Source: Tenacibaculum todarodis
GTDB lineage: Bacteria; Bacteroidota; Bacteroidia; Flavobacteriales; Flavobacteriaceae
Reading direction: 5' to 3'
Assembly: GCF_001889045.1 (NCBI RefSeq)
Contig: NZ_CP018155.1
Coordinates: forward strand, 925,001 to 989,000
Length of the DNA stretch: 64,000 nt
The translations under genes were made by a program, and so were the position numbers. The notes beneath the pieces are model-generated. The model worked only from the letters and a program-made list of their open reading frames with translations, did not search any database and was not told where the DNA came from. How positions within the stretch are numbered: the first letter of the stretch is position 1; each line of letters opens with the position of its first letter. This document shows, one piece after another, positions 1 to 64,000 of the stretch.

Positions 1-108
1 TTCATTAAATAGTTTCTTTGGTAAACAAAAATAATAAGCAACCAATAAAACCAAAAGAACTATCAGTTTCTTTGGATGCGTTTTTATGATGTTTTTTAGC
101 TTTTCCAT
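1..108 (-). CDS. pbpC: Penicillin-binding protein 1C, N-terminal fragment (gene runs off the window)
   Basis: Reading the minus strand from the ATG at 106-108 gives 36 codons open to the window edge: a basic N-terminus (MEKLKNIIKTHPKK), one hydrophobic membrane anchor, then LPKKLFNE. This matches the start of PBP1C, a bifunctional transglycosylase/transpeptidase anchored in the inner membrane. The gene lies directly downstream of the alpha-2-macroglobulin gene on the same strand; pairing of these two genes is well known in bacteria. Only the anchor is visible, so the call rests on the N-terminal resemblance and the neighbour. Confidence 0.7.
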   Translation of the reverse strand, partial: MEKLKNIIKTHPKKLIVLLVLLVAYYFCLPKKLFNE

Positions 109-119
109 TTTCTTTTTCT

Positions 120-184
120 GTCATTCCTGCGCAGGCAGGAATCTATTCTTACTCTTTGTGGATTCCTGCTTTCGCAGGAATGAC
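120..184. repeat. Dispersed palindromic repeat between pbpC and the macroglobulin gene
   Basis: GTCATTCCTGC at 120 is mirrored by GCAGGAATGAC ending at 184, with a second nested pair (GCAGGAATC / GGATTCCTGC) inside. The transcript would fold into a long hairpin. Related GATTCC...GGAA-GACAA units occur at 39598, 39701 and 43759, so this is a dispersed family rather than a unique terminator. Confidence 0.7.
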
Positions 185-197
185 AAAAGCGTTGACA

Positions 198-3100
198 TTA
201 CTTAACAACTTTAATCCACTGTCCTTTTGTACGCGCAACATAATCATTGTCATACATTGCTTCTACTTGTGTTCCTGGTAAATAATAATCCCCTAAATAA
301 GATGCATTTAGTAAAATTTTAAATGTTTTTTGGTCATTTCTTCCTAATGAAAAGTAATAATTTACACGATCATCTCTAATATCAGTATAATCAACTTTAG
401 TATTTTGTTGCCCTCCAAAATCAGTAAAACGCGTATTGACAATCTCCCAACCTGAAGGTAAAATCTGAGTTAAAGCAACATTATCAACAGTATTGGTTGA
501 TGTATTTTTCACAAATACTTCAGCTACAATATTAGTTCCTTGTTGTAATTCTTTTGGAGAAATTATTTTTCCTTCTTTTGTTTTATAATGAACATAAACT
601 TCTAAGTTTTTCTGAAAAACTTCTTCACTACCAGCTGGTAAAATTCCTTCTGAAGTAATAGTTGCATATAAAATTCCGTTTGAATTATTCTTAACTTCTA
701 AAGAATTATCTTTCTGAATAGCAGTCAGTTTTGTATCAAAAAGCGATTTATTTGTTGTTGCATTTACATTTTTTCCATTGAAAGAAAATGTTGCGTTTAC
801 ACTTTTAGCTTGTTCATTTTGCATCACAAATTTTGCAATTGCTAATAAACTATATGAAGTAGTTTGTGTGCTCATCCACTTCTCACTTGACAATTTATCA
901 GCTATTTTTTTTGCTAATTTTATCGACTTCACATCATCTTTTAACAAAGAATACGTTTCCAAAGCCATTGCATCATCTCTGGTTTCAGAACCATAATAGT
1001 AATATCTTCTTTTCTTTGTTTCAGTAGATAATGTGTTTAAAATGTTTTTAGCAATCGATTTTTTACCAATTAAAGCATACGCCATTGCTAATCTCATTTT
1101 TGATTCATTAGAAATGTTTTTCGTTTCACGCAAACGATTCATTGAAGCTAAATCTGGTGTTGTTGCCAAAGCCAACGTATATAATCTGTAGGCTTGCGCC
1201 AATTCATTTCCATATCGATTGTCTTTTCTCCAATTACGTGCTTGTTGTTTTTGGTACGAAACCCAGCTATTTTTAAACCCAATTGGCAACACATAACCTT
1301 GTTTTTCTGCTTCTAATAAGAAATGACCTGCGTATGTTGTTCCCCAATCGTTTGCATTGTTATTTCCACTCCAATAAGACAATCCGCCATTTGATAATTG
1401 AAATCCAGATAATCGACTTATTGCATGTTTAATATTTCGTTCTACGGAAGCTTTTTTCTCATTCGATAAATCGAATAACTTTCTTAAATATAACTGCGGA
1501 AAAGCGCCAGATGTTGTTTGCTCTACACAACCATGTGGATAACGAACCAAGTAATTCAATCGTTTTGTAAAATTCATTGGTGGCAACGTAGAAAATTCTA
1601 CACTTGCTTTGTTAGTTCCAACAGTTCCGAAAGAATTAAAGTTAAACGTTTTAGTTTCATTTCCTTTTAAAACAATATCATAGGTTTTTGTGGTAACCGG
1701 ATTCGGGTTTACAACATCTATTTCTACTGAATAATTAGCTTTTTCTTTTCCAGAACTTGCCACAACATCTACTTTACCAATACCTTTAAAATCATTTACT
1801 TTCACTTTAAAATAAACCATTTTTTCATCTGGTTGCTTAAAATTAACTGTTTGTGTTTTGTTACCAATAACAGTAAATGATGGATTTGGTTTTAAACTTA
1901 CAGAGACATTTTTTACATGATTTTTCATTGCAAACACGGTAACTGGCAATGTAACAGTTTCTGATGGTGTAATTTTTCTTGGTAAGGAAGCTAATATCAT
2001 TAAAGGTTTACGTACAAAAACAGTTTTTTCTGCGCTTCCGTAAGCATCTTTTTTAGTATCACTTGCAACAACCATTGCTCTAACGGAACCAATATATTTT
2101 GGAATATTTACTACATGAGATTGCGTTTTACCAGCAGCTAATGTAAACGGACCTAAATACGTTACCATTGGTTTAAATCGGTTTGCTTTTTTGTTTTTAC
2201 TTCCTGCTTCTGTTTCATCTCCACCAATACTCAAAATTTGATTTATTTTTCCGCCGTAGGCACCAATAACATCATCAAAAATATCCCAAGTTTTTACACC
2301 TAAAGATTGTTTGGCAAAGAAAACATTCCATGCATTTGGTGTTTTAAATCTTGTTAAATCTAACAAACCATCATCAACTAAAGCCAACGTATATGTCATT
2401 GGTTTTCCGTTTGTTTCCGTAACTTTTATAGTTGTACTTTCTTCTGGTCTAATTTCATCAGGCATCGAAATTACAGGTTGTAATTTTGTTGCTGGATTTT
2501 CTACCAACATTGGCATAGAACCGTACATTCTTATTGGTAAATCGTTTTTGGTTTCGTTATGTTTTTGCAATAATGAAATGTTTACAAATACATTTGGCGT
2601 GTATGTTTTTAGAACAGGAAATGTAAATTCAGTTTGATTTTTAGCCGTTTCCACCCAAAAACTCTCTAACACTTCTACGCCATTTTCAATAGTAATTAAT
2701 GCTCTTTGGCCTACTGAAGAAGGAAACTTTACGGTTGCTTTTTCATCAACTTTATAGCTTTCTTTATCGGTTGTAAATTGCAATAAAGTAGCGTTATTCT
2801 GATTCGATTTCTTTTTATTATACCAAGAAGGCCAATCGAAATAAACAATTTCAGAAGTACTGTGTTTTCCTGTTTTATCGGTTACTTTTATCAAATATCT
2901 TCCCCAATCATTTTCGTCAACTTTAAATTTAAATTGTCCTTTTCCGTTAGACGAAGTACTTGTTACAAGCTGTTTGTACGATTTATGAAATTGAGAACCG
3001 TCATAACGAGATAAATTATCATCTCCTGTGCTCCACCACCATCTCCAAGAAAGAGAATAAATTTTTACTTCAACATTTTTTAGCGAAATTGGCTTCCCTT

Positions 3101-5681
3101 TTTCAGTAATTGAAGCAATATTAAACGTGTATTCTTTATCTGTATATAAATAATTTTTAGAGCCTTTTTCAATTGGAGATTCTACACCAACATAACGAGC
3201 AAATGGAGATAGTTTTTTACTAAAAACATCGGTACTAAAATCGCCTCCATTTTCATAGGCTTTTGTAATAAACGAAGCTTTTAACATTCCTGGAGCTTTG
3301 TTTTTCAGCGTTGGTTTTACAGAAAAATTTGCAGTTCCTGTTGCTGATAATTTTCCATCAAAAATTGAAAACTCTTCCGTTTTAAAGCTTTTTGTTACAT
3401 CATCAAAATTATAATTTTTGAAGTTTTTAAATTCGGTTTTTGTTGGACTGAATTTCCCGTTAATATCTAATTTTAAACTTTTTGCAATAGCTCCATGCAG
3501 CCATTTTACTTCTACATCACCAGAAACAGCAGCGTCAGAAGTGAAAATTTCTGTATCTGTTTTCAACTTAATTTTTAAACGATTTGGTTTAATAGTTTCA
3601 ACTTTTATTGTTTTATTAAAAATAGCACCACCAACGGTAGTTTTTACTTTCCAATTTCCTGTTGGCGCATCTTGATTTGTTTTTGTAGTATACGCATAAA
3701 CATTCTCTGGATTTTTATGCAAAATTTTACGGTCTATAATTTTTCCATGCGGATTTGTTAATTCGAATTTTATTGGATGACCTTCAGGAATCGGATTTGC
3801 ATTATCATTTAAAACAAATGTTAAAAAAATATTGTCTCCAGGACGCCAAACACCACGTTCTCCATATACATATCCTTTTATTCCTTTTTGAAGTTTTATT
3901 CCAGAAACATCAAACTTACTCATAGAAAGTGCTTCACCATCATTTAGTTTTACATACGTTGTATTATTTCCTTTAGAAATAACGGCAAAATATGCTTGTG
4001 GTGCATTCTCAATACGCGCTGTTCCGTCTGAACTTGTTTTAGTTGTTTTTACTTCTTGCTGTTGTAGATTAAGTAATTTCACAGTTGCATTACTTACAGG
4101 TTTTGTAGTTAATAAATCTGTAACTGCAATAAAAAGTGAATTATTAGTTCCTTTTTTTATGGTAACTCCTAAATTTGAAGCTACAATATTTTTAGTAATA
4201 TTTTTATTGTAGTAATAAGATGAAGTACACGGATTGTCTCTATCGTTCCAATTGTAATTTCTGTAATTATAATTGTTATAGTAGTTTGTAGAATTATAAA
4301 ACGCATCATCTAATTCTTTTTTACCATAAATTATACTTGTGTTATTCTCTTTTCCATCACATTGATACGCAGCATATTCTTGAATAAAATTCAATTCCAA
4401 ACGATACATCGCACCTGCTTCTGGCGTAATAATTTCAGCTAAATCAATTGCAAAAGCATTGTTTTTATCCAGTTTTAAACCACCACTTGCTAAGTTTATA
4501 GTGTGTGAAGCAACTGGGCGGCCAACTGTACGAATATAACCAGCGTTACTTATTTTATTTTGCTGTAAAAATTGCAACATATTGTCTTTATAGACTTTGT
4601 AAACTGTTGCATCAACAGCTTTTAAATTTACTGCTTGAAAGTTTACTTTTAAGTTTTCAGAACTTGGTAAAATAGTACCGCTTTGTAAAAAACTAATAGC
4701 AGGTTTTGGTTGTTCAAAAAATAATTTTCTAATGGTATTTTCTTTTAATGAATATCCATCTGTATTTTTAATTCCGCTAAACACTTCCAGCTCTACAGCT
4801 TCTTTATGTGCTGTTTTAGGAAAAATTGTTACTTTATTTTTATCAATTTTATAGGTAAACTTGGTGTTTTTTGTATTGTTGAAAGCAATTAGTCCATTTA
4901 AATTCTGATTAGTTTTTATTGGATCAGAAAAACTAATTGCTATTTCTTGATTTCCATCTTTAGAAACATCAATTGCTGTAATTTTAAAATTGCTTTTACC
5001 AATTATAGCAATTTCCCTTTCGCCTTTTGAAGAAGAGTTAATCGATTTTCCATTCCAAAATAATTCCAGTTTTTCATCATTTTCAGAACGCTGAATGCTA
5101 TCAATGGTAAAACTAATTTTTGAAGCGTATTTTTCAGTTGCATCAAACTGAATAGGAATGTTTTTGTTTTTGTATGTTGCCGTTACAATGTTTTCTAATT
5201 TAGAAGTTTCTATAACGTCGTTTGCACTTATAACGCCGTCTATATAATTCCAATTTTTATCATAACTCTGCGGAGAAAAATTATTGACAACAAATACTTG
5301 TTCTTTGGTTTTCACCTTAAAAACAAAATCTTTTTTATCCGTAGGAACACCAGTATAAATACCTGATAAATTGGCAGTTACAATATATTCTTGATTTCCT
5401 TGTAGTTTTTCAGTTGGTGTAAACACAAGCGTATTTCCTTCAATAGAAACTGTTCCTTTTACATTTGGAGAAAGTGTAATTATGTTTTCTGGAATAGCAG
5501 AAGAAGCTATCGGTTTTACCAATTGCACCTTTATTTTATCAGTTGTAGAAATAATCTCTTTTGGAAAATGACTTACAAATTCAACAAAATCATTGGTTTT
5601 AGAAACTTCTTTTGTAGTCTTTTTACAAGAAACAATACTTAATAAGAAAACTGCTGTAAACAGGTAAACATACTTTTTCAT
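198..5681 (-). CDS. Bacterial alpha-2-macroglobulin-family lipoprotein
   Basis: About 1827 residues. The start chosen is the ATG at 5681, because MKKYVYLFTAVFLLSIVSC is a lipoprotein signal peptide with the acylated Cys after SIVS; an upstream in-frame start would add seven residues ahead of it. The protein has serial beta-sandwich (MG) domains, a bait-region-like middle and a thioester domain. The motif HGCVEQ (about residue 1385) keeps the Cys and Gln of the internal thioester. Family members are thought to trap attacking proteases at the cell envelope, working with PBP1C, whose gene follows. Length and layout are normal for the long Bacteroidota form. Confidence 0.92.
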   Translation of the reverse strand: MKKYVYLFTAVFLLSIVSCKKTTKEVSKTNDFVEFVSHFPKEIISTTDKIKVQLVKPIASSAIPENIITLSPNVKGTVSIEGNTLVFTPTEKLQGNQEYIVTANLSGIYTGVPTDKKDFVFKVKTKEQVFVVNNFSPQSYDKNWNYIDGVISANDVIETSKLENIVTATYKNKNIPIQFDATEKYASKISFTIDSIQRSENDEKLELFWNGKSINSSSKGEREIAIIGKSNFKITAIDVSKDGNQEIAISFSDPIKTNQNLNGLIAFNNTKNTKFTYKIDKNKVTIFPKTAHKEAVELEVFSGIKNTDGYSLKENTIRKLFFEQPKPAISFLQSGTILPSSENLKVNFQAVNLKAVDATVYKVYKDNMLQFLQQNKISNAGYIRTVGRPVASHTINLASGGLKLDKNNAFAIDLAEIITPEAGAMYRLELNFIQEYAAYQCDGKENNTSIIYGKKELDDAFYNSTNYYNNYNYRNYNWNDRDNPCTSSYYYNKNITKNIVASNLGVTIKKGTNNSLFIAVTDLLTTKPVSNATVKLLNLQQQEVKTTKTSSDGTARIENAPQAYFAVISKGNNTTYVKLNDGEALSMSKFDVSGIKLQKGIKGYVYGERGVWRPGDNIFLTFVLNDNANPIPEGHPIKFELTNPHGKIIDRKILHKNPENVYAYTTKTNQDAPTGNWKVKTTVGGAIFNKTIKVETIKPNRLKIKLKTDTEIFTSDAAVSGDVEVKWLHGAIAKSLKLDINGKFSPTKTEFKNFKNYNFDDVTKSFKTEEFSIFDGKLSATGTANFSVKPTLKNKAPGMLKASFITKAYENGGDFSTDVFSKKLSPFARYVGVESPIEKGSKNYLYTDKEYTFNIASITEKGKPISLKNVEVKIYSLSWRWWWSTGDDNLSRYDGSQFHKSYKQLVTSTSSNGKGQFKFKVDENDWGRYLIKVTDKTGKHSTSEIVYFDWPSWYNKKKSNQNNATLLQFTTDKESYKVDEKATVKFPSSVGQRALITIENGVEVLESFWVETAKNQTEFTFPVLKTYTPNVFVNISLLQKHNETKNDLPIRMYGSMPMLVENPATKLQPVISMPDEIRPEESTTIKVTETNGKPMTYTLALVDDGLLDLTRFKTPNAWNVFFAKQSLGVKTWDIFDDVIGAYGGKINQILSIGGDETEAGSKNKKANRFKPMVTYLGPFTLAAGKTQSHVVNIPKYIGSVRAMVVASDTKKDAYGSAEKTVFVRKPLMILASLPRKITPSETVTLPVTVFAMKNHVKNVSVSLKPNPSFTVIGNKTQTVNFKQPDEKMVYFKVKVNDFKGIGKVDVVASSGKEKANYSVEIDVVNPNPVTTKTYDIVLKGNETKTFNFNSFGTVGTNKASVEFSTLPPMNFTKRLNYLVRYPHGCVEQTTSGAFPQLYLRKLFDLSNEKKASVERNIKHAISRLSGFQLSNGGLSYWSGNNNANDWGTTYAGHFLLEAEKQGYVLPIGFKNSWVSYQKQQARNWRKDNRYGNELAQAYRLYTLALATTPDLASMNRLRETKNISNESKMRLAMAYALIGKKSIAKNILNTLSTETKKRRYYYYGSETRDDAMALETYSLLKDDVKSIKLAKKIADKLSSEKWMSTQTTSYSLLAIAKFVMQNEQAKSVNATFSFNGKNVNATTNKSLFDTKLTAIQKDNSLEVKNNSNGILYATITSEGILPAGSEEVFQKNLEVYVHYKTKEGKIISPKELQQGTNIVAEVFVKNTSTNTVDNVALTQILPSGWEIVNTRFTDFGGQQNTKVDYTDIRDDRVNYYFSLGRNDQKTFKILLNASYLGDYYLPGTQVEAMYDNDYVARTKGQWIKVVK

Positions 5682-5802
5682 AATACAAAATTTTAAATGC
5701 AATCAAATTTAATTAATTTAAAGCATACAAAACTGTACAAATTAGAAAGTGTTCTGTTTTATTGAGAATTCGTTAAAAGAAAATTTAGTTGGAGTATTTT
5801 TT

Positions 5803-5882
5803 AGACACAGATTTCACGAATTAACACAGATAAATGAGTAAATTCTATTTAAAATTAGTGTAAATCAGTGAAATCTGTGTCT
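5803..5882. repeat. Dispersed inverted repeat, AGACACAGATTT type
   Basis: AGACACAGATTT (5803-5814) is exactly mirrored by AAATCTGTGTCT (5871-5882), enclosing further related half-repeats (ATTTCACGAATTAACACAG). It lies between the macroglobulin gene start and the helicase stop. This sequence type is a known dispersed element of flavobacterial genomes. It may also act as a terminator for the helicase gene. Confidence 0.65.
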
Positions 5883-5888
5883 TATTTT

Positions 5889-7202
5889 TTAAATAGTATG
5901 AATCCTAACTTTCTTACTTTTTAAACGTGTATTATTTAGTTTTTCAACCAAATTAGTAGCTTCAGAAACTGGTACAGCAATAAAAGCACAATCTTGCTTT
6001 AATTCTATAACACCTAATTGATCTTTGGTTAAATCGCCTTTTTTAAAGAATAAACCAGCAATATCACCTTTAGAAATCTTGTCTTTTCTTCCGCCAGAAA
6101 TAAATAAGGTTTCCCAATATTGCGCTTTTACTTTTTCTTTTGAAGTAATATTTGCATTCGTTGCTCCTTTTATAAAATCTGGTAAATGTTCTTTTTCCCA
6201 CTTTAAAACATACGCAGTTCCTTTGGCGTCAACTCTTGCTGTTCTACCATTTCTGTGCGTAAACTCTTCTAAACGTTCTGGAAGTTCATAATGCGCAATA
6301 AATTTAAGCTCAGGAATATCAATTCCTCTTGCTGCTAAATCTGTAGCAATTAAAACTCTACTGGTTCCGTTTCTAAATTTTATTAACGAGCGTTCTCTAT
6401 CTTTTTGCTCCATTCCGCCAGAAAAACAACTATGGCTTATCTTATTTTTCTCAAGAAAAGTACTTACATGCTGAATACTATCTTTTAGGTTACAGAAAAT
6501 AATTCCAGGTTGATTACCAACATGACGTAATAAATCTAACAACGTCTGATTCTTATTTTTAGCCGGAGAATTCACAATTTTAATATCTAATTTCTTAGAT
6601 TTTTTTCCTGTTAAGTAATTTAAAGTCTTTGCATTATTTAAACCCACAAAACCAGGAATTTCAGCTTCTTGCGTTGCCGAAGTTAAAATACGTTTACTAA
6701 GATTTGGCAATTGATTAATAATTCCGCGCATTTCATATTCAAAACCAACCTCTAAAGACTTATCAAACTCATCTAAAATTAAGGTTTTTATGCTATCTTT
6801 AGAAAAACGATCGTTAGCAAAATGATCCGAAATTCTTCCTGGAGTACCAATTAAAATACTTGGTGTGTGCTTAATTTCAATTTTATCCTTCGCCATTGAA
6901 CGTCCGCCGTAAACTGCATTTACTTTAAAACCAGTTCCCATTTCACGAATAACTTGCTCAATTTGAATTGCCAATTCTCTAGACGGAACCAAAATTAAAA
7001 CCTGAATATCTTTATTCTCAGGGTCAATTAATTTAAGCGTTGGTAACAAAAAAGCCAATGTTTTTCCCGTTCCCGTAGGCGATAAAATCACTGTATTTGC
7101 AGTTTCCTCAACAACAGCAATAGCTTCATTTTGCATTTCATTTAGTTCGTAGATATTTAGTTTTGCTAAAATCTCATCCTGTCCTTTTATATTATTTGCC
7201 AT
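5889..7202 (-). CDS. dbpA: DEAD-box RNA helicase with DbpA-type RNA-binding domain
   Basis: ATP-dependent RNA helicase, probably acting in 50S ribosome assembly. Motifs in order: PTGTGKT (motif I, about residue 43), PSRELA, TPGR, motif II as DEFD instead of DEAD, SAT (motif III), then the second RecA domain with ATDLAARGID and HRNGRTAR. The last 75 residues (ETLFISGGRKDK to the C-terminus) fit the DbpA RNA-binding domain, which targets 23S rRNA helix 92 in known members. The start at 7202 (MANNIKGQ) fits better than the ATG nine codons upstream. It is a single gene, convergent with nothing close by. Confidence 0.85.
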   Translation of the reverse strand: MANNIKGQDEILAKLNIYELNEMQNEAIAVVEETANTVILSPTGTGKTLAFLLPTLKLIDPENKDIQVLILVPSRELAIQIEQVIREMGTGFKVNAVYGGRSMAKDKIEIKHTPSILIGTPGRISDHFANDRFSKDSIKTLILDEFDKSLEVGFEYEMRGIINQLPNLSKRILTSATQEAEIPGFVGLNNAKTLNYLTGKKSKKLDIKIVNSPAKNKNQTLLDLLRHVGNQPGIIFCNLKDSIQHVSTFLEKNKISHSCFSGGMEQKDRERSLIKFRNGTSRVLIATDLAARGIDIPELKFIAHYELPERLEEFTHRNGRTARVDAKGTAYVLKWEKEHLPDFIKGATNANITSKEKVKAQYWETLFISGGRKDKISKGDIAGLFFKKGDLTKDQLGVIELKQDCAFIAVPVSEATNLVEKLNNTRLKSKKVRIHTI

Positions 7203-7397
7203 ACCGTTGTAAAACTTAATTTTTTGCAAAGATAGTTAGTCTTACACCAGAAACTCCGTTCAACTGTTTTTTTATTTTTTTGAAGCTGTTTCCTGCTTTC
7301 ACTACTCGCTGTTTCGTTCCTCAACGAGCTCAAACAAGCCGTTCAATCAGGGCTAAACTTGTTTGCTAACTAATTAACTTTTATGAACAATATTTTT

Positions 7398-7405
7398 TAC
7401 TTTTG
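7398..7405 (+). promoter_or_regulatory. Putative -7 box for miaE
   Basis: TACTTTTG matches the Bacteroidota -7 consensus TAnnTTTG and lies 18 bases before the ATG at 7424. It overlaps the alternative TTG start at 7403, which argues that translation starts at 7424. No convincing -33 TTG was found. Confidence 0.45.
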
Positions 7406-7423
7406 CCACAAGAAACCACAACC

Positions 7424-8005
7424 ATGTTAGGATTACAATTCGAAACCGAAACTTCTTGGGCAGACATTGCCAAAGACAACTTACAGCAAATATTAACAGA
7501 CCACGCATTTTTAGAGCAAAAAGCAGCTTCTAATGCAGTGTCTATTATTATCAATTATTCCGAAGAAACGGAACTTGTAAAAGAAATGAGCAATATTGCT
7601 ATTGAAGAAATGGAACATTTTAGAATGGTGCATTTATTAATGGTAAAACGCGGAATGGTTTTAGGGCGCGAGCAAAAAAACGATTATGCTATTAGATTGC
7701 AGAAGTTTTTTAAGAAAACTGGCGATAGAACTGATGCTTTAATACAGCGTTTATTAATTGCGGCGTTAATAGAAGCTAGAAGTTGCGAACGTTTTAAGGT
7801 ATTCTCAGAAAATATGGAAGATGAAGAATTGTCTAAATTCTATAAAGATTTAATGATTTCTGAAGCCAACCATTACACAACTTTTTTAGCATTTGCACGT
7901 CAATATCAAGACAGAGCAATTGTAGATAAAAAATGGAATGCTTTAGTTGCCTTTGAAGCAGAAATGATGAAAAATCGTGGTTCTGAAGCTAAAATTCATG
8001 GATAA
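7424..8005 (+). CDS. miaE: tRNA-(ms2io6A)37 hydroxylase, MiaE
   Basis: A ferritin-like diiron monooxygenase that hydroxylates the isopentenyl group of ms2i6A37 in tRNA. About 193 residues, typical length. The four metal-binding segments are visible: a Glu in DHAFLEQKAAS, EEMEH (ExxH), IEARSCERF, and EANHYTTF (ExxH). The frame is open back to a TTG at 7403, but ATG 7424 (MLGLQFETETSW) matches the family N-terminus and lies just behind a -7 box. It is followed at 16 bp by a membrane-protein gene. Confidence 0.9.
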   Translation: MLGLQFETETSWADIAKDNLQQILTDHAFLEQKAASNAVSIIINYSEETELVKEMSNIAIEEMEHFRMVHLLMVKRGMVLGREQKNDYAIRLQKFFKKTGDRTDALIQRLLIAALIEARSCERFKVFSENMEDEELSKFYKDLMISEANHYTTFLAFARQYQDRAIVDKKWNALVAFEAEMMKNRGSEAKIHG

Positions 8006-8021
8006 AAATTAGATAAATTTA

Positions 8022-8546
8022 ATGGAAAATCAATTAAATAAAATTTTTACTATAAAACCTTGGGTAATGTTTTTATCCATAATTCTTATATCATTATCAA
8101 CTAAAACAATTATTAGCATTTTTTTAATGATTTTTTGGTTCATATTATTCACTTACTGGACTCTTGGTGTGGGAGAAAAACTATATAATAAACTGAATAA
8201 CAAATCTATTTTAAATTTAAAGCAATTTAAATTACAAATCTATTTTGTTGTTATCTATTTAATTTTGATTTCTATCTTTTTAGGTGGATATGACATAAAC
8301 AATAATAACATTGTAGAGTATGGTTGGGTAGCTTGGGTAATCATTCCTCTATACTTTCTTATGTTTTTCTGTATGATACACACAATTTATTTTTTATCAA
8401 GATGTATAACAACAATAAGAAATAAAAAAGAAGGTTATGGTTGGTATATGTTAGGTTTTTGGGTGTTTCCAATTGGTATTTGGATTATTCAACCAAGAAT
8501 AATTGATTTATTAAATAAGGATTCAACTAAACAAAATACCATCTAA
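8022..8546 (+). CDS. Uncharacterised multi-pass membrane protein
   Basis: 174 residues, not recognised. Roughly five hydrophobic segments are seen: WVMFLSIILISLSTK, TIISIFLMIFWFILFTYW, IYFVVIYLILISIFLG, WVIIPLYFLMFFCMIHTIYF and a C-terminal GFWVFPIGIWII. Short basic loops separate them. It sits between miaE and a DUF4268 gene, all on the same strand with gaps of 16 and 3 bp, so it is probably cotranscribed. No catalytic motif was seen. Confidence 0.6.
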   Translation: MENQLNKIFTIKPWVMFLSIILISLSTKTIISIFLMIFWFILFTYWTLGVGEKLYNKLNNKSILNLKQFKLQIYFVVIYLILISIFLGGYDINNNNIVEYGWVAWVIIPLYFLMFFCMIHTIYFLSRCITTIRNKKEGYGWYMLGFWVFPIGIWIIQPRIIDLLNKDSTKQNTI

Positions 8547-8549
8547 AAA

Positions 8550-8990
8550 ATGTTCTCTAAAGAAGAATCAGCACAATTACGTAAAGAGTTTTGGACAAGT
8601 TTTGGAAAATCGTTTCCAAGAAAATGGTTGTTATACAATACCAAAATAAAGGGTTTTGCTTTTAAGTTTCAAGCAGATAGAAAAAAGGCTTCGGTTTGTT
8701 TAGATATTGAACACCCTGAAGATATACACAACGAGCTTTTATACGATCAAATGTTGTCTTTAAAGGTATTGTTAGAAACAGAAATACCAGAAGTTATTTT
8801 TGATGCAACTTTTGAATTGGAAGAAAGTAAAAAGATAATCCACCGAATTTACGTTCCTTTTGAAGGAAAATTTAGCGTGCATAACAAAAATACTTGGCGA
8901 GATTGTTTTGAGTTTTACGTAGAAACAATGCCAAAATTTGAACTTTTCTTTTACGAATACGAAGACTTTATTAGACAATCTGTTTCTTAA
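8550..8990 (+). CDS. DUF4268-family protein
   Basis: 146 residues. The N-terminus EFWTSFGKSFPRKWLLYNTKIKG followed by FKFQADRKKASVCLDIEH is the pattern I associate with the small, standalone DUF4268 proteins of flavobacteria. DUF4268 also occurs as a C-terminal domain in proteins linked to nucleic-acid processing, but the function of this small form is unknown. It is the last gene of the miaE group and is followed by a dispersed repeat and a bidirectional terminator. Confidence 0.65.
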   Translation: MFSKEESAQLRKEFWTSFGKSFPRKWLLYNTKIKGFAFKFQADRKKASVCLDIEHPEDIHNELLYDQMLSLKVLLETEIPEVIFDATFELEESKKIIHRIYVPFEGKFSVHNKNTWRDCFEFYVETMPKFELFFYEYEDFIRQSVS

Positions 8991-9020
8991 ATAGTTTATA
9001 CTTTTACTTCATAAAATAGC

Positions 9021-9104
9021 CTGCGTTAGCGATTGAAGTGACATCCTTTTATGAGTTTACGAATAAAAGATATAACGGAAAGCGCGACCTGAAAGGTAAC
9101 GCCC
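9021..9104. repeat. Dispersed repeat (GCGTTAGCGATTGAAG family)
   Basis: The left part GCGTTAGCGATTGAAGTG-ACATCC and right part AAAAGATATAACGGAAAGCG-CGACC recur, with few changes, at 59221-59389. It is GC-richer than its surroundings and lies between convergent genes. I see no ORF in it. Confidence 0.65.
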
Positions 9105-9114
9105 AAAATAAAAA

Positions 9115-9159
9115 AAGCCTGACTTTAATTGTTGAAAAATCAACTTTAAAGTCAGGCTT
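9115..9159. terminator. Bidirectional rho-independent terminator
   Basis: AAGCCTGACTTTAA at 9115 pairs with TTAAAGTCAGGCTT ending at 9159, with a further inner GTTGA/TCAAC pair. A-runs on the left and right provide U-tracts in both directions. It separates the plus-strand DUF4268 gene from the minus-strand CAP-domain gene. Confidence 0.85.
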
Positions 9160-9183
9160 AAAAAAATTAAAATTAAACCTTTA

Positions 9184-9690
9184 CTAAGGTTTTTTCACAA
9201 AGATGTTTGTGTAATACCAATGTCCATCGCTGTCTTTTCTGGCTATAACATCAAAATAGTTATAATCACCTTCAATGTTTGCTCTGTGTCCATCACTAGC
9301 AATCCAAGCGTCAACTACGCTTTCTGCAGTGGTAAATCCTGAAGCAACATTTTCTGCAGCACTAACAATGTCAGCATTTTCTACTAAATAACTTGCTCGG
9401 TCATTAAAACCATCATGAGAAATTTCTTGCTCATCAATCATGTAATGTGTATGATTAAGTGCAGGAACTTTTACAATGTTAAAGTTATTAAGTGCAGATA
9501 GGTTAATTGAAACTCTATAATCGTTAATTCGATTTAAAATTTCATTTTCTATTGTACTAGGCGCAATGTACTCTACTACAGGCTCTTCAGCAGCAGCAAC
9601 TACAGTTTCTTCGCTAGAAGAACAAGATGTAATAAAAAAAATTAGACATAGGGCAATTGGTAAGAACTTCTGTTTAGGGGGAGTAAACAT
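9184..9690 (-). CDS. CAP-domain (SCP/PR-1-like) lipoprotein
   Basis: 168 residues. The signal peptide ends in a lipobox, FFITSC, so it should be an outer-membrane or periplasmic lipoprotein. The CAP core is visible: EILNRINDYRVSINLSALN, HTHYMIDEQEISHDGF, AAENVASGFTTAESVVDAWIASDGHRANI and HWYYTNIFVKK. The His/Glu residues of the CAP cavity (HDGF, AENVA, GHR) are kept. Bacterial CAP proteins have no single agreed activity. It is a single gene ending at a shared terminator. Confidence 0.85.
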   Translation of the reverse strand: MFTPPKQKFLPIALCLIFFITSCSSSEETVVAAAEEPVVEYIAPSTIENEILNRINDYRVSINLSALNNFNIVKVPALNHTHYMIDEQEISHDGFNDRASYLVENADIVSAAENVASGFTTAESVVDAWIASDGHRANIEGDYNYFDVIARKDSDGHWYYTNIFVKKP

Positions 9691-9903
9691 AATTAATAAT
9701 ATTTAGGGGTTAATATTTATGCTAAAGTAGCACGTTTTTTTTAAAAAATAAAAATAAAATTATGTTTTTTTATAAACATACATCAATATTACTGTTGATT
9801 AATCACTTAAAACTCAATAAAACATACTTGTTGATACGAATATGACATTTGTAAAATGTTTTTTATCACGCCTTATTTATAAGGCTTTAATAAACAAAAA
9901 AAT

Positions 9904-9923
9904 CCTCAATGTAAACATCGAGG
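9904..9923 (-). terminator. Terminator for the DUF4870 gene
   Basis: CCTCAATGT / ACATCGAGG form a 9-bp stem with one wobble pair, and the A-run at 9895-9902 becomes a U-tract on the minus strand. The surrounding 9691-9957 gap otherwise shows only a small CCTTA/TAAGG hairpin. Confidence 0.7.
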
Positions 9924-9957
9924 AACTTCATCTTTAATTCAAATAATATAATAGATT

Positions 9958-10296
9958 TTAGCTAATAAACTGTATACTAAAAGGATAGTTTGGTTCTTCA
10001 TTATTACTTACTCTAATTGCATTTAAAATAGGTAAAACTAAATACAAGATACTTAATACTATAAGTCCAATTATTCCTAAACCAAAGAAAATAATCAATG
10101 GAATACATAGTAAAACATAGATAAACATTGAGATTCTAAAGTTAAGTATTTCTTTACCTTGCTTGTCCATGCCTAAAACTTCGTCCTTTTTTACAAGCCA
10201 AAGTATTAATGGAACTATAAATCCGCCAATTCCTGATACAAAATCTAATAATTGACTTAAATGTGTTAATACGAGTAATTGTTTGTTCTTTTTCAT
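9958..10296 (-). CDS. DUF4870 membrane protein
   Basis: 112 residues. Features of DUF4870 (Tic20-like fold): N-terminal THLSQLLDFVSGIGGFIVPLILWL, then the conserved stretch KKDEVLGMDKQGKEILNFRIS, then two more hydrophobic helices and a short C-terminus ending in NYPFSIQFIS. Three to four membrane segments are predicted. The function is unknown. It is transcribed alone, divergent from mnmE, with its own terminator. Confidence 0.85.
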   Translation of the reverse strand: MKKNKQLLVLTHLSQLLDFVSGIGGFIVPLILWLVKKDEVLGMDKQGKEILNFRISMFIYVLLCIPLIIFFGLGIIGLIVLSILYLVLPILNAIRVSNNEEPNYPFSIQFIS

Positions 10297-10456
10297 TTTT
10301 ATTGTTTTTGTAGTTGTTTGTATATATACGACGCATAATTTGCTGTTTTGTTACAGTTTTACAAGAAAACAACGCTATTTACTCGAAAATCGAGATTAAA
10401 ATGTGAGAAGCTTGTGTCAAAATTTTAAGGTTATTTTCAATTTAATGCCTCTTAGA

Positions 10457-10487
10457 TTTGCCTCCAAATAGTTTACAACTATCTTTG
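10457..10487 (+). promoter_or_regulatory. mnmE promoter, perfect Bacteroidota consensus
   Basis: TTTG at 10457-10460, a 19-base spacer, then TATCTTTG at 10480-10487 (consensus TTTG-N19-TAnnTTTG). The start codon TTG at 10506 lies 18 bases past the -7 box, which rules out the in-frame TTG at 10458 as start. Confidence 0.85.
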
Positions 10488-10505
10488 CACATAAAACTAC
10501 CGATT

Positions 10506-11903
10506 TTGAATTCTAACTTTGACGATACAATTATAGCTTTGGCAACTCCGGCAGGTGTTGGCGCAATTTCTGTTATACGACTTTCTGGTAAAGAAGCAAT
10601 TAATATTGTTGCTCCGTTATTTAAATCGGTTAGAAACAAGGATTTATCTAAACAAAAAACGCACACATTACATTTAGGACATATTATTGATAATGAACGA
10701 ATTGTAGATGAAGTTTTGGTTTCTATTTTTAAAAACCCTCACTCCTACACTGGCGAAAATGTTATTGAAATTTCTTGCCATGGATCTAGTTTTATTCAGC
10801 AAGAAATTATTCAATTATTTCTGAAAAATGGTTGCAGAATGGCTGATAATGGCGAGTTTACAATGCGTGCTTTTTTAAACGGAAAGATGGATTTAAGTCA
10901 AGCTGAAGCTGTTGCTGATGTTATTGCTTCTAATTCTGAAGCAAGTCATAAAATGGCGATTCAGCAAATGCGTGGCGGAATTACCAATGAATTGAAGGAT
11001 TTACGCGCAAAATTATTAGATTTTGCTGCTTTAATTGAATTGGAACTCGATTTTTCTGGTGAAGATGTAGAATTTGCTGATAGGACTAAATTTAAGGAAT
11101 TGGTAACAAAAATCACTTTTGTTTTAAAACGTTTAATTGATTCTTTTGCTTTTGGAAATGCCATGAAAAACGGAATTCCTGTAGCCATAATTGGTGAACC
11201 AAATGTTGGAAAATCCACTTTATTAAATACACTTTTAAACGAAGAAAAAGCCATTGTTTCAGACATTGCTGGTACAACTAGAGATGCAATTGAAGATGAA
11301 TTAATTATTGATGGTGTTGCTTTTCGTTTTATAGATACTGCTGGAATTAGAGAAACTGAAGATGTTGTAGAAAACATCGGAATTAAAAAAGCGTATGAAA
11401 AAGCAGAAAATGCCCAATTAATTATCTTTTTAATTGATTCTAACAAATTTTCGTATGCTAAAGAAGATTTTTTAGCTGAAATTGAAACCATCCAAACGCG
11501 TTTTCCAAACAAACGCTTATTGGTAATTGCTAATAAAATTGACACCTTATCTTGTCATGATACTGCTGTTTTACAATCGGAAATAGAGAATTTAATTTTA
11601 CTTTCTGCTAAAAATAAAACTGGAATTGACGAACTTAAAACAGAACTTACTTCTCTGGTTAATATTGGTGCTTTAAGTAATAACGAAACTATTGTTACCA
11701 ATTCTCGTCATTTTGAAGCTTTAAATAATGCTTTAATTGCCATTACTTCTGTTCAAGAAGGAATTGATTTAGAAATTGGAACGGATTTGTTTTCAATTGA
11801 TATTAGAGAATGTTTACGTCACCTTGGTAATATTACTGGCGAGTATGATGTAGACAAAGATATTTTGGGTCATATTTTTGGGAATTTTTGTATTGGAAAG
11901 TAA
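10506..11903 (+). CDS. mnmE: tRNA modification GTPase MnmE
   Basis: With MnmG it makes the 5-carboxymethylaminomethyl group of U34 in certain tRNAs. N-terminal folate-binding domain (DDTIIALATPAGVGAISVIRLSG), helical domain, and an inserted G domain with GEPNVGKST (G1, about residue 230), AGTTRD (G2), DTAG (G3) and NKID (G4). The C-terminal FCIGK carries the catalytic Cys. The start is TTG 10506, set by the promoter; translation from there begins NSNFDDT. Its last 18 bases are the insertion target of the two islands that follow: the same codons recur at 27795 and 38377. Confidence 0.96.
   Translation: MNSNFDDTIIALATPAGVGAISVIRLSGKEAINIVAPLFKSVRNKDLSKQKTHTLHLGHIIDNERIVDEVLVSIFKNPHSYTGENVIEISCHGSSFIQQEIIQLFLKNGCRMADNGEFTMRAFLNGKMDLSQAEAVADVIASNSEASHKMAIQQMRGGITNELKDLRAKLLDFAALIELELDFSGEDVEFADRTKFKELVTKITFVLKRLIDSFAFGNAMKNGIPVAIIGEPNVGKSTLLNTLLNEEKAIVSDIAGTTRDAIEDELIIDGVAFRFIDTAGIRETEDVVENIGIKKAYEKAENAQLIIFLIDSNKFSYAKEDFLAEIETIQTRFPNKRLLVIANKIDTLSCHDTAVLQSEIENLILLSAKNKTGIDELKTELTSLVNIGALSNNETIVTNSRHFEALNNALIAITSVQEGIDLEIGTDLFSIDIRECLRHLGNITGEYDVDKDILGHIFGNFCIGK
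11886..11903 (+). repeat. att site, copy 1 (3' end of mnmE)
   Basis: TTTTGTATTGGAAAGTAA, encoding FCIGK-stop as part of the intact mnmE gene. Copies 2 and 3 keep reading frame and orientation and differ only at third codon positions or in the stop codon. This is the left boundary of island 1. SGI1-family islands in enterobacteria are known to use an 18-bp repeat at the same place in mnmE. Confidence 0.85.
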
Positions 11904-11968
11904 TTATCCTTCTCTTGTTTGCTAACTACCTGTTATTGTTGACTTTGTTAGTAATTACTTGCTCTTAT

Positions 11969-12056
11969 TTGTTGCCCATTATCTCTTTATTCCTTATATT
12001 TGTTGTACAGTTGTTGCCTTAACTACTGTTTTGTTGCCCAATCTTAATGGCAACAA
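11969..12056. repeat. TTGTTGCC repeats at the left end of island 1 (candidate integrase arm sites)
   Basis: TTGTTGCC occurs at 11969, 12011 and 12031, with an inverted copy GGCAACAA at 12049-12056. The same word recurs at the right end (27737, and as TGTTGCC at 27749). Tyrosine integrases of Bacteroidota elements bind short repeated arm sites flanking the core, so these are candidates. The rest of 11904-12119 has no gene. Confidence 0.5.
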
Positions 12057-12119
12057 GTCATAGCGAAATGATGCACCATATCGCTACATATTGACCCATA
12101 AGGCTACACAATGCAACAA

Positions 12120-12491
12120 ATGAGTAGTAACATTCACATACCTAAAACTTGCCAATTCTGCGGTAAAGCATTTATAGCAAGAACCACAGTAACTAAATAC
12201 TGCGGAAATTCTTGTGCTAAAAAAGCATACAAGAAGCGTAAACGTGATGAAAAAATTCAATCTGCAATTGATGATACAAAGGAAAACCTGCAAAGTTTGC
12301 AAACTATCAATATCATCACACCTCAAAACCTTTCTCAAAAAGAGTTTTTAAGTATCACAGAAGTATCAGAACTTTTAGGTGTTAGTAGATGGACTATTCA
12401 AAGAATGGTTAAAAGAGGTCAATTAACAGTCAAGCAAATTGGCAGGAAGAAAATAATGGCAAGAAATCAAATCGACAATCTATTCATCTAA
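12120..12491 (+). CDS. Zinc-ribbon plus helix-turn-helix protein (excisionase-like)
   Basis: 123 residues from ATG 12120 (an ATG three codons earlier at 12111 is also possible). The N-terminus has CQFCGKAF...YCGNSCAKKAYKKRKR, a Cys4 zinc-ribbon-like unit with a basic tail. The C-terminus has FLSITEVSELLGVSRWTIQRMVKRGQL, an HTH_17/MerR-type winged helix as in excisionases. This combination is common directly upstream of integrases in Bacteroidota elements. It ends 13 bp before the integrase gene. Likely role: directionality factor or regulator of the integrase. Confidence 0.75.
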   Translation: MSSNIHIPKTCQFCGKAFIARTTVTKYCGNSCAKKAYKKRKRDEKIQSAIDDTKENLQSLQTINIITPQNLSQKEFLSITEVSELLGVSRWTIQRMVKRGQLTVKQIGRKKIMARNQIDNLFI

Positions 12492-12504
12492 AAAACGGCA
12501 AATT

Positions 12505-13611
12505 ATGAAAGTTACATTAAGAAAAAGAAAAAAGGGAAATAAGATAAGTTTATACCTCGACTATTATAGTAAAGGAAAAAGGCAATACGAATACTTGCAA
12601 CTTTATCTAATGCCTGAACCAGAGAATGGAAGTCTTACAAAACAGCAAAAAGATGAAAATAAAAAGATACTTCAATTAGCCGAAAGCATAAAAGCAAAAA
12701 GACATTTAGAAATTCACAATAGTATTTATGATTTTCAAGATAGCGAAAAACTAAAAGGTAATTTTTTAATGTACTTTGATACACTCACAGAAAAGAGAAA
12801 AGAAAGTACCGGCAATTATGGAAATTGGGATAGTGTTGGAAAACACCTTAAAAAATATTGTCCTAATGATATTACTTTCAGCAGAGTTAATAGAGAATGG
12901 GTTCAAGGCTTTAGAGATTATCTTGAAACAGAAGCAACTTCAAAAGGTGGCAAGCCACTTTCTCAAAATTCAAAATATTCTTATTTCAATAAATTAAGAG
13001 CAGCACTAAAACAAGCAGTTAGAGATGGTATAATGAAATACAACCCATCAGAACAAGTAAAAGCATTTAAACAAGGAGAAGTACAACGAGAATACCTAAC
13101 ATTAGAAGAATTACAAGCAGTAACTAAAGTTGAATGTGATATTAAGCCACTAAAAACTGCGTTTTTATTTTCTTGCCTTACAGGTTTAAGGTGGTCAGAT
13201 ATAAATAAATTGGTTTGGTCAGAGGTTCAGCATTCAGAACATATGGGAAACCATATTCGTTTTAGACAAAAGAAAACCAAAGGAGCAGAAACATTACCTA
13301 TTTCTCAACAAGCAAGAGATATGCTTGGAGAAGAAAAAGCATCAGATGAAAGGGTTTTTGTTGGTTTAAGATATAGTGCCTGGTATAATGTAAAATTGTT
13401 GCAATGGATGATGAGAGCAGGTATTACAAAAAACATAACGTTCCATTGTGCAAGACATACTTACGCTACGCTTCAGTTGTCTTTAGGTACAGACATTTAT
13501 ACAGTATCAAAATTATTAGGTCATAGAGAATTAAAAACAACTCAAATTTATGCCAAAGTAATAGATGATAAAAAGATTGAAGCAGCAGATAAAATTAAAT
13601 TAGACTTATAA
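12505..13611 (+). CDS. Tyrosine recombinase / site-specific integrase of island 1
   Basis: 368 residues, normal for Bacteroidota element integrases. N-terminal arm-binding region (KVTLRKRKKGNKISLYLDYY), SAM-like core-binding domain (about 95-195), then the catalytic domain: Arg in CLTGLRWSDINKL, HCARHTYATL (HxxR), LLGHRELKTTQIYAKV (H and nucleophile Tyr). All catalytic residues are present, so it should be active. It lies about 600 bp from the mnmE att site and is therefore the best candidate for recombination there. The next gene starts 2 bp after its stop. Confidence 0.93.
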   Translation: MKVTLRKRKKGNKISLYLDYYSKGKRQYEYLQLYLMPEPENGSLTKQQKDENKKILQLAESIKAKRHLEIHNSIYDFQDSEKLKGNFLMYFDTLTEKRKESTGNYGNWDSVGKHLKKYCPNDITFSRVNREWVQGFRDYLETEATSKGGKPLSQNSKYSYFNKLRAALKQAVRDGIMKYNPSEQVKAFKQGEVQREYLTLEELQAVTKVECDIKPLKTAFLFSCLTGLRWSDINKLVWSEVQHSEHMGNHIRFRQKKTKGAETLPISQQARDMLGEEKASDERVFVGLRYSAWYNVKLLQWMMRAGITKNITFHCARHTYATLQLSLGTDIYTVSKLLGHRELKTTQIYAKVIDDKKIEAADKIKLDL

Positions 13612-13613
13612 TT

Positions 13614-14684
13614 ATGGAACTTACAATATTTAAGAATATCATATACGGAGAATTAAAACCTTGGTCATCATCTGCGATTGATGAAAAGTTTTATAGAAAC
13701 AATCTACCTAAAGACTTTATACAGCCTGTAAAATCTATTAACAGTTATTACAAAGTTTTAAAAGAAATTCATAGTAGTAAAACAAATCTATTTAATGAAG
13801 ATGGTCTTGAAGTTTATATGGCTCAAAAAGATACAGATAGAAAAATAGAGATATTGCATCCTCTTGTAAAGTTGGATCTAAAAGAACCAACTTCCTCTAC
13901 ACAAAAATTCTATCATTATTTATTAAAGAACGAAACCACAAGATTAAGCAATCGTATTTTTAAGTGTATAAATAAACAGATAAGTGAAGTACAACAAAAA
14001 GAGATAATACAGAATGTAGTAAAATCTTGCAAAGACCTTTTATTAAGAATTGGAACAGATAGAGAGGATTTACCTAAAACAGAATTAACAGATTATGTAA
14101 TCCCTCAACTCATTACTAACGTAATTCGTTTGCTTAAAGAAACAGAATTATTATACCCAAGTTTATTACACGATTTACCTTCTGATAAATTGGTAATATT
14201 TGGCGAACTATTAAATACAGATATTCCAGATTATCAAATTGATGATACAACACCAGAGTTTACAACAGTAAAAAATATACTACTTGATATTGATAATTTT
14301 AAATTAGAAAAAGATGCACGTTTCTCTTTTGGTTTTTCTGGAGTAAAAGAAAATCTAAAATCAATACTATTTCTTTTACAAAGAGATATTGAGTTACTTA
14401 ATGAAGATAAAACCAGTACAGATGATTTATTAGCAATCTTTACAAGTAAAGATTTAACGATTGGTGCAAAACAAATTCATTTGTTTTGTGAAACAACACA
14501 ATTCAGTTATATCGTTTCAAAATTAGAAGAACATTTTACAAACTTCAATCCGACTACTATTGCAAATTCTAATCTGTTTTATTCAAAGAAAAATAACCTA
14601 ATTAGTAGAGGAAATTTATATAATAATAAAAGTCATAATCCTAAGAAAAAAGAAACCATTGACAATATTCTAAAACAACTATAA
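13614..14684 (+). CDS. Uncharacterised protein cotranscribed with the integrase
   Basis: 356 residues, not recognised with confidence. Mostly helical and hydrophilic, with no signal peptide or membrane segment. The C-terminal part (from about residue 235) has some flavour of RteC/DUF6617-like regulatory proteins of Bacteroidota elements, but I could not confirm it. Its position 2 bp behind the integrase stop makes an element maintenance or regulatory role likely. Confidence 0.6.
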   Translation: MELTIFKNIIYGELKPWSSSAIDEKFYRNNLPKDFIQPVKSINSYYKVLKEIHSSKTNLFNEDGLEVYMAQKDTDRKIEILHPLVKLDLKEPTSSTQKFYHYLLKNETTRLSNRIFKCINKQISEVQQKEIIQNVVKSCKDLLLRIGTDREDLPKTELTDYVIPQLITNVIRLLKETELLYPSLLHDLPSDKLVIFGELLNTDIPDYQIDDTTPEFTTVKNILLDIDNFKLEKDARFSFGFSGVKENLKSILFLLQRDIELLNEDKTSTDDLLAIFTSKDLTIGAKQIHLFCETTQFSYIVSKLEEHFTNFNPTTIANSNLFYSKKNNLISRGNLYNNKSHNPKKKETIDNILKQL

Positions 14685-14690
14685 ATAAAA

Positions 14691-14721
14691 ACAGTTAGAA
14701 CAGTTAGATATAACAGTTAGA
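14691..14721 (+). repeat. Three direct repeats ACAGTTAGA upstream of the HTH gene pair
   Basis: ACAGTTAGA at 14691-14699, 14700-14708 and 14713-14721, followed by a reversed TCTAACGG at 14730-14737. The cluster sits in the 121-bp gap before the two HTH genes. It could be an operator for one of the HTH proteins or an iteron-like site for the element's replication gene. Confidence 0.6.
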
Positions 14722-14805
14722 TGCTACTGTCTAACGGTTTACACTTGCTTTAAGTGGCAGTTTTGCTTTCGATAATTCGATTGTATAACTAAAAATTTAA
14801 AGCAA

Positions 14806-15108
14806 ATGAACAACGAAAATTTAATCTTAGAAAAACTTTCTCAATTAGATAGAAAGTTAGAGGAACAAAACCTCCTAAAAAAAGAAGTCCTTAACTTCAA
14901 TGATGCTTGTAGTTATTTAGATATAAGTGCTTCGCACCTATATAAACTAACAAGTCAGAAGAAAATCCCACATTTCTGCCCACAAGGCAAAAAACTCTAC
15001 TTCAATAGACAGGAATTAGATATTTGGTTGCAACGCAACCGACAATCTACTGATGCTGAAATCGAAATGGCAGCAGCCAATTATGTTATCCAAAATAAAA
15101 GAAGATAA
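14806..15108 (+). CDS. Helix-turn-helix (HTH_17, excisionase-type) protein
   Basis: 100 residues. A short coiled N-terminus (ENLILEKLSQLDRKLEEQ) is followed by a winged HTH: VLNFNDACSYLDISASHLYKLTSQKKIPHFCPQGKKLYFNRQELDIWLQRN. This is the standard first member of the HTH pair that precedes the BT4734/DUF3987 gene in Bacteroidota integrative elements. Likely a DNA-binding regulator or excision factor. The second HTH gene follows at 2 bp. Confidence 0.82.
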   Translation: MNNENLILEKLSQLDRKLEEQNLLKKEVLNFNDACSYLDISASHLYKLTSQKKIPHFCPQGKKLYFNRQELDIWLQRNRQSTDAEIEMAAANYVIQNKRR

Positions 15109-15110
15109 CT

Positions 15111-15395
15111 ATGGGCTACTATCATCCATCACACGAAAAGTTAGAGCAAATAGAAGAACGTTTAGACGATTTACTTCTTATGCTCAAAGACAAGCAAAGA
15201 ACAAATCCTGACCAAGTATTTTTCGATACACAGGAGTTCCTACAAATTATGAATATCAGTAAACGTACAGCCCAACATTGGCGAGATAGCGGATTAATTG
15301 GCTACTGTCAGATAGGCTATAAAATTTACTATCGTCTTTCAGATATTCTCGAACTATTGAACAAGAATTTTAAATCTCCTACCAATGGGAAATAA
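15111..15395 (+). CDS. Helix-turn-helix protein, second of a pair
   Basis: 94 residues with a coiled N-terminus (EKLEQIEERLDDLLLMLKDK) and an HTH: FLQIMNISKRTAQHWRDSGLIGYCQIGYKIYYRLSDILELLNKN. It has the same architecture as the preceding gene and is probably an ancient duplicate with a related role. The next gene can start at 15385, overlapping its last 11 bases, which suggests coupled translation. Confidence 0.82.
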   Translation: MGYYHPSHEKLEQIEERLDDLLLMLKDKQRTNPDQVFFDTQEFLQIMNISKRTAQHWRDSGLIGYCQIGYKIYYRLSDILELLNKNFKSPTNGK

Positions 15396-17679
15396 ATCAA
15401 CAGAAATTATGGCATCATCAACAATATTCAAAAACTTTAACCAACCCATTGAAACTAAATCTTTGTTATTAATAACAAAAGATATAGTAGAGGGTAAATA
15501 TAAAGACTTAATCTCTCCTATTCGTATGGCGATAGGTATGGGAAAAGACGGCAGAGTAGATAATTTAAAAAAATCACTTCCTGCATTTACTCCATCAGGC
15601 ATTTTTGAAGGTGGTAGAAAAATGGAATACTTAAAAATGTATAGCGGTTTTGTGCATCTCGACTTTGATAAACTCTACCCAGACGAATTAGAAAAAGCAA
15701 CGAAAATTATAAATAATATTCCTTTCACTTTTGCTTGTTTCACAAGCCCAAGTGGTAATGGCCTAAAAGTATTTATTGAAATAAATACAGGCATAGAACA
15801 CCACAAAACGGCATACCAACAAGTTCAAGATTACTATGAAAAAGCAATAGGTATTGAAGCAGACCCAAAATGTAAAGACATTACTCGTTTGTGTTTTGTT
15901 TCTGATGATCCTAACGGATACAGAAACATCAACAATCAAAAATTCATAGTAGATATTGAACAAGTAAAACAACAAGAAATCAAACCAAAATCAACACCAA
16001 CTAAAACAATTCAAAATGATACTTCTACAACTTCAGATATATTTCAACAATGTATCCAATTCACCGAAAATAAAGCAACTTATATTGAAGGCAACCGAAA
16101 CAATTATATTTATCAATTGGCTTGTAACTGCAACAGGAGAGGTATTGTATTTGATGATGCTTTGCATCACATATCAAATACATACGACCTAAAAAATAGT
16201 GAGTTAAAAGCATCTGTAAAAAGTGCCTATACAAACAATAGTAATCAATTTGCAGAGTATCAAAATTACAATCAAAGTAACACCATTGCAACAAGTAGCA
16301 ATGTTATGCAACAGCAACCATCACAAGAGCCAATAGAAGATTATCTAAAAAACACACCAACCTTTGATAAAGATATATTTGAAAATCTACCAGATATTTT
16401 AAAAGAAGGTACAAGAGCATTTTCAGACGTAAGAGAAAGAGACGTTTTTTTTACAGGTGCATTAACTATTTTAAGTGGTTGTTTACCTAATGTAGAAGGT
16501 GTTTATGCACAAGAAACTGTTTACCCTAATTTATTTTCATTTATCATAGCACCTGCAGCAAGTGGTAAAGGTGCTTTAAAATTTGCTAAAGTATTGGCAG
16601 ACCCTTATCAAGAAAGAGTTTTAGAAGAAAGCAATAAGGAAAAACAAATCTATGATGCAGAATTAGCCGAATATAAAACAGCACAAAGAAACAGAAAAAA
16701 GAATGATGAAACAGTTGCAGAAGAGCCAATAAAACCACCTTTTAAAGTTGTTTTTATTCCTGCAAATACTTCGTATGCAGCAATATTAAAACACATTCAA
16801 CAAAATGATGCTAAAGGGATTATTTGCGAAACAGAAGCGGACAGTATGGGTGCAGTATTTAAACAAGATTGGGGTGGTTATTCTGATATGCTTCGCAAAT
16901 CATTTCACGGAGAAACAATATCTGTTTCAAGAAAAACCGATAACGAATATATAATAATCAAAGACCCAAAATTATCAGTAGCACTTTCAGGAACACCAGG
17001 ACAAGTTGCCAATATTATTTCATCAGCAGAAGATGGTTTATTTAGTAGGTTTTTATTCTATACTTTTAAGGTAGAGCAAAAATGGAGAGACGTATCGCCT
17101 TACGGCAATACTATCAATTTAAACGACCATTTCAAGGCATTGTCTAATATTGTATTACAATTAATAGATTTTCTACAAGCACAAAAAACAATCATTCGTT
17201 TAAGTAGAGAACAATGGGAAACAATCAACATAACAGGCGACCAATGGTTGAGAGAAGTAACCATCTTCACAAGTGAAGAAGCAAGTAGTGTAGTTAAAAG
17301 ATTAGGTTTAATATTATATCGTTTTACTATGATTTTTACAGCACTTCGTAAGTTTGAAAACGGAGATATGTCAGAAGAAGTATTTTGTACTGATGAAGAT
17401 TTTGAAATGGCTTTACATATTGCAAACGTATATCTACAACACAGTTTGCTAATGTATCATAACTTACCTAAGAAAGAAGAAACAGGTGTTTTTAAAGGGA
17501 AAAGTAATAAGAAAAAGTTTTTTGAGGCTTTGCCTAAAAATTTCAAACGAGAAGAAGCCATAAAATTAGGCATACAATACAAATTAAAATCTCGTTCTGT
17601 AGATGAATTACTTAAAAGCCTACTAAATACACTACTTACACAAACAAGTTTTGGGCATTACCAAAAAGTAAGTGTTTAA
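15385..17679 (+). CDS. BT4734/VirE N-terminal plus DUF3987 protein (primase/helicase-like)
   Basis: 764 residues from ATG 15385; ATG 15409 (MASSTIFKNF) is an equally good start. Residues about 40-195 match the BT4734-like domain, related to archaeo-eukaryotic primases (FVHLDFDKL, FTSPSGNGLKVFIEI, CKDITRLCFVSDDP). Residues about 335-690 match DUF3987, with a Walker-A-like APAASGKG near 390 and a CETEADSMGAVFKQDWGGY motif. Such proteins are typical replication or maintenance proteins of Bacteroidota integrative elements. The gene after it starts a separate operon, 108 bp on. Confidence 0.85.
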   Translation: MGNKSTEIMASSTIFKNFNQPIETKSLLLITKDIVEGKYKDLISPIRMAIGMGKDGRVDNLKKSLPAFTPSGIFEGGRKMEYLKMYSGFVHLDFDKLYPDELEKATKIINNIPFTFACFTSPSGNGLKVFIEINTGIEHHKTAYQQVQDYYEKAIGIEADPKCKDITRLCFVSDDPNGYRNINNQKFIVDIEQVKQQEIKPKSTPTKTIQNDTSTTSDIFQQCIQFTENKATYIEGNRNNYIYQLACNCNRRGIVFDDALHHISNTYDLKNSELKASVKSAYTNNSNQFAEYQNYNQSNTIATSSNVMQQQPSQEPIEDYLKNTPTFDKDIFENLPDILKEGTRAFSDVRERDVFFTGALTILSGCLPNVEGVYAQETVYPNLFSFIIAPAASGKGALKFAKVLADPYQERVLEESNKEKQIYDAELAEYKTAQRNRKKNDETVAEEPIKPPFKVVFIPANTSYAAILKHIQQNDAKGIICETEADSMGAVFKQDWGGYSDMLRKSFHGETISVSRKTDNEYIIIKDPKLSVALSGTPGQVANIISSAEDGLFSRFLFYTFKVEQKWRDVSPYGNTINLNDHFKALSNIVLQLIDFLQAQKTIIRLSREQWETINITGDQWLREVTIFTSEEASSVVKRLGLILYRFTMIFTALRKFENGDMSEEVFCTDEDFEMALHIANVYLQHSLLMYHNLPKKEETGVFKGKSNKKKFFEALPKNFKREEAIKLGIQYKLKSRSVDELLKSLLNTLLTQTSFGHYQKVSV

Positions 17680-17682
17680 AGT

Positions 17683-17757
17683 TTTTGCAAACTTTGCACC
17701 TTTTGCAAATATTGTTGTTGTTTTTGCTCTTGTTTGTTTTTAATTTGTTTATATTTG
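17683..17757 (+). promoter_or_regulatory. Promoter and repeat-rich control region of the defence operon
   Basis: TATATTTG (17750-17757) is a perfect -7 box; a TTG at 17730-17732 gives a 17-base spacer, slightly short. ATTTGT and ACAAAT flank the -7 box as an inverted repeat, a plausible operator for the XRE protein encoded 31 bp on. Upstream lies TTTTTGCAAACTTTGCACC and TTTTGCAAAT (17682-17710), a repeated TTTGCAAA palindrome that also occurs near 12294 and 25286. Confidence 0.5.
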
Positions 17758-17787
17758 ACAAATGCAATTTAAACAAATAAGCAAAGG

Positions 17788-18090
17788 ATGAATAAGTTTG
17801 GAGACTTAATAAGGTTTAAAAGAGAAGAACAAGAAATGCTACTCAGGCACTTATCCGCAGAGTTAGACATTGACACTGCAATGCTTAGTAAAATAGAAAG
17901 AGGAGAAAAAACAGCTAAACGTGAACATATACAAACATTAGCAAAACTTTTCAAGCTTGACTATAACGAGCTGTTTTCACTTTGGTTAGCAGACCAAGTA
18001 TTTCAGTTAGTGGAGAATGAAGAACAGGCGTTACGAGCTTTAAAAATTGCTGAAAAAGAGCTTAAATCAATAACTATGAAAAAAGATTAG
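17788..18090 (+). CDS. XRE-family regulator (restriction-modification controller-like)
   Basis: 100 residues. HTH_3 motif: FGDLIRFKREEQEMLLRHLSAELDIDTAMLSKIERGEKTAKREHIQTLAKLF, followed by a helical C-terminus. Proteins of this form commonly precede methyltransferase genes in Bacteroidota type II restriction loci and delay nuclease expression. The first methyltransferase gene starts 3 bp after its stop. It probably represses or times the operon through sites around 17740-17765. Confidence 0.85.
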   Translation: MNKFGDLIRFKREEQEMLLRHLSAELDIDTAMLSKIERGEKTAKREHIQTLAKLFKLDYNELFSLWLADQVFQLVENEEQALRALKIAEKELKSITMKKD

Positions 18091-18093
18091 ACT

Positions 18094-19134
18094 ATGATAG
18101 ATTTTAAGATAAAAGAATTAAAATCCGTAAACAACCCTAATTCTATACACGGTGTTTATCCTTATAGAGGAAAAATTTCTCCTATTGATGCTAATCAAAT
18201 ATTAGATCAGATACCTGCATATTCAAATTTGTTAGACCCTTTTTGCGGTTCAGGGACTATTGTTTATGAAGGTTTTAAAAGAAATATTAACACTTTAGGT
18301 GTTGACTTAAATCCTATTGCTTCTTATATCGCAGAAGGTAAAATTAGTGTTCCTTTTTCTTTAGAAAGTGTGCTTGATGAATGTAAATCATTTATAAAAA
18401 AAAGTGAAAAAATAAAATTAAAATTTGAAAAGAAGGAATCAGCATATTTTTTTCATAAAAATTCTCATAATCAAATATGTGCAATGGCTACATTTTTTGA
18501 AGAGATGTCTCCATATTTAAAGTCTTGCTTTTTTGGTGCAATTGCGTTAACTGCAAGAGGTTGCAACCATTATAAATGGACATCAAGTACAGTTGGTAAA
18601 AATATAGAACCTAAGCGTGATATTGATTTTTTTGAAAAATTATTACATAAAGTAAAAAAACATCATTTTCCTTTAGAATCAAGCTCTAACTCTAAAATAA
18701 TAAAATGTGATGCTCGTAAACTAAGTTCTAAAATTGCTCCAAATTCAATAGACTATGTATTTACAAGTCCACCATATTTTGATTGTTTGGATTACACAGC
18801 ATACTATGCTAAAATCATATATTCTATTTTAGATATTAATAGGTTAGAAATAAAAGCAGATTTAATACAGTCATTCAAGTCATATGAAGAAGATATGTCA
18901 AATGTTCTTAAAGAATTATATACCGTTTGTAAAAATGGAGCACAAATCATTTTTGTAGTTGGCGATAAAAAAGTAAAAGGAAAAGTAATTAATGGTGCAA
19001 AGTTTTTCAACAACATAAGCCCTTTTCAAAGCACAGAAATAATAGAGAGAGAATATACAGGCACAAGTTCACAAGTGTTTGATAAATTAAATAAAACAAA
19101 TAGAAAAGAACAAATAATTATATGGACAAAATAA
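18094..19134 (+). CDS. DNA methyltransferase, motif I before SPPY (N4-cytosine/N6-adenine type)
   Basis: 346 residues. The N-terminal HGVYPYRGKISP is followed by the SAM-binding motif DPFCGSGTIVYEGF (about residue 49) and, near residue 225, the catalytic TSPPYFDCLDYT. SPPY is typical of N4-cytosine enzymes and some N6-adenine ones. The order I then IV puts it in a different class from the next gene. It overlaps the second methyltransferase gene by 13 bases. Two methyltransferases of opposite motif order suggest an asymmetric recognition site, one enzyme per strand. Confidence 0.85.
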   Translation: MIDFKIKELKSVNNPNSIHGVYPYRGKISPIDANQILDQIPAYSNLLDPFCGSGTIVYEGFKRNINTLGVDLNPIASYIAEGKISVPFSLESVLDECKSFIKKSEKIKLKFEKKESAYFFHKNSHNQICAMATFFEEMSPYLKSCFFGAIALTARGCNHYKWTSSTVGKNIEPKRDIDFFEKLLHKVKKHHFPLESSSNSKIIKCDARKLSSKIAPNSIDYVFTSPPYFDCLDYTAYYAKIIYSILDINRLEIKADLIQSFKSYEEDMSNVLKELYTVCKNGAQIIFVVGDKKVKGKVINGAKFFNNISPFQSTEIIEREYTGTSSQVFDKLNKTNRKEQIIIWTK

Positions 19135-19949
19135 ACGATTCAATAGTAATCAATGATGCAAAAATTTTCTTTAAAAACTCAACTAATATGGCTGAGATAC
19201 CTTCATCATCGGTTAACTTAATTATAACATCACCACCTTATTGGACTTTGAAAGACTATGAAAATGAAGATCAAATTGGATTGGGTAGTTCTTCTTATGA
19301 ATATTATTTAAGTGAATTAAATAAAGTTTGGCAAGAATGTATTAGGGTATTAGCTCCTGATGGTAAAATCTGTATTAATATAATGCCTTTTCTTTTAACA
19401 GGTAAAGCAGCCCGTTTTAAAAGAAGAGAAACAAGATTAGTTTTAGGTGATATTGAGAGATTTATGGATAGCACCAAAGAAATGTATCAATTTGGCTTAT
19501 ATATATGGGATAAAAGAAAAATAGCTCGCTTTAGTTCTTTTGGCTCATACCCATATCCCCCAAACCTTTTTTCTACATATCCTTATGAATGGATAACTGT
19601 TTTTTCTAAACAAGGAAAAAGACCAAAAGTGTCTAAAGAAATAAAAGAAAAATCAAAATTAACTACTAAGGAATGGCAGGATTGGGCTATTAATTCCATT
19701 TGGGAAATGCAACCAGCAAGTGCAAAAAGAGAAAAGCATCCAGCACCTTTTCCTGATGAAATGCCCAAAAGATTAATAAGATTGCATAGTTTTTATGGTG
19801 ATACTGTACTTGACCCTTTTTTAGGTACCGGAACAACGGCTAAAGTAGCTTTAGAATTAGGTCGTAAGGCAATTGGTTATGAACTGAATAGAGAATATGA
19901 ACCTTTAATTACTAAAAAATTATTATCCGTAGAAGAATGCGTGTTATAA
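19122..19949 (+). CDS. DNA methyltransferase, beta-class motif order (SPPY before motif I)
   Basis: 275 residues. TSPPYWTLKDYENEDQIGLG near residue 36 is motif IV. DPFLGTGTTAKVALELGRKAIGYELN near 230 is motif I. This order is the beta class, common among N4-cytosine and N6-adenine methyltransferases. PAPFPDEMPKRLIRLHSF just before motif I is the usual motif X region. It protects host DNA in a restriction-modification system together with the preceding enzyme. The next gene overlaps its end by 13 bases. Confidence 0.88.
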   Translation: MDKINDSIVINDAKIFFKNSTNMAEIPSSSVNLIITSPPYWTLKDYENEDQIGLGSSSYEYYLSELNKVWQECIRVLAPDGKICINIMPFLLTGKAARFKRRETRLVLGDIERFMDSTKEMYQFGLYIWDKRKIARFSSFGSYPYPPNLFSTYPYEWITVFSKQGKRPKVSKEIKEKSKLTTKEWQDWAINSIWEMQPASAKREKHPAPFPDEMPKRLIRLHSFYGDTVLDPFLGTGTTAKVALELGRKAIGYELNREYEPLITKKLLSVEECVL

Positions 19950-20410
19950 AATTAAATGTTAATGCAAATCTTATTGATGTATCAAATAATAAGGATTCAG
20001 GTAAAATAAGAGAATATATTGATTTAGGTGTAAAATCTAAAAAACAAGCTGATTTAATTATTTCATTAGCTGGTACAATATCAGAAAAAGAGAATGAATT
20101 TGTTGGTATTGAAACAAAATACTTATTTGGTAAAAGAGATAAGAGATTTGAAATTGTATTTAAAAAGGATAAAATAATTAACATAATAAAAATTTCTAAA
20201 CAAAAAAAGTTTGATAAAGATGCAATTGAATTAGATATAATAATTTCAGATATGGCTGAAAGATATAATCTTACAGTAAATGGTATTGTATTATTAACTG
20301 ACCATTTTGATTTAGTATTAACAGAAAAATACTCAACTAATTTGAAAAATTCAATAGAGATTGTAAGCTACAATAAATTTAAAGAAAAGTATGTCATATC
20401 TAATAAATAG
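19937..20410 (+). CDS. Uncharacterised small protein in the defence operon (possible PD-ExK fold)
   Basis: 157 residues, not recognised. No membrane segment. ADLIISLAG (Asp39) followed by FVGIETKYLF (Glu59-Thr-Lys61) is spaced like a PD-(D/E)XK active site, but it is the only support for a nuclease and could be chance. The rest is Lys-rich. It overlaps both neighbours (13 and 20 bases), so its expression is tied to the methyltransferases. It could be a nuclease subunit or an accessory specificity factor. Confidence 0.55.
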   Translation: MRVIKLNVNANLIDVSNNKDSGKIREYIDLGVKSKKQADLIISLAGTISEKENEFVGIETKYLFGKRDKRFEIVFKKDKIINIIKISKQKKFDKDAIELDIIISDMAERYNLTVNGIVLLTDHFDLVLTEKYSTNLKNSIEIVSYNKFKEKYVISNK

Positions 20411-21578
20411 AAACCCTCCAGGAAGATTAGAATGCCTTCATAATCTTTGTAAATTTATATCAAGTAAATACAATTTAGGTGATACATTTAATATGAAAGA
20501 TATTAAGTATGATTCCTCTGAAGATAATATATTAAATCATTGTAGTTTACTAAAGTCAAACAGTCTATTGAATATTAAGTATTGTCCTTATAAGGATAAT
20601 CCTTTAAATACTTCTGGTTGCTCATTAACTAATGGTGTAAATGATGATACTACAAAGTCTAAAGAAATAAGCAATACTGTAAATGCTTTAGATGCATTAG
20701 GATTTTTGCTTAGAAGAAAAAGAAATATTCAAATCACACATCAAGGATTACTTTTCGCAAAAACTGAGTACAATTCAATTGAAATGCTTAAAATCATTAG
20801 AAATGCAGTGTCTGGTTATGGTATGTTTATAGGTTTTCTTGCACAAATAAAGTTATTAGGAAAAAACAGTTTTGACACAAATGAAATAACCTTAGGTTAT
20901 CCAAATTCTAATGAAAAAATATTATATGAAGGTAACACTATTATTATATCAGGTGGTTCTGAGAGTGATAGCAATACAAGAACAAAATCTTGTCTGTTAG
21001 CTTGGGGCATATCTTGCGGTTTTTTTATTCCTGAAAATTTAGATGATGACAGTTATAATGCTGACACTTCATATCAAGTAGTAACAAGAACTTATACTCT
21101 TGCAAAAAAACGCAACTTAAGAAAATACAAAGTAACAAACTTTCCTGACCATCTATTTACTGGGAATCATATTGTTAAAAAGCCATTAGATTATAACAAT
21201 TTAACGAAAAATACAGGAGCACTTCGCGAAAATAATCAAGCAAAAATTAGAGAACTTACATTAAAAGTAGAACCAAAAATAAAAAACCGTAGATATGCAA
21301 TAATCTATGCCTTGAATAAAGCCTATTTAGAAAAATCAACACTTGATTTTGATAGTTTAATTAATTTTTTAAACGATTATCCTGAACTATTTATTGTTAA
21401 TCAAGAGACTTTTGAAGATGTTATGTATTCTGAATTAAATATTGCATTTATGGTAGGCACACCTTTTTCTGTTAGTGATAATAATGAATTAAAGCCTCTT
21501 GTAGGGGTAGATATGGTAGAGGTAAGTTTAGGTGCTCCTATAGGTTTAATTAATGCTATGAAAAAATTCAATATATGA
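20391..21578 (+). CDS. Uncharacterised defence-operon protein, possible winged-helix DNA-binding subunit
   Basis: 395 residues, not recognised. The N-terminal 70 residues contain several Cys (CLHNLC, NHCSLL, KYCPYK, SGCSL). Residues about 95-125 (ISNTVNALDALGFLLRRKRN then IQITHQGLLFAK) look like a winged helix. The remainder is mixed alpha/beta without a recognisable active site. It overlaps the next (nuclease) gene by four bases (ATGA), the tight coupling expected of subunits of one complex. A target-recognition subunit for the nuclease is the simplest guess. Confidence 0.55.
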   Translation: MSYLINRNPPGRLECLHNLCKFISSKYNLGDTFNMKDIKYDSSEDNILNHCSLLKSNSLLNIKYCPYKDNPLNTSGCSLTNGVNDDTTKSKEISNTVNALDALGFLLRRKRNIQITHQGLLFAKTEYNSIEMLKIIRNAVSGYGMFIGFLAQIKLLGKNSFDTNEITLGYPNSNEKILYEGNTIIISGGSESDSNTRTKSCLLAWGISCGFFIPENLDDDSYNADTSYQVVTRTYTLAKKRNLRKYKVTNFPDHLFTGNHIVKKPLDYNNLTKNTGALRENNQAKIRELTLKVEPKIKNRRYAIIYALNKAYLEKSTLDFDSLINFLNDYPELFIVNQETFEDVMYSELNIAFMVGTPFSVSDNNELKPLVGVDMVEVSLGAPIGLINAMKKFNI

Positions 21579-22576
21579 ATGAAAATAAATACTGTCCACA
21601 TATTTACGACACTTCATTACCACCCTGTATAAGTTTAGGTGTTGTTAAATATAATTACTTGAAAGATCTTTTGAATAATAATAAAGGCTCTAACCAAGAA
21701 TTAATGATTGCTCATTCAATTGAATGTATTGAGTTTAAAGATAAAGCTATTGATATAAAAAATGAGAATTGTATCAATTGTATGTATTGCGTTTTCGGTT
21801 GTCCAGGAAACAATATTGAGATAGATAATAAATTTAAACTTTCAGCTTTATGTTCTGATTTTAAGAGTGATTATGAAAATCGACTCAAACAGGAAACCTT
21901 AGATGAACTATTTAATGGCTCTTTTATAAAATTGCCGAAAATAAGGTTGGCTCAATTCAAAGTTAAATACAAATCTTTTTCTGACTTTACTTCTGTAGAT
22001 GAAACTAAAAATATATCTGTTTGGGGTGCTAATAGCTTGAAATTCTTGTCAAAATCTTCAAATCCTCAATTAGGTCTTGAAATCGGGATGAATATTAAAT
22101 CAAGAGATAGAGGTGGTCGTTTAGATATATGCTTACTAAATAAAGGTGTGTTATTAGTAGCAGAAGCAAAAGTTAGCTTTTCTAAGATGATGAATGAAAA
22201 TAGATATTTGTCCCAAATGATTGCTTACGAAGAGGAGATTTTATCAACATTAGAAAAAAATGATGATAACATAAAACATTATAAATTCTTACTTATAGGA
22301 GGTAATGAATCAGACTTGTTACCACCAACACATCCTGAATGCACTTCTAATGTAGGGGATCAATCTTCACTTTTTTATAAGAATTGCTTAGATAATAATA
22401 TTTTCTTTATCAGTGCTAATGCAATTTTATCTCTTGGGATTAAGAAAGTTTTTTTTGGAGATAACTACTCAATTGAAAACTTATCAAAAACTATATTTTC
22501 GCCAACCAATATTGGGTTATTATCATCCGGTTTAATCCAAAAAGATTTCAAATTAAAACCTTTAATTGTTAAGTAA
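21575..22576 (+). CDS. PD-(D/E)XK nuclease with an N-terminal ferredoxin-type Cys4 motif
   Basis: 333 residues. Cys66, Cys69, Cys72 and Cys76 followed by Pro form CxxCxxCxxxCP, the classic [4Fe-4S] motif. The C-terminal half has a nuclease core: Glu170 (LGLEIGM), Asp184 (GGRLDICLL) and Glu197-Ala-Lys199 (VAEAKV), the E...D...ExK pattern of PD-(D/E)XK enzymes. It is probably the DNA-cleaving enzyme of the operon, either the restriction endonuclease or an effector for the Argonaute encoded 7 bp downstream. Cas4 and AddB pair Fe-S clusters with this fold, but with a different Cys spacing. Confidence 0.75.
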   Translation: MNENKYCPHIYDTSLPPCISLGVVKYNYLKDLLNNNKGSNQELMIAHSIECIEFKDKAIDIKNENCINCMYCVFGCPGNNIEIDNKFKLSALCSDFKSDYENRLKQETLDELFNGSFIKLPKIRLAQFKVKYKSFSDFTSVDETKNISVWGANSLKFLSKSSNPQLGLEIGMNIKSRDRGGRLDICLLNKGVLLVAEAKVSFSKMMNENRYLSQMIAYEEEILSTLEKNDDNIKHYKFLLIGGNESDLLPPTHPECTSNVGDQSSLFYKNCLDNNIFFISANAILSLGIKKVFFGDNYSIENLSKTIFSPTNIGLLSSGLIQKDFKLKPLIVK

Positions 22577-22583
22577 TATGTAG

Positions 22584-24635
22584 ATGGAAAACCTTACATT
22601 AAATATAATCCCATTCAGCCATCCAGTTCAAGAACTGGAGATAGGCTTTTATAAGCAAGAGAAACAAGGCTATTATTCACTTTGGAAAGGAGAATATCCT
22701 CAATCTTTTTGGGAAGATTTTAATGATGAAATGAAAGCGTGTGATAAATTATACACGAACTTTAAAGACACAGAAAATTGTGACTATAAAACAAAAGTAG
22801 ATTATTCAAAAAACAAACGTTTAGCAGTACATTATTATAGCAGGTTAATCTACAATTACTTCGTAACTGTAGCAGATGCAGTTAAGATTAATTTTGTTAA
22901 AGACGTGCAAATATGGTTTATAGATAATAGAAAAACCACATCTGTTTATACTTCGTATAAACGATTTACCATAAAAGTACAATTCAATAAAGTAACAGAG
23001 TTTCCAGAATTATTAGTTTCATTTGATGGCAATACAAACGTTTTAAACAAGTCTTTATCAGAATTAGATGATTTCCCACCAGAGTTAATAAACTACGTTA
23101 AATTCAACACTAAAATAGTAAAATACGAATATGCAGAAGAAGATATAAAGCAACATATAGAAGAACTATATCCAATCCTATCAAATAGAATTAGAGATTT
23201 TTTACAAATTCCAAGACCTGCATTTTCAAGAGGTAATAAATACAAGCCTTACTATACAAACATAATAGACTTCTATAATAATTACTTAAACACTAAAGCG
23301 TTTAAAGAAATTATTCCTTTAGATGATAATGGGTTTCATCAAATGCCTGAACACAAAGTGTTCAGTACATCTGCCAATTCTAATAAACTACGTTTTTATA
23401 ATGGCACAGACATAGTACCTCATAATGGTATGAAAAATAAAGGACCATATAAATCAAGTCCTCACGCAAGCGTTCGTTTCTTTTTTATTTATCATCAACC
23501 AGATAGGTCATTTGCGGTTAAAACACTTTACAAGTATTTTACTGAAGGCTACAAAGCACCAAATGGAAACTTATATTTTCAACCCTTAAAAACCTATATA
23601 AAACAACCTTTTATAATTGATAGAGATACAAGTATTGCTTATGAAAATACTGATACTGCATTAAAAGAAATAAAACAAGGTTTGTTAAATCTTGAAAAGC
23701 AACCCAATACAAGATATGTAGCAATTTATGTTACACCAATTCATAAAACAGAAACGGACGAGCAGAAGAAAATGCTCTATTATCAAATAAAAGAAGAATT
23801 ATTAAAACACGAAATCAGTTCACAAGTAATCTATAAAGAAAATATAGGTCATAAAAACTTTAGTTTTTACTTACCTAATATCGCTATTGCTCTATTAGCC
23901 AAAATAGATGGTATTCCTTGGAGATTAGATAGAGATACCAAAAACGAATTAATAGTTGGTGTTGGTGCTTTCACTTCGTTAAATCACAACATCAAATATG
24001 TAGGTAGTGCATTTTGTTTTAATAATAATGGAGAGTTTAAAGGTTTTGATTGTTTTAAAGCAGATGAAACAGATTTATTAGCAGGAACAATTGGCAAACA
24101 AATTTTAAAGTATGTTATAGATAATGATAAAGAAGCAGATAGGCTAATTATTCATTTCTATAAGAAAATGGGTAATAAAGAGTTAAAACCTATTATGAAG
24201 ATGCTAAAAACATTAGGTTTAAGCATTCCTGTAGTTATTATTACAATTAATAAAACCACATCAGAAGATAATGTTGCTTTTGATACAAATAGTAATGAAT
24301 TAATGCCTGTTAGTGGTACTTATGTAAAAATTGGTTGGGATCAATACTTATTGTTTAATAATGTAAGATACAGAGAAAATGAAATAGTAAAGGACAATCC
24401 ATTTCCTGTAAAACTTACTTTCACTTCTACGATAGATGGCTATTTTGATGATAGAACAGTAATAGAAGAATTAATAGACCAAGTGTATCAATTTAGTAGA
24501 ATGTATTGGAAATCAGTAAAACAACAAAATTTACCAGTAACTATAAAATACCCAGAAATGGCAGCAGAAATATTTCCATTTTTTGAAGGAGATAAACTTC
24601 CAGACTTCGGTAAAAATAATCTTTGGTTTTTATAA
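22584..24635 (+). CDS. Long prokaryotic Argonaute with a degenerate (slicing-dead) PIWI site
   Basis: 683 residues, full-length pAgo size. MID domain about 375-445 (YYQIKEELLKHEISSQVIY, NIAIALLAKIDGIPWRL is diagnostic) and PIWI about 455-683, ending in NNLWFL. Against the DEDD tetrad of active pAgos: the first Asp (VGFD in TtAgo) is Gly461 in VGVG, the glutamate finger is not seen in LLAGTIGKQIL, the third (RDG) is Tyr526 in HFYKKM, the fourth is Glu658 in KYPEMA. It should bind a guide and target without cutting. Inactive long pAgos elsewhere act with partner nucleases or membrane effectors; the gene before it is a nuclease. Last gene of the operon. Confidence 0.9.
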   Translation: MENLTLNIIPFSHPVQELEIGFYKQEKQGYYSLWKGEYPQSFWEDFNDEMKACDKLYTNFKDTENCDYKTKVDYSKNKRLAVHYYSRLIYNYFVTVADAVKINFVKDVQIWFIDNRKTTSVYTSYKRFTIKVQFNKVTEFPELLVSFDGNTNVLNKSLSELDDFPPELINYVKFNTKIVKYEYAEEDIKQHIEELYPILSNRIRDFLQIPRPAFSRGNKYKPYYTNIIDFYNNYLNTKAFKEIIPLDDNGFHQMPEHKVFSTSANSNKLRFYNGTDIVPHNGMKNKGPYKSSPHASVRFFFIYHQPDRSFAVKTLYKYFTEGYKAPNGNLYFQPLKTYIKQPFIIDRDTSIAYENTDTALKEIKQGLLNLEKQPNTRYVAIYVTPIHKTETDEQKKMLYYQIKEELLKHEISSQVIYKENIGHKNFSFYLPNIAIALLAKIDGIPWRLDRDTKNELIVGVGAFTSLNHNIKYVGSAFCFNNNGEFKGFDCFKADETDLLAGTIGKQILKYVIDNDKEADRLIIHFYKKMGNKELKPIMKMLKTLGLSIPVVIITINKTTSEDNVAFDTNSNELMPVSGTYVKIGWDQYLLFNNVRYRENEIVKDNPFPVKLTFTSTIDGYFDDRTVIEELIDQVYQFSRMYWKSVKQQNLPVTIKYPEMAAEIFPFFEGDKLPDFGKNNLWFL

Positions 24636-24906
24636 ACAAGCATTTATCTAAATAACAAACATAGTATTTAATAGGTGTGCTACGCACGACTTTAATATCG
24701 GTTAGTTCCGTAGGTTTTCCCACAGGCTATAAAAATCCAACGTTATTCGTGCCTCATAACTTTTCTGTCTTTTTATACCCTTCCGCTTTCCCACCGCATA
24801 GTTATTTTTTTTGTCACACTTCTTGCAGAAAAAAGCAATAAGACGTATTGTTCGCCAATGCCCGCAATGAACAAACTTGTGCCAAAAAAAACAACCCAAA
24901 GTTAAG

Positions 24907-24992
24907 TAACATAATGTGGCATTATAGTACATACCCAAAAGGGCTACATTGCATTTCGGGCTTCGCCTATGTCCTATAATAACATTATGTTA
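24907..24992. repeat. Imperfect inverted repeat with 25-26-base arms
   Basis: The left arm, from TAACATAATGTGG to ATTATAGTACATA, mirrors the right arm, from TATGTCCTATAAT to AACATTATGTTA. The loop of about 35 bases includes GGGCTACATTGCATTTCGGG. The arms are too long and the loop too big for a simple terminator. It lies 270 bp after the Argonaute gene. Confidence 0.6.
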
Positions 24993-25557
24993 AATAACCG
25001 CACGAGCCAACGCATAAAACCTACTTCACCAACCGAAAGACCACAATTCCCCACCACCCTTTTCAGCGGTCAGAAAAAAAATAAACTATTCATAATTACG
25101 GCTTTTAGAGGTTTCATTACACTCGTTCATTTCGTGCCTACATTCACTCACTACAATCAACCACTAACGCCTACAACAGCCACGCAAGAGTAACTCATTC
25201 TCTACATTACACTATGCCAACGCACAATTCCATTACGCAAACCGAATATTTTATCCACCCAAAAAGAGTTTACAGTAAATTGTAAAGTTTGCAAACTCTG
25301 CAACCCTGCAAAATATTCAGTTTACTTCATTCCATCCCACCCAATAGTTCCATTTCGTTCAATCGTCACACTTGCCACCATCAGCCCACGCTTTTAGAAT
25401 AGGTATAGTTTATTTTTTTTCTGGTCATATTTCCCCAAAGGAATTGAACAACATTTGGTAGTTATCAAGAAACATAGAGGTAGATAATATTATAACAAAA
25501 GAATAAAAAAGAATGCAAGAGTAAGCGGACGGTTTGGTCTGAAAAGGTCAAGCCCTA

Positions 25558-25610
25558 CGGGTTTTGAAAAAAATCTCCACCCAAAAGGGTAGTATTTTTC
25601 TCAAAAACCT
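25558..25610. repeat. Long hairpin 110 bp before the DUF6943 gene
   Basis: GGGTTTTGAAAAAAATCTCC then CCC-AAAA-GGG, then TAGTATTTTTCTCAAAAACC. The 24-base arms pair with few mismatches. There is no U-tract directly after the stem on either strand, so it is more likely a structured RNA or origin element than a terminator. Confidence 0.6.
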
Positions 25611-25721
25611 TGTCAGCCCAACCCTTACCACTTGTTAAACGGCTTTCTTTTTTTTTCGTTTTTTTCTTTGTCAAAAAATTTTGTGAAGGGGATTTCGGAA
25701 TACAACTAAAATCCGTTTAAA

Positions 25722-26153
25722 ATGACAAAATTCTATCTGAAAACAAACAGCAAAACAGCCGAAACAAAAAAACCACACTTCTACATTCTGAATAAAGGGA
25801 TGAATAGCGGAAAGCCATTAAAAGAGCCTTGTCCGAATTGCTTTGTACTTACAGCAAATACAGAAGAAGAATTACAGAGTTTATATTGGTTATGTTTTGG
25901 ATTATGGAAGGCAAAATCTTTTCATTATTACCTCAAAGGTTCAGTAATTCCATTTATCACAATAAACGATATGCGAAAAGCAATTGCAGGCGGTTATGAA
26001 ATAGCAGAAGAAAACAAGCCTGTATTTAAAAAATCAGTAAAAGTGCTTCAACTTTTGGAAGATAAAGAAAAGCAGTATCATCAAAATATCCAATTAATAC
26101 AAGATGCAAAAAGGGCTATTTTTTACCGATATATTTCGAGAAGAAGAAAGTAA
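25722..26153 (+). CDS. DUF6943-family protein
   Basis: 143 residues. The pattern KKPHFYILNKGMNSGKPLKEPCPNCF..., then LYWLCFGLWKAKSFHYYLKGSVIPFITINDMRK and a Lys-rich C-terminus ending in AKRAIFYRYISRRRK, is what I recall for DUF6943. This family is frequent in Bacteroidota mobile elements and has no known function. CPNC could bind metal together with the Cys in the WLC segment. It follows the non-coding region and faces the next gene. Confidence 0.7.
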   Translation: MTKFYLKTNSKTAETKKPHFYILNKGMNSGKPLKEPCPNCFVLTANTEEELQSLYWLCFGLWKAKSFHYYLKGSVIPFITINDMRKAIAGGYEIAEENKPVFKKSVKVLQLLEDKEKQYHQNIQLIQDAKRAIFYRYISRRRK

Positions 26154-26247
26154 TGTATTTCGCAATTAAGTCCACTAAAAGCAAAGTATATAGTATCTAT
26201 GATTGCACCACCTTAATAAAACAATGAAATAGAATACAGCACAAAAA

Positions 26248-26270
26248 AAGCCTACTCAATGAGCAGGCTT
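26248..26270 (-). terminator. Terminator of the conserved island gene at 26303
   Basis: AAGCCTACTCA / TGAGCAGGCTT stem with the A-run 26243-26249 forming a U-tract on the minus strand. It may also stop plus-strand transcripts from the DUF6943 gene. Confidence 0.75.
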
Positions 26271-26302
26271 CTTTAATCAACTATTTTCTAAATTACGGCA
26301 TC

Positions 26303-27106
26303 TTAGAAAATATCAACAATCTTCATTGCATTTCCTTGATTGAAAATGTAATAGTTTGAATTTACTTCTTGATAAAACTCAATACCAACAACATTAATCA
26401 AATTAACATCTGGTGTCATTGTTGGAGAACCAGGCAATGTTGCGATTAATGATTGTAAAGGAGTAACAGTATCTACAGGTAAATATGCAGAATATTCAAC
26501 ATTTACTAATTCATTTAATGCTTGTTCTTTTGGTTCATAAACACCTGTTACAGTATTAAATTCAAAATCAGATATTACTGAAATTGAGTTAATAATTCTG
26601 AAATGACTTGCACCTGCAGGAATGTTTAAATAATTCAAAGGATTAAATGCAGGAACATCTAAAGTTGAACTATCTCTACCAGCGGAAGGTGTTAAAGTGA
26701 ATGGAGCATTTAACGCACCACTAAAAGAAGTAAATCTATTAAATTCAAATCCTTTTAAATATTGAGGCACTTGCGAAATAAGTACGGCTCTTTTACCTCT
26801 TGCTTCTGAACCATCTTCTAAATTGATTTTTTTCATTACAGCAGTTAATCGTCCTGTTACTTGACTATCTGCCATAGATTTCATCAAACTTGATACACCT
26901 ACACGAATAGATTTACCAACCATTGCACAGCCACCAAATTCATTCATATTTTCTCGTGTTCTTTGGAACGCAGGGTCATTCTTTACTTGGTCGCCAGTTG
27001 GTCCACCAACTAATCCTGCAAAATATCCATCATTTCCTTTTATCTTGAAGTGTCTAATATCACCAAGAGTACCTACATATTTTAGGGGTCCTTTCTGTCT
27101 TGCCAT
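26303..27106 (-). CDS. Conserved Bacteroidota element-borne protein of unknown function
   Basis: 267 residues, no signal peptide or membrane segment. The N-terminal block GPLKYVGTLGDIRHFKIKG, FAGLVGGPTGDQVKNDPAFQRTRENMNEFGG, GKSIRVGVSSLMKSMADSQV belongs to a family I recall as widespread in Bacteroidota genomes but unassigned. The C-terminal half is probably beta-rich. It has its own strong promoter and terminator and is transcribed against the rest of the island, which suggests an abundantly or independently expressed product. Structural protein or DNA-binding architectural protein are open guesses. Confidence 0.65.
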   Translation of the reverse strand: MARQKGPLKYVGTLGDIRHFKIKGNDGYFAGLVGGPTGDQVKNDPAFQRTRENMNEFGGCAMVGKSIRVGVSSLMKSMADSQVTGRLTAVMKKINLEDGSEARGKRAVLISQVPQYLKGFEFNRFTSFSGALNAPFTLTPSAGRDSSTLDVPAFNPLNYLNIPAGASHFRIINSISVISDFEFNTVTGVYEPKEQALNELVNVEYSAYLPVDTVTPLQSLIATLPGSPTMTPDVNLINVVGIEFYQEVNSNYYIFNQGNAMKIVDIF

Positions 27107-27147
27107 TTTAATTTATTTTTTTGTTAAACATTAATTTATTATCATTA

Positions 27148-27178
27148 CAAATATAAATACAAGTATCTGATTATCAAT
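27148..27178 (-). promoter_or_regulatory. Promoter for the gene at 26303
   Basis: On the minus strand ATTG, a 19-base spacer, then TATATTTG (plus-strand CAAATATA at 27148-27155). This matches the Bacteroidota TTG-N19-TAnnTTTG pattern and lies 42 bp before the ATG at 27106. Confidence 0.75.
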
Positions 27179-27198
27179 ACTTAAACAAGTGTAAACAA

Positions 27199-27690
27199 AT
27201 GCAAACAAAGGCTAATAAACAAATCTTAGTTAGACCACATTACGAAATAGTAAAAGTTGTAGATGGAGACGGCTTAATTGTAAAAAATATTTTCACAAAT
27301 AAAGAGAAAGAAATAAGGCTTTTAGGAATTGATGCTCCAGAACTAAAGATTTGTAAAAAACTCAAAAATGATGAAAGAGAATTACATCTACCAAGTGAAT
27401 TTTTAATTGAATTAGGATATAGATCATTTAATTTTTTAAAAAAGAAAGCAAAACCAAAAACGAATATTACAATAATTCAAGAAGTCAAAAACCAACAAGA
27501 CAGATTTGGTAGAACATTAGCCTATATTATTTTACCTAACGGTAAAACACTTAACAAAATACTAATCCAAAAGGGCTTTGCAAAGCCATACAATAAGGTT
27601 TATTGTGATGAACTACCATTGTATCAAAAATTAAATCTAAAGGCTAAGAGAAAGAAAAAAGGTTTATATTTGACAACAGATATTTTTTAG
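27199..27690 (+). CDS. Staphylococcal-nuclease-like (thermonuclease family) protein
   Basis: 163 residues. SNase-fold motifs: IVKVVDGDGLIV (metal-binding Asp), EIRLLGIDAPEL (catalytic Arg), QDRFGRTLAYIILPNG (second catalytic Arg) and LIQKGFAKPY. There is no signal peptide, so unlike most family members it should stay in the cytoplasm. It is the last gene before att copy 2 and lies next to the TTGTTGCC sites. It could act on invading or element DNA. Confidence 0.82.
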   Translation: MQTKANKQILVRPHYEIVKVVDGDGLIVKNIFTNKEKEIRLLGIDAPELKICKKLKNDERELHLPSEFLIELGYRSFNFLKKKAKPKTNITIIQEVKNQQDRFGRTLAYIILPNGKTLNKILIQKGFAKPYNKVYCDELPLYQKLNLKAKRKKKGLYLTTDIF

Positions 27691-27736
27691 AAATCACACT
27701 TTTATTTATCGTGCTATTTCCTTTATTATCAATAGT

Positions 27737-27755
27737 TTGTTGCCTATATGTTGCC
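27737..27755. repeat. TTGTTGCC repeats at the right end of island 1
   Basis: TTGTTGCC at 27737-27744 and TGTTGCC at 27749-27755, 40-58 bp inside att copy 2. They match the motif repeated at the left end, as expected for integrase arm sites. One more TGTTGCC lies at 27897-27903, just inside island 2. Confidence 0.5.
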
Positions 27756-27794
27756 CTATCTACACAACTATCTGATACACAGTATCGCTTCACA

Positions 27795-27812
27795 TTTTGC
27801 ATTGGCAAATAG
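27795..27812 (+). repeat. att site, copy 2 (junction of the two islands)
   Basis: TTTTGCATTGGCAAATAG encodes FCIGK-stop in the same orientation as mnmE. Relative to copy 1 it differs at four positions, all synonymous (Cys, Gly, Lys codons and the stop). No mnmE sequence precedes it (the frame upstream reads YRFT). Confidence 0.82.
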
Positions 27813-27930
27813 GTTTTCTTTCCTTTAGTAGTACTTTGTTTTCTTTTATTAACTATTAGGAAACTAAAAGAAGTATTATTCAAATAAATGAAAGAATGTT
27901 GCCTTTTTAGATTTCATGTTCTTTTACAAA

Positions 27931-29319
27931 TTACTGTTTACTAAACCATTGAATTATTTGTGGATATAAATCAGCTATTGTTTCTTTTCCATCAAGGTTT
28001 TGATAAAGAGAGACTAGATAATTTTGAAACTCATCGAACATTTTAAACCCTCTTTTATCTTTCATATAAATTATATTTCTTTCCATTAACATCTTTAAAT
28101 CTTCCTTAGGGCAGTTATCGACATATCTTAATGCTACTAAACCCCAATTCATATATTCTTTGAATAACTCTGAAGATCTCCCATAGTAACCCTTACCATA
28201 TTTGCTAGTAACCAATAGATTTCTTTTTGAGTTCAGAGCATTATTAATTTCTTCTAAATATTTATCTGCCTCTTTATTTAAATATCCATGATTTAGTTCT
28301 GAAAATATAATATCACCTTTTACAATATGTTCACTTAGCTTACTCATTTTGTTATTATAAACATGAGGTAAACCAATATGAATTTGTAATTCTTTAAAGT
28401 TATTGTTCTCGTACATGATTATTCCTTGTGTGTTTCCTGTTAATGGTGAAATAACAATATTATGGTACTCATATTTTATTTCAGGAAAATTTTTCTGTAA
28501 CCATAATAGCATATTTGGAATGTCAATTTTGTTTTTAATTTCTGCAACAACACTATTGTAATACTCTTTATTTATTAGATAAAAGCTTTTAAAGTTGGTT
28601 CTCTTTGCAAAATCTTGTAAATCTTCAATATAAGGTGAAAGATAGTTAGGGCTTTTATCATTATAAACGGCCCTATTATATTGATTACTCTTTGTAATCT
28701 TATTACCATAGCCTAAATTATAAGTAAGGCCATTTGTTCGTAAAAAATAATCGTTTTTTTGATTAATGAACTTATTAAACTTTCTTACAACATTATGATT
28801 TCTATAAGTTGAAAAATGGTTTAACACAGACTTATAATACTCTGTGTTCTTATTTACCCTTTCCTTATCATTAATCCCTTTATCAGTTAAAGCAACAATA
28901 ACATTAACTAATTCATAGAGTTCGGAAACCGAAAAATCGATACTTCCATTTTTATTTGCTTTAAATTCCTTGGAATAGTTTGCTTTTGGAATATAAGGAA
29001 CACCTAATATTTGTTGTTTAAACGTGTCTTTTGCTACTACAATATTAAAATTTATTTTGGTTTCTTCTTTCACATTAAACATAATTGAATCAATATCTGA
29101 AACATACATAACATTAACACTTTCTCTATTTCTTATAGTTATATGGTTTTCATCAGGATTTAATTCCTTATTAAGATTCCAATTATATATTCTACTTTTA
29201 TTAATAACTTTTACCTGAACTTTTTTTTTATTAGATTTTAAAATTGATTTCTCATTTTTACTACAAGAGATAAAAAACATGATAAAAATAACTCCCCATA
29301 TATTTTTTTTGTATTTCAT
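27931..29319 (-). CDS. Lipoprotein, DUF4932-like
   Basis: 462 residues. The N-terminus MKYKKNIWGVIFIMFFISC is a lipoprotein signal peptide. The segment ISELYELVNVIVALTDKG and the later IIFSELNHGYLNKEAD resemble DUF4932, an exported Bacteroidota family. E-LNH could bind metal, but no complete HExxH is present. Function unknown. It is the gene nearest att copy 2, and its stop lies 118 bp from the repeat. Confidence 0.6.
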   Translation of the reverse strand: MKYKKNIWGVIFIMFFISCSKNEKSILKSNKKKVQVKVINKSRIYNWNLNKELNPDENHITIRNRESVNVMYVSDIDSIMFNVKEETKINFNIVVAKDTFKQQILGVPYIPKANYSKEFKANKNGSIDFSVSELYELVNVIVALTDKGINDKERVNKNTEYYKSVLNHFSTYRNHNVVRKFNKFINQKNDYFLRTNGLTYNLGYGNKITKSNQYNRAVYNDKSPNYLSPYIEDLQDFAKRTNFKSFYLINKEYYNSVVAEIKNKIDIPNMLLWLQKNFPEIKYEYHNIVISPLTGNTQGIIMYENNNFKELQIHIGLPHVYNNKMSKLSEHIVKGDIIFSELNHGYLNKEADKYLEEINNALNSKRNLLVTSKYGKGYYGRSSELFKEYMNWGLVALRYVDNCPKEDLKMLMERNIIYMKDKRGFKMFDEFQNYLVSLYQNLDGKETIADLYPQIIQWFSKQ

Positions 29320-29363
29320 AATTACTTAAAATATTATTCTATTTAATTTTATTATTCTAAATT

Positions 29364-30218
29364 TTAAAGGTTGTTTAGTATCTCCATTTTTATCTTATGA
29401 AACTCTTTATAACTAGGTACATGTTTAGAATTTTTAAATAAAATCACTTTCTTTAAAGTTGGGAAAATTCTTTTTGCTCTTTTTATCATTTTTCTTCCAG
29501 GAAACATGATATCTTTTTCTGCTGCAAAAATTGTTATAGGTTTATTTATCGAATTTGCATTCTTTTTAGTAATTGTGGGTAAAGGTGAAAAATCCATATT
29601 ACAATGCTGAAAAGTAGTTGACATAAATGTTAATGCAAAATCGTCATAAGCTGTAAAAAGTACATTCATTACTTTTTTAATATACTCTTGATTGTTAGTT
29701 TTTATAAATTTTTTTAAAGGGAAAAACATCTTAAACAAACCTTTAATAGGGTTTCCATTTACAATATAAACAGGTGCAATTAAAAATGCTTCTTTTATTA
29801 GTGTTTGATTATACTCTAGTGCTTTTAAGCTTATGAGTCCTCCAAAAGAAAAACCAACCAAAGTAACATCCGTTAATCTAAGCTTGATTATTAATTCTGT
29901 TAACCATTTTCCGTAATCTAAAGTTTTCATATCGGGTCTATTTTCTGCACTTTTATTAGGTTGAGAAAGAACATCAATAGCATAAACACAGTATTTTGAG
30001 GATAAGTTATAAAATGATTCTAAAATTAAAGGCGCACAACCTCCTGTGCCATGAATAAGTAATAATGGTGGCAGTTTAGCATCTCCTGTAATTATAATAT
30101 TGGTAATACCAAACTTTGTTTCTATTGACTTTTCAAAATATTGAATTTCAAGCTCATTTAATTTTTGATTATAAAGTTTTAAAATTTTTTCTTTTCCTTC
30201 TTGTGATTTGAAAAACAT
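29364..30218 (-). CDS. Alpha/beta hydrolase
   Basis: 284 residues, cytoplasmic. LLIHGTGGCAPL is the oxyanion-hole strand. The nucleophile elbow is GFSFGG (Ser about residue 115). The acid is in AAEKDIMFPG and the His in KNSKHVPS, so the triad is complete. Substrate unknown. It lies between the NAD(P)-binding gene upstream and the lipoprotein gene downstream, with short gaps. Confidence 0.85.
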   Translation of the reverse strand: MFFKSQEGKEKILKLYNQKLNELEIQYFEKSIETKFGITNIIITGDAKLPPLLLIHGTGGCAPLILESFYNLSSKYCVYAIDVLSQPNKSAENRPDMKTLDYGKWLTELIIKLRLTDVTLVGFSFGGLISLKALEYNQTLIKEAFLIAPVYIVNGNPIKGLFKMFFPLKKFIKTNNQEYIKKVMNVLFTAYDDFALTFMSTTFQHCNMDFSPLPTITKKNANSINKPITIFAAEKDIMFPGRKMIKRAKRIFPTLKKVILFKNSKHVPSYKEFHKIKMEILNNL

Positions 30219-30244
30219 ATACTGTTATTTTGATTGATGATTTA

Positions 30245-30970
30245 TTAATGTGAGGTACTATATATTACAGGCATCTGCCCTTTCCACTTCTCCCATAAAG
30301 TATCATCAGTGATTAAACTAGCCATAAAATGCCCAACATTAATACGGCTTACCTTACCAGCATTAAAAATGGCACTTCTGATTGGCGAAGAGTGTATTTC
30401 GTAATCGGTTACCTCTTCCTCATTAATTAAACCATCTGGTCTAACTGCAACCCATTCAATAGGATTATTGTTTTGACCAATTTGAGTTCGTAAATAATCA
30501 GCAGCTTTCTCATTGTCAACATGTGGTGGTAACAATAAACGTAGTAATCCAATAACACATTTTTGAGCAAAAGAAATTGGCTCGTTTAAATCGCGATTAC
30601 GGTTTCCTGTGGTATTCATTAAAACAAACTTTGTTGGACTTTGTAGGTTATTTGATGTTACAGCATTGCATAAGCGCCGAGTAGCATCTGTAACTAGTCT
30701 TCTAGGTTTTCCATAAATGCCTTTCCAAGACATATTATGACCAAGACAAGAAGCAACGGCATTACAATCGCTTACAATGGTACTAATTTCTGTATCACTT
30801 AACTCTAATAGACTTGCAGAGATAATTTGTAGGTCATCATTTATTGTCCATGATTCTGGTAATTTTTCTGGTGACCTAACAATAACTTTTACCTTATGTT
30901 TTTCGGCTAGAAGTTGCTCTACTAATTTGCTTCCTGTGGAGCCACTTGCGCCTACGACTAGAACTGTCAT
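30245..30970 (-). CDS. NAD(P)H-binding atypical short-chain dehydrogenase (NmrA/SDR-a like)
   Basis: 241 residues. Starts with MTVLVVGASGSTGSKLVEQLL, a GxxGxxG dinucleotide-binding motif of atypical SDR proteins. DCNAVASCLGH and VLMNTTGNRNRD follow; no classical YxxxK is obvious, which fits sensor-type or isomerase-like NAD(P)-binding proteins. C-terminal KVSRINVGHFMASLITDD is usual for this group. Substrate unknown. Confidence 0.82.
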   Translation of the reverse strand: MTVLVVGASGSTGSKLVEQLLAEKHKVKVIVRSPEKLPESWTINDDLQIISASLLELSDTEISTIVSDCNAVASCLGHNMSWKGIYGKPRRLVTDATRRLCNAVTSNNLQSPTKFVLMNTTGNRNRDLNEPISFAQKCVIGLLRLLLPPHVDNEKAADYLRTQIGQNNNPIEWVAVRPDGLINEEEVTDYEIHSSPIRSAIFNAGKVSRINVGHFMASLITDDTLWEKWKGQMPVIYSTSH

Positions 30971-31093
30971 ATTGAATATATTTTGATTGATTGACTTATA
31001 TTTAAGACGATGATGGATTAGATATGTTACTCTTTATTTTTTTTAAATTATACTGAACTTACTATGTAAATGCTCTTATATTTTTTTACAATT

Positions 31094-31885
31094 CTATGTA
31101 AATGGCGTACCTATAACATGGAAAACCAAATCGAATACTATATGAGCTATAATAGCTACCAAAAGACCTCTTTTCCAAAATATCCATCCAAAAGTTGAAC
31201 CGGTTATTAAGTTTCCAACCATAGTGACACCAATTGAAAAAGGAGTTAACTCAACAAAATTTTTTGATAATGGAAAGTGTATTAATCCGAAAAACAATGC
31301 AGAAATAATAATACCTGTCCAAATCATTTTGTTGGTTGGGTTATCTACTTTTCTGATGAATTGAATAATCGCAATTATTAGTGACATTAATCCTAATCGA
31401 AACATTATCTCTTCACTAATACCTGCAGAAAAGGCAACAAGTGCATAAAAAGGTTTTGTTGGTCTAGACATTTTACCAACAACTGGATACAATTCTTTCT
31501 GTAATTCAAATAATCCTAATAGGATTAAAGCTACTATTGTTGCTAAAACAATACTAGACAAAATTGCTTTCCAATCTATTAGATTAGAAACTGTGTGCTT
31601 TGAAAAAAATCGAGCTATAACAGGTGCTCCTAAATTTGTTTTAGATGAAACCCATAATCCAATAAACACCAAAATAGCACCTAGGATTAAACTACTAATT
31701 CCAATAGTTATGACGTCATCTAAAACAGATTCATTTAAACGAACGTTTGGCATTCCTGCTTTTATATTTAATCTTTTTACCTCTCTGCTAAATGGAATGT
31801 TTATTAATGATCCTATTACAAAAAATATTAACACACTAATAGCAGTTTGCCAACGATGATTTTTCTTTTCTTTTTTATTTTTCAT
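31094..31885 (-). CDS. CPBP-family intramembrane protease (first)
   Basis: 263 residues from ATG 31885 (MKNKKEKKNHRW); the frame stays open further upstream into the preceding gene, but the basic N-terminus followed by a membrane helix fits this start. Several membrane segments. CPBP motifs: SAGISEEIMFRLGLMSL (EExxxR), FFGLIHFPLSK and a third His in AHIVFDLVFH. These are glutamic intramembrane proteases of the Abi/Rce1 type, often linked to peptide maturation or bacteriocin self-immunity. It follows a second CPBP gene at 19 bp. Confidence 0.87.
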   Translation of the reverse strand: MKNKKEKKNHRWQTAISVLIFFVIGSLINIPFSREVKRLNIKAGMPNVRLNESVLDDVITIGISSLILGAILVFIGLWVSSKTNLGAPVIARFFSKHTVSNLIDWKAILSSIVLATIVALILLGLFELQKELYPVVGKMSRPTKPFYALVAFSAGISEEIMFRLGLMSLIIAIIQFIRKVDNPTNKMIWTGIIISALFFGLIHFPLSKNFVELTPFSIGVTMVGNLITGSTFGWIFWKRGLLVAIIAHIVFDLVFHVIGTPFT

Positions 31886-31904
31886 GATTGATAAAGTAAA
31901 TAAA

Positions 31905-32639
31905 CTATTCAATTGCTTGTAGAATTCCAACCATTGCAGATAATATCACCAGCCAGTGGATTATTATGTTAATGTATAATTTTTTAGAAAAAAGAAAAAT
32001 AATTCCAAATATAATGCCCCAGGCAAAATACCATCCAAGCCAAATTCCATTTCCAGTAATTGAGTCTATTGCTCTCATTCCATGTTGAAAAATAAAAGGT
32101 ATTGAAGCTATTAGTACAGTTAGCCATTTATTAACTTTATGACTCATTAAAGACTTTATTGCAAAGCCACGGTATACAATTTCTTCTACGATACCAGCAA
32201 CCAATGCTAAAAAAACAAAAATCACTCTAGCTGTTGTTGTTTTGGGGCTAAATGAAGGGATTGAGTTTAATTTTTCAACGTTTATAGTTGATTTAGCTAG
32301 TGCCATTTCTATAAAAATGAGTAATCCAAATGCAATTATTAAATACCCTATAATGGAATAAATCATTTTCTTTTTAGATAGAGCGATTCCGATATCACTC
32401 CATGACCAATTAGAAGCTTTTAAAATTCTCGATATGATATATAATTGAAGTAAATACCAAGAAATGATAAGTACATAATTTAAATAATAGGCATCAAAAA
32501 ATGAGTTTAACGATTTAAGGTCAATACCTGATATAACAGGTTGACTTGAAAGTAATATTGAAATAAGTGTTGCAATAATTGGAAACCCAATTAATACTCC
32601 AAGTATTTTTGATAGTTGTATGGACGCTTTAGTTTTCAT
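31905..32639 (-). CDS. CPBP-family intramembrane protease (second)
   Basis: 244 residues, multi-pass. VAGIVEEIVYRGFAIKSLM holds the EExxxR motif and FIFQHGMRAID the second-motif His. The third motif is weaker (NIIIHWLVILSAM). It is the first gene of the CPBP operon, 35 bp behind the promoter module at 32674-32726. Two adjacent but divergent CPBP genes under a two-component-type promoter suggest paired immunity or peptide-processing proteins. Confidence 0.87.
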   Translation of the reverse strand: MKTKASIQLSKILGVLIGFPIIATLISILLSSQPVISGIDLKSLNSFFDAYYLNYVLIISWYLLQLYIISRILKASNWSWSDIGIALSKKKMIYSIIGYLIIAFGLLIFIEMALAKSTINVEKLNSIPSFSPKTTTARVIFVFLALVAGIVEEIVYRGFAIKSLMSHKVNKWLTVLIASIPFIFQHGMRAIDSITGNGIWLGWYFAWGIIFGIIFLFSKKLYINIIIHWLVILSAMVGILQAIE

Positions 32640-32673
32640 CTTTTTTGTATTTCTACTATTATCGATTTTTAGT

Positions 32674-32726
32674 CAAAGTAATGGAATACATATATAAAGG
32701 GAAAGGAAAAGTACAGGGACGTAAGA
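32674..32726 (-). promoter_or_regulatory. Shared island-2 promoter module, copy A (CPBP operon)
   Basis: On the minus strand ACGTCCCTGTACTTTTCC, then the box TTACTTTG at 32681-32674. The distance from the G of GTAC to the last G of the box is exactly 41 bases, the same as in copies B and C. It starts 35 bp before the ATG of the second CPBP gene. Likely bound by the LytTR regulator encoded at 36342. Confidence 0.7.
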
Positions 32727-32756
32727 TTTGAGGTTTAAGCGTTTTGTATTAAGATT

Positions 32757-33314
32757 CTATATCTTTCTCGTATTGCTTTTTCGTTGTAGGTTAGTTTTTT
32801 CTTTTTCTATAATATCGTCAATAAAGACATTGACATTTAATTCTTTCAATTCTGCGTACAGCTTTTTATTTTGGTTCGCTTTTTCTGCTAATTCGTATTT
32901 CATTTCCTGGTATTTCAATCTAGCCCAATCATTTTTACGCAAAAAATTACGCATCAAAATGTGTCTTTCTAATGGTTTACTATTCGTTAAACAAACATAA
33001 AGATGATGTGTAATTGTGTCTAAAACACAATGAGAAGATTCTCTGTTTCTTTTAAAAACCTCTCGTTTTTCAAGCCCTTGATTTCCGTTATGATAATACC
33101 CAATTTTAATTAGTCCAGATTTTATTTTTTCAAATTCTGATTCGCTTTCGTAAATAATATCAATGTCTATAATCGCTTTAGAATCTAAATTAGGTATAGA
33201 TGTACTTCCAACATGTTCAATTTGGCATTCAATTCCATTTAAACCCTTTTCAATTTCACGATTTAGTTCTATGAAATTTGTAATCCAGTTGGTTGTATAT
33301 TTTTTTATTAACAT
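32757..33314 (-). CDS. GrpB family protein (UPF0157)
   Basis: 185 residues. IECQIEHVGSTSIPNLDSKAIIDIDIIY is the GrpB signature, with the GSTS-x9-D-x-D pattern of the nucleotidyltransferase fold. HLYVCLTNSKPLERHILMRNFLR and the helical tail are also typical. The biochemical function is unsettled. It lies between the S15 peptidase gene and the CPBP promoter, in its own short transcription unit. Confidence 0.9.
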   Translation of the reverse strand: MLIKKYTTNWITNFIELNREIEKGLNGIECQIEHVGSTSIPNLDSKAIIDIDIIYESESEFEKIKSGLIKIGYYHNGNQGLEKREVFKRNRESSHCVLDTITHHLYVCLTNSKPLERHILMRNFLRKNDWARLKYQEMKYELAEKANQNKKLYAELKELNVNVFIDDIIEKEKTNLQRKSNTRKI

Positions 33315-33376
33315 AGGATTTTGGTATATGACATAAAATTGTTCGTCAAAGTTTTAAAATAGAAGTTTACTTTCTT

Positions 33377-35599
33377 TTATTTTCTAAAATTCCAAATAGG
33401 CAATGAAATACTACTGTTACCAGTGAAATTTATTTGTAAAGGAATTTCAGCATCTTTAATATTTTCTTCATTGACATCTTTTCCAGAACCATAATTTATT
33501 TGCGCGTTGTTGTTTTTATTTACGTTTAACACAATTACAATTCGGCTTCCTTTTCCTAATTTTTTACTGATTAATTTAGAATTATTAAAAGAGATTTCTG
33601 TGAATTCATTTGGTGTTAATAAAACACGTTTTTCTCTATCTTTTGCAAAACTTGCTCTACCAATATAATAGCTTAAATGAAAATATTTATTTTCAGGTGT
33701 TAGCTGGTAAACAATTACAGAATAATCAACGTCTTTTTTATTGATTGAAAATTCAAGATTCCCGAAAAATGAACCATTTATAATAACATCTTCTTTTAAT
33801 GTTTCAGATTTAAAAACCAATCCATCTTTTAAATTAATTTGTTCACGTTCTAGTGGCCAAGGATAATATTCGGTATTATTCATGCTTTCTCTATCCTTAA
33901 AATCAACTTTCATTTCGATTTTAGAGTTATTTTTTTTTGATTTTAAAGTATAAACATCCTTTATTTTTTCAGCACTTAAATGAAAAGTCAAGGTGTCATT
34001 TGTCATGGCACTTAAACTCGATTTATGCATCCAAGTATCTGTATCCATTACTTGAAAATTTACTTTATCTTTTAAAATACTAGGCTTTTCTTTCCCATTT
34101 AAAATGTAATCAAACCATTGATAAATAATGTCTTCTTCAATATTTATTAAAGCAGTTTTGTCTAGTTTATAATTTCTTAAACTTTCCTCTGGTTTCGTTT
34201 GTGCAGTCCAATGATCATAAGGGCCAACTAATAAATAATGGCTTGGATTTTTCGCATATTTATGATGCTCATTAAAATAATACATTGCTCCTCTTTGTGA
34301 GTCATCATAATAACCTGTGATGGTTAAAATTGGAATGTCAATCTTTGCAAATTCTTGTTTATATGGAATCATTTTTTTCCAAAAATTATCATAACTAGGA
34401 TGCTGCATATAGGTATTCCACAGTTTATTTACTTTACCATCTAAACTATCTAGTTTGTTAAATGCAACTCCTGTTTTGTACCAAGTGTTTTTTAAAGTAT
34501 TCCAACGATTATAATCATTTGAAGCTTTAAAGTCTAAAAACTTGTTATTGGTTACATAAAAATTCCAAGAATATGAATAATTATGTAGCACATTATTTTC
34601 CATCGGATAATCAATTCCAGGAGCAATTGCTACCATTGGAACAATTGTTTTTAACGATGGATGCACTTTGTGTTTCATTGAAGCCCATTGCGTAAAACCA
34701 TTGTAACTACCACCAAACATGGCTACTTTTTTATTAGACCAAGGTTGCTTGCTAATCCAATCAATGACTTCATACACATCTGTGTTTTCATATTCAAGAG
34801 GTTTTATATCGCTTTTACTTAATCTTTTACCTCTTGTATTGGCAATGACACCAATATAGCCTTTGGATGCAGCTAACATTGTTGAAGTCACATTTGTTCC
34901 TGTATAAATTGAAGAAACTAATATTGCAGATTTTTTAGTAGTTGAATTTCCTTTTCGTTTTACGACTACAACTGAAACTTCTGCACCATCTTTCATAGGG
35001 ATTATAATACTATCATTTACAGCATATCTACGTTTATGATCTTGCTTTATTTCTTCAAAATAAATAGCTCTAGTTGATGAAAATACAATGCTTAAAAAAT
35101 ATTTTTTTACTAAATCCTTAACTGTAGCTTGTGCTATTTTTTCTGATTTAATAGCATTATATGTGTTATTAAAATTACTCACATAATAATCAGTAGGATC
35201 TCTAATTATTAATGCTCTATCTAAATTAATAACTTTTATATCATCAGAATTCTTTACATATTTTCTGTAAGATTTTTTAAAGGCATCTTTAAAGTTCTTA
35301 GAAAGCTTTGCCTCTACATAATGCATGTATATATCTAAATACTGTCTTTGATCTATTGGTGTTTCTTTAATTCTTTTTTTGAAAGTAACTAAAGCCTCTT
35401 TATAATTACCTCTAATTAACTGGAACTTAAACACATCTAATTTTGATAAATTTTGAGTGTCACATAATACTGCTAATTGCTGCATTTGATTTGCAAGCGC
35501 TACAGAATCTGATAGTTCCACCTTCTTAAATGCCACTTCTTGCGCAAAAGAAGTCATACTAATTGTGATTAAAAATAATATCAGGACTGATTTTTTCAT
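33377..35599 (-). CDS. Secreted CocE/NonD hydrolase (X-Pro dipeptidyl-peptidase S15 type)
   Basis: 740 residues with signal peptide MKKSVLILFLITISMTSFAQ. Residues about 30-160 are an extra helical N-terminal region. The S15 domain follows: MKDGAEVSVVVVKRKG, nucleophile MFGGSYNGFTQWASM (GxSYxG), acid in GYYDDSQRG, His in GPYDHW. A C-terminal jelly-roll (about 560-740) completes the family plan. Likely a periplasmic peptidase or ester/amide hydrolase. Its start lies 2 bp behind the lipoprotein gene, so both share promoter copy B. Confidence 0.88.
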   Translation of the reverse strand: MKKSVLILFLITISMTSFAQEVAFKKVELSDSVALANQMQQLAVLCDTQNLSKLDVFKFQLIRGNYKEALVTFKKRIKETPIDQRQYLDIYMHYVEAKLSKNFKDAFKKSYRKYVKNSDDIKVINLDRALIIRDPTDYYVSNFNNTYNAIKSEKIAQATVKDLVKKYFLSIVFSSTRAIYFEEIKQDHKRRYAVNDSIIIPMKDGAEVSVVVVKRKGNSTTKKSAILVSSIYTGTNVTSTMLAASKGYIGVIANTRGKRLSKSDIKPLEYENTDVYEVIDWISKQPWSNKKVAMFGGSYNGFTQWASMKHKVHPSLKTIVPMVAIAPGIDYPMENNVLHNYSYSWNFYVTNNKFLDFKASNDYNRWNTLKNTWYKTGVAFNKLDSLDGKVNKLWNTYMQHPSYDNFWKKMIPYKQEFAKIDIPILTITGYYDDSQRGAMYYFNEHHKYAKNPSHYLLVGPYDHWTAQTKPEESLRNYKLDKTALINIEEDIIYQWFDYILNGKEKPSILKDKVNFQVMDTDTWMHKSSLSAMTNDTLTFHLSAEKIKDVYTLKSKKNNSKIEMKVDFKDRESMNNTEYYPWPLEREQINLKDGLVFKSETLKEDVIINGSFFGNLEFSINKKDVDYSVIVYQLTPENKYFHLSYYIGRASFAKDREKRVLLTPNEFTEISFNNSKLISKKLGKGSRIVIVLNVNKNNNAQINYGSGKDVNEENIKDAEIPLQINFTGNSSISLPIWNFRK

Positions 35600-35601
35600 T
35601 G

Positions 35602-36222
35602 TTACTTTTTATTTGGGTTCGAGTAACGAATCAACTCTTCAGTGTACAAAAAGCCGTCTTGAGTTTGCGTCATTTTAATAAAGTTTTTTATTTCTGGTGC
35701 GTATAACCAAACTTCATCCGTTTGTGCGTTGTATCCTCTGGAATTTGAAACGGTTCCTTTGTATTCTATGGTATAAGCCATAAATGTTCCTGCTCCTACT
35801 TTTTCTTCCTTGAAGGATAAAACTTCAGCATTTTGACTTTGTTTTCCTGTAGTGCCATCCTGACTTGTCCAGTTTTTTTCATATTTCCATTTTTTCCCTA
35901 CTTCTAATGGCCACTTATATTTTGGTGTTTTACTTGTTTCTGGTTTTACTATATCTGATACTGGAATAGTGTCTTTTCCAATGATCATACCTAAAGCACC
36001 ATCTATATTAATTATTTTTCTTGTGTCTTCTCCATCTGAACGAACAACACCTTCAGTTGTTACACCTTTATATTTCCAAGTCCATGTTTCTCCAATTGCA
36101 TAATCGGTTAATGTTGGCTGTTTTGCTCCTAAAGTGTTATCTTCACAGCAATAAAATAACAGAGAAATGATAACTAAAAAAATGATTTTCACTATTTGAA
36201 ATACTTCTTTTAAATAATTCAT
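35602..36222 (-). CDS. Uncharacterised lipoprotein
   Basis: 206 residues. N-terminus MNYLKEVFQIVKIIFLVIISLLFYCCED is a lipoprotein signal with two adjacent Cys. The mature part is Trp- and Tyr-rich beta structure (ETWTWKYKG, VGKKWKYEKNW, DEVWLYAPEIKNFIKM). Not assigned. It precedes the S15 peptidase gene by 2 bp and is the first gene after promoter copy B, so it may cooperate with that peptidase at the envelope. Confidence 0.65.
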   Translation of the reverse strand: MNYLKEVFQIVKIIFLVIISLLFYCCEDNTLGAKQPTLTDYAIGETWTWKYKGVTTEGVVRSDGEDTRKIINIDGALGMIIGKDTIPVSDIVKPETSKTPKYKWPLEVGKKWKYEKNWTSQDGTTGKQSQNAEVLSFKEEKVGAGTFMAYTIEYKGTVSNSRGYNAQTDEVWLYAPEIKNFIKMTQTQDGFLYTEELIRYSNPNKK

Positions 36223-36249
36223 AATATGGCTTTTAAATTAATTATAGCA

Positions 36250-36302
36250 CAAAGTAAAGGTGTCTTTTTCCATCAAAAAAGGAAAAGTACATGAGCGCAA
36301 AT
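36250..36302 (-). promoter_or_regulatory. Shared island-2 promoter module, copy B (lipoprotein/S15 operon)
   Basis: Minus strand GCGCTCATGTACTTTTCC then the box TTACTTTG at 36257-36250, with the same 41-base spacing as copies A and C. The ATG at 36222 is 28 bp downstream. Confidence 0.7.
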
Positions 36303-36341
36303 AAATGCAAATGAACGTTAGATAACGGAACGATTACTTCT

Positions 36342-37064
36342 TTATAAACTATTCCAGTTTTTAAACTTGACGGATTGCCTGTTAGATACTTCTACTTTTT
36401 CTCCAGTAGTTAATATAATTTGTAATTTATTATTAAAGTATGGATGAATCTCTTTGATGTAATTAATATTAATAATTTGACTGCGATTAACCCGAAAAAA
36501 CACTTTAGGGTCTAATTTCTCTGCTAATAAATTTAAAGAACGTTTTATCATCGCTTTATCTGAACCGAAATAAAGACGTGCATAATTTTCTAACGATTCA
36601 ATAAAATGAATATCTGTAAGTGGAATAAAATGACATTTTTCACCATCTTTTATAAATATCTTTTGATGCATTGGTAAGGCAGTAGGCTCTAATTTTACTC
36701 TTTTAGATAGTTCTAGCTTTACTTTTTCAATAGTTTTAGAAAAACGTTCGTCTCTTAAAGGCTTTACCAAATAATCTAAAGCATTCATCTCAAAAGCTTT
36801 TACAGCGTATTGATCATAAGCAGTTGTAAAAATAACGTCTGGGACATTTGTTAATTCTTCCAATAAATCAAAACCAGATTTTCCAGGCATGTGAATATCT
36901 AAAAATAAAATATCGGGTTTTAATTCTTCAATTAAAGTTATGGCTTCATCTACATGACTAGCTTCTCCAATAATTTCAAACTCTTGATGTTTTTCTAATC
37001 CGCGTTTTACTTCTTCTCTCGCTAAACGTTCATCATCAATGATTATGGTTTTATATCTTTTCAT
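36342..37064 (-). CDS. LytTR-type response regulator
   Basis: 240 residues. Receiver domain: TIIIDDERLAREE, phospho-acceptor Asp in DILFLDIHMPG, TTAYDQYAVKAF, DYLVKPL. The C-terminal LytTR DNA-binding domain (about 135-240) includes HFIPLTDIHFIESLENYARLYF and FFRVNRSQIINI. Its start overlaps the LytS kinase gene by 14 bases. It is the natural candidate to bind the three ACGT-CC-TGTAC promoter modules of island 2, including its own operon. Confidence 0.93.
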   Translation of the reverse strand: MKRYKTIIIDDERLAREEVKRGLEKHQEFEIIGEASHVDEAITLIEELKPDILFLDIHMPGKSGFDLLEELTNVPDVIFTTAYDQYAVKAFEMNALDYLVKPLRDERFSKTIEKVKLELSKRVKLEPTALPMHQKIFIKDGEKCHFIPLTDIHFIESLENYARLYFGSDKAMIKRSLNLLAEKLDPKVFFRVNRSQIININYIKEIHPYFNNKLQIILTTGEKVEVSNRQSVKFKNWNSL

Positions 37065-38130
37065 CTTCTATATGCATTGGAATTATTATTTCTGCAACTA
37101 CACAGTCATTTTCTTTAGCTGTTAAACTAAAACTAGCGTTATTTTTATATTGAATTTCTAGGCGTTTTTTTAAATTTTTTAAACCTAATCCAACATTTTT
37201 ATGTTGATTAATTACTCCAGGATTCTCAACTTTAATATGAATATTGCTATCGCTCTTTTTAATTGTCAAGAAAACAACACCTCCTCCAACTTTTAAGTCA
37301 ATGCCATGTTTTATAGCGTTTTCTATCAATAACTGAATACTTAAAGTAGGAACCTTATAATTCATTACTTCTTCTTTAATATTAATTTTTAACTGAAGTC
37401 GTTCTTCAAAACGCATCTTTTCTAATTCAATGTAATCATAAACCAAAGACAATTCATTTTTAATAGGTATTAAATCTTTGTCTTTTTCATATAATGAAGA
37501 ACGCAACAAATCCGATAATAAATCAATAGCTCTTCTTGCAACATTTGGATTTTCAATTACTAATGACTTGATAGAGTTTAGGGAATTGAATAAGAAATGA
37601 GGATTTAATTGAGCCGATAAATTATCTAATTGTGCTTTTTTCACTATTAACGACAATTCAGCGTTCTCTTTTGCTGTTACCACTTCTTTTTGATAATAAT
37701 GATACAAGTGATATGCCAATAACCAAATTGACATTAATCGAAGTCCAGTAAGTAATATGGGATCCCAGTAAATAATTGATTCTAAGAAATCAACATTCTT
37801 AATTACAAAAAGTGTTCTGAAAGCATACCACTTTAAGTTATTTATTAATACATATAAGACAGCTAATAAAAGTATCGTTGGCACTAACCGGATTAGTAAT
37901 TTTTTTATGGATAAACTACTCCATTTTGCTTTCAAAGCAAATCTTCTGTATATATGTGTTAAAAATATCCCTATTGAAATGTCTAATATATAATTTAACA
38001 AAGTATATAAAACACCGTAATTATCTCTTGTATATACTGTATATGCCCAATAAATAGAAACGATGCCCCACCCTATTAATTGACATTTCCAATAAAGAGA
38101 TATCCTAGTATTATTTTTATTTAGATCCAT
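37051..38130 (-). CDS. LytS/YehU-type sensor histidine kinase
   Basis: About 360 residues from ATG 38130 (MDLNKNNTRISLYWK). The frame is open to 38223, but that stretch contains promoter copy C and would add a non-family N-terminus. Four or more membrane helices form the sensor, followed by the phospho-accepting His in QLNPHFLFNSLNSIKS and an ATPase with LLIENAIKHGI and VGLGLKNLKKRL. It pairs with the LytTR regulator. The ligand is unknown. Confidence 0.9.
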   Translation of the reverse strand: MDLNKNNTRISLYWKCQLIGWGIVSIYWAYTVYTRDNYGVLYTLLNYILDISIGIFLTHIYRRFALKAKWSSLSIKKLLIRLVPTILLLAVLYVLINNLKWYAFRTLFVIKNVDFLESIIYWDPILLTGLRLMSIWLLAYHLYHYYQKEVVTAKENAELSLIVKKAQLDNLSAQLNPHFLFNSLNSIKSLVIENPNVARRAIDLLSDLLRSSLYEKDKDLIPIKNELSLVYDYIELEKMRFEERLQLKINIKEEVMNYKVPTLSIQLLIENAIKHGIDLKVGGGVVFLTIKKSDSNIHIKVENPGVINQHKNVGLGLKNLKKRLEIQYKNNASFSLTAKENDCVVAEIIIPMHIEDEKI

Positions 38131-38137
38131 ACCTAAG

Positions 38138-38190
38138 CAAAGCAACGAAATACTTTTAAATAGTGAAAGAAAAAGTACAGGAACGTAAAA
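38138..38190 (-). promoter_or_regulatory. Shared island-2 promoter module, copy C (LytS/LytTR operon)
   Basis: Minus strand ACGTTCCTGTACTTTTTC then TTGCTTTG at 38145-38138, again 41 bases from the G of GTAC to the last G. The box lies only about 8 bp before the kinase ATG at 38130, so the mRNA would be leaderless or nearly so. Autoregulation is implied. Confidence 0.65.
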
Positions 38191-38376
38191 TATAAGGCCT
38201 GAATGTTCTTTTTTTTGTATCATTCGGATGCTTATAGAATATGATTACAATCAAAGATTGTAAACTGATAAAAATTAATTTTTATTATTAATAAAGTTAA
38301 ACAAAAGAAAGAATAATCTTACATCTTTACTCCATATAACTGCTCTACAAATACTGATTTTACTAAGGTTATTACT

Positions 38377-38394
38377 TTCTGTATTGGGAAGTAA
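38377..38394 (+). repeat. att site, copy 3 (right end of island 2)
   Basis: TTCTGTATTGGGAAGTAA encodes FCIGK-stop, same orientation as mnmE, two synonymous differences from copy 1. Identity to the mnmE end extends a few bases past the stop (20 of 23 at 38376-38398). A terminator and the convergent slipin gene follow, probably the original downstream neighbourhood of mnmE. Confidence 0.82.
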
Positions 38395-38409
38395 GTATAA
38401 TAACAAAAA

Positions 38410-38432
38410 AGGCTGCCAAAAATTGACAACCT
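38410..38432 (-). terminator. Terminator of the slipin gene
   Basis: AGGCTGCCAA / TTGACAACCT pair with two wobble pairs in the minus-strand RNA, and the A-run at 38405-38410 gives its U-tract. Confidence 0.65.
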
Positions 38433-38437
38433 TTTTC

Positions 38438-39538
38438 TTATTTATTCACAGCAAAAATTTCTTTTAACTGCTTTACCATATTTCCGTTACCAGAAACAGT
38501 AATCTCACCGATTTTATCGGCAATTTTCTCTACATACTCCATTTCTTTTAATTTGAACAACATTTCATTGTCTTCCATTAATTTGGCAGTATTTAACAAA
38601 CTTCTTGTAGAAGCTGTTTCTTCTCTTCTGGTAATTATGTTCGCTTGCGCTCTTTTTTGTGCAACTAAAACTTGATTCATAATTTCTTTCATTTCTCCAG
38701 TTAAAATTACATCTCTAATTCCGCAGTTTAAAACCTGTACACCTAATTGAGCTGTATTTTTAGATACTTGATCAAATACTGCTGTTGCAATATTTTCTTT
38801 TTTCTCCAACAATTCATCCAATGTATAACCGCCAACATAAGTTCTTAAAGCTAATTGCATTAAAATGTATAATTGCTTTTCATAATCTTTGTTACCTAAC
38901 AATGCTTTTTCAATATCTACTACTTTATACTGTGTATAAAAATTGATTCTTAAAGTAGCTTTGTCTTTAGTTAACAATTCTTGACCAGCAATTTCTAATT
39001 GCAATTGTCTCATATCTGCTTTTGCAATTTTGATAGTTGTATCGTTTCTCCAAAATCTATAGGTTCCTCCAGTTAAGGTTTTTGTATAGACATCATCTAC
39101 CAATAAAACAGCTTTTTCATAAGCAGCAACTTCAAAGACTCTAATGTATTTAGATAATTCGTAATTACTGAATAAAGCTTTTTCTATATTCTCTGTAATA
39201 TAGATTTTGCTTCTATCTACTTTTTGAAAAACTCTGTCTACAAAACCTTTCCAGTAAAAATACCTTCCTGATTGTAATACATTTTTAAAGTTGCTATTTT
39301 CATACACCAAAACCAACTCATTATCTTTTACCTCTACAATTTCAAGCATATCAGCTAAAACTTTATCTTTTAATAGAATTTCATTCGCTACAGATGCATA
39401 AAACTCTTTTGTTAAATCATAAACTATTACATTTTGATTTAAAAATAACCAATGAGTTCCTTGAGTAATTACTTTTTGGTAATCACCATTTTTAAAAACC
39501 AATCCTACTTTTCCGGTATTAATTCTTATTCTTTTCAT
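38438..39538 (-). CDS. Slipin / SPFH-domain (band 7) protein
   Basis: 366 residues. It starts RIRINTGKVGLVFKNGDYQKVITQGTHWLF. The SPFH core lies at about 170-290 (ISRKTL-like TKDKATLRINFYTQYKVVD, RTYVGGYTLDELLEKKENIATAVFDQV, LGVQVLNCGIRDVIL), and the Ala/Glu-rich coiled tail (AQKRAQANIITRREETAS) drives oligomerisation. There is no obvious N-terminal membrane anchor. Slipins are recurrent members of bacterial RtcB RNA-repair operons. This one is downstream of a tRNA-Tyr-like gene and tRNA-like pieces and shares their promoter. Confidence 0.88.
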   Translation of the reverse strand: MKRIRINTGKVGLVFKNGDYQKVITQGTHWLFLNQNVIVYDLTKEFYASVANEILLKDKVLADMLEIVEVKDNELVLVYENSNFKNVLQSGRYFYWKGFVDRVFQKVDRSKIYITENIEKALFSNYELSKYIRVFEVAAYEKAVLLVDDVYTKTLTGGTYRFWRNDTTIKIAKADMRQLQLEIAGQELLTKDKATLRINFYTQYKVVDIEKALLGNKDYEKQLYILMQLALRTYVGGYTLDELLEKKENIATAVFDQVSKNTAQLGVQVLNCGIRDVILTGEMKEIMNQVLVAQKRAQANIITRREETASTRSLLNTAKLMEDNEMLFKLKEMEYVEKIADKIGEITVSGNGNMVKQLKEIFAVNK

Positions 39539-39597
39539 TTTTTTTAATTTTTTATTCTGAAAACTTTCTTTTTTTAATTTCAGAATGGTTCAACATA

Positions 39598-39770
39598 GAT
39601 TCCTGTTTTCACAGGAAAGACAATTTATAGGAAGCTTTAGATAAAAATCTAAAGAGCTTTTCCTTTTTTAACAATCTCTGTAACGGAGAAATATGTTCTT
39701 GATTCCCATTTTCATGGGAAAGACAATTTTTATGATACTTTAGTAAAACACTAAAGTGACTATTTTTTAT
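39598..39770. repeat. Two hairpin modules between slipin and the tRNA-like array
   Basis: GATTCCTGTTTTCACAGGAA at 39598 and GATTCCCATTTTCATGGGAA at 39701 each end in AGACAA. Each is followed within about 25 bases by a second hairpin (CTTTAGAT-AAAA-ATCTAAAG; CTTTAG-TAAAACA-CTAAAG). The same two-hairpin arrangement recurs at 43759-43820. They belong to the dispersed family seen at 120-184. Confidence 0.6.
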
Positions 39771-40018
39771 TTAAAAACGACACGTTAAAATCTCAACAAA
39801 TCACGAAAATTAACAATCTAAAAAAAGGCTATAATTTGTTTTGAAAAATGGGTTGAAATCTATAAAAGGAATCAACTGATTTGTAAAAATTTATTACTTT
39901 CTAATTTTAGAATTGAAAACTTCAAGTTCTTTTTTAAGTGTTCAATTAAGAACTCATTTAGAACGTATCGTTTTCTTTTTTTGGTCATCAGTTTTACAAG
40001 GTGATGAAACTTGGTTTG

Positions 40019-40183
40019 GATGAATTAACAGTTCATCGTTCTCTAGAGCCGAAATCTAGTGACCTACCAATTAGTCTATATCCAGAATTTCTGAATAGTG
40101 GGACTCGAACCCACACTTGAACTTCTATTGCATTAACCGGACTGTGCTATCACATAAAAAATGTGAGAAGGATTCGAACCTTC
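40019..40183 (-). ncRNA. Degenerate tRNA-like segments in the slipin transcript
   Basis: On the minus strand there are two perfect T-arm signatures: GAAGG-TTCGAAT-CCTTC (plus 40167-40183) and GTGGG-TTCGAGT-CCCAC (40098-40114). A third unit has a D-arm (GAC-TAATTGGTAG-GTC), an anticodon arm (CTAGA-TTTCGGC-TCTAG, 40043-40059) and a T-arm-like GATGAA-CTGTTAA-TTCATC (40019-40037). None forms a full standard tRNA. Such tRNA-like RNAs fit an RNA-repair locus. Confidence 0.6.
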
Positions 40184-40323
40184 GTACATAGAATTGTGGA
40201 ATTTCTTCTGGCGGAAATCCTAAAAACCTTCAAGACGAGTTGTATATAAAAATCGAATACAAATACTGTACGAAATTATACAATGGTGCTATACAGAAAC
40301 ACACAACAAGACTTGCTTGATGT

Positions 40324-40406
40324 GGAAGTAGTAGGACTCGAACCTACACGTTCTTAACGAAATCAGAGTTACAGTCTGACGAGCCAACCAATTGCTCAAC
40401 ACTTCC
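40324..40406 (-). tRNA. tRNA-Tyr(GUA)-like gene with a long variable arm
   Basis: An 83-nt minus-strand sequence folds as a class II tRNA: acceptor GGAAGTG/TACTTCC (last pair G-U), D-arm GAGC...GCTC with GG in the loop, anticodon stem TCAGA/TCTGA with loop CTGTAAC (anticodon GUA), variable arm with CGTT/AACG, T-arm GTAGG-TTCGAGT-CCTAC. The discriminator is A; no CCA is encoded. The D-arm and acceptor differ from those usual for bacterial tRNA-Tyr. It lies inside the RNA-repair locus, so it may be a specialised or decoy tRNA. Confidence 0.8.
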
Positions 40407-40432
40407 TTTTATTTTAATAAACTTTTAATTAA

Positions 40433-40460
40433 CCTCACTTTACTCCTTGTTAAAGTGAGG
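40433..40460. terminator. Hairpin between the TPR gene and the tRNA-Tyr-like gene
   Basis: CCTCACTTTA / TAAAGTGAGG, a perfect 10-bp stem with an 8-base loop. There is only a weak U-tract on the minus strand (TTAATTAAAAG), so on that strand it may instead be a processing or pause structure ahead of the tRNA-like gene. A T-run at 40472 on the plus strand is stronger but no plus-strand gene precedes it. Confidence 0.45.
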
Positions 40461-40522
40461 TACTTCTCTACTTTTTTTTGCAATTTTCCCACATTTCTAC
40501 GTGATCTTTTTCATAATTACTC

Positions 40523-40561
40523 TGCAAATATTATATGCTATTACGCAATCTATTTACGTAG
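40523..40561 (-). promoter_or_regulatory. Shared repair-locus promoter module, tRNA/slipin unit
   Basis: 39 bases matching 46112-46150 at about 30 positions without gaps. It contains the dyad TACGCAA-TCTAT-TTACGTA (plus 40542-40560) and ends on the minus strand in AATATTTGCA, close to a TAnnTTTG box. It lies between the TPR gene stop and the tRNA-Tyr-like gene, so it should drive the tRNA-like/slipin transcript. The likely binder is the WYL protein encoded at 46188. Confidence 0.68.
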
Positions 40562-40566
40562 ATAAA

Positions 40567-41094
40567 TTATTTTTTACTTTTTTTATCTTTTTTCTTCGAT
40601 TTAGGTTTCTTTTTCTTCGGAAGTTTGCCTTTAATTCTACTTCTCTCTTCATTTACTGTATGCATAAACTCAGAATTAAAAGTGAACTCTTTTGCTAACT
40701 TTACAAAAGACAATGCTTTTTTATATTGTTTTAATTGCTCAAATAAAATTGCTTTTTTAAAATATAAAACTGCTTTGTCTGACCCTTTTACTGTAATAGC
40801 AAAATCTATAAAATCTTCTGCTTCTTTATAATCTTCGTTCCACAATAACACATTTATATAGTGTGAATAGACTTCAAATGCGTGAACATTTTCTGCTAAA
40901 GCTTCTTTGTAATACATAATTGCATCATCATATTTAAAAAGCTTTTCTGCATGAACTCTTCCCATTAACGTTAAAGCCATTGTATTTTTATCGTCATAAG
41001 ACAACGCATAATTTAAAGCTTCCATTACTTCTTCTAAATCGTAAGGATAATTTTCTAATGCTTTAAAAACATAATTGTTTACTAATGTTCCCAT
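40567..41094 (-). CDS. TPR protein of the RtcB2/PrfH operon
   Basis: 175 residues from ATG 41094 (MGTLVNNYVFKALENY), 4 bp after the PrfH stop. The frame is open a little further upstream into prfH. About four tetratricopeptide-like helical pairs (DDKNTMALTLMGRVHAEKLFKYDDAIMYYKEAL, VYSHYINVLLWNEDYKEAEDFID) are followed by a very basic Lys-rich tail (KLPKKKKPKSKKKDKKSKK). The tail suggests RNA or ribosome binding. Probably an adaptor for the ribosome-repair pair encoded just upstream. Confidence 0.75.
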   Translation of the reverse strand: MGTLVNNYVFKALENYPYDLEEVMEALNYALSYDDKNTMALTLMGRVHAEKLFKYDDAIMYYKEALAENVHAFEVYSHYINVLLWNEDYKEAEDFIDFAITVKGSDKAVLYFKKAILFEQLKQYKKALSFVKLAKEFTFNSEFMHTVNEERSRIKGKLPKKKKPKSKKKDKKSKK

Positions 41095-41098
41095 ATTA

Positions 41099-41788
41099 TT
41101 ATAATTGTTTACGTAAATCATTCTTTAAGTGGTTTCTCTTGTTTTTAAATGATTTAACTTTCTTTTTTTGTTTAAAATCTGTTCCTGTAAAAACTCTAAT
41201 CGGATTTCCTCTTTCTACGGTTTTATGATTCATCCATTGGTTTTCTAATTGTATTTTTGATTGCTCCATATTAAAATTACTTACTTTTTCTTGTAATCGT
41301 TTTATAGCAATCTTTTTATTTTGATGTTGAGATCTACTATCCATTACCAAAACTTGCAGTCCTGTTTTTGTATGTTTTGCTCTTACAGCAGAACTTACTT
41401 TATTTACGTGCTGACCGCCAGCACCAGAACTTCTAATTGCCTGAAACTGAATCTCATTTTCTTTAATTGATAATGATTCATTACTTTCTACCTCAAAACA
41501 ACCTATAAACCAGTTTTTACGTTTGTTGTATTTTCTAAAAGTTGATGTTCCAATCCATTGAATAGTACCTAACCAATCTTTTAAAAAATCAGCAAGTTGG
41601 TTTCCTTTTAATTGTATACTTACAGATTGCACTGTGCCATTTTGGAGTCCGTTTTCTTTATGAAGAATTAAATACGCAACCTTGTTGTTTATCAATTCTT
41701 TTAAGAATATTTTTAGCACTTTAGCAACTACAAAAGCACATTCTGTGGGTCCTGTTCCTGCTGATATTTGTATTATTTTTGTTTCCAT
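41099..41788 (-). CDS. prfH: Peptide chain release factor homologue PrfH
   Basis: 229 residues. Keeps the catalytic GGQ motif in RSSGAGGQHVNKVSSAVRAKHTKTGL and the basic C-terminus (MDSRSQHQNKKIAIKRLQEKV). It lacks the N-terminal codon-recognition domains of RF1/RF2, being much shorter, and carries its own N-terminal extension. PrfH is reported to rescue ribosomes damaged in the 16S rRNA decoding centre by releasing the nascent chain, so that RtcB2 can reseal the RNA. It starts 2 bp after the rtcB2 stop, as expected of that pair. Confidence 0.92.
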   Translation of the reverse strand: METKIIQISAGTGPTECAFVVAKVLKIFLKELINNKVAYLILHKENGLQNGTVQSVSIQLKGNQLADFLKDWLGTIQWIGTSTFRKYNKRKNWFIGCFEVESNESLSIKENEIQFQAIRSSGAGGQHVNKVSSAVRAKHTKTGLQVLVMDSRSQHQNKKIAIKRLQEKVSNFNMEQSKIQLENQWMNHKTVERGNPIRVFTGTDFKQKKKVKSFKNKRNHLKNDLRKQL

Positions 41789-41790
41789 AA

Positions 41791-43182
41791 TTATTTATCC
41801 ATTCTAACAATCTTTGGTGTAAATGTTCCTAATACTTCGACCAATTCTTGTTGATTTGCCATCACTTTTTTAATGTCTTTGTAAGCCATTGGTGCTTCGT
41901 CAATTCCGCCACCAATAAGCGTTACATCGTTCATTTTTAACTGATGCTTGATATCACTTTTCGTGAATTTTTCTTTACACTTTTTACGCGAATGTTTTCT
42001 ACCTGCTCCGTGAGAAGCCGACTGTAAACTCGCCGTGTTACCCAAACCGCGAACTATAAATCCTGGTGCCGTCATAGAACCTGGAATGATGCCCAACTCG
42101 TCTTTTTTAGCTGGCGTTGCTCCTTTTCTATGCACAATACATTCGTTGCCATTTACAGTTTCTTTCCAAGCAAAATTGTGATGATTCTCAATTTTTGCAA
42201 TGGGTTTTGCTCCTATTAATTTTGCAATTCGATCGTGAATATTATCGTGACATGCTTTTGCATAATCGCCAGCTAAATTCATAGCCAACCAATATTCTTG
42301 TCCGTCATGAGAATTCATATCTAACCATGCTAAATGCTGTACATTTTTTGGTAAATGACATTGTTTTGTTGCCAAATAGGTATAATGTTTTGCAATGTTT
42401 GCACCTAATCCTCTTGAGCCACTGTGCGATAAAACGCCAATGTATTCACCTATTTTTAATCCGAATTCGTTGTTATCTTCTGTAATAGAAACGGTACCAA
42501 ATTCTACAAAATGATTTCCTCCTCCAGATGTTCCTAATTGCTTGTACGCTTTGTCTTTTAAGCGTTTTATTAACGGAATATCTGTAAATTCATCTCTATA
42601 AAATATTTCGTGATCTTGTTTTTTGTCATGCGTTTCTCGCATTCCGAATTTTGTGTGATTCTTTAAAATATTTTCATATTGATGTTGTTTTCCTTTTAGA
42701 AAAGAAACCGGAATTGGATATATAGTTAAACACATTCTGCAACCAATATCTACACCTACTCCATACGGAATTACTGCATTTTCTGTGGCTAAAACGCCGC
42801 CAATTGGTAAACCGTAACCATAATGTGCGTCTGGCATTAATGAGCCTTGCACTGCTATCGGTAACTTTAAAGCGTCGTACAACTGAAACTTTGCTTGTTC
42901 GTCTATTTCGTTTTCTCCATAAATTGAAAACGGAACGCGCGTATTTCTTAATTGATGCATTTTTACTTCGACTGGCTTTACCAAACCTTCTGCAACTTTT
43001 CCCCAAATAGCATTTCCTTGAAACTTTTCTGGATGCTGTAGCACCTCTTTTGCTTCTTCTAAAATGCGTTCTTTCTTTTCTCTTTTTCTGTATCGGTTTA
43101 TTTGCCCTAAAGCAATATTGATACTATTGTTCTTTGGAAAGCCTAATTTTATTAGGTCTTTTCCTTTTAATTTATTTCCCAT
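41791..43182 (-). CDS. rtcB: RNA 3'-phosphate ligase RtcB (RtcB2 type, PrfH-linked)
   Basis: 463 residues. Mn2+/GTP-dependent ligase joining 2',3'-cyclic or 3'-phosphate to 5'-OH RNA ends. Metal and catalytic residues are present: MPDAHYGYGLPIGGVLA, VGVDIGCRM (metal-binding Cys), GTSGGGNHFVEFG, VLSHSGSRGLG, and SHGAGRKHSR with the guanylylated His. Its tight coupling to prfH marks it as the ribosome-repair paralogue. It differs clearly from the other RtcB encoded at 44604. A leader of over 350 bp precedes it. Confidence 0.93.
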   Translation of the reverse strand: MGNKLKGKDLIKLGFPKNNSINIALGQINRYRKREKKERILEEAKEVLQHPEKFQGNAIWGKVAEGLVKPVEVKMHQLRNTRVPFSIYGENEIDEQAKFQLYDALKLPIAVQGSLMPDAHYGYGLPIGGVLATENAVIPYGVGVDIGCRMCLTIYPIPVSFLKGKQHQYENILKNHTKFGMRETHDKKQDHEIFYRDEFTDIPLIKRLKDKAYKQLGTSGGGNHFVEFGTVSITEDNNEFGLKIGEYIGVLSHSGSRGLGANIAKHYTYLATKQCHLPKNVQHLAWLDMNSHDGQEYWLAMNLAGDYAKACHDNIHDRIAKLIGAKPIAKIENHHNFAWKETVNGNECIVHRKGATPAKKDELGIIPGSMTAPGFIVRGLGNTASLQSASHGAGRKHSRKKCKEKFTKSDIKHQLKMNDVTLIGGGIDEAPMAYKDIKKVMANQQELVEVLGTFTPKIVRMDK

Positions 43183-43207
43183 GATTTTAAATTGAGATGT
43201 ATAATTC

Positions 43208-43237
43208 TATAGAATTCAACTTTTGGTTGATTCTATA
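43208..43237 (-). promoter_or_regulatory. Hairpin in the rtcB2 leader
   Basis: TATAGAATTCAAC / GTTGATTCTATA (one bulge) around a short loop, 26-55 bp before the rtcB2 ATG. The rest of 43240-43325 holds a dispersed TCATTCCGAACTTGATTCGG-type repeat. The hairpin could affect translation or RNA stability. Confidence 0.4.
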
Positions 43238-43329
43238 ACTCTTAATTTTTACTTCGGAAAATTTTTGGTTCCGAATCAAGTTCGGAATGACAATTTTAAA
43301 GGAATACTTTTTTAAAAATGACCATAAAA

Positions 43330-43359
43330 AAAGTCCGAAATTTTACAACTTCGGACTTT
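43330..43359 (-). terminator. Strong intrinsic terminator upstream of rtcB2
   Basis: AAAGTCCGAA / TTCGGACTTT, a perfect 10-bp stem, with an A-run at 43326-43332 giving a U7 tract on the minus strand. It ends the short transcript started at about 43535 and would attenuate transcription into rtcB2. Confidence 0.8.
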
Positions 43360-43379
43360 TCATATATAATAGTTAATTG

Positions 43380-43466
43380 CTATTTGTAATTGTGAAAGTC
43401 GCGAAGTAAACAATAAAAAGAACCTGGTTCTCTTTGTATGTTTTTGTTTAATTGATAATTGAACAT
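43380..43466 (-). CDS. Possible 28-residue small protein or leader peptide
   Basis: ATG at 43466 to TAG at 43380; the product begins MFNYQLNKNIQREPGSF and ends LRDFHNYK. It lies within the candidate small transcript ahead of rtcB2. No family is recognised and there is no Shine-Dalgarno (normal in this phylum). Such a short ORF could arise by chance; its place between a promoter and a terminator is the only support. Confidence 0.35.
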   Translation of the reverse strand: MFNYQLNKNIQREPGSFYCLLRDFHNYK

Positions 43467-43540
43467 TGTACTTCGTTTATTATGCTGAACTTGATTCAGT
43501 ATCTTGACTGTTCCAGCTATTTTGTTGCTTTATTGCGATG

Positions 43541-43572
43541 CAAACCTAAAACGTATTTTTGAATTACACAAA
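43541..43572 (-). promoter_or_regulatory. Consensus promoter upstream of rtcB2 (leader/small RNA)
   Basis: Minus strand TTTG (plus 43569-43572), a 20-base spacer, then TAGGTTTG (plus CAAACCTA 43541-43548). This fits the constitutive Bacteroidota promoter and lacks the dyad found at the other two repair-locus promoters. Confidence 0.7.
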
Positions 43573-43758
43573 TAAAATTTTAAAGTATTTTACTGACAAT
43601 CAACTAGTTATATTGTTTTTAGATAATAGGATTCCTGTCCGCTTTTGTGCAGATATTGTGAGTTTAGACAACTCTTTGAATGTTTGATATGTAGGGAATA
43701 CTTACACGATATATTGGCATCTAATGGTTTTTGATAAAAGTGAAAATAAATTTTCACT

Positions 43759-43820
43759 GGATTCCCATTTTCATGGGAATGACAACTTTAATTGTTCTCT
43801 CAATTATAAATTGAGAGGAT
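43759..43820. repeat. Third two-hairpin module of the RNA-repair locus
   Basis: GGATTCCCATTTTCATGGGAA at 43759 followed by TGACAAC, then CTCTCAATTATAAATTGAGAG (43797-43818) and a T-run. It has the same arrangement as the modules at 39598 and 39701. It lies in the 848-bp gap between the rtcB2 gene and the partner gene of the second rtcB; the rest of that gap holds the leader features listed separately. Confidence 0.55.
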
Positions 43821-43836
43821 TTTTTTCAATAAAAAG

Positions 43837-43860
43837 CGTCCAAAAAATGAATTTTGGACG
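43837..43860. terminator. Terminator downstream of the second RtcB operon
   Basis: CGTCCAAAA / TTTTGGACG stem with A-run before and T-run after, so it can work on both strands. On the minus strand it ends the operon whose last gene stops at 44030. Confidence 0.75.
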
Positions 43861-44029
43861 TTTTTATTATCTTTTAAAAGTATTTTACCTAAAACATTGA
43901 CCTAATAAGTCGCAGCTTAGCGTCCGTTTTATGTGATTTATATATGTTCATAAGCGTTTTACTTTTATTTTTTACTTGTTTATTATGGTGCAAATATGCG
44001 AGAAAATTGGTTAATCTTCCAAATTTTGA

Positions 44030-46034
<2,005 letters not shown>

Positions 46035-46111
46035 TCAGTATGCTCCACAAACTCCTCGTTTTATGGAGCGATTACTTTTGAAAGATTTTAGTTTCTTTCT
46101 TATGATTCCGT

Positions 46112-46150
46112 TGCAAATATTTAACACAAATGCGCAATCTTTTTGCGTAG
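46112..46150 (-). promoter_or_regulatory. Shared repair-locus promoter module, second-rtcB operon
   Basis: Contains the dyad TGCGCAA-TCTTT-TTGCGTA (46131-46149) and on the minus strand ends in AATATTTGCA. It matches the module at 40523-40561 over 39 ungapped bases. It sits between the divergent rtcB (start 46004) and WYL (start 46188) genes. The dyad lies where a -33 box would be, which fits an activator-dependent promoter. Confidence 0.68.
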
Positions 46151-46187
46151 TAAAAATTATTTTCTATTTTTATTGAAAATTATTAAA

Positions 46188-47201
46188 ATGGCTTCTAATA
46201 AAAATGCTTTAATCCGTTATAAAACCATCGATCAATGTTTACGAAACAACATGAAACGCTGGACTTTAAACGATTTAATTGATGCTTGCTCAGATGCTTT
46301 GTATGAATACGAAGGAAAAGATGTATATGTAAGTAAACGAACAATACAATTAGATATTCAGTTAATGCGTAGTGATAAATTAGGCTACAATGCACCAATT
46401 GAAGTGTATGAGCGTAAATATTATCGTTATGCGGAAGAAGATTACAGCATTAAAAACATTCCGGTTACTGATAATGATATTAAAATTATGAATGAAGCCA
46501 TTCAAATGTTACGTCAGTTTAAAGATTTCTCGTTGTTTCAAGAAATGGACGGAGTTTTACAACGTTTAGAAGATTCGGTTTATTCATCACAAAAAAACAA
46601 CAGAGCCATTATTCATTTGGATAAAAATGAACAATTAAAAGGTTTAAAATTTATTGATCCTATTTATGAGGCTATTCAACATAAAAAAGTGATTAGAATT
46701 ACGTATCAATCATTTAAAGCTCGAAATCCCAGTGATATGACTGTTCATCCGCAGTTATTAAAAGAATATAACAATAGATGGTTTTTATTAGCTTCACATA
46801 AAAAACAATTTATAACATTGGCTTTAGATAGGATTTCTAATATCATAAAAGATCAAAATACTGAATACAATGATTTACAAATTGATGGAGATATCTATTA
46901 TAAAGATGTAATTGGAGCAACGGTTGCAAATACTCGCCCTCAAAGAATACAATTTTGGATTGATAAACACAATGCTCCTTACGTAATTACAAAACCATTT
47001 CATCATACTCAACGTTTAATTAAAAGAACAGATGATGGTGTTATTTTTAATATCTTAGTTCAAATTAACTACGAATTAGAAAGAAAAATTCTTGGTTTTG
47101 GAGATAGTATAGAAATCCAGAAACCAGAACGTTTACGTAATCGAATGATTGGTAAATTGAAAAAATCAATTGAAATATATTCTAAAATTAAACACAAATA
47201 A
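46188..47201 (+). CDS. WYL-domain transcriptional regulator of the RNA-repair locus
   Basis: 337 residues from ATG 46188 (MASNKNALIRYKTIDQ); the frame is open to 46143 but that would run through the dyad. N-terminal winged HTH (LIDACSDALYEYEGKDVYVSKRTIQLDIQLMRS), central WYL domain (VIRITYQSFKARNPSDMTVHPQLLKEYNNRWFLLASH) and a C-terminal WCX-like part. WYL domains sense nucleic-acid-related ligands. Divergent from rtcB, it takes the place that RtcR holds in proteobacterial operons. Confidence 0.88.
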   Translation: MASNKNALIRYKTIDQCLRNNMKRWTLNDLIDACSDALYEYEGKDVYVSKRTIQLDIQLMRSDKLGYNAPIEVYERKYYRYAEEDYSIKNIPVTDNDIKIMNEAIQMLRQFKDFSLFQEMDGVLQRLEDSVYSSQKNNRAIIHLDKNEQLKGLKFIDPIYEAIQHKKVIRITYQSFKARNPSDMTVHPQLLKEYNNRWFLLASHKKQFITLALDRISNIIKDQNTEYNDLQIDGDIYYKDVIGATVANTRPQRIQFWIDKHNAPYVITKPFHHTQRLIKRTDDGVIFNILVQINYELERKILGFGDSIEIQKPERLRNRMIGKLKKSIEIYSKIKHK

Positions 47202-47239
47202 AGGTTTCGTTTATATTATCAGCTTAAAGAAAAAAATAA

Positions 47240-47596
47240 ATGACAATTCAAGATATCATTGGCGAATTTCAAATAATAGGAAGTAATCAAGATGAAAGTG
47301 ATAACACTTACAAAGGAACACTTTCTTTAACGTTGGATGCAAATAATAGAATTATCGCAAAATGGTTGATTAACAAAAGTCAGCAACAACTTGGAACCGG
47401 TTTTTTTAAAGATAATATTTTAGTTATCAACTTTAATTATCAAGGTTATGAAAATACTATTTACAAAGGTGTGGTTGTTTATAGGTGTATTTCTAAAGAT
47501 ATTTTAGACGGATTTTGGTCTGAAGAATTGGGAAATCCATTATTTCTTGGTGATGAACGCTGTTTTAGAATAAAAGAAAAAGAACTTATAAATTAA
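47240..47596 (+). CDS. Uncharacterised small beta-rich protein
   Basis: 118 residues, no signal peptide or membrane segment. Alternating hydrophobic strands (YKGTLSLTLDANNRIIAKWLI, NILVINFNYQGYENTIYKGVVVYRCI) suggest a small beta barrel. No family recognised. The next gene (YchJ-like) begins at its stop codon, so the two are cotranscribed. Confidence 0.6.
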   Translation: MTIQDIIGEFQIIGSNQDESDNTYKGTLSLTLDANNRIIAKWLINKSQQQLGTGFFKDNILVINFNYQGYENTIYKGVVVYRCISKDILDGFWSEELGNPLFLGDERCFRIKEKELIN

Positions 47597-47964
47597 TGAT
47601 GAACTGTCCTTGTAATCCGCATAAAACCTACAAAAACTGTTGCCAAAAAGCACATCTAAATATTAAAAGTGTAACCACTCCAGAAGCTTTAATGCGCTCA
47701 CGTTACAGTGCTTTTGTGTTGGCTAATATTGACTATTTACAAAAAAGCCACCATAGTAAAACAAGACCTTCAAAACTTGAAAATAAAGAAATATTGGCTT
47801 GGACAAAATCTGTAGAATGGGTAAAATTAGATGTTCTTAATTCTACTGAAAACTCAGTGGAATTTAAAGCTTACTTTTACGAAAATGGTTCTTTAAATGT
47901 AATCCATGAACATTCTTTTTTTGAAAAAGAAAATAATCATTGGGTTTATAAAAGTGCTTTATAA
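47596..47964 (+). CDS. YchJ-like SEC-C motif protein
   Basis: 122 residues; two adjacent ATGs (47596, 47599) are possible. N-terminal zinc-binding MNCPCNPHKTYKNCC is the SEC-C-type motif. TPEALMRSRYSAFVLANIDYL is diagnostic for the YchJ/UPF0225 family, whose core is NTF2-like. The role is unknown. It is followed by a bidirectional terminator. Confidence 0.88.
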   Translation: MMNCPCNPHKTYKNCCQKAHLNIKSVTTPEALMRSRYSAFVLANIDYLQKSHHSKTRPSKLENKEILAWTKSVEWVKLDVLNSTENSVEFKAYFYENGSLNVIHEHSFFEKENNHWVYKSAL

Positions 47965-48086
47965 AATGGAATAGCTCTCAAATAATCTTTTAACAAGATA
48001 TTTTGAAGCTTACATTGTTTATGAGATTGTCTACAATTAATTAATTTACTTTTAATTTACCTCTTTTTTAAATCAATTACATAAAA

Positions 48087-48110
48087 AAACCAAAACAATA
48101 GTTTCGGTTT
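48087..48110. terminator. Bidirectional terminator
   Basis: AAACCAAAAC / GTTTCGGTTT stem with an A-run before and T8 after, separating the plus-strand YchJ-like gene from the minus-strand ABC permease/peptidase gene. Confidence 0.75.
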
Positions 48111-48132
48111 TTTTTATTATGCTATAAATTAT

Positions 48133-51100
48133 TTACAACTTCCTACGGTTATCTTCAGATTGTGTGTCTATTAACTTATTGTATGGATCTACACCAACTT
48201 CAACAGGCTTTTTATCAACTATAATTGTAACCTTGTTATCTATCTGTGTAATTTTATGTTTCTGTAAATACAGTTCTATTTCTTTCTTTTTACCATCAAC
48301 CTCTTCTTCACCAAAAATACCAACATCTATATAATCTGCTAATTTTACTGATAAAATTGGTTTTTTCATTTTATCTGTTTTAAAAGAAAGTGTATCACCA
48401 ACTTGCTCACCATAATAACGTTTTCCTTTTTCATCATTTCTATATTTAGAAACGTTAAACTCAATATCTACTTGATATTTTCCATTGTCTAATTTGGTAA
48501 CTTCTGCATCTGTAATTCTATTTCTATATAGCGTTACAGTTTCAAACATATCTTTAATAACATATTGTAAAGAATCTGGAGTTACTTCTCTTATTTTATC
48601 TACCATTTCTATAGACGTTGTATAAGGTGCATCTTGAAACTTTACTTTTTCTACATATTCTTTTAAAGCATTGTTCAACTTCTTTTCGCCAATATAATCG
48701 CTTAAAGCGTAGAAAACTAAAGATCCTTTTTGATAACGTATATAACCTTGACCATCGTTATACATTAACGATTTTTCTCTTTTACGCTCTAAAGTTCTTT
48801 GCATTAAATAACCATCTAAAGCTTTCTTTAAGAATTTACGCATTTCTTGTTTTCCTAAATCGTGTTCTAATACTTTTAGGGCTACATATTCAGACAAACT
48901 TTCTGATAACATTGTTGCTCCTAAAACATCGGCACCAATTACTTGATGCGCCCACCATTGATGTGCTAATTCGTGTACTGTAATTGCATACGGATAATCT
49001 ACACCACTATCTTCTTTATCTACCGCAGCAATAAATCCTACACCTTCTGAATACGGAATTGTATTTGGAAAAGATTGTGCAAAACTTCCGCCAGTTCTAG
49101 GAAACTCTACAATTCTTACTTGTTTATGCTGATAAGGACTAAAGTTTTCTGAATTATAGGCTAAGGAAGCTTTAATTCCATCCATCATTCTATCCAAATT
49201 ATATTCGTGTCCTTTTTGATAATATATTTCTAAGTTTACATCTTTCCATTTATCCTTTTTGATTTCATATTTAGCAGAATTAAACGCATAAAAATTTAAG
49301 ATTTTACTATCCATTTTATAATGAAAATATCTTCTATCACCTTCTTTCCACTCTTTTTGAAGATAACCTGGCGCAATTGCAATTTGATCTTCTGAAGTAG
49401 AAACTGTAGCTTCAAAATCTATCCAATCAGAATCTCTAGAAATATATGTATTACCTAAAGCAGTTGAATCTGACGGATGTGGTCTTAAATCGTTTTTCTC
49501 TAAATCGTATTTCTTACGAGTAGAATTGTCTGTTAATTCTCCTGCGCCTGTATAACCAAAAGAAGGATAAATTCCACTATTCATAAACGTACCATTAGAT
49601 CTTACTGGAGAATTTTTTCTGAAAAAAGTATTTGGTTTGTTTTTAACCGTAAACTTTAATTCTAAACTATCTCCGGGATTTAAAGGTGTATTTAGTTTAT
49701 AGATATCAAAATTATGAATTGTATCTTCTAAAACTAACGTATTTGGTTTGCTAAACTCAAAAGTGCTTGGATATCCGTTATGATTTAAAAACAAACTGTC
49801 AATAGCTTCATTGGTTTTGTTTATCATTTTATAAGTACCAGAAGAATTGAAATCGTATGTTTTTGGAAATAAATCCATATTCACATTAACCGCTACAATT
49901 CTTGGTTGTGCTTTACCTTCATACTTTTTGTATTTTTTTTCCCATTCTACACGTCCTTTTTCTCTTTCTTTAGAGGAAGTTCTTTGGTTTACAATATTGT
50001 TTTCATAAAAAATACGTGTTCCTAAACCTAAAAACCCTATCAATAAAACGCCTAAAACTAAACCTGTCTTTAAGTTAAAACGATTTTTAAAAATCGATAA
50101 CCTTTCACTAAAAGAACTTGGAATACCACGAACCCAAAACAGACTTGTAAGCCCTAAAAATAGTAATCCTGCTAAGAACCAATACCCTTTATAAGTCAAA
50201 TATCTTTGAAGAGAAAAATCGTAACCATTCATATCTGAATAGCTAAATCCTGGGCCTTGATTGTATTTAAATATTGCTTGTTCTATACCAAGAAAAGAAA
50301 GCAACGGCAATCCAAAATTTAACACTATTAGAATAAATAAACCCACATAAGGATTACCTACTAATGTTTGAATAAATAATGCTATAAATGCCCAAATTGC
50401 AAAATGGATAAATTGTAACACAAATAACTCAAAGATATAATGACCTATTTCATAATTATAAAAACCTTGAGAAGTTTGATAAATGATTCCAGCAATCATT
50501 ACAACTGCTAATAATACCAATTGCACTTTTAATAAAGCAATTAGTTTAGATAACCATAATACCCAATTTGGTGCTGGTGTAACATCTACCAAATGATTAA
50601 CTTTTGCCATTTTACCTCTATGCACTAACATACCAGCATATAAAAAAGTAATAATGTTTATTGATAAAACAAAAGAACCTGTTCCATTTTCTAGCATTTT
50701 CCAAGTAACTGGTAATGTTTTTGTTCCAAGAATATTTCCAACTTCAGAAAGTGCTATCACCGCTATAATTAATCCTACCAAAACTATTGCTAAAAAAGGC
50801 AATGCTTTAACTATATATTTAAAATCTAAATTAGATAATTTCCAAGTTGTTTTTAAATTCTGAAGGAAAGAAAAGTTATAATTTACTTCTGGTAAATTAA
50901 TACGTGTAATTCCACCAAAATTCTTTTTTATTACACGTTCTCCTTTTTCTTTTTTAAAGAATGAAAAACTAATTGCGTTCTGACTAAAAGAGAATTTCTT
51001 ATAAACCCAACCAAATATTAAAGTAGAAATACCCAACCATAATAATCTATTGTAAATAATTACGCTTTCAAAAGGTAAAGCAGCTTCATTTTGTTCAGCT

Positions 51101-51786
51101 AGTGTCCAATACTTAGTGTAATAACGCAAAGAAGCATCACCATAAGGGTCTAAAATACCAGCTATAAATCTGTTTTCTTCTTCAGATAACATTCCTTGTA
51201 ACAAACCTTGGAAAAACATTAAAATTATTACAGCTATAAAACCAGCAGCTATACTTCTTGTAAAGGTTACTACTGCAAAAACAATGGCTCCAAAAAATAT
51301 TAAATTAGGTAAGATATATACAAAATAAGAATGCAAATAGGCACCAAAATTAAAAGTATTTACAATCTCAGAATTTGTCCCAGGAAATCTAAATCCTATA
51401 AAAACAGCTAAACCAATTGTAAGGACAATTAATGTTACAATAAATAAACCGCTTAAAAATTTTGCAAGTAAATAATTTGCTTTGGTAAATGGATATGAAT
51501 ATAAAATGGAATGCATTTCACTTTTATAATCTCTATAAATGGTAACACCAATTATTGATGGTAGCAAAAAGAAAATTAACTGCGACATTCCATTGAACAT
51601 ATTATAAACTCCAATAGGAGAATTTACAATTTTATTACCTCCAACACTTACAGTAATACCGTCAAAAACACCAGCACTAGCTGCTGCAAAAAAAGTGGAG
51701 ATAATAAATAATAAGGCTAAATAAATATAAAAGGCTGGTTTTTTAAACCAAGTAGAAATTTCGTGTTTAAATATAGTTGAAAACAT
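48133..51786 (-). CDS. ABC transporter permease fused to an M1-family aminopeptidase
   Basis: 1217 residues. The N-terminal half has about a dozen membrane helices in two ABC-2-type permease sets (FKHEISTWFKKPAFYIYLALLFIISTFF...). From about residue 630 there is a periplasmic peptidase of the M1 type, with the zinc site HELAHQWWAH and the downstream Glu in SLSEYVAL. Fusions of this kind occur in Bacteroidota. The matching ATPase gene lies 80 bp upstream on the same strand. The substrate, possibly a peptide, is unknown. Confidence 0.9.
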   Translation of the reverse strand: MFSTIFKHEISTWFKKPAFYIYLALLFIISTFFAAASAGVFDGITVSVGGNKIVNSPIGVYNMFNGMSQLIFFLLPSIIGVTIYRDYKSEMHSILYSYPFTKANYLLAKFLSGLFIVTLIVLTIGLAVFIGFRFPGTNSEIVNTFNFGAYLHSYFVYILPNLIFFGAIVFAVVTFTRSIAAGFIAVIILMFFQGLLQGMLSEEENRFIAGILDPYGDASLRYYTKYWTLAEQNEAALPFESVIIYNRLLWLGISTLIFGWVYKKFSFSQNAISFSFFKKEKGERVIKKNFGGITRINLPEVNYNFSFLQNLKTTWKLSNLDFKYIVKALPFLAIVLVGLIIAVIALSEVGNILGTKTLPVTWKMLENGTGSFVLSINIITFLYAGMLVHRGKMAKVNHLVDVTPAPNWVLWLSKLIALLKVQLVLLAVVMIAGIIYQTSQGFYNYEIGHYIFELFVLQFIHFAIWAFIALFIQTLVGNPYVGLFILIVLNFGLPLLSFLGIEQAIFKYNQGPGFSYSDMNGYDFSLQRYLTYKGYWFLAGLLFLGLTSLFWVRGIPSSFSERLSIFKNRFNLKTGLVLGVLLIGFLGLGTRIFYENNIVNQRTSSKEREKGRVEWEKKYKKYEGKAQPRIVAVNVNMDLFPKTYDFNSSGTYKMINKTNEAIDSLFLNHNGYPSTFEFSKPNTLVLEDTIHNFDIYKLNTPLNPGDSLELKFTVKNKPNTFFRKNSPVRSNGTFMNSGIYPSFGYTGAGELTDNSTRKKYDLEKNDLRPHPSDSTALGNTYISRDSDWIDFEATVSTSEDQIAIAPGYLQKEWKEGDRRYFHYKMDSKILNFYAFNSAKYEIKKDKWKDVNLEIYYQKGHEYNLDRMMDGIKASLAYNSENFSPYQHKQVRIVEFPRTGGSFAQSFPNTIPYSEGVGFIAAVDKEDSGVDYPYAITVHELAHQWWAHQVIGADVLGATMLSESLSEYVALKVLEHDLGKQEMRKFLKKALDGYLMQRTLERKREKSLMYNDGQGYIRYQKGSLVFYALSDYIGEKKLNNALKEYVEKVKFQDAPYTTSIEMVDKIREVTPDSLQYVIKDMFETVTLYRNRITDAEVTKLDNGKYQVDIEFNVSKYRNDEKGKRYYGEQVGDTLSFKTDKMKKPILSVKLADYIDVGIFGEEEVDGKKKEIELYLQKHKITQIDNKVTIIVDKKPVEVGVDPYNKLIDTQSEDNRRKL

Positions 51787-51866
51787 AATAAAAGAGTTTT
51801 TAGTGTTTAGTTTTAAATGTTTAGTTTTTTTGAGTTTAACTTAAAACTCATAATTAAAACTAGAAA

Positions 51867-52754
51867 CTAATTTAAAACTGGTTCATCTTGTTTTAATGCA
51901 ATAAAATACACATCGTCTAGTTGTGGCTTAGCTGCAACAAAATCTGCTGCCGGTTTTTCTTCTCCAAATACACGAACATTTAATGTATTGTCTTCATTAT
52001 AATTTGATGATAATAAATTATAGGTTGCTTCTACCTCATCTAAATCATCTCTATCAATTATTTTAGTCCAAATTTTACCTTCAATTTCTTTGGTAGCTTC
52101 AATTGGCGTTGTTTTCTTTAAAATTTTTCCACCATTTAAAATTGCCATTTGGTTACATAATTCCTTAACATCTTCAACAATATGTGTAGAGAAAATTACG
52201 GTACAATTTGTACCAACTTCTCTTAAAACATTTAAAAAACGATGTCTTTCCGCTGGATCTAAACCTGCTGTTGGTTCATCAACAATTATTAATTTTGGAT
52301 TGTTTAAAAGTAATTGTGCAATTCCAAAACGTTGTTTCATTCCGCCAGAATAACCGGCAACATATTTCTTTCTCACTTCATATAAATTAGTGATTTCTAA
52401 TACTTCTTTCACTAATTTTTGTCTGTCAGATTTAGATGCAATTCCTTTTAAAGTGGCAAAATAATCTAACAAATCTTCCGCAGACATTTTTGGATACACA
52501 CCAAAAGATTGTGGCAAATACCCTAAAACCTTACGTAACGCCATTTTATCTTCAATCACATTTATATCACCAAAAGTAATTGAACCAGAATCTGGAGCTT
52601 GTAATGTTGCAATCGTTCTCATTAAAGAAGACTTTCCTGCACCGTTTGGTCCTAATAAACCAAACATTCCTGTCCCTATTTCAAGATTTAAGTTATCAAT
52701 AGCTTTTACACCATTTTTATACGTTTTGGTTAAATTCTCTATAGTTAGTTTCAT
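51867..52754 (-). CDS. ABC transporter ATP-binding protein
   Basis: 295 residues. Walker A GPNGAGKSS, Q-loop LPQSFG, signature YSGGMKQR, Walker B LIIVDEPTAGLD and switch His in FSTHIVED. A C-terminal extension (about 215-295) is typical of ABC-2 exporters. Partner of the permease-peptidase fusion encoded next. Confidence 0.93.
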   Translation of the reverse strand: MKLTIENLTKTYKNGVKAIDNLNLEIGTGMFGLLGPNGAGKSSLMRTIATLQAPDSGSITFGDINVIEDKMALRKVLGYLPQSFGVYPKMSAEDLLDYFATLKGIASKSDRQKLVKEVLEITNLYEVRKKYVAGYSGGMKQRFGIAQLLLNNPKLIIVDEPTAGLDPAERHRFLNVLREVGTNCTVIFSTHIVEDVKELCNQMAILNGGKILKKTTPIEATKEIEGKIWTKIIDRDDLDEVEATYNLLSSNYNEDNTLNVRVFGEEKPAADFVAAKPQLDDVYFIALKQDEPVLN

Positions 52755-52875
52755 GATAAATGTGTTTTTAAGTTCAATTTGTTGATAGATAAGTGTGCAA
52801 ATAACAACTTTTGTTACAGACTTTTCAAACTTTTTAATAATTTCCTTTATTTTTACATCATAACAAATACAAATT

Positions 52876-53967
52876 ATGGCAAAAAATAAATCAATATTAA
52901 ATAAGAAATCACTTACATTTTTAGAAAAATACTTAAATAATGCTGCTCCAACTGGTTATGAATGGGAAGGTCAGAAAATTTGGATGGAGTATTTAAAACC
53001 TTACGTAGATACTTTTATTACTGACACTTATGGTTCTGCTGTAGGAGTTATAAATCCTGATGCAAAATACAAAGTTGTAATTGAAGGACATGCAGATGAA
53101 ATTTCTTGGTATGTTAACTATATTTCTGATAACGGATTAATTTATGTGATTAGAAATGGTGGTTCAGATCATCAAATTGCACCTAGTAAGATTGTAAATA
53201 TTCATACTAAAAACGGAATTGTAAAAGGGGTTTTTGGTTGGCCAGCAATTCATACAAGAAACAGAGCAAAAGAAGAAGCGCCAAAACCAGATAATATTTT
53301 TATTGATACAGGTTGTGCAACTAAAGAAGAAGTTGAAAAATTAGGTGTGCATGTTGGTTGTGTAATTACCTATCCAGATGAGTTTCATATTTTAAACGGA
53401 GATAAATTTGTTTGTAGAGCACTTGATAATAGAATGGGCGGATTTATGATTGCTGAAGTTGCTCGTTTACTGAAAGAAAACAAAAAAGAATTACCTTTTG
53501 GATTATACATAACAAACTCTGTACAAGAAGAAATTGGTTTGCGTGGTGCAGAAATGATTACACATACAATTCAGCCAGATGTGGCAATTGTTACCGATGT
53601 AACGCACGATACTACAACACCAATGATTGAAGTTAAAAAAGCAGGTAAATTAGAAATTGGTAAAGGACCCGTTGTTGCGTATGCACCAGCTGTTCAACAA
53701 AAATTGCGTGATTTAATTACGGAAACTGCTGAAGCTAAAAAGATACCTTTTCAACGCTCTGCACTTTCTAGAGCAACAGGAACAGATACTGACGCTTTTG
53801 CTTACAGCAATGGTGGCGTTGCTTCTGCATTAATTTCTTTACCTTTAAGATATATGCATACAACTGTAGAAATGGTTCATAGAGATGATGTTGAAAACGT
53901 TATTAAAATGATTTACGAAACATTGTTGAATATAAAAGACGGAGAAACATTTTCTTATTTTGAATAG
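52876..53967 (+). CDS. M42-family metallopeptidase
   Basis: 363 residues, cytoplasmic. M42 hallmarks: PTGYEWEGQKIW, metal ligands in EGHADEISWYV, CRALDNRMGGF (bridging Asp), VQEEIGLRGAEM (catalytic Glu and metal Glu), TDVTHD, and the final His in RYMHTTVEMVH. These are dinuclear aminopeptidases forming tetrahedral dodecamers. It is divergent from the ABC ATPase gene. Confidence 0.93.
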   Translation: MAKNKSILNKKSLTFLEKYLNNAAPTGYEWEGQKIWMEYLKPYVDTFITDTYGSAVGVINPDAKYKVVIEGHADEISWYVNYISDNGLIYVIRNGGSDHQIAPSKIVNIHTKNGIVKGVFGWPAIHTRNRAKEEAPKPDNIFIDTGCATKEEVEKLGVHVGCVITYPDEFHILNGDKFVCRALDNRMGGFMIAEVARLLKENKKELPFGLYITNSVQEEIGLRGAEMITHTIQPDVAIVTDVTHDTTTPMIEVKKAGKLEIGKGPVVAYAPAVQQKLRDLITETAEAKKIPFQRSALSRATGTDTDAFAYSNGGVASALISLPLRYMHTTVEMVHRDDVENVIKMIYETLLNIKDGETFSYFE

Positions 53968-53977
53968 ATAACAAAAC

Positions 53978-54050
53978 GTCATTGCGAGGAACGAAGCAAT
54001 CTTTTTTAATTGACAAAGAGATTACTTCGTCATTCTTCCTCGTAATGACG
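53978..54050. repeat. Dispersed palindromic repeat (CGTCATTGCGAGG type)
   Basis: CGTCATTGCGAGGAACGAAG (53978-53997) is mirrored by ACTTCGTCATTCTTCCTCG and TAATGACG, ending at 54050. This is a widely distributed bacterial repeat that forms a long hairpin. It occupies the whole gap between the M42 and NUDIX genes. Confidence 0.75.
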
Positions 54051-54060
54051 ATTGTTTTAT

Positions 54061-54606
54061 ATGGATGAATTACTTGACATTTTAACTCCTGAAGGAAAAC
54101 CAACAGGAAAAACTGCTTTAAAATATGAAGCGCATAAAAACGGTTGGTTTCATGCCACTGTTCATATTTGGATTTTTACTTCGGATGAAAAAATACTGCT
54201 TCAAAAAAGAGCAATGACTAAGAAAGTATTTCCGGGTTTATGGGATATTTCTGTTGCAGGACATGTTGCTGCAGGGGAAGAAATTTTAACTTCAGCAAAA
54301 AGAGAAGTTTTTGAAGAAATAGGTTTGCAATTAGAAGACAAAGATCTAATTAAAATTGGTACAAGAATTCATCAAATTTCTCATCCAAACGGAATTCAAG
54401 ACAATGAACATCATCATGTTTTTATTGCTGAATTAAAGGTATCTATTGAGGATTTAAAAATTCAAAAAGAAGAAGTTGATGCTATTAAATTATTTGATTT
54501 ATCAGCTTTAAAAAACACAAAAAACCTAGAAAACGTTTTGCTTCCTAGGTTTCATGATTATTATTGTGCTGTTTTTAATCACATAATAAATAGAATTCAA
54601 AAATAA
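54061..54606 (+). CDS. NUDIX hydrolase (YfcD/isopentenyl-isomerase-like subgroup)
   Basis: 181 residues from ATG 54061 (MDELLDILTPEGKPTGKT); the frame extends three codons upstream to a TTG inside the repeat. NUDIX box GHVAAGEEILTSAKREVFEEIGLQ is complete (G-x5-E-x7-REVxEEIG). FHATVHIWIFTSDEKILLQKRA is usual for the YfcD-type, whose substrate is unknown. It is followed by a terminator. Confidence 0.9.
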   Translation: MDELLDILTPEGKPTGKTALKYEAHKNGWFHATVHIWIFTSDEKILLQKRAMTKKVFPGLWDISVAGHVAAGEEILTSAKREVFEEIGLQLEDKDLIKIGTRIHQISHPNGIQDNEHHHVFIAELKVSIEDLKIQKEEVDAIKLFDLSALKNTKNLENVLLPRFHDYYCAVFNHIINRIQK

Positions 54607-54610
54607 AAAA

Positions 54611-54640
54611 CCACCCTTTCCTAAAATTAGGAATGAGTGG
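54611..54640. terminator. Bidirectional terminator
   Basis: CCACCCTTTCCT / AGGAATGAGTGG stem with two wobble or mismatched pairs; A-run on the left. It separates the NUDIX gene from the convergent T9SS gene. Confidence 0.65.
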
Positions 54641-54697
54641 CATTTTCCCCCAAAAAATTAACTAACTAATAATAAAACCTACTTTTACTATTGTTTT

Positions 54698-57352
54698 CTA
54701 TTCTATTAATATTTTTTGACTATAAACTTTATTATCTTCCTGAATTCTAATTACATAAATTCCACTCGCTTTGTTTTTTAAGTCAATAATAGTATTATCA
54801 CTATCAACTTTTCCAGAAGTTATCTTTTGACCAAGTTCATTATAAATAACAAAATCGAATTGAGAATTAGTGTTTTTCAATTTTACATTTAAATACCCTT
54901 CTTTTACTGGATTTGGGTAAAATACTGGAACTTCCGAATCTAACATTGTTACGTCATTAACTCCTAATACATTAAAATCAAAATCGGTTTCCCAAGATCC
55001 TCTTCCATAAGTTGCCGCTCTTAATTTACCTGTGGTAGCTGAAGTATAAAATATCTCTAAATCTTGAACTGCATTTCTTGGTAAATTTGTTGCATAACTA
55101 GTCCAAGATCCTTGAGCGTTATCTATATAGTAAACACCTATATCTGCACCTATAAAGAGACCATCATCTTGCGTTCCACTATTAATATAAACAATTGTAT
55201 TTATTGGTAAATTTGGTAAAGTATTAGAAGCCAAATCCGACCAAGTTGCACCTCCATCTGTAGATTTATATACTTTACTCGTTGCATCATACCCAGAAAA
55301 CACTACCCAAACTTTATTGGCATCTACACTAGAAATAGTAAGATTTTTTAACTTTGCAGCTCCAACAGGTAATGATCCTGTAACATCTGCCCAACTTGTT
55401 CCTGCATTTGTTGACTTAGAAATTTTATTGTCTGTAATAGCATACATAATTTGGTTATTACTTGGTGCTACTTCAAAACGTAAAATATTATTACCAGGGT
55501 TTGGTGTTCCAAGTGCTGTCCATGTTGGGTTTACATTATCTGCATTGGTTAAAATATCTGTACTTTTATATAGCGCTGGTCTTCCTCCTAAATATACCAA
55601 ATCATCTAAAATAGGATCTTGATGAATTGGGCTAAACCATTCTCCATTGGTAGAAGGATAGTATGAATCTACTCCTGTATTAGTATTTCTACGTGTAAAT
55701 TCGCCATTTGTAGTTGAAGAAAGAATCATTGGATGTGTACGCGCTATAAATCCGTCTTCTCCATCTCCACCACCTAAAACTGACCAATTTCCAGGACTTG
55801 TTGAGATTAGTGATCCTATGTCTTGTAAGCCTGCAAAATAGGTATTAACATCTGTAGGAGAAACCGCTATATTTGTTTGTTGACCTACTGAAATATTGTT
55901 TGTAATGTCTTCCCAAGTTGATAAACCATCATTAATTCCTTTAGAAATTCCGCCATCACAAGTAGTATATAAAGTTGTATCATCATGAGGAGAATACGCT
56001 ATATACTGTATATCTGCATGTATATAAGGTTCTGGTTCTGTATTAGAGCCAGGATAATCTGTATTTTCACCTAACCAATATGTAATGCGGTACCAACTTA
56101 CACCTCCATCATCAGATTGCCATTGGTTAATACCACCAATAGTAATAAAATCTTCGTCTGTTGGTGAAACAGCAATTGCCAAATCATGATCTGCTTGACC
56201 ACCATTTTTGCCTGCTGCTGCTGCTACTAATGGATCTGCATCAGCATGCAAAATATTAGGGTTTGTTGCAGAAGTTTGATAAATTAATGAAAAACTAGAA
56301 CCACTATTAGTAGACTTATATACACCTTTAAGTCCTCTATCCGAGTTTCCAATAATAGCATAAACTACACTCGGATTAGCTGCTGTAACCGCCATTTCAA
56401 TTCTACTAACATCTGAAGTTGGAATTCCTGAAGCCGCTGTCCAGTTCACTCCATTATCAGTTGAAGTATAAATATAACCCGCAGAGCCATCTGTACTTGC
56501 TGCATAAACAGTATTTGAACTTCCTGGTTTAAATTCAATATCGCTAAATAACTCCAAATTAGATGTTACTGTTGAAGTTGCCCAACTATCTGTAGTTCTA
56601 AAAACACCTCCATCTGTTGTAACCATCATAGTTCCAGAAGCTGATGGATCCATTATTATTTTTGAAATTCTATAATTATCACTTGCAGTCCAAGTTAAAC
56701 CCGTTGGACTCCAAGTTGTACCTCCATCTGTTGTTTTTAAAACACCAATACTTCTTCTGTCTGACGCTCTGTCTCCTGTTGCCAAATACATTGTTGAAGT
56801 TGTTGTTGGGTGTATAACTAAACCTGCAGAACCAATAACCGATAACATATCTGTGTTTGTAGTCCAAGAAGTACCTCCATTTGTGGTTTTCCATAAACCA
56901 CCATCTGGAGCATTTACATATATTGTTTGTGCATCTATAGGATCAAAAGCAATGTAATTTAATCTTCCAGAACCGGCATCATAACCAGATGGTAATGACG
57001 TTCCGTTTAAACTTATCCAATTTGAAATACTAGAAGAGTTTCTATTTAGTATTTGATTTTCTCCATGGGTTTTAGACCAATCTAAAAAATTAGCATAATT
57101 ATTTGATAATAAAGCCATGTTTCCTGAAGGAAATACTCTTGGTTCAACTTGTTTTTCCCAACGTTTAAAGATTTTATATCCTTGTCCTTTTTTGGGAGTT
57201 TTACCTTTCCAAAATTGTTGAAAATTGTCTTGAACTTTATAAAAAGTTGTTTTTTTATTACTACTTTTTTCTCTCCAATCAACTCTTTTTTTATCCTGAC
57301 CAAATACTTGTACAGAGATAAATACTAGCATTAATAGTACTGCTTTTTTCAT
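54698..57352 (-). CDS. Secreted BNR/sortilin-like repeat protein with T9SS sorting domain
   Basis: 884 residues from ATG 57352, where MKKAVLLMLVFISVQVFGQ is a signal peptide. The body has many Asp-box repeats (TTNGGTSW, TTDGGTTW, SGDG-like; SxDxGxTW), the pattern of a VPS10/sialidase-like beta propeller. The last 75 residues (VFYPNPVKEGYLNVKL to KILIE) are a type A T9SS C-terminal sorting domain. It should be exported to the cell surface or medium. Ligand or enzyme activity is not evident. Confidence 0.9.
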   Translation of the reverse strand: MKKAVLLMLVFISVQVFGQDKKRVDWREKSSNKKTTFYKVQDNFQQFWKGKTPKKGQGYKIFKRWEKQVEPRVFPSGNMALLSNNYANFLDWSKTHGENQILNRNSSSISNWISLNGTSLPSGYDAGSGRLNYIAFDPIDAQTIYVNAPDGGLWKTTNGGTSWTTNTDMLSVIGSAGLVIHPTTTSTMYLATGDRASDRRSIGVLKTTDGGTTWSPTGLTWTASDNYRISKIIMDPSASGTMMVTTDGGVFRTTDSWATSTVTSNLELFSDIEFKPGSSNTVYAASTDGSAGYIYTSTDNGVNWTAASGIPTSDVSRIEMAVTAANPSVVYAIIGNSDRGLKGVYKSTNSGSSFSLIYQTSATNPNILHADADPLVAAAAGKNGGQADHDLAIAVSPTDEDFITIGGINQWQSDDGGVSWYRITYWLGENTDYPGSNTEPEPYIHADIQYIAYSPHDDTTLYTTCDGGISKGINDGLSTWEDITNNISVGQQTNIAVSPTDVNTYFAGLQDIGSLISTSPGNWSVLGGGDGEDGFIARTHPMILSSTTNGEFTRRNTNTGVDSYYPSTNGEWFSPIHQDPILDDLVYLGGRPALYKSTDILTNADNVNPTWTALGTPNPGNNILRFEVAPSNNQIMYAITDNKISKSTNAGTSWADVTGSLPVGAAKLKNLTISSVDANKVWVVFSGYDATSKVYKSTDGGATWSDLASNTLPNLPINTIVYINSGTQDDGLFIGADIGVYYIDNAQGSWTSYATNLPRNAVQDLEIFYTSATTGKLRAATYGRGSWETDFDFNVLGVNDVTMLDSEVPVFYPNPVKEGYLNVKLKNTNSQFDFVIYNELGQKITSGKVDSDNTIIDLKNKASGIYVIRIQEDNKVYSQKILIE

Positions 57353-57454
57353 AATTAATTTAAATATTAAATGAATTACAAATATCTGCAACACGCTTTA
57401 ATATCTAATAAAATAGCACTACTCACTAACTACTCAAAGTAAAAAACAAGTGAT

Positions 57455-59053
57455 TTAAATAGTCTTTTTAGTATTTAACCCGATAGGTTTAAGGTATTCT
57501 AATAAGTTTATCTCTTTTTCTTTAAGCTGCAATTTTTTACCAATTCTGAAACGTTTGCTTTCAATAGACCTTAAAGATTTGTTTAAAAAAACTGCGATCT
57601 CTTTATTTTTGAAACCAATATGTAAGTAATAACAGATTATAACTTCAGAATCATCTAACTCAGGATGTTTTTCATTTAAGGTATTAAAAAAATCAATGTT
57701 TAAATCATTTACAAGTTCTAAATGATTTTTGCTTTTATCTAAAACAGTAGATGAATTTAAATGTAGGTCTTTATATAATTCTTTAATTCGATCTCTTTGT
57801 TGTGATGTGTCACTTATTATAGAAATATTCTTAATTTCTTTTTTTACATCAATAATATAATCTTCAAGACCTTTAACCTTAACTTTTAGCTTGTCATGGT
57901 TTGTTTTTAAATAAGAAAAGTCTTTTTTGCCTTGTGTAAACTCTTTAATTTTAATTTTTATTTTTTTATATCGTAAACCAATAAAAATAAGTACACCAAT
58001 TAAACTGATTATCAATACCCAAAATAAGACTCTATACTGATGCTTAGTTTTGGTTTCATGTACTAATTGTTTTTCTGAAGTTATTAAAATTTTATTTAAG
58101 TCTAAACCTGCATCTACATTTTTATTTATTTCACCTTGATTAAAAATACGCAAAGAATCAACGTAATTAACTTTTTTATCAACATCTCCTATTTTGCTAT
58201 AATAATCTGTATATAGCTTAAAGTAATGTTCTGTATCAGAAACATTCATATATTTACGAAGCAGAGCTGCTTCTTTTAAATAAGTTAATGCAGTATCTAT
58301 CTTTTGTTGTTTTAAATAAACTTCTGCCATACAAATATTGCTGGTTACAATATGAGCTGCATGAAGAGAAGGAGAAATAGTACTGTTGTTTTTTAAAGCT
58401 TTTAATTTATCAAAATATTTATTAGCTTGGTTAAAATCTTCTAAATGTGTATAGTTTGATGTAAGCATAAATAAAGCATACATATAATAATACTGATCTT
58501 CTTTTATACTCTTATGGCTTTCTAATTTTTCTAATATTAACTGGTTACTTTTTGTATAATTTTTATTAAAAAGCGCTACATAAGCATACATTTGATTAAC
58601 TTCTGCAAGCCCATTTATATTATTATTTAATGTATAATATTTTTTAGCTTCTGTTAAATACTTAAATGCTGAAGAGTCTTTTTTTATGATATAAGTATTA
58701 TAAAACAACTCCAAGGAAACCATTCCGGCAATGTCATTTTCTTTTTCAAGTTTGGCATATTTTTGAGCTAATAAAAAATATTGAAACTCTTTTACATCTT
58801 CATTTTTTTTATCACTAATTAAACCTTTTAACTGGTAATATTGCGCTAAACGCCCTTCTATACTTGTTGTAATTGGCTCTGGTATTAATTTTAAAAATTT
58901 TTCTGAAATTTTGGGTTGTTCTTCAATATAAACTTCCGCAGAATCAATAAATTTATAGTAGTTTATTGCTCCTTTTTTTTGCCCAAAAGAAACAAAGACA
59001 AAAAGAAACAGGTAACAGTTAAGTGTAATTTTTAAGATAGCAAACTTTGTCAT
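57455..59053 (-). CDS. TPR sensor-regulator with a transmembrane segment and LuxR-type HTH
   Basis: 532 residues: signal peptide, periplasmic TPR-like helices (about 30-310), one membrane helix (VLFWVLIISLIGVLIFIGL), a coiled coil, and a C-terminal helix-turn-helix (LDDSEVIICYYLHIGFKNKEIAVFLNKSLRSIESKRFRIGKKL). This plan is common in Bacteroidota one-component membrane regulators. It lies directly upstream of the T9SS protein gene on the same strand and could control it. Confidence 0.85.
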   Translation of the reverse strand: MTKFAILKITLNCYLFLFVFVSFGQKKGAINYYKFIDSAEVYIEEQPKISEKFLKLIPEPITTSIEGRLAQYYQLKGLISDKKNEDVKEFQYFLLAQKYAKLEKENDIAGMVSLELFYNTYIIKKDSSAFKYLTEAKKYYTLNNNINGLAEVNQMYAYVALFNKNYTKSNQLILEKLESHKSIKEDQYYYMYALFMLTSNYTHLEDFNQANKYFDKLKALKNNSTISPSLHAAHIVTSNICMAEVYLKQQKIDTALTYLKEAALLRKYMNVSDTEHYFKLYTDYYSKIGDVDKKVNYVDSLRIFNQGEINKNVDAGLDLNKILITSEKQLVHETKTKHQYRVLFWVLIISLIGVLIFIGLRYKKIKIKIKEFTQGKKDFSYLKTNHDKLKVKVKGLEDYIIDVKKEIKNISIISDTSQQRDRIKELYKDLHLNSSTVLDKSKNHLELVNDLNIDFFNTLNEKHPELDDSEVIICYYLHIGFKNKEIAVFLNKSLRSIESKRFRIGKKLQLKEKEINLLEYLKPIGLNTKKTI

Positions 59054-59179
59054 TAAATTTAAACTAATTAATAATTGTAAACAAATTTAAACCGTATTTC
59101 TGTATAAGACTTAAAAAAGATATTATTTTTTTTTATTTAACATTTTCCTATTCTGTAGAATGGTTTTTATGAATAGTAA

Positions 59180-59220
59180 AAAACAAAAAATGCAACCTTT
59201 TTAGTTGCATTTTTTGTTTT
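59180..59220. terminator. Bidirectional terminator
   Basis: AAAACAAAAAATGCAAC is perfectly mirrored by GTTGCATTTTTTGTTTT (17-bp arms, 7-base loop). It marks the end of the transcription unit that includes the gene at 59414. Confidence 0.8.
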
Positions 59221-59389
59221 GCATTAGTGATTGAAGCGGCATCCTTTTTATGCTGAACTCGATTCTGTATCTCTTACAAATAATAAAATAACTTCGTTTA
59301 AGAAACAGATGTTGAAATAAATTCCGCATAAAAAGATATAGCGGAAAGCACGACACTTTGTAGCGTTAGCGGAAAAGTGGAATGCCCTA
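59221..59389. repeat. Dispersed repeat, larger relative of 9021-9104 with a nested palindrome
   Basis: GCATTAGTGATTGAAGCG-GCATCC at the start and AAAAGATATAGCGGAAAGC-ACGAC near the end match the element at 9021-9104. Between them is an extra stretch beginning TGCTGAACTCGATTCTGTATC and closing with ACAGATGTTG, resembling the TGCTGAACTTGATTCAG repeats at 43483 and 46022. One repeat seems inserted in another. Confidence 0.6.
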
Positions 59390-59413
59390 AAAAATATTTT
59401 TATCTAAGGTAAT

Positions 59414-60160
59414 TTATTCTGTTACTGGCTTCTTATAAAAACTATCTGCTAATTTTGCTTGACTTACTAAAGGTAAAGTAAATTCTGTTGCAGGTTTTGC
59501 AGGTTCTGTTGGTTGCCCATCTTCTCCTTTTTTATACCAAGTTATAGACTTTGGTAATAAAAACCCGTTCACATCATTCCAATCATTATATCTAATAATA
59601 TTAAATTTATTTGACGGTTGCTTAGAAAAATAGGTAACTGTATAGCCTAACCATTCCATTTGAAAAGTTTCTGGGTTATAATACATAAAATAATTATCAT
59701 CTGGAGAAGTTCCTTTATTTGAAGCGTAAGAAATTTTATAACCCGGATAATTTACTCCATTAAAAGTTAATGGTGTTGTTTCTTCATAGGTTATTCCGTC
59801 ATCTGCTAACACAAATGGCATTGTATAAAAGTAGAAATATAAGTTATAGTAAAAATCTTTGTTTCCTTTAAATGCAGTTGAATCTTGTTGAGATAACCAA
59901 ACTTCTTTTCCATCGAAACCTAAAGAGTAATTTGGTGTGTTAACTACCGTTTTTCTTGAACGTAAATCTACTGTATGTGCTTCTTCTCCTTTGTTAAAAG
60001 ACAATACTTGTAACTTTTTCCAGTTAGCTAAACCTCCGTGATTCTTTAAAACATTTGCTATGTTTTCTGGATAATTCTTATAAATATCTACTTTCTTTTC
60101 TGAGGGTTTACAGGAAATTAAGAGTGTTGTAAATACTAATATTGCAACTATTTTTTTCAT
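59414..60160 (-). CDS. Lipoprotein, DUF6503-like
   Basis: 248 residues. Signal MKKIVAILVFTTLLISC ends in a lipobox Cys. The mature part reads like an outer-membrane lipoprotein-carrier-style beta fold: AHTVDLRSRKTVVNTPNYSLGFDGKEVW, YYNLYFYFYTMPFVLADDGI, FNIIRYNDWNDVNGFLLPKSITWY. This is the pattern I associate with DUF6503. No enzyme motif is seen. Confidence 0.7.
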   Translation of the reverse strand: MKKIVAILVFTTLLISCKPSEKKVDIYKNYPENIANVLKNHGGLANWKKLQVLSFNKGEEAHTVDLRSRKTVVNTPNYSLGFDGKEVWLSQQDSTAFKGNKDFYYNLYFYFYTMPFVLADDGITYEETTPLTFNGVNYPGYKISYASNKGTSPDDNYFMYYNPETFQMEWLGYTVTYFSKQPSNKFNIIRYNDWNDVNGFLLPKSITWYKKGEDGQPTEPAKPATEFTLPLVSQAKLADSFYKKPVTE

Positions 60161-60274
60161 TTTTAATTTGTTTGTTTATGTAAAAGTCGAGTTTAAAATA
60201 AATTCTTACAAATATAAAGCAAACAAAGTATGGCAATCCTAAAAATAAGCTTAGTATTACCATACAATTTATTA

Positions 60275-60652
60275 TTAGGCTAAAAGGCCTAGAAAAACTT
60301 CTTTTTTTAGTTTTCTGTAATTATCTACATAATCTTTATATAAACCTCTGGTTTTTACATGTTCGTTATAATAAAATAAATCGCAGTCTAAATCTATACA
60401 TTCAATAATATTTTCAGATGTTTTTTCATACTCTAAAAATGTATTTTTTAAACTATTTTTATTCTTTATTACCAATAACAAGTTATCTCTTAAGTCTTTT
60501 CTTTTTAGTTTATTTGATGCTATTTTAACGATATAATCACACTCTTCTGAAATATAATTTATATGAGAAATCCACATGTTTAGTTCTTCCAAACTTCTTT
60601 TTTGTGTAACTTGGTTTTCTGAGTCGTTATTGTATATATTATTTGATTGCAT
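60275..60652 (-). CDS. Uncharacterised helical protein at the end of the gdhA operon
   Basis: 125 residues, all-helical by appearance (RSLEELNMWISHINYISEECDYIVKIASNKLKRKDLRDNLLLVIKNKNSLKNTF), with no membrane segment. No family recognised. Its start lies 1 bp after the stop of the GreA/GreB-like gene, so it belongs to the sigma-54-driven operon. Confidence 0.65.
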   Translation of the reverse strand: MQSNNIYNNDSENQVTQKRSLEELNMWISHINYISEECDYIVKIASNKLKRKDLRDNLLLVIKNKNSLKNTFLEYEKTSENIIECIDLDCDLFYYNEHVKTRGLYKDYVDNYRKLKKEVFLGLLA

Positions 60653-60653
60653 A

Positions 60654-61067
60654 CTAATTATTTTTTACTTTGTTACTTTGTTGCACTACATTCAAAACCT
60701 TTAATTCTTGTAATCCTTTAGGAAAATCCCAAAGAATAACATCTCCTTTTGCATAGCCTAAAATTGCAGCTCCCATAGGCAATAATAAAGATACTTTATT
60801 TTCTTTATTATTATTATCTGATGGTAAAACAAGTTCAAATGTTTTTTCCCAAAAGGTGTCTTTTGCTTTAACGGTTACTATAGAGTTTAGCTTAATAACA
60901 TCTTCTGGCATTTCTGATTGCGGTAGTATTATAGCGTTTTTTAGTTCTTCTTGTAATTTTGAAATATAGCTTTTTACCGTACTTCTATTACCTTCATTAT
61001 TTAAATTTAAAAGTTTTTCTATCTTTAAATATTCATTTTTCTCAATAATTATTTTTTTATATTTCAT
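60654..61067 (-). CDS. GreA/GreB C-terminal-domain protein (Rnk-like)
   Basis: 137 residues. The C-terminal half (VIKLNSIVTVKAKDTFWEKTFELVLPSD, KVSLLLPMGAAILGYAKGDVILWDFPKGLQELKVLNV) is the FKBP-like GreA/GreB domain that binds RNA polymerase. The N-terminal part is a short helical region rather than the full Gre coiled coil with acidic tip. It is more Rnk-like, so transcript cleavage is unlikely. Second from last in the gdhA operon. Confidence 0.85.
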   Translation of the reverse strand: MKYKKIIIEKNEYLKIEKLLNLNNEGNRSTVKSYISKLQEELKNAIILPQSEMPEDVIKLNSIVTVKAKDTFWEKTFELVLPSDNNNKENKVSLLLPMGAAILGYAKGDVILWDFPKGLQELKVLNVVQQSNKVKNN

Positions 61068-61083
61068 TGTATAACCATTTTAT

Positions 61084-62382
61084 TTAAGGAAAAACTCCTC
61101 TTTGAGTATATGTTCTTTCTAATCTTTCTATTGCTAAAACATATGCTGCAGAGCGCATATCTATTTTTCTGCTTTCCTTAACATTAAGTACTTTAATAAA
61201 TACTTCTCTCATTTTTTTATTTATTCTTCCCATTATTTCATTTAGCTCCCAAAGCTCTCCATTTCTATTTTGTAGCCACTCAAAATAACTTCCTGTAACG
61301 CCACCTGAATTGCATAAAATATCTGGAATAATTGTAACTCCTCTCTCTAATAATATTTTTTCTGCTCCTACTGTTGTTGGTCCATTTGCACCTTCAGCTA
61401 CTAAGAAAGCTTTAATTTTTAAAGCATTTTCTTCTGTAATTTGATTTCCTAATGCTGCTGGAATACAGATATCACAATTTAATCCAAAGAAATCTTCTTT
61501 TTCTATATTTTTTGAACTTGGAAAACCTACAATACTTCCTTTATTTTTTTTAGAATAAGCTAATAAGTTCTCTACACTTAAACCTTGGTTATTAACTATT
61601 GTTCCAAAGGCATCTTGTACTCCAACCAATTTTGCTCCGTCTTTTTCTAAAAAGTGTGCTGCCCAATATCCTACATTTCCAAAACCTTGAACAATAAAAG
61701 TTTTATCCTTTAATTTAATACTTTTTAGTTCTGCCCAAAATTTAATAGTTAAATAAACACCATAACCCGTTGCTCTATCTCTACCTTCCAAACCTCCAGA
61801 ACCAATTGGTTTACCTGTAACAACATGCTGATTTCTAGATCTTTCTGATGGCGCTTTTGTAGACATATAAGTATCTGCAATCCATGCCATTGTTTGTGCA
61901 TCTGTATTAACATCTGGAGCAGGAATATCATGTTCTGGACCAATATTGTCTCCTAATGCATATGTAAACCTTCTAGTTATACGTTCTAATTCTGAATTAG
62001 AATACTTTGTTGGGTCCATTTGGATACCTCCTTTTGCTCCTCCATAAGGTAAACCAGCTAAAGATGTTTTCCAAGTCATCCACATTGCCAATGCTTTAAC
62101 TGCATCTATATCAATTGTTGGATGATACCTTAAACCTCCTTTATATGGCCCAAGTGCGTTATTATGTTGCACTCTATAACCTTTAAAAATTTCTACTTCT
62201 CCATTATCCATTCTTACTGGAAAATGTATAATTAATTCGTTATTGGTAACACTTAAAATCTTTTTAATATTAGGATTTAAATTAACTAGATTAGAAACCT
62301 GGTTAAACTGCTCCATAACGTTTTCTAACATGCCTTGTTTAGCCTGCTTTTTTTGTTTTAATTCTTTTACTAAGGTTGTCAT
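61084..62382 (-). CDS. gdhA: Glutamate dehydrogenase (Glu/Leu/Phe/Val dehydrogenase family)
   Basis: 432 residues. Substrate-binding KGYRVQHNNALGPYKGGLRYHP and catalytic Lys in LPYGGAKGGI. The nucleotide domain has FIVQGFGNVGYWAAHFL (GxGxxG) and AEGANGPTT. Length and motifs fit the hexameric GDH of about 430 residues. The coenzyme preference is not clear from sequence. It is the second gene of an operon with a sigma-54 promoter, which fits nitrogen control. Confidence 0.95.
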   Translation of the reverse strand: MTTLVKELKQKKQAKQGMLENVMEQFNQVSNLVNLNPNIKKILSVTNNELIIHFPVRMDNGEVEIFKGYRVQHNNALGPYKGGLRYHPTIDIDAVKALAMWMTWKTSLAGLPYGGAKGGIQMDPTKYSNSELERITRRFTYALGDNIGPEHDIPAPDVNTDAQTMAWIADTYMSTKAPSERSRNQHVVTGKPIGSGGLEGRDRATGYGVYLTIKFWAELKSIKLKDKTFIVQGFGNVGYWAAHFLEKDGAKLVGVQDAFGTIVNNQGLSVENLLAYSKKNKGSIVGFPSSKNIEKEDFFGLNCDICIPAALGNQITEENALKIKAFLVAEGANGPTTVGAEKILLERGVTIIPDILCNSGGVTGSYFEWLQNRNGELWELNEIMGRINKKMREVFIKVLNVKESRKIDMRSAAYVLAIERLERTYTQRGVFP

Positions 62383-62384
62383 AG

Positions 62385-62576
62385 TTAAATAATTTCAATT
62401 TCTTTTTCACTTTGGGTGAATTTTAAATTTGGTAGTAAATTGTTATTATGAGAATTATTTTTAGTTTTCCTCGGTTCAAATTCACTACAAGACCAAATAA
62501 ATTTTTTATTTGATGTTAAAGTACATGAAGCTGCATAAATGCATGAATTACATAAACTTTTATTATTAATTTTCAT
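62385..62576 (-). CDS. Small Cys-rich protein ahead of gdhA
   Basis: 63 residues. LCNSCIYAASCTLTSNKKFIWSCSEFEP has four or five Cys spaced C-x2-C-x5-C-x11-C, probably a metal-binding knuckle, followed by a polar tail. It is the first gene after the sigma-54 promoter; its stop is 2 bp from the gdhA start. No family recognised. Confidence 0.7.
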   Translation of the reverse strand: MKINNKSLCNSCIYAASCTLTSNKKFIWSCSEFEPRKTKNNSHNNNLLPNLKFTQSEKEIEII

Positions 62577-62605
62577 AATTATCTTTTTAATTATAATTAC
62601 ACACT

Positions 62606-62621
62606 GGCAAGCTAAGTGCCA
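62606..62621 (-). promoter_or_regulatory. Sigma-54 promoter of the gdhA operon
   Basis: Minus strand TGGCAC-TTAGC-TTGC matches the -24/-12 consensus TGGCAC-N5-TTGC exactly. It lies 30 bp before the ATG of the Cys-rich protein gene, and next to a gene for a sigma-54-dependent activator. Confidence 0.88.
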
Positions 62622-62704
62622 CTTTTTAAAACAAAAAAAAAATACAAGTCAAAGCATTCATTGTTAGCGGATTAAATAAACAAAATTTATATATCAAAAA
62701 AAAA

Positions 62705-62729
62705 CAGTTGAGGAAATACTCCTCAACTG
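62705..62729 (-). terminator. Terminator of the NtrC-family regulator gene
   Basis: CAGTTGAGGA / TCCTCAACTG, a perfect 10-bp stem with an AATAC loop. The A-run at 62696-62704 gives a long U-tract on the minus strand. Confidence 0.85.
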
Positions 62730-62758
62730 CTACATAATTACTCGTTTTTAAATAAGCG

Positions 62759-64000
62759 TTATTTTAATTTTTCTCGAAGTGTTTTTCTATCAATTTGAAG
62801 AATTTTTGCAGCTTTAGTTTTGTTATTATTTGTTGCTTTAAGCACTTTTAAAATATAGTTTTTTTCAAACTCTTTTAAAGATACTAGTTTCTGAGTATTA
62901 GAAAAATCTATTTGGTATTTTATGTTGTCTGGTAAATGTTCAACATCTACAAACCTATCACACATAATAATTGCCCTTTGTATAACATTTTCTAACTCTC
63001 TTATGTTTCCTGGCCAATTATAACTTTTAAGAATATCCATTGCTTGTGGAGTAATTTTTAAAAATCGGTCTTTATATTCTATACCATATTTAAATAAGAA
63101 CTTATCTACTAATAATGGAATGTCTGAAACCCGCTCTAATAATGAAGGAACATCTATTTGCACAACAGTAAGTCTATAATACAAATCTTCCCTAAATAAT
63201 TCTTTTTTTATGAGGTCTTTTAAATCTACATTAGTTGCTGCAACTACTCTTACATCTACTTTTTCTGACTTTTGAGAACCTACTCTAACCACTTCTTTTT
63301 CTTGTAAAACACGTAATAACCTTAATTGAGTAGATAAGGATGCATTACCTATTTCATCTAAAAAAATAGTTCCGTTATTAGCTGCCTGAAAAAAACCTTT
63401 CCGATCTTTTTCTGCTCCGGTAAAAGCTCCTTTTACATAACCAAACAATTCAGATTCTAATAAATTTTCTGGTATTGCACCACAATTTACTACAACAAAA
63501 GGCGATGAGGAATATTTACCCATATAATGTATAGAACGTGCAACTAATTCTTTTCCAGTACCACTTTCTCCATGAATAAAAACCGTTGCTTTGTTGTTCT
63601 TTAAACGTTCTATAACGTCCGTAACTTTTTTCATAGCTATTGACGAACCTATTAATTCTCCGTAGGGTTTGGTTTCTATTTCTTGTTTTACAACTTTACT
63701 TTTATCTATTTTCGGTTTTGATTCTAAAGATTTAAAAATAGCAGATTTTAATTCTTCCTTTGTAAAAGGTTTCGTAATATAGTCTGTTGCGCCAGATTTC
63801 ATAACATCTAAAGCTCCATGTATAGAAGGGAAACCAGTTACCACCAATTTAGGGATTTTGGGATAATGTGCAGATGCATATTTTATTAATTCCAAGCCAT
63901 CTACACCTGGCATTTGTAAATCCGTAATTAATAAGTCTATTGAAGTATCTTTTAATATTTCTAATGCTTCTTTTACTGAAATAGCTTTATAAGTATGATA
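62759..64000 (-). CDS. Sigma-54-dependent response regulator, NtrC family (5' end beyond the window)
   Basis: 414 residues visible, open to the window edge. The receiver part has the phospho-Asp in LLITDLQMPGVDGL and DYITKPFTKEEL. The AAA+ domain has GESGTGKE, ELFGYVKGAFTGAEKDRKG (GAFTGA sigma-54 contact), GTIFLDEIGN and the arginine-finger region REDLYYRL. The C-terminal Fis-type HTH is NNKTKAAKILQIDRKTLREKLK. Being next to a perfect sigma-54 promoter, it probably activates the gdhA operon. Confidence 0.93.
   Translation of the reverse strand, partial: YHTYKAISVKEALEILKDTSIDLLITDLQMPGVDGLELIKYASAHYPKIPKLVVTGFPSIHGALDVMKSGATDYITKPFTKEELKSAIFKSLESKPKIDKSKVVKQEIETKPYGELIGSSIAMKKVTDVIERLKNNKATVFIHGESGTGKELVARSIHYMGKYSSSPFVVVNCGAIPENLLESELFGYVKGAFTGAEKDRKGFFQAANNGTIFLDEIGNASLSTQLRLLRVLQEKEVVRVGSQKSEKVDVRVVAATNVDLKDLIKKELFREDLYYRLTVVQIDVPSLLERVSDIPLLVDKFLFKYGIEYKDRFLKITPQAMDILKSYNWPGNIRELENVIQRAIIMCDRFVDVEHLPDNIKYQIDFSNTQKLVSLKEFEKNYILKVLKATNNNKTKAAKILQIDRKTLREKLK

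What the first reader, a model, noticed from the sequence alone, without database searches (positions are those of the whole stretch)
17788..24635. Seven-gene operon joining a restriction-modification-like set to a dead long Argonaute
XRE regulator, two DNA methyltransferases of opposite motif order, two unknown proteins, an Fe-S-motif PD-(D/E)XK nuclease and a long pAgo are encoded with overlaps or gaps of 20 bp or less. I know of no described system with this composition. One model: methylation marks self DNA, the 395- and 333-residue proteins recognise and cut unmodified DNA, and the Argonaute uses the resulting fragments as guides to bind invader DNA and recruit the nuclease. A second model: a type II restriction system that simply shares a promoter with an independent pAgo.
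Basis: partly seen in the sequence, partly recalled or inferred. Interest (0 to 1): 0.88.

Follow-up and report, generated by a model that had tools for sequence, protein, structure and literature searches.

The report
Swappable restriction slot beside dead Argonaute
On a mobile DNA element that inserts next to the gene mnmE, a control gene and a non-cutting Argonaute frame a slot that here holds one restriction-modification system and in relatives holds quite different ones or nothing, which hints at what this little-studied kind of Argonaute works alongside.

Summary
The seven genes are real and tightly packed, but do not look like a dedicated seven-gene system. Five of them (two methyltransferases, a 157-aa protein, R395, R333) form a separate type II restriction-modification (R-M) set, found in 15 other loci, 0 of 15 with the Argonaute in the DNA held. 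R333 is predicted to fold like the BspD6I/FokI cleavage domain. The pAgo is a catalytically dead long-B Argonaute fitting the branch that Song 2023 left unexplained.

New here is the arrangement. Of 47 pAgo loci from 46 genomes, 19 have R-M genes upstream of pAgo, of types I, II, IIG and III; in 14 of these 19 the block starts with the same XRE regulator family. Eleven loci are XRE-pAgo with nothing between. Methyltransferases lie upstream on the same strand in 17 of 47 loci, downstream in 1. A related genome carries the same element with a type III system there.

Best reading: an XRE-controlled, exchangeable defence operon on an mnmE-integrated element; R-M and pAgo are separable modules under one switch. 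Whether pAgo uses R-M products is open.

The parts
10458..11903 (+). mnmE (trmE), chromosomal gene beside which the element is integrated
   Evidence: Pfam MnmE_helical 2.7e-48, TrmE_N 1.1e-42; mnmE homologue beside the integrase in 21 of 46 other loci
12505..13611 (+). tyrosine integrase of the element
   Evidence: Pfam Phage_int_SAM_5 4.9e-25, Phage_integrase 1e-17; homologue in 27 of 46 other loci
13614..14684 (+). DUF6617 protein of the element backbone
   Evidence: Pfam PF20322 1.1e-25
15385..17679 (+). BT4734-like/DUF3987 protein (VirE-N/primase type), element backbone; 7th gene upstream of pAgo
   Evidence: Pfam PF13148 1.2e-66, PF08800 6.4e-33; homologue in 34 of 46 other loci
17744..17763 (+). 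operator-like sequence overlapping a promoter-like TATATTTG, just upstream of the XRE gene
   Evidence: TGWCAAVT found in 27 of 28 XRE start regions, null mean 0.7, maximum 4 in 500 resamplings; motif chosen after looking
17788..18090 (+). XRE-family controller heading the operon
   Evidence: HTH_3 1.7e-6; 67% identical to the XRE directly before pAgo in L030 and 41-43% to the XREs before the same R-M set in L002-L004
18094..19134 (+). M1, DNA methyltransferase (FxGxG before SPPY)
   Evidence: N6_N4_Mtase 3e-10, PADLOC MTase_II 2.8e-21
19122..19949 (+). M2, DNA methyltransferase (SPPY before FxGxG)
   Evidence: N6_N4_Mtase 9.1e-47; PDB 2zie 1.1e-39, DNA cytosine-N4 methyltransferase 8s9m 2.4e-16
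19937..20410 (+). p157, small protein of the R-M set, function unknown
   Evidence: homologue detected in 8 of 15 stand-alone R-M loci by BLAST; no confident family
20391..21578 (+). R395, probable DNA-recognition subunit
   Evidence: 153 homologues; profile matches the FokI recognition region at E 0.034 only
21575..22576 (+). R333, probable cleavage subunit, PD-(D/E)XK with N-terminal Fe-S-type Cys motif
22584..24635 (+). long-B pAgo, PIWI catalytic site lost, guide-pocket residues kept
   Evidence: PDLC02385 6.8e-286; Gly461 and Y399/K403/Q414/K440 invariant in the 18 rows aligned
11885..11903 (+). mnmE 3' end, candidate left attachment core
   Evidence: TTTTTGTATTGGAAAGTAA
38376..38394 (+). 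candidate right attachment core, direct repeat of the mnmE 3' end with 2 mismatches
   Evidence: 2 matches in the window at up to 3 mismatches; 4 of 100 shuffles give at least as many

Best explanation
This is the cargo operon of an integrative element inserted at the 3' end of mnmE. An XRE controller switches the operon. Behind the controller is a slot that holds an exchangeable defence system, and the operon ends in a catalytically dead, guide-binding long-B Argonaute. In this copy the slot holds a complete type II R-M system: two methyltransferases (inferred: one per strand of an asymmetric site), and a nuclease split into a probable recognition protein (R395) and a cleavage protein with a predicted BspD6I/FokI fold (R333). 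The R-M part works alone as ordinary restriction. The pAgo is a separate module that is co-expressed. Shown here by comparison: the modularity, the slot, the shared controller family, the loss of a PIWI catalytic residue. Predicted by model: the R333 fold. Inferred: restriction activity, control by the XRE, guide binding by the pAgo, and a second defence layer that acts when restriction fails.
For: The five-gene R-M set recurs in 15 other loci found by a pattern scan, 0 of 15 with pAgo in the DNA held; 12 of the 15 carry M1, M2, R395 and R333 (one R333 cut by a contig end, one locus with split ORFs), and the other 3 start or end at contig edges. pAgo homologues: 47 loci in 46 genomes, none of the other 46 with R395/R333 in the DNA fetched. 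Slot content of the 47: R-M genes 19, XRE-pAgo with nothing between 11, XRE-other-pAgo 4, remaining 13. The XRE family heads the R-M block in 14 of the 19, and an operator-like motif is near the XRE start in 27 of 28 loci whatever the cargo. L053 (same genus) has the same element at 0.89-0.99 identity up to the VirE stop and 0.94-0.99 from just after the pAgo stop on (0.87 in the last bin), but in between a different XRE allele, a type III Mod/Res pair and a different pAgo allele. L108 and L109 have nearly the same pAgo ORF (0.89-1.00) while the flanks are at 0.30-0.49 upstream and 0.45-0.68 downstream; one has an empty slot and the other a type I system. In the same genus, of 25 genomes with an XRE match but no pAgo match, 9 loci were fetched, and in 7 of 9 R-M-like genes follow the XRE (at once in 5, after one or two other genes in 2).
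Against: The association is not random: methyltransferases lie upstream on the same strand in 17 of 47 loci against 1 downstream, which could mean function as well as a shared promoter. In the L053 comparison XRE, R-M and pAgo differ together as one block, so they can travel as a unit. No effector is known for this pAgo branch, so a lone dead pAgo in the 11 empty-slot loci is hard to explain. 13 of 47 loci fit neither pattern. The close protein relatives of R395 (P0001, P0003-P0013, 83-90% identical) and of the pAgo (P0241-P0244, 79-88%) sit on contigs whose neighbourhood I did not read (the one close pAgo with readable context is L052, 87%), so some of them may carry both. The loci are related to one another, so the counts are not independent events.
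Confidence: 0.7

Rival explanations
1. Functional coupling. The dead pAgo is a general partner of R-M systems: restriction fragments (or transcripts of the invader) supply guides, and pAgo then marks or blocks related invader DNA or recruits the R-M nuclease, so any R-M type can fill the slot.
For: R-M genes of types I, II, IIG and III lie upstream of this pAgo in 19 of 47 loci; 17 of 47 upstream same-strand against 1 of 47 downstream for methyltransferases. Residues recalled as the guide pocket are kept in the 18 rows aligned. Some upstream genes abut the pAgo start: the windows printed for L093, L094, L105 and L109 show TAATG there. Other pAgos take guides from cleaved DNA (recalled).
Against: 11 of 47 loci have XRE-pAgo with no R-M between. 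R-M sets occur without pAgo elsewhere. The R-M types have unrelated nucleases, so one protein contact for all is hard to imagine (inference).
Confidence: 0.2
2. Plain defence-island clustering: the genes are neighbours only because defence genes accumulate in the same island.
For: The element is an integrative element with a variable cargo region. Two of the 19 R-M neighbours (G1094, G1246) belong to the SIR2-bearing branch, with no VirE or XRE detected.
Against: Random clustering does not predict an upstream, co-directional bias (17 against 1), the same XRE family in front (14 of 19), or homology that starts within 35 bp of the pAgo start codon in 10 of the 13 pairs that I chose to compare.
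Confidence: 0.07
3. A dedicated seven-gene system in which all seven parts evolved together.
For: Seven genes in one tightly packed operon; XRE, R-M and pAgo differ as one block between the window and L053. Close relatives of R395 on unread contigs could hold the same set.
Against: The exact combination was seen only in the window: 0 of 15 R-M loci have pAgo and 0 of 46 other pAgo loci have this R-M set in the DNA held. R395 was found only in the window's own genome among 146 genus and 299 family genomes.
Confidence: 0.03

Closest known systems
Long-B pAgos of the og_54 (VirE-N) branch, Ryazansky 2018 / Song 2023 (PMC6299218, PMC10620215)
   Same: Inactive long pAgo with a VirE-N-type gene usually 2 to 8 genes upstream; here it is the 7th gene upstream. 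Song 2023 states that function and mechanism of these pAgos need to be addressed by future studies.
   Different: The section and passages I read do not describe the slot, the XRE controller or exchangeable R-M systems. Ryazansky 2018 mentions R-M components among proteins of pAgo operons but found no defined operon composition for long-B pAgos (passages).
BPAN (long-B pAgo plus RecB2 nuclease, E. coli EcBPAN), PMC10620215
   Different: bAgaN is encoded downstream of pAgo, and coevolution with it is suggested. R333 is upstream, belongs to a stand-alone R-M set, and was not seen in the 46 other pAgo loci.
BspD6I / FokI type IIS restriction endonucleases
   Different: Recognition and cleavage apparently lie in two genes, the cleavage protein carries an Fe-S-type Cys motif, and there is an extra 157-aa protein.
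Controller (C) protein regulated R-M operons
   Same: Small XRE gene in front of R-M genes; PADLOC Control_protein match at 0.0019.
   Different: The same XRE family sits in front of R-M types I, II, IIG and III, of pAgo alone, or of both.

Membership tests
Type II R-M system | methyltransferase and endonuclease genes linked and conserved together | tested here: met
   M1, M2, R395 and R333 linked in 12 of 15 loci, the other 3 at contig edges
Type II R-M system | intact PD-(D/E)XK catalytic residues | tested here: met
   D184, E197, K199 invariant in the 25 rows aligned
Type II R-M system | site-specific cleavage prevented by methylation | not testable with these tools
   needs enzyme or methylome assays
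FokI/BspD6I-type endonuclease | cleavage domain fold | tested here: met
FokI/BspD6I-type endonuclease | FokI-like recognition domain | tested here: inconclusive
FokI/BspD6I-type endonuclease | recognition and cleavage in one polypeptide (as in FokI) | tested here: not met
   R395 and R333 are separate genes in the window and in the loci that show both
Long-B pAgo | PIWI domain with lost catalytic residues | tested here: met
   Gly461 invariant in the 18 rows aligned, also Gly in EcAgo and 6d95/5awh; the other catalytic positions were not checked against an active enzyme
Long-B pAgo | guide 5'-end pocket of the MID domain (Y-K-Q-K, motif recalled) | tested here: met
   Y399, K403, Q414, K440 invariant in the 18 rows aligned
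Long-B pAgo | guided nucleic-acid binding | not testable with these tools
   needs purification and sequencing
og_54 branch of long-B pAgos (Song 2023) | VirE-N gene usually 2nd to 8th gene upstream of pAgo | tested here: met
   15385-17679 is the 7th gene upstream; PF08800 match (identity of PF08800 with VirE-N recalled); rule. The window pAgo was not placed on Song's own tree
BPAN | bAgaN nuclease encoded downstream of pAgo in the same operon | tested here: not met
   no ORF of 80 aa or more between 24636 and 25721; the next one is DUF6943
BPAS | SIR2 protein downstream of pAgo | tested here: not met
   absent directly downstream in the window; present in L099, L110 and L117
BPAM | trans-membrane protein downstream of pAgo | tested here: not met
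   no ORF of 80 aa or more within 1 kb downstream

The most novel reading that the evidence does not exclude
A branch of dead long-B Argonautes has no dedicated effector of its own and instead works as a universal add-on to restriction-modification: whatever R-M system is swapped into the XRE-controlled slot provides the cuts or fragments that load or trigger the Argonaute, so the pair forms a two-step defence with exchangeable specificity.
Probability: 0.2. Interest if true: 0.88.

Novelty: new variant of a known kind. Interest (0 to 1): 0.6.

Why it matters
Song 2023 leaves the og_54 long-B Argonautes without a known function or mechanism. The comparison made here names a recurrent neighbour class (R-M systems of four types), a likely controller, and a mobile element that carries them in changing combinations. 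Closely related natural pairs with and without R-M beside nearly the same pAgo (L109 and L108) make the question of coupling directly testable by gene deletion. It also shows how an integrative element can carry interchangeable restriction systems behind one regulator.

Tried and rejected
Rejected: BPAN membership for R333 (wrong side of pAgo, and R333 belongs to a stand-alone R-M set). The small gene overlapping the pAgo stop in nine loci (L030, L034, L104-L109, L111) was considered as a pAgo effector: the nine are homologous to one another and read by eye as Fur-family regulators, with large genes behind several of them that I take for efflux pumps (neither tested by family search), so probably metal cargo of the element. 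The window's DUF6943 showed no BLAST match to them at E 1e-3. Searches that gave nothing: pAgo in the plasmid collection at E 1e-20, R395 in viral contigs. The viral scan for pAgo gave one locus, L029, which has a helicase-like gene upstream. R395 has no model, so its fold is untested. PMC7641849 was opened for Argonaute passages; the 12 shown concern eukaryotic Piwi proteins and were of no use.

Literature: six searches on this arrangement listed no paper that describes it; some listings are capped (25 of 40 shown, 10 of 12, 12 of 113) and I saw titles and abstract beginnings except for the papers named. A seventh was on BspD6I, FokI and iron-sulfur. The held library is open-access only, without preprints. 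In the passages read, Makarova 2009 reports a general statistical link of pAgo neighbourhoods with R-M, Abi, CRISPR and TA genes in combination.

Correction made on the way: BLAST segments suggested that window/L053 identity ends 31 bp before the XRE stop and resumes inside pAgo. The alignment profile shows that the real change of identity is at about 17.7 kb (just after the VirE stop) and about 24.6-24.7 kb (pAgo stop). The other BLAST breakpoints may overrun in the same way. The Poisson value assumes random placement and is not used as a probability. A first operator pattern matched only 8 of 31 regions; the one reported was drawn up after that.

Rows dropped before counting: 50 genomes had a pAgo match; four (G1151, G1183, G1306, G1321), whose matches were short, held stops or were split, were left out, leaving 47 loci in 46 genomes. 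G354 (454-aa ORF) was kept. The tree has 46 rows: it includes viral L029 and leaves out G354 and G1055.
Full report
Observation. The two methyltransferases have opposite motif order. R333 has a ferredoxin-like Cys motif and a D...ExK nuclease site, invariant in the 25 rows aligned. The pAgo belongs to PADLOC family PDLC02385 over its full length. It has Gly at the first catalytic position (placement recalled) in the 18 rows aligned, as do EcAgo and the 6d95/5awh protein, while four residues that I recall as the guide pocket (Y399, K403, Q414, K440) are invariant.

Two modules. A pattern scan with the R395 alignment over one genome per species found 15 loci; it used two short peptide patterns and is not exhaustive. 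M1, M2, R395 and R333 stand together in 12 of 15, and the other three start or end at contig edges. p157 was detectable by BLAST in 8 of 15. None of the 15 has a pAgo in the DNA held, which is up to 10 kb on each side; 11 of the 15 hold at least 2.5 kb behind R333. The record titles span Bacteroidota, Gammaproteobacteria, a Nealsonbacteria and an archaeal MAG; several are MAGs, so the labels are uncertain. Within 146 genomes of the window's genus and 299 of its family, only the window's own genome has R395. Conversely, pAgo relatives were found in 12 of 395 order genomes, 12 of 146 genus genomes, 11 of 395 phylum genomes, 13 of 166 genomes of another family and 10 of 169 of another order, with overlaps. 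None of the 46 other loci kept carries R395 or R333 in the DNA fetched; some stretches are short. Close protein relatives of R395 (12 clusters at 83-90% identity) and of the pAgo (four at 79-88%) lie on contigs whose neighbourhood I did not read; the longest contig lengths given for the two groups do not coincide, which is only a weak hint that they are apart. The one close pAgo with readable context, L052 (87%), has no R-M genes on its short contig.

The slot. In the 47 pAgo loci (46 genomes) the DNA upstream and co-directional holds R-M genes in 19: type II in the window, G048 and G188 (AlwI); IIG in G256 and G483; type III in G484, G913, G1165 and G1273 contig 49; type I or type I-like, including fused or partly identified sets, in G930, G974, G1455 (no R subunit identified), G1426, G1391, G1219, G1234 (by Pfam hits and gene sizes like those of G1219), G1256, G1094 and G1246. 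In some of them other genes stand between the R-M genes and pAgo. In 11 loci an XRE gene lies 5-22 bp before pAgo with nothing between. In 4 an XRE is followed by something else and then pAgo (AlbA_2 protein in G449, 107 aa in G330, 182+355 aa in G370, PADLOC PDC-S05 in G1273 contig 58). The remaining 13 fit neither, among them contig edges and one with a methyltransferase downstream (G526). The XRE family heads the block in 14 of the 19 R-M loci. Not so in G256 and G913 (none detected), G1273 contig 49 (contig ends), and G1094 and G1246 (none detected), which lie on the branch with SIR2 proteins downstream.

A test of direction. Pfam PF01555 and PF02384 were sought in the 46 genomes. Within 12 kb of pAgo, a methyltransferase lies upstream on the same strand in 17 of 47 loci, downstream on the same strand in 1, upstream on the other strand in 1, and downstream on the other strand in 0; random placement would give 1.11 loci on either side. 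These two families miss the sets of G188 and G1391. The loci are related to one another, so this is descriptive, but simple clustering does not predict the bias. On a pAgo tree of 46 rows, with 19 R-M rows against 11 empty-slot rows, the label needs 5 changes where shuffled labels need 9.1 on average: it is clustered, yet has come or gone several times. Some long branches make parts of that tree unsure.

Exchange seen directly. Genome G484 of the same genus carries the same element. Identity is 0.89-0.99 up to the VirE stop and 0.94-0.99 from just after the pAgo stop on (0.87 in the last bin), but only 0.68-0.80 over the XRE stretch and 0.51-0.81 over the pAgo stretch, and a type III Mod/Res pair stands in place of the R-M set. 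So XRE, R-M and pAgo differ as one block there. In another pair, L108 and L109, the pAgo ORF is at 0.89-1.00 while the flanks fall to 0.30-0.49 upstream and 0.45-0.68 downstream (the downstream neighbours are homologous small genes, 48% identical as proteins); one locus has an empty slot while the other has a type I system. In 10 of the 13 pairs that I chose to compare by BLAST, homology begins within 35 bp of the pAgo start codon; the exceptions are the window/L053 pair, a pair sharing the 374-aa gene before pAgo, and a pair in which both slots are empty.

The controller. The window's XRE is 67-72% identical to those of L030 and L053 and 41-43% to the XREs that precede the same R-M set in L002-L004, so it is probably the element's own. 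The XRE profile matches an XRE in 3 of 11 stand-alone copies of this R-M set that were tested (L002-L004). An operator-like motif (TGWCAAVT, chosen after looking) lies near the XRE start in 27 of 28 loci whatever the cargo. Among 138 genus genomes, 35 have an XRE match at E 1e-10, 25 of them without a pAgo match. I fetched nine of the strongest of these, and in 7 of 9 R-M-like genes follow, at once in 5 and after one or two other genes in 2; the assignments rest on BLAST to a few representatives at 22-40% identity. So this XRE family looks like an R-M controller that also heads pAgo. Control itself is inferred.

The element. mnmE (10458-11903), a tyrosine integrase (12505-13611), DUF6617, HTH_17 genes and a BT4734/DUF3987 protein precede the operon. 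In the other 46 loci an mnmE homologue was found beside the integrase in 21, the integrase in 27 and the VirE-type gene in 34; many fetched stretches are too short to show all of them. A direct repeat of the mnmE end lies at 38376-38394 (4 of 100 shuffles give at least two such matches), a candidate right end.

Place in the literature. Song 2023 (one section and passages read) defines BPAN, BPAS and BPAM, with effectors downstream of pAgo, and leaves an og_54 (VirE-N) branch unexplained; the window fits that branch by its gene order. Ryazansky 2018 (passages) lists R-M components among proteins of pAgo operons and found no consensus. Makarova 2009 (passages) reports a general statistical link of pAgo neighbourhoods with defence genes. 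I found no description of the slot in six searches of the held open-access library.

Verdict. The combination is real but composite: a portable type II R-M system in an exchangeable, XRE-headed slot before a dead long-B Argonaute. The window's set is one of many fillings. That the pAgo and the R-M act together is possible and untested.

Noticed in passing
window 11885-11903 and 38376-38394: Direct repeat of the mnmE 3' end, a candidate attachment-site pair that would make the element about 26.5 kb; the conserved block of L053 ends near a similar sequence at L053:15184.
   Followed up: partly
L052 (G449), 558-2609 and 2629-3942: The closest pAgo relative with readable context (87% identical) is preceded not by R-M genes but by an AlbA_2/HATPase protein; a pAgo homologue fused to such domains also exists (P0329).
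   Followed up: partly
L033 922-3003 and L103 10560-12623: GmrSD-type (modification-dependent) restriction genes lie directly downstream of pAgo (Pfam for L033; 62% identity to it for L103), so that pAgo stands between two kinds of restriction system.
   Followed up: no
L118 10395-11555 and L127 5581-6765: PrrC-like anticodon nuclease genes inside the type I systems that fill the slot.
   Followed up: no
L105 2393-8347 and L109 10667-16621: Type I-like systems with a 708-aa PADLOC candidate protein (PDC-M38A, tested in L109) and a 290-aa protein between HsdS and HsdR, in front of pAgo in two genomes.
   Followed up: partly
window 39586-39777 and 43748-43792: Copies of a 45-nt repeat around GATTCCCATTTTCATGGGAA, unexplained.
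   Followed up: no
   Followed up: no
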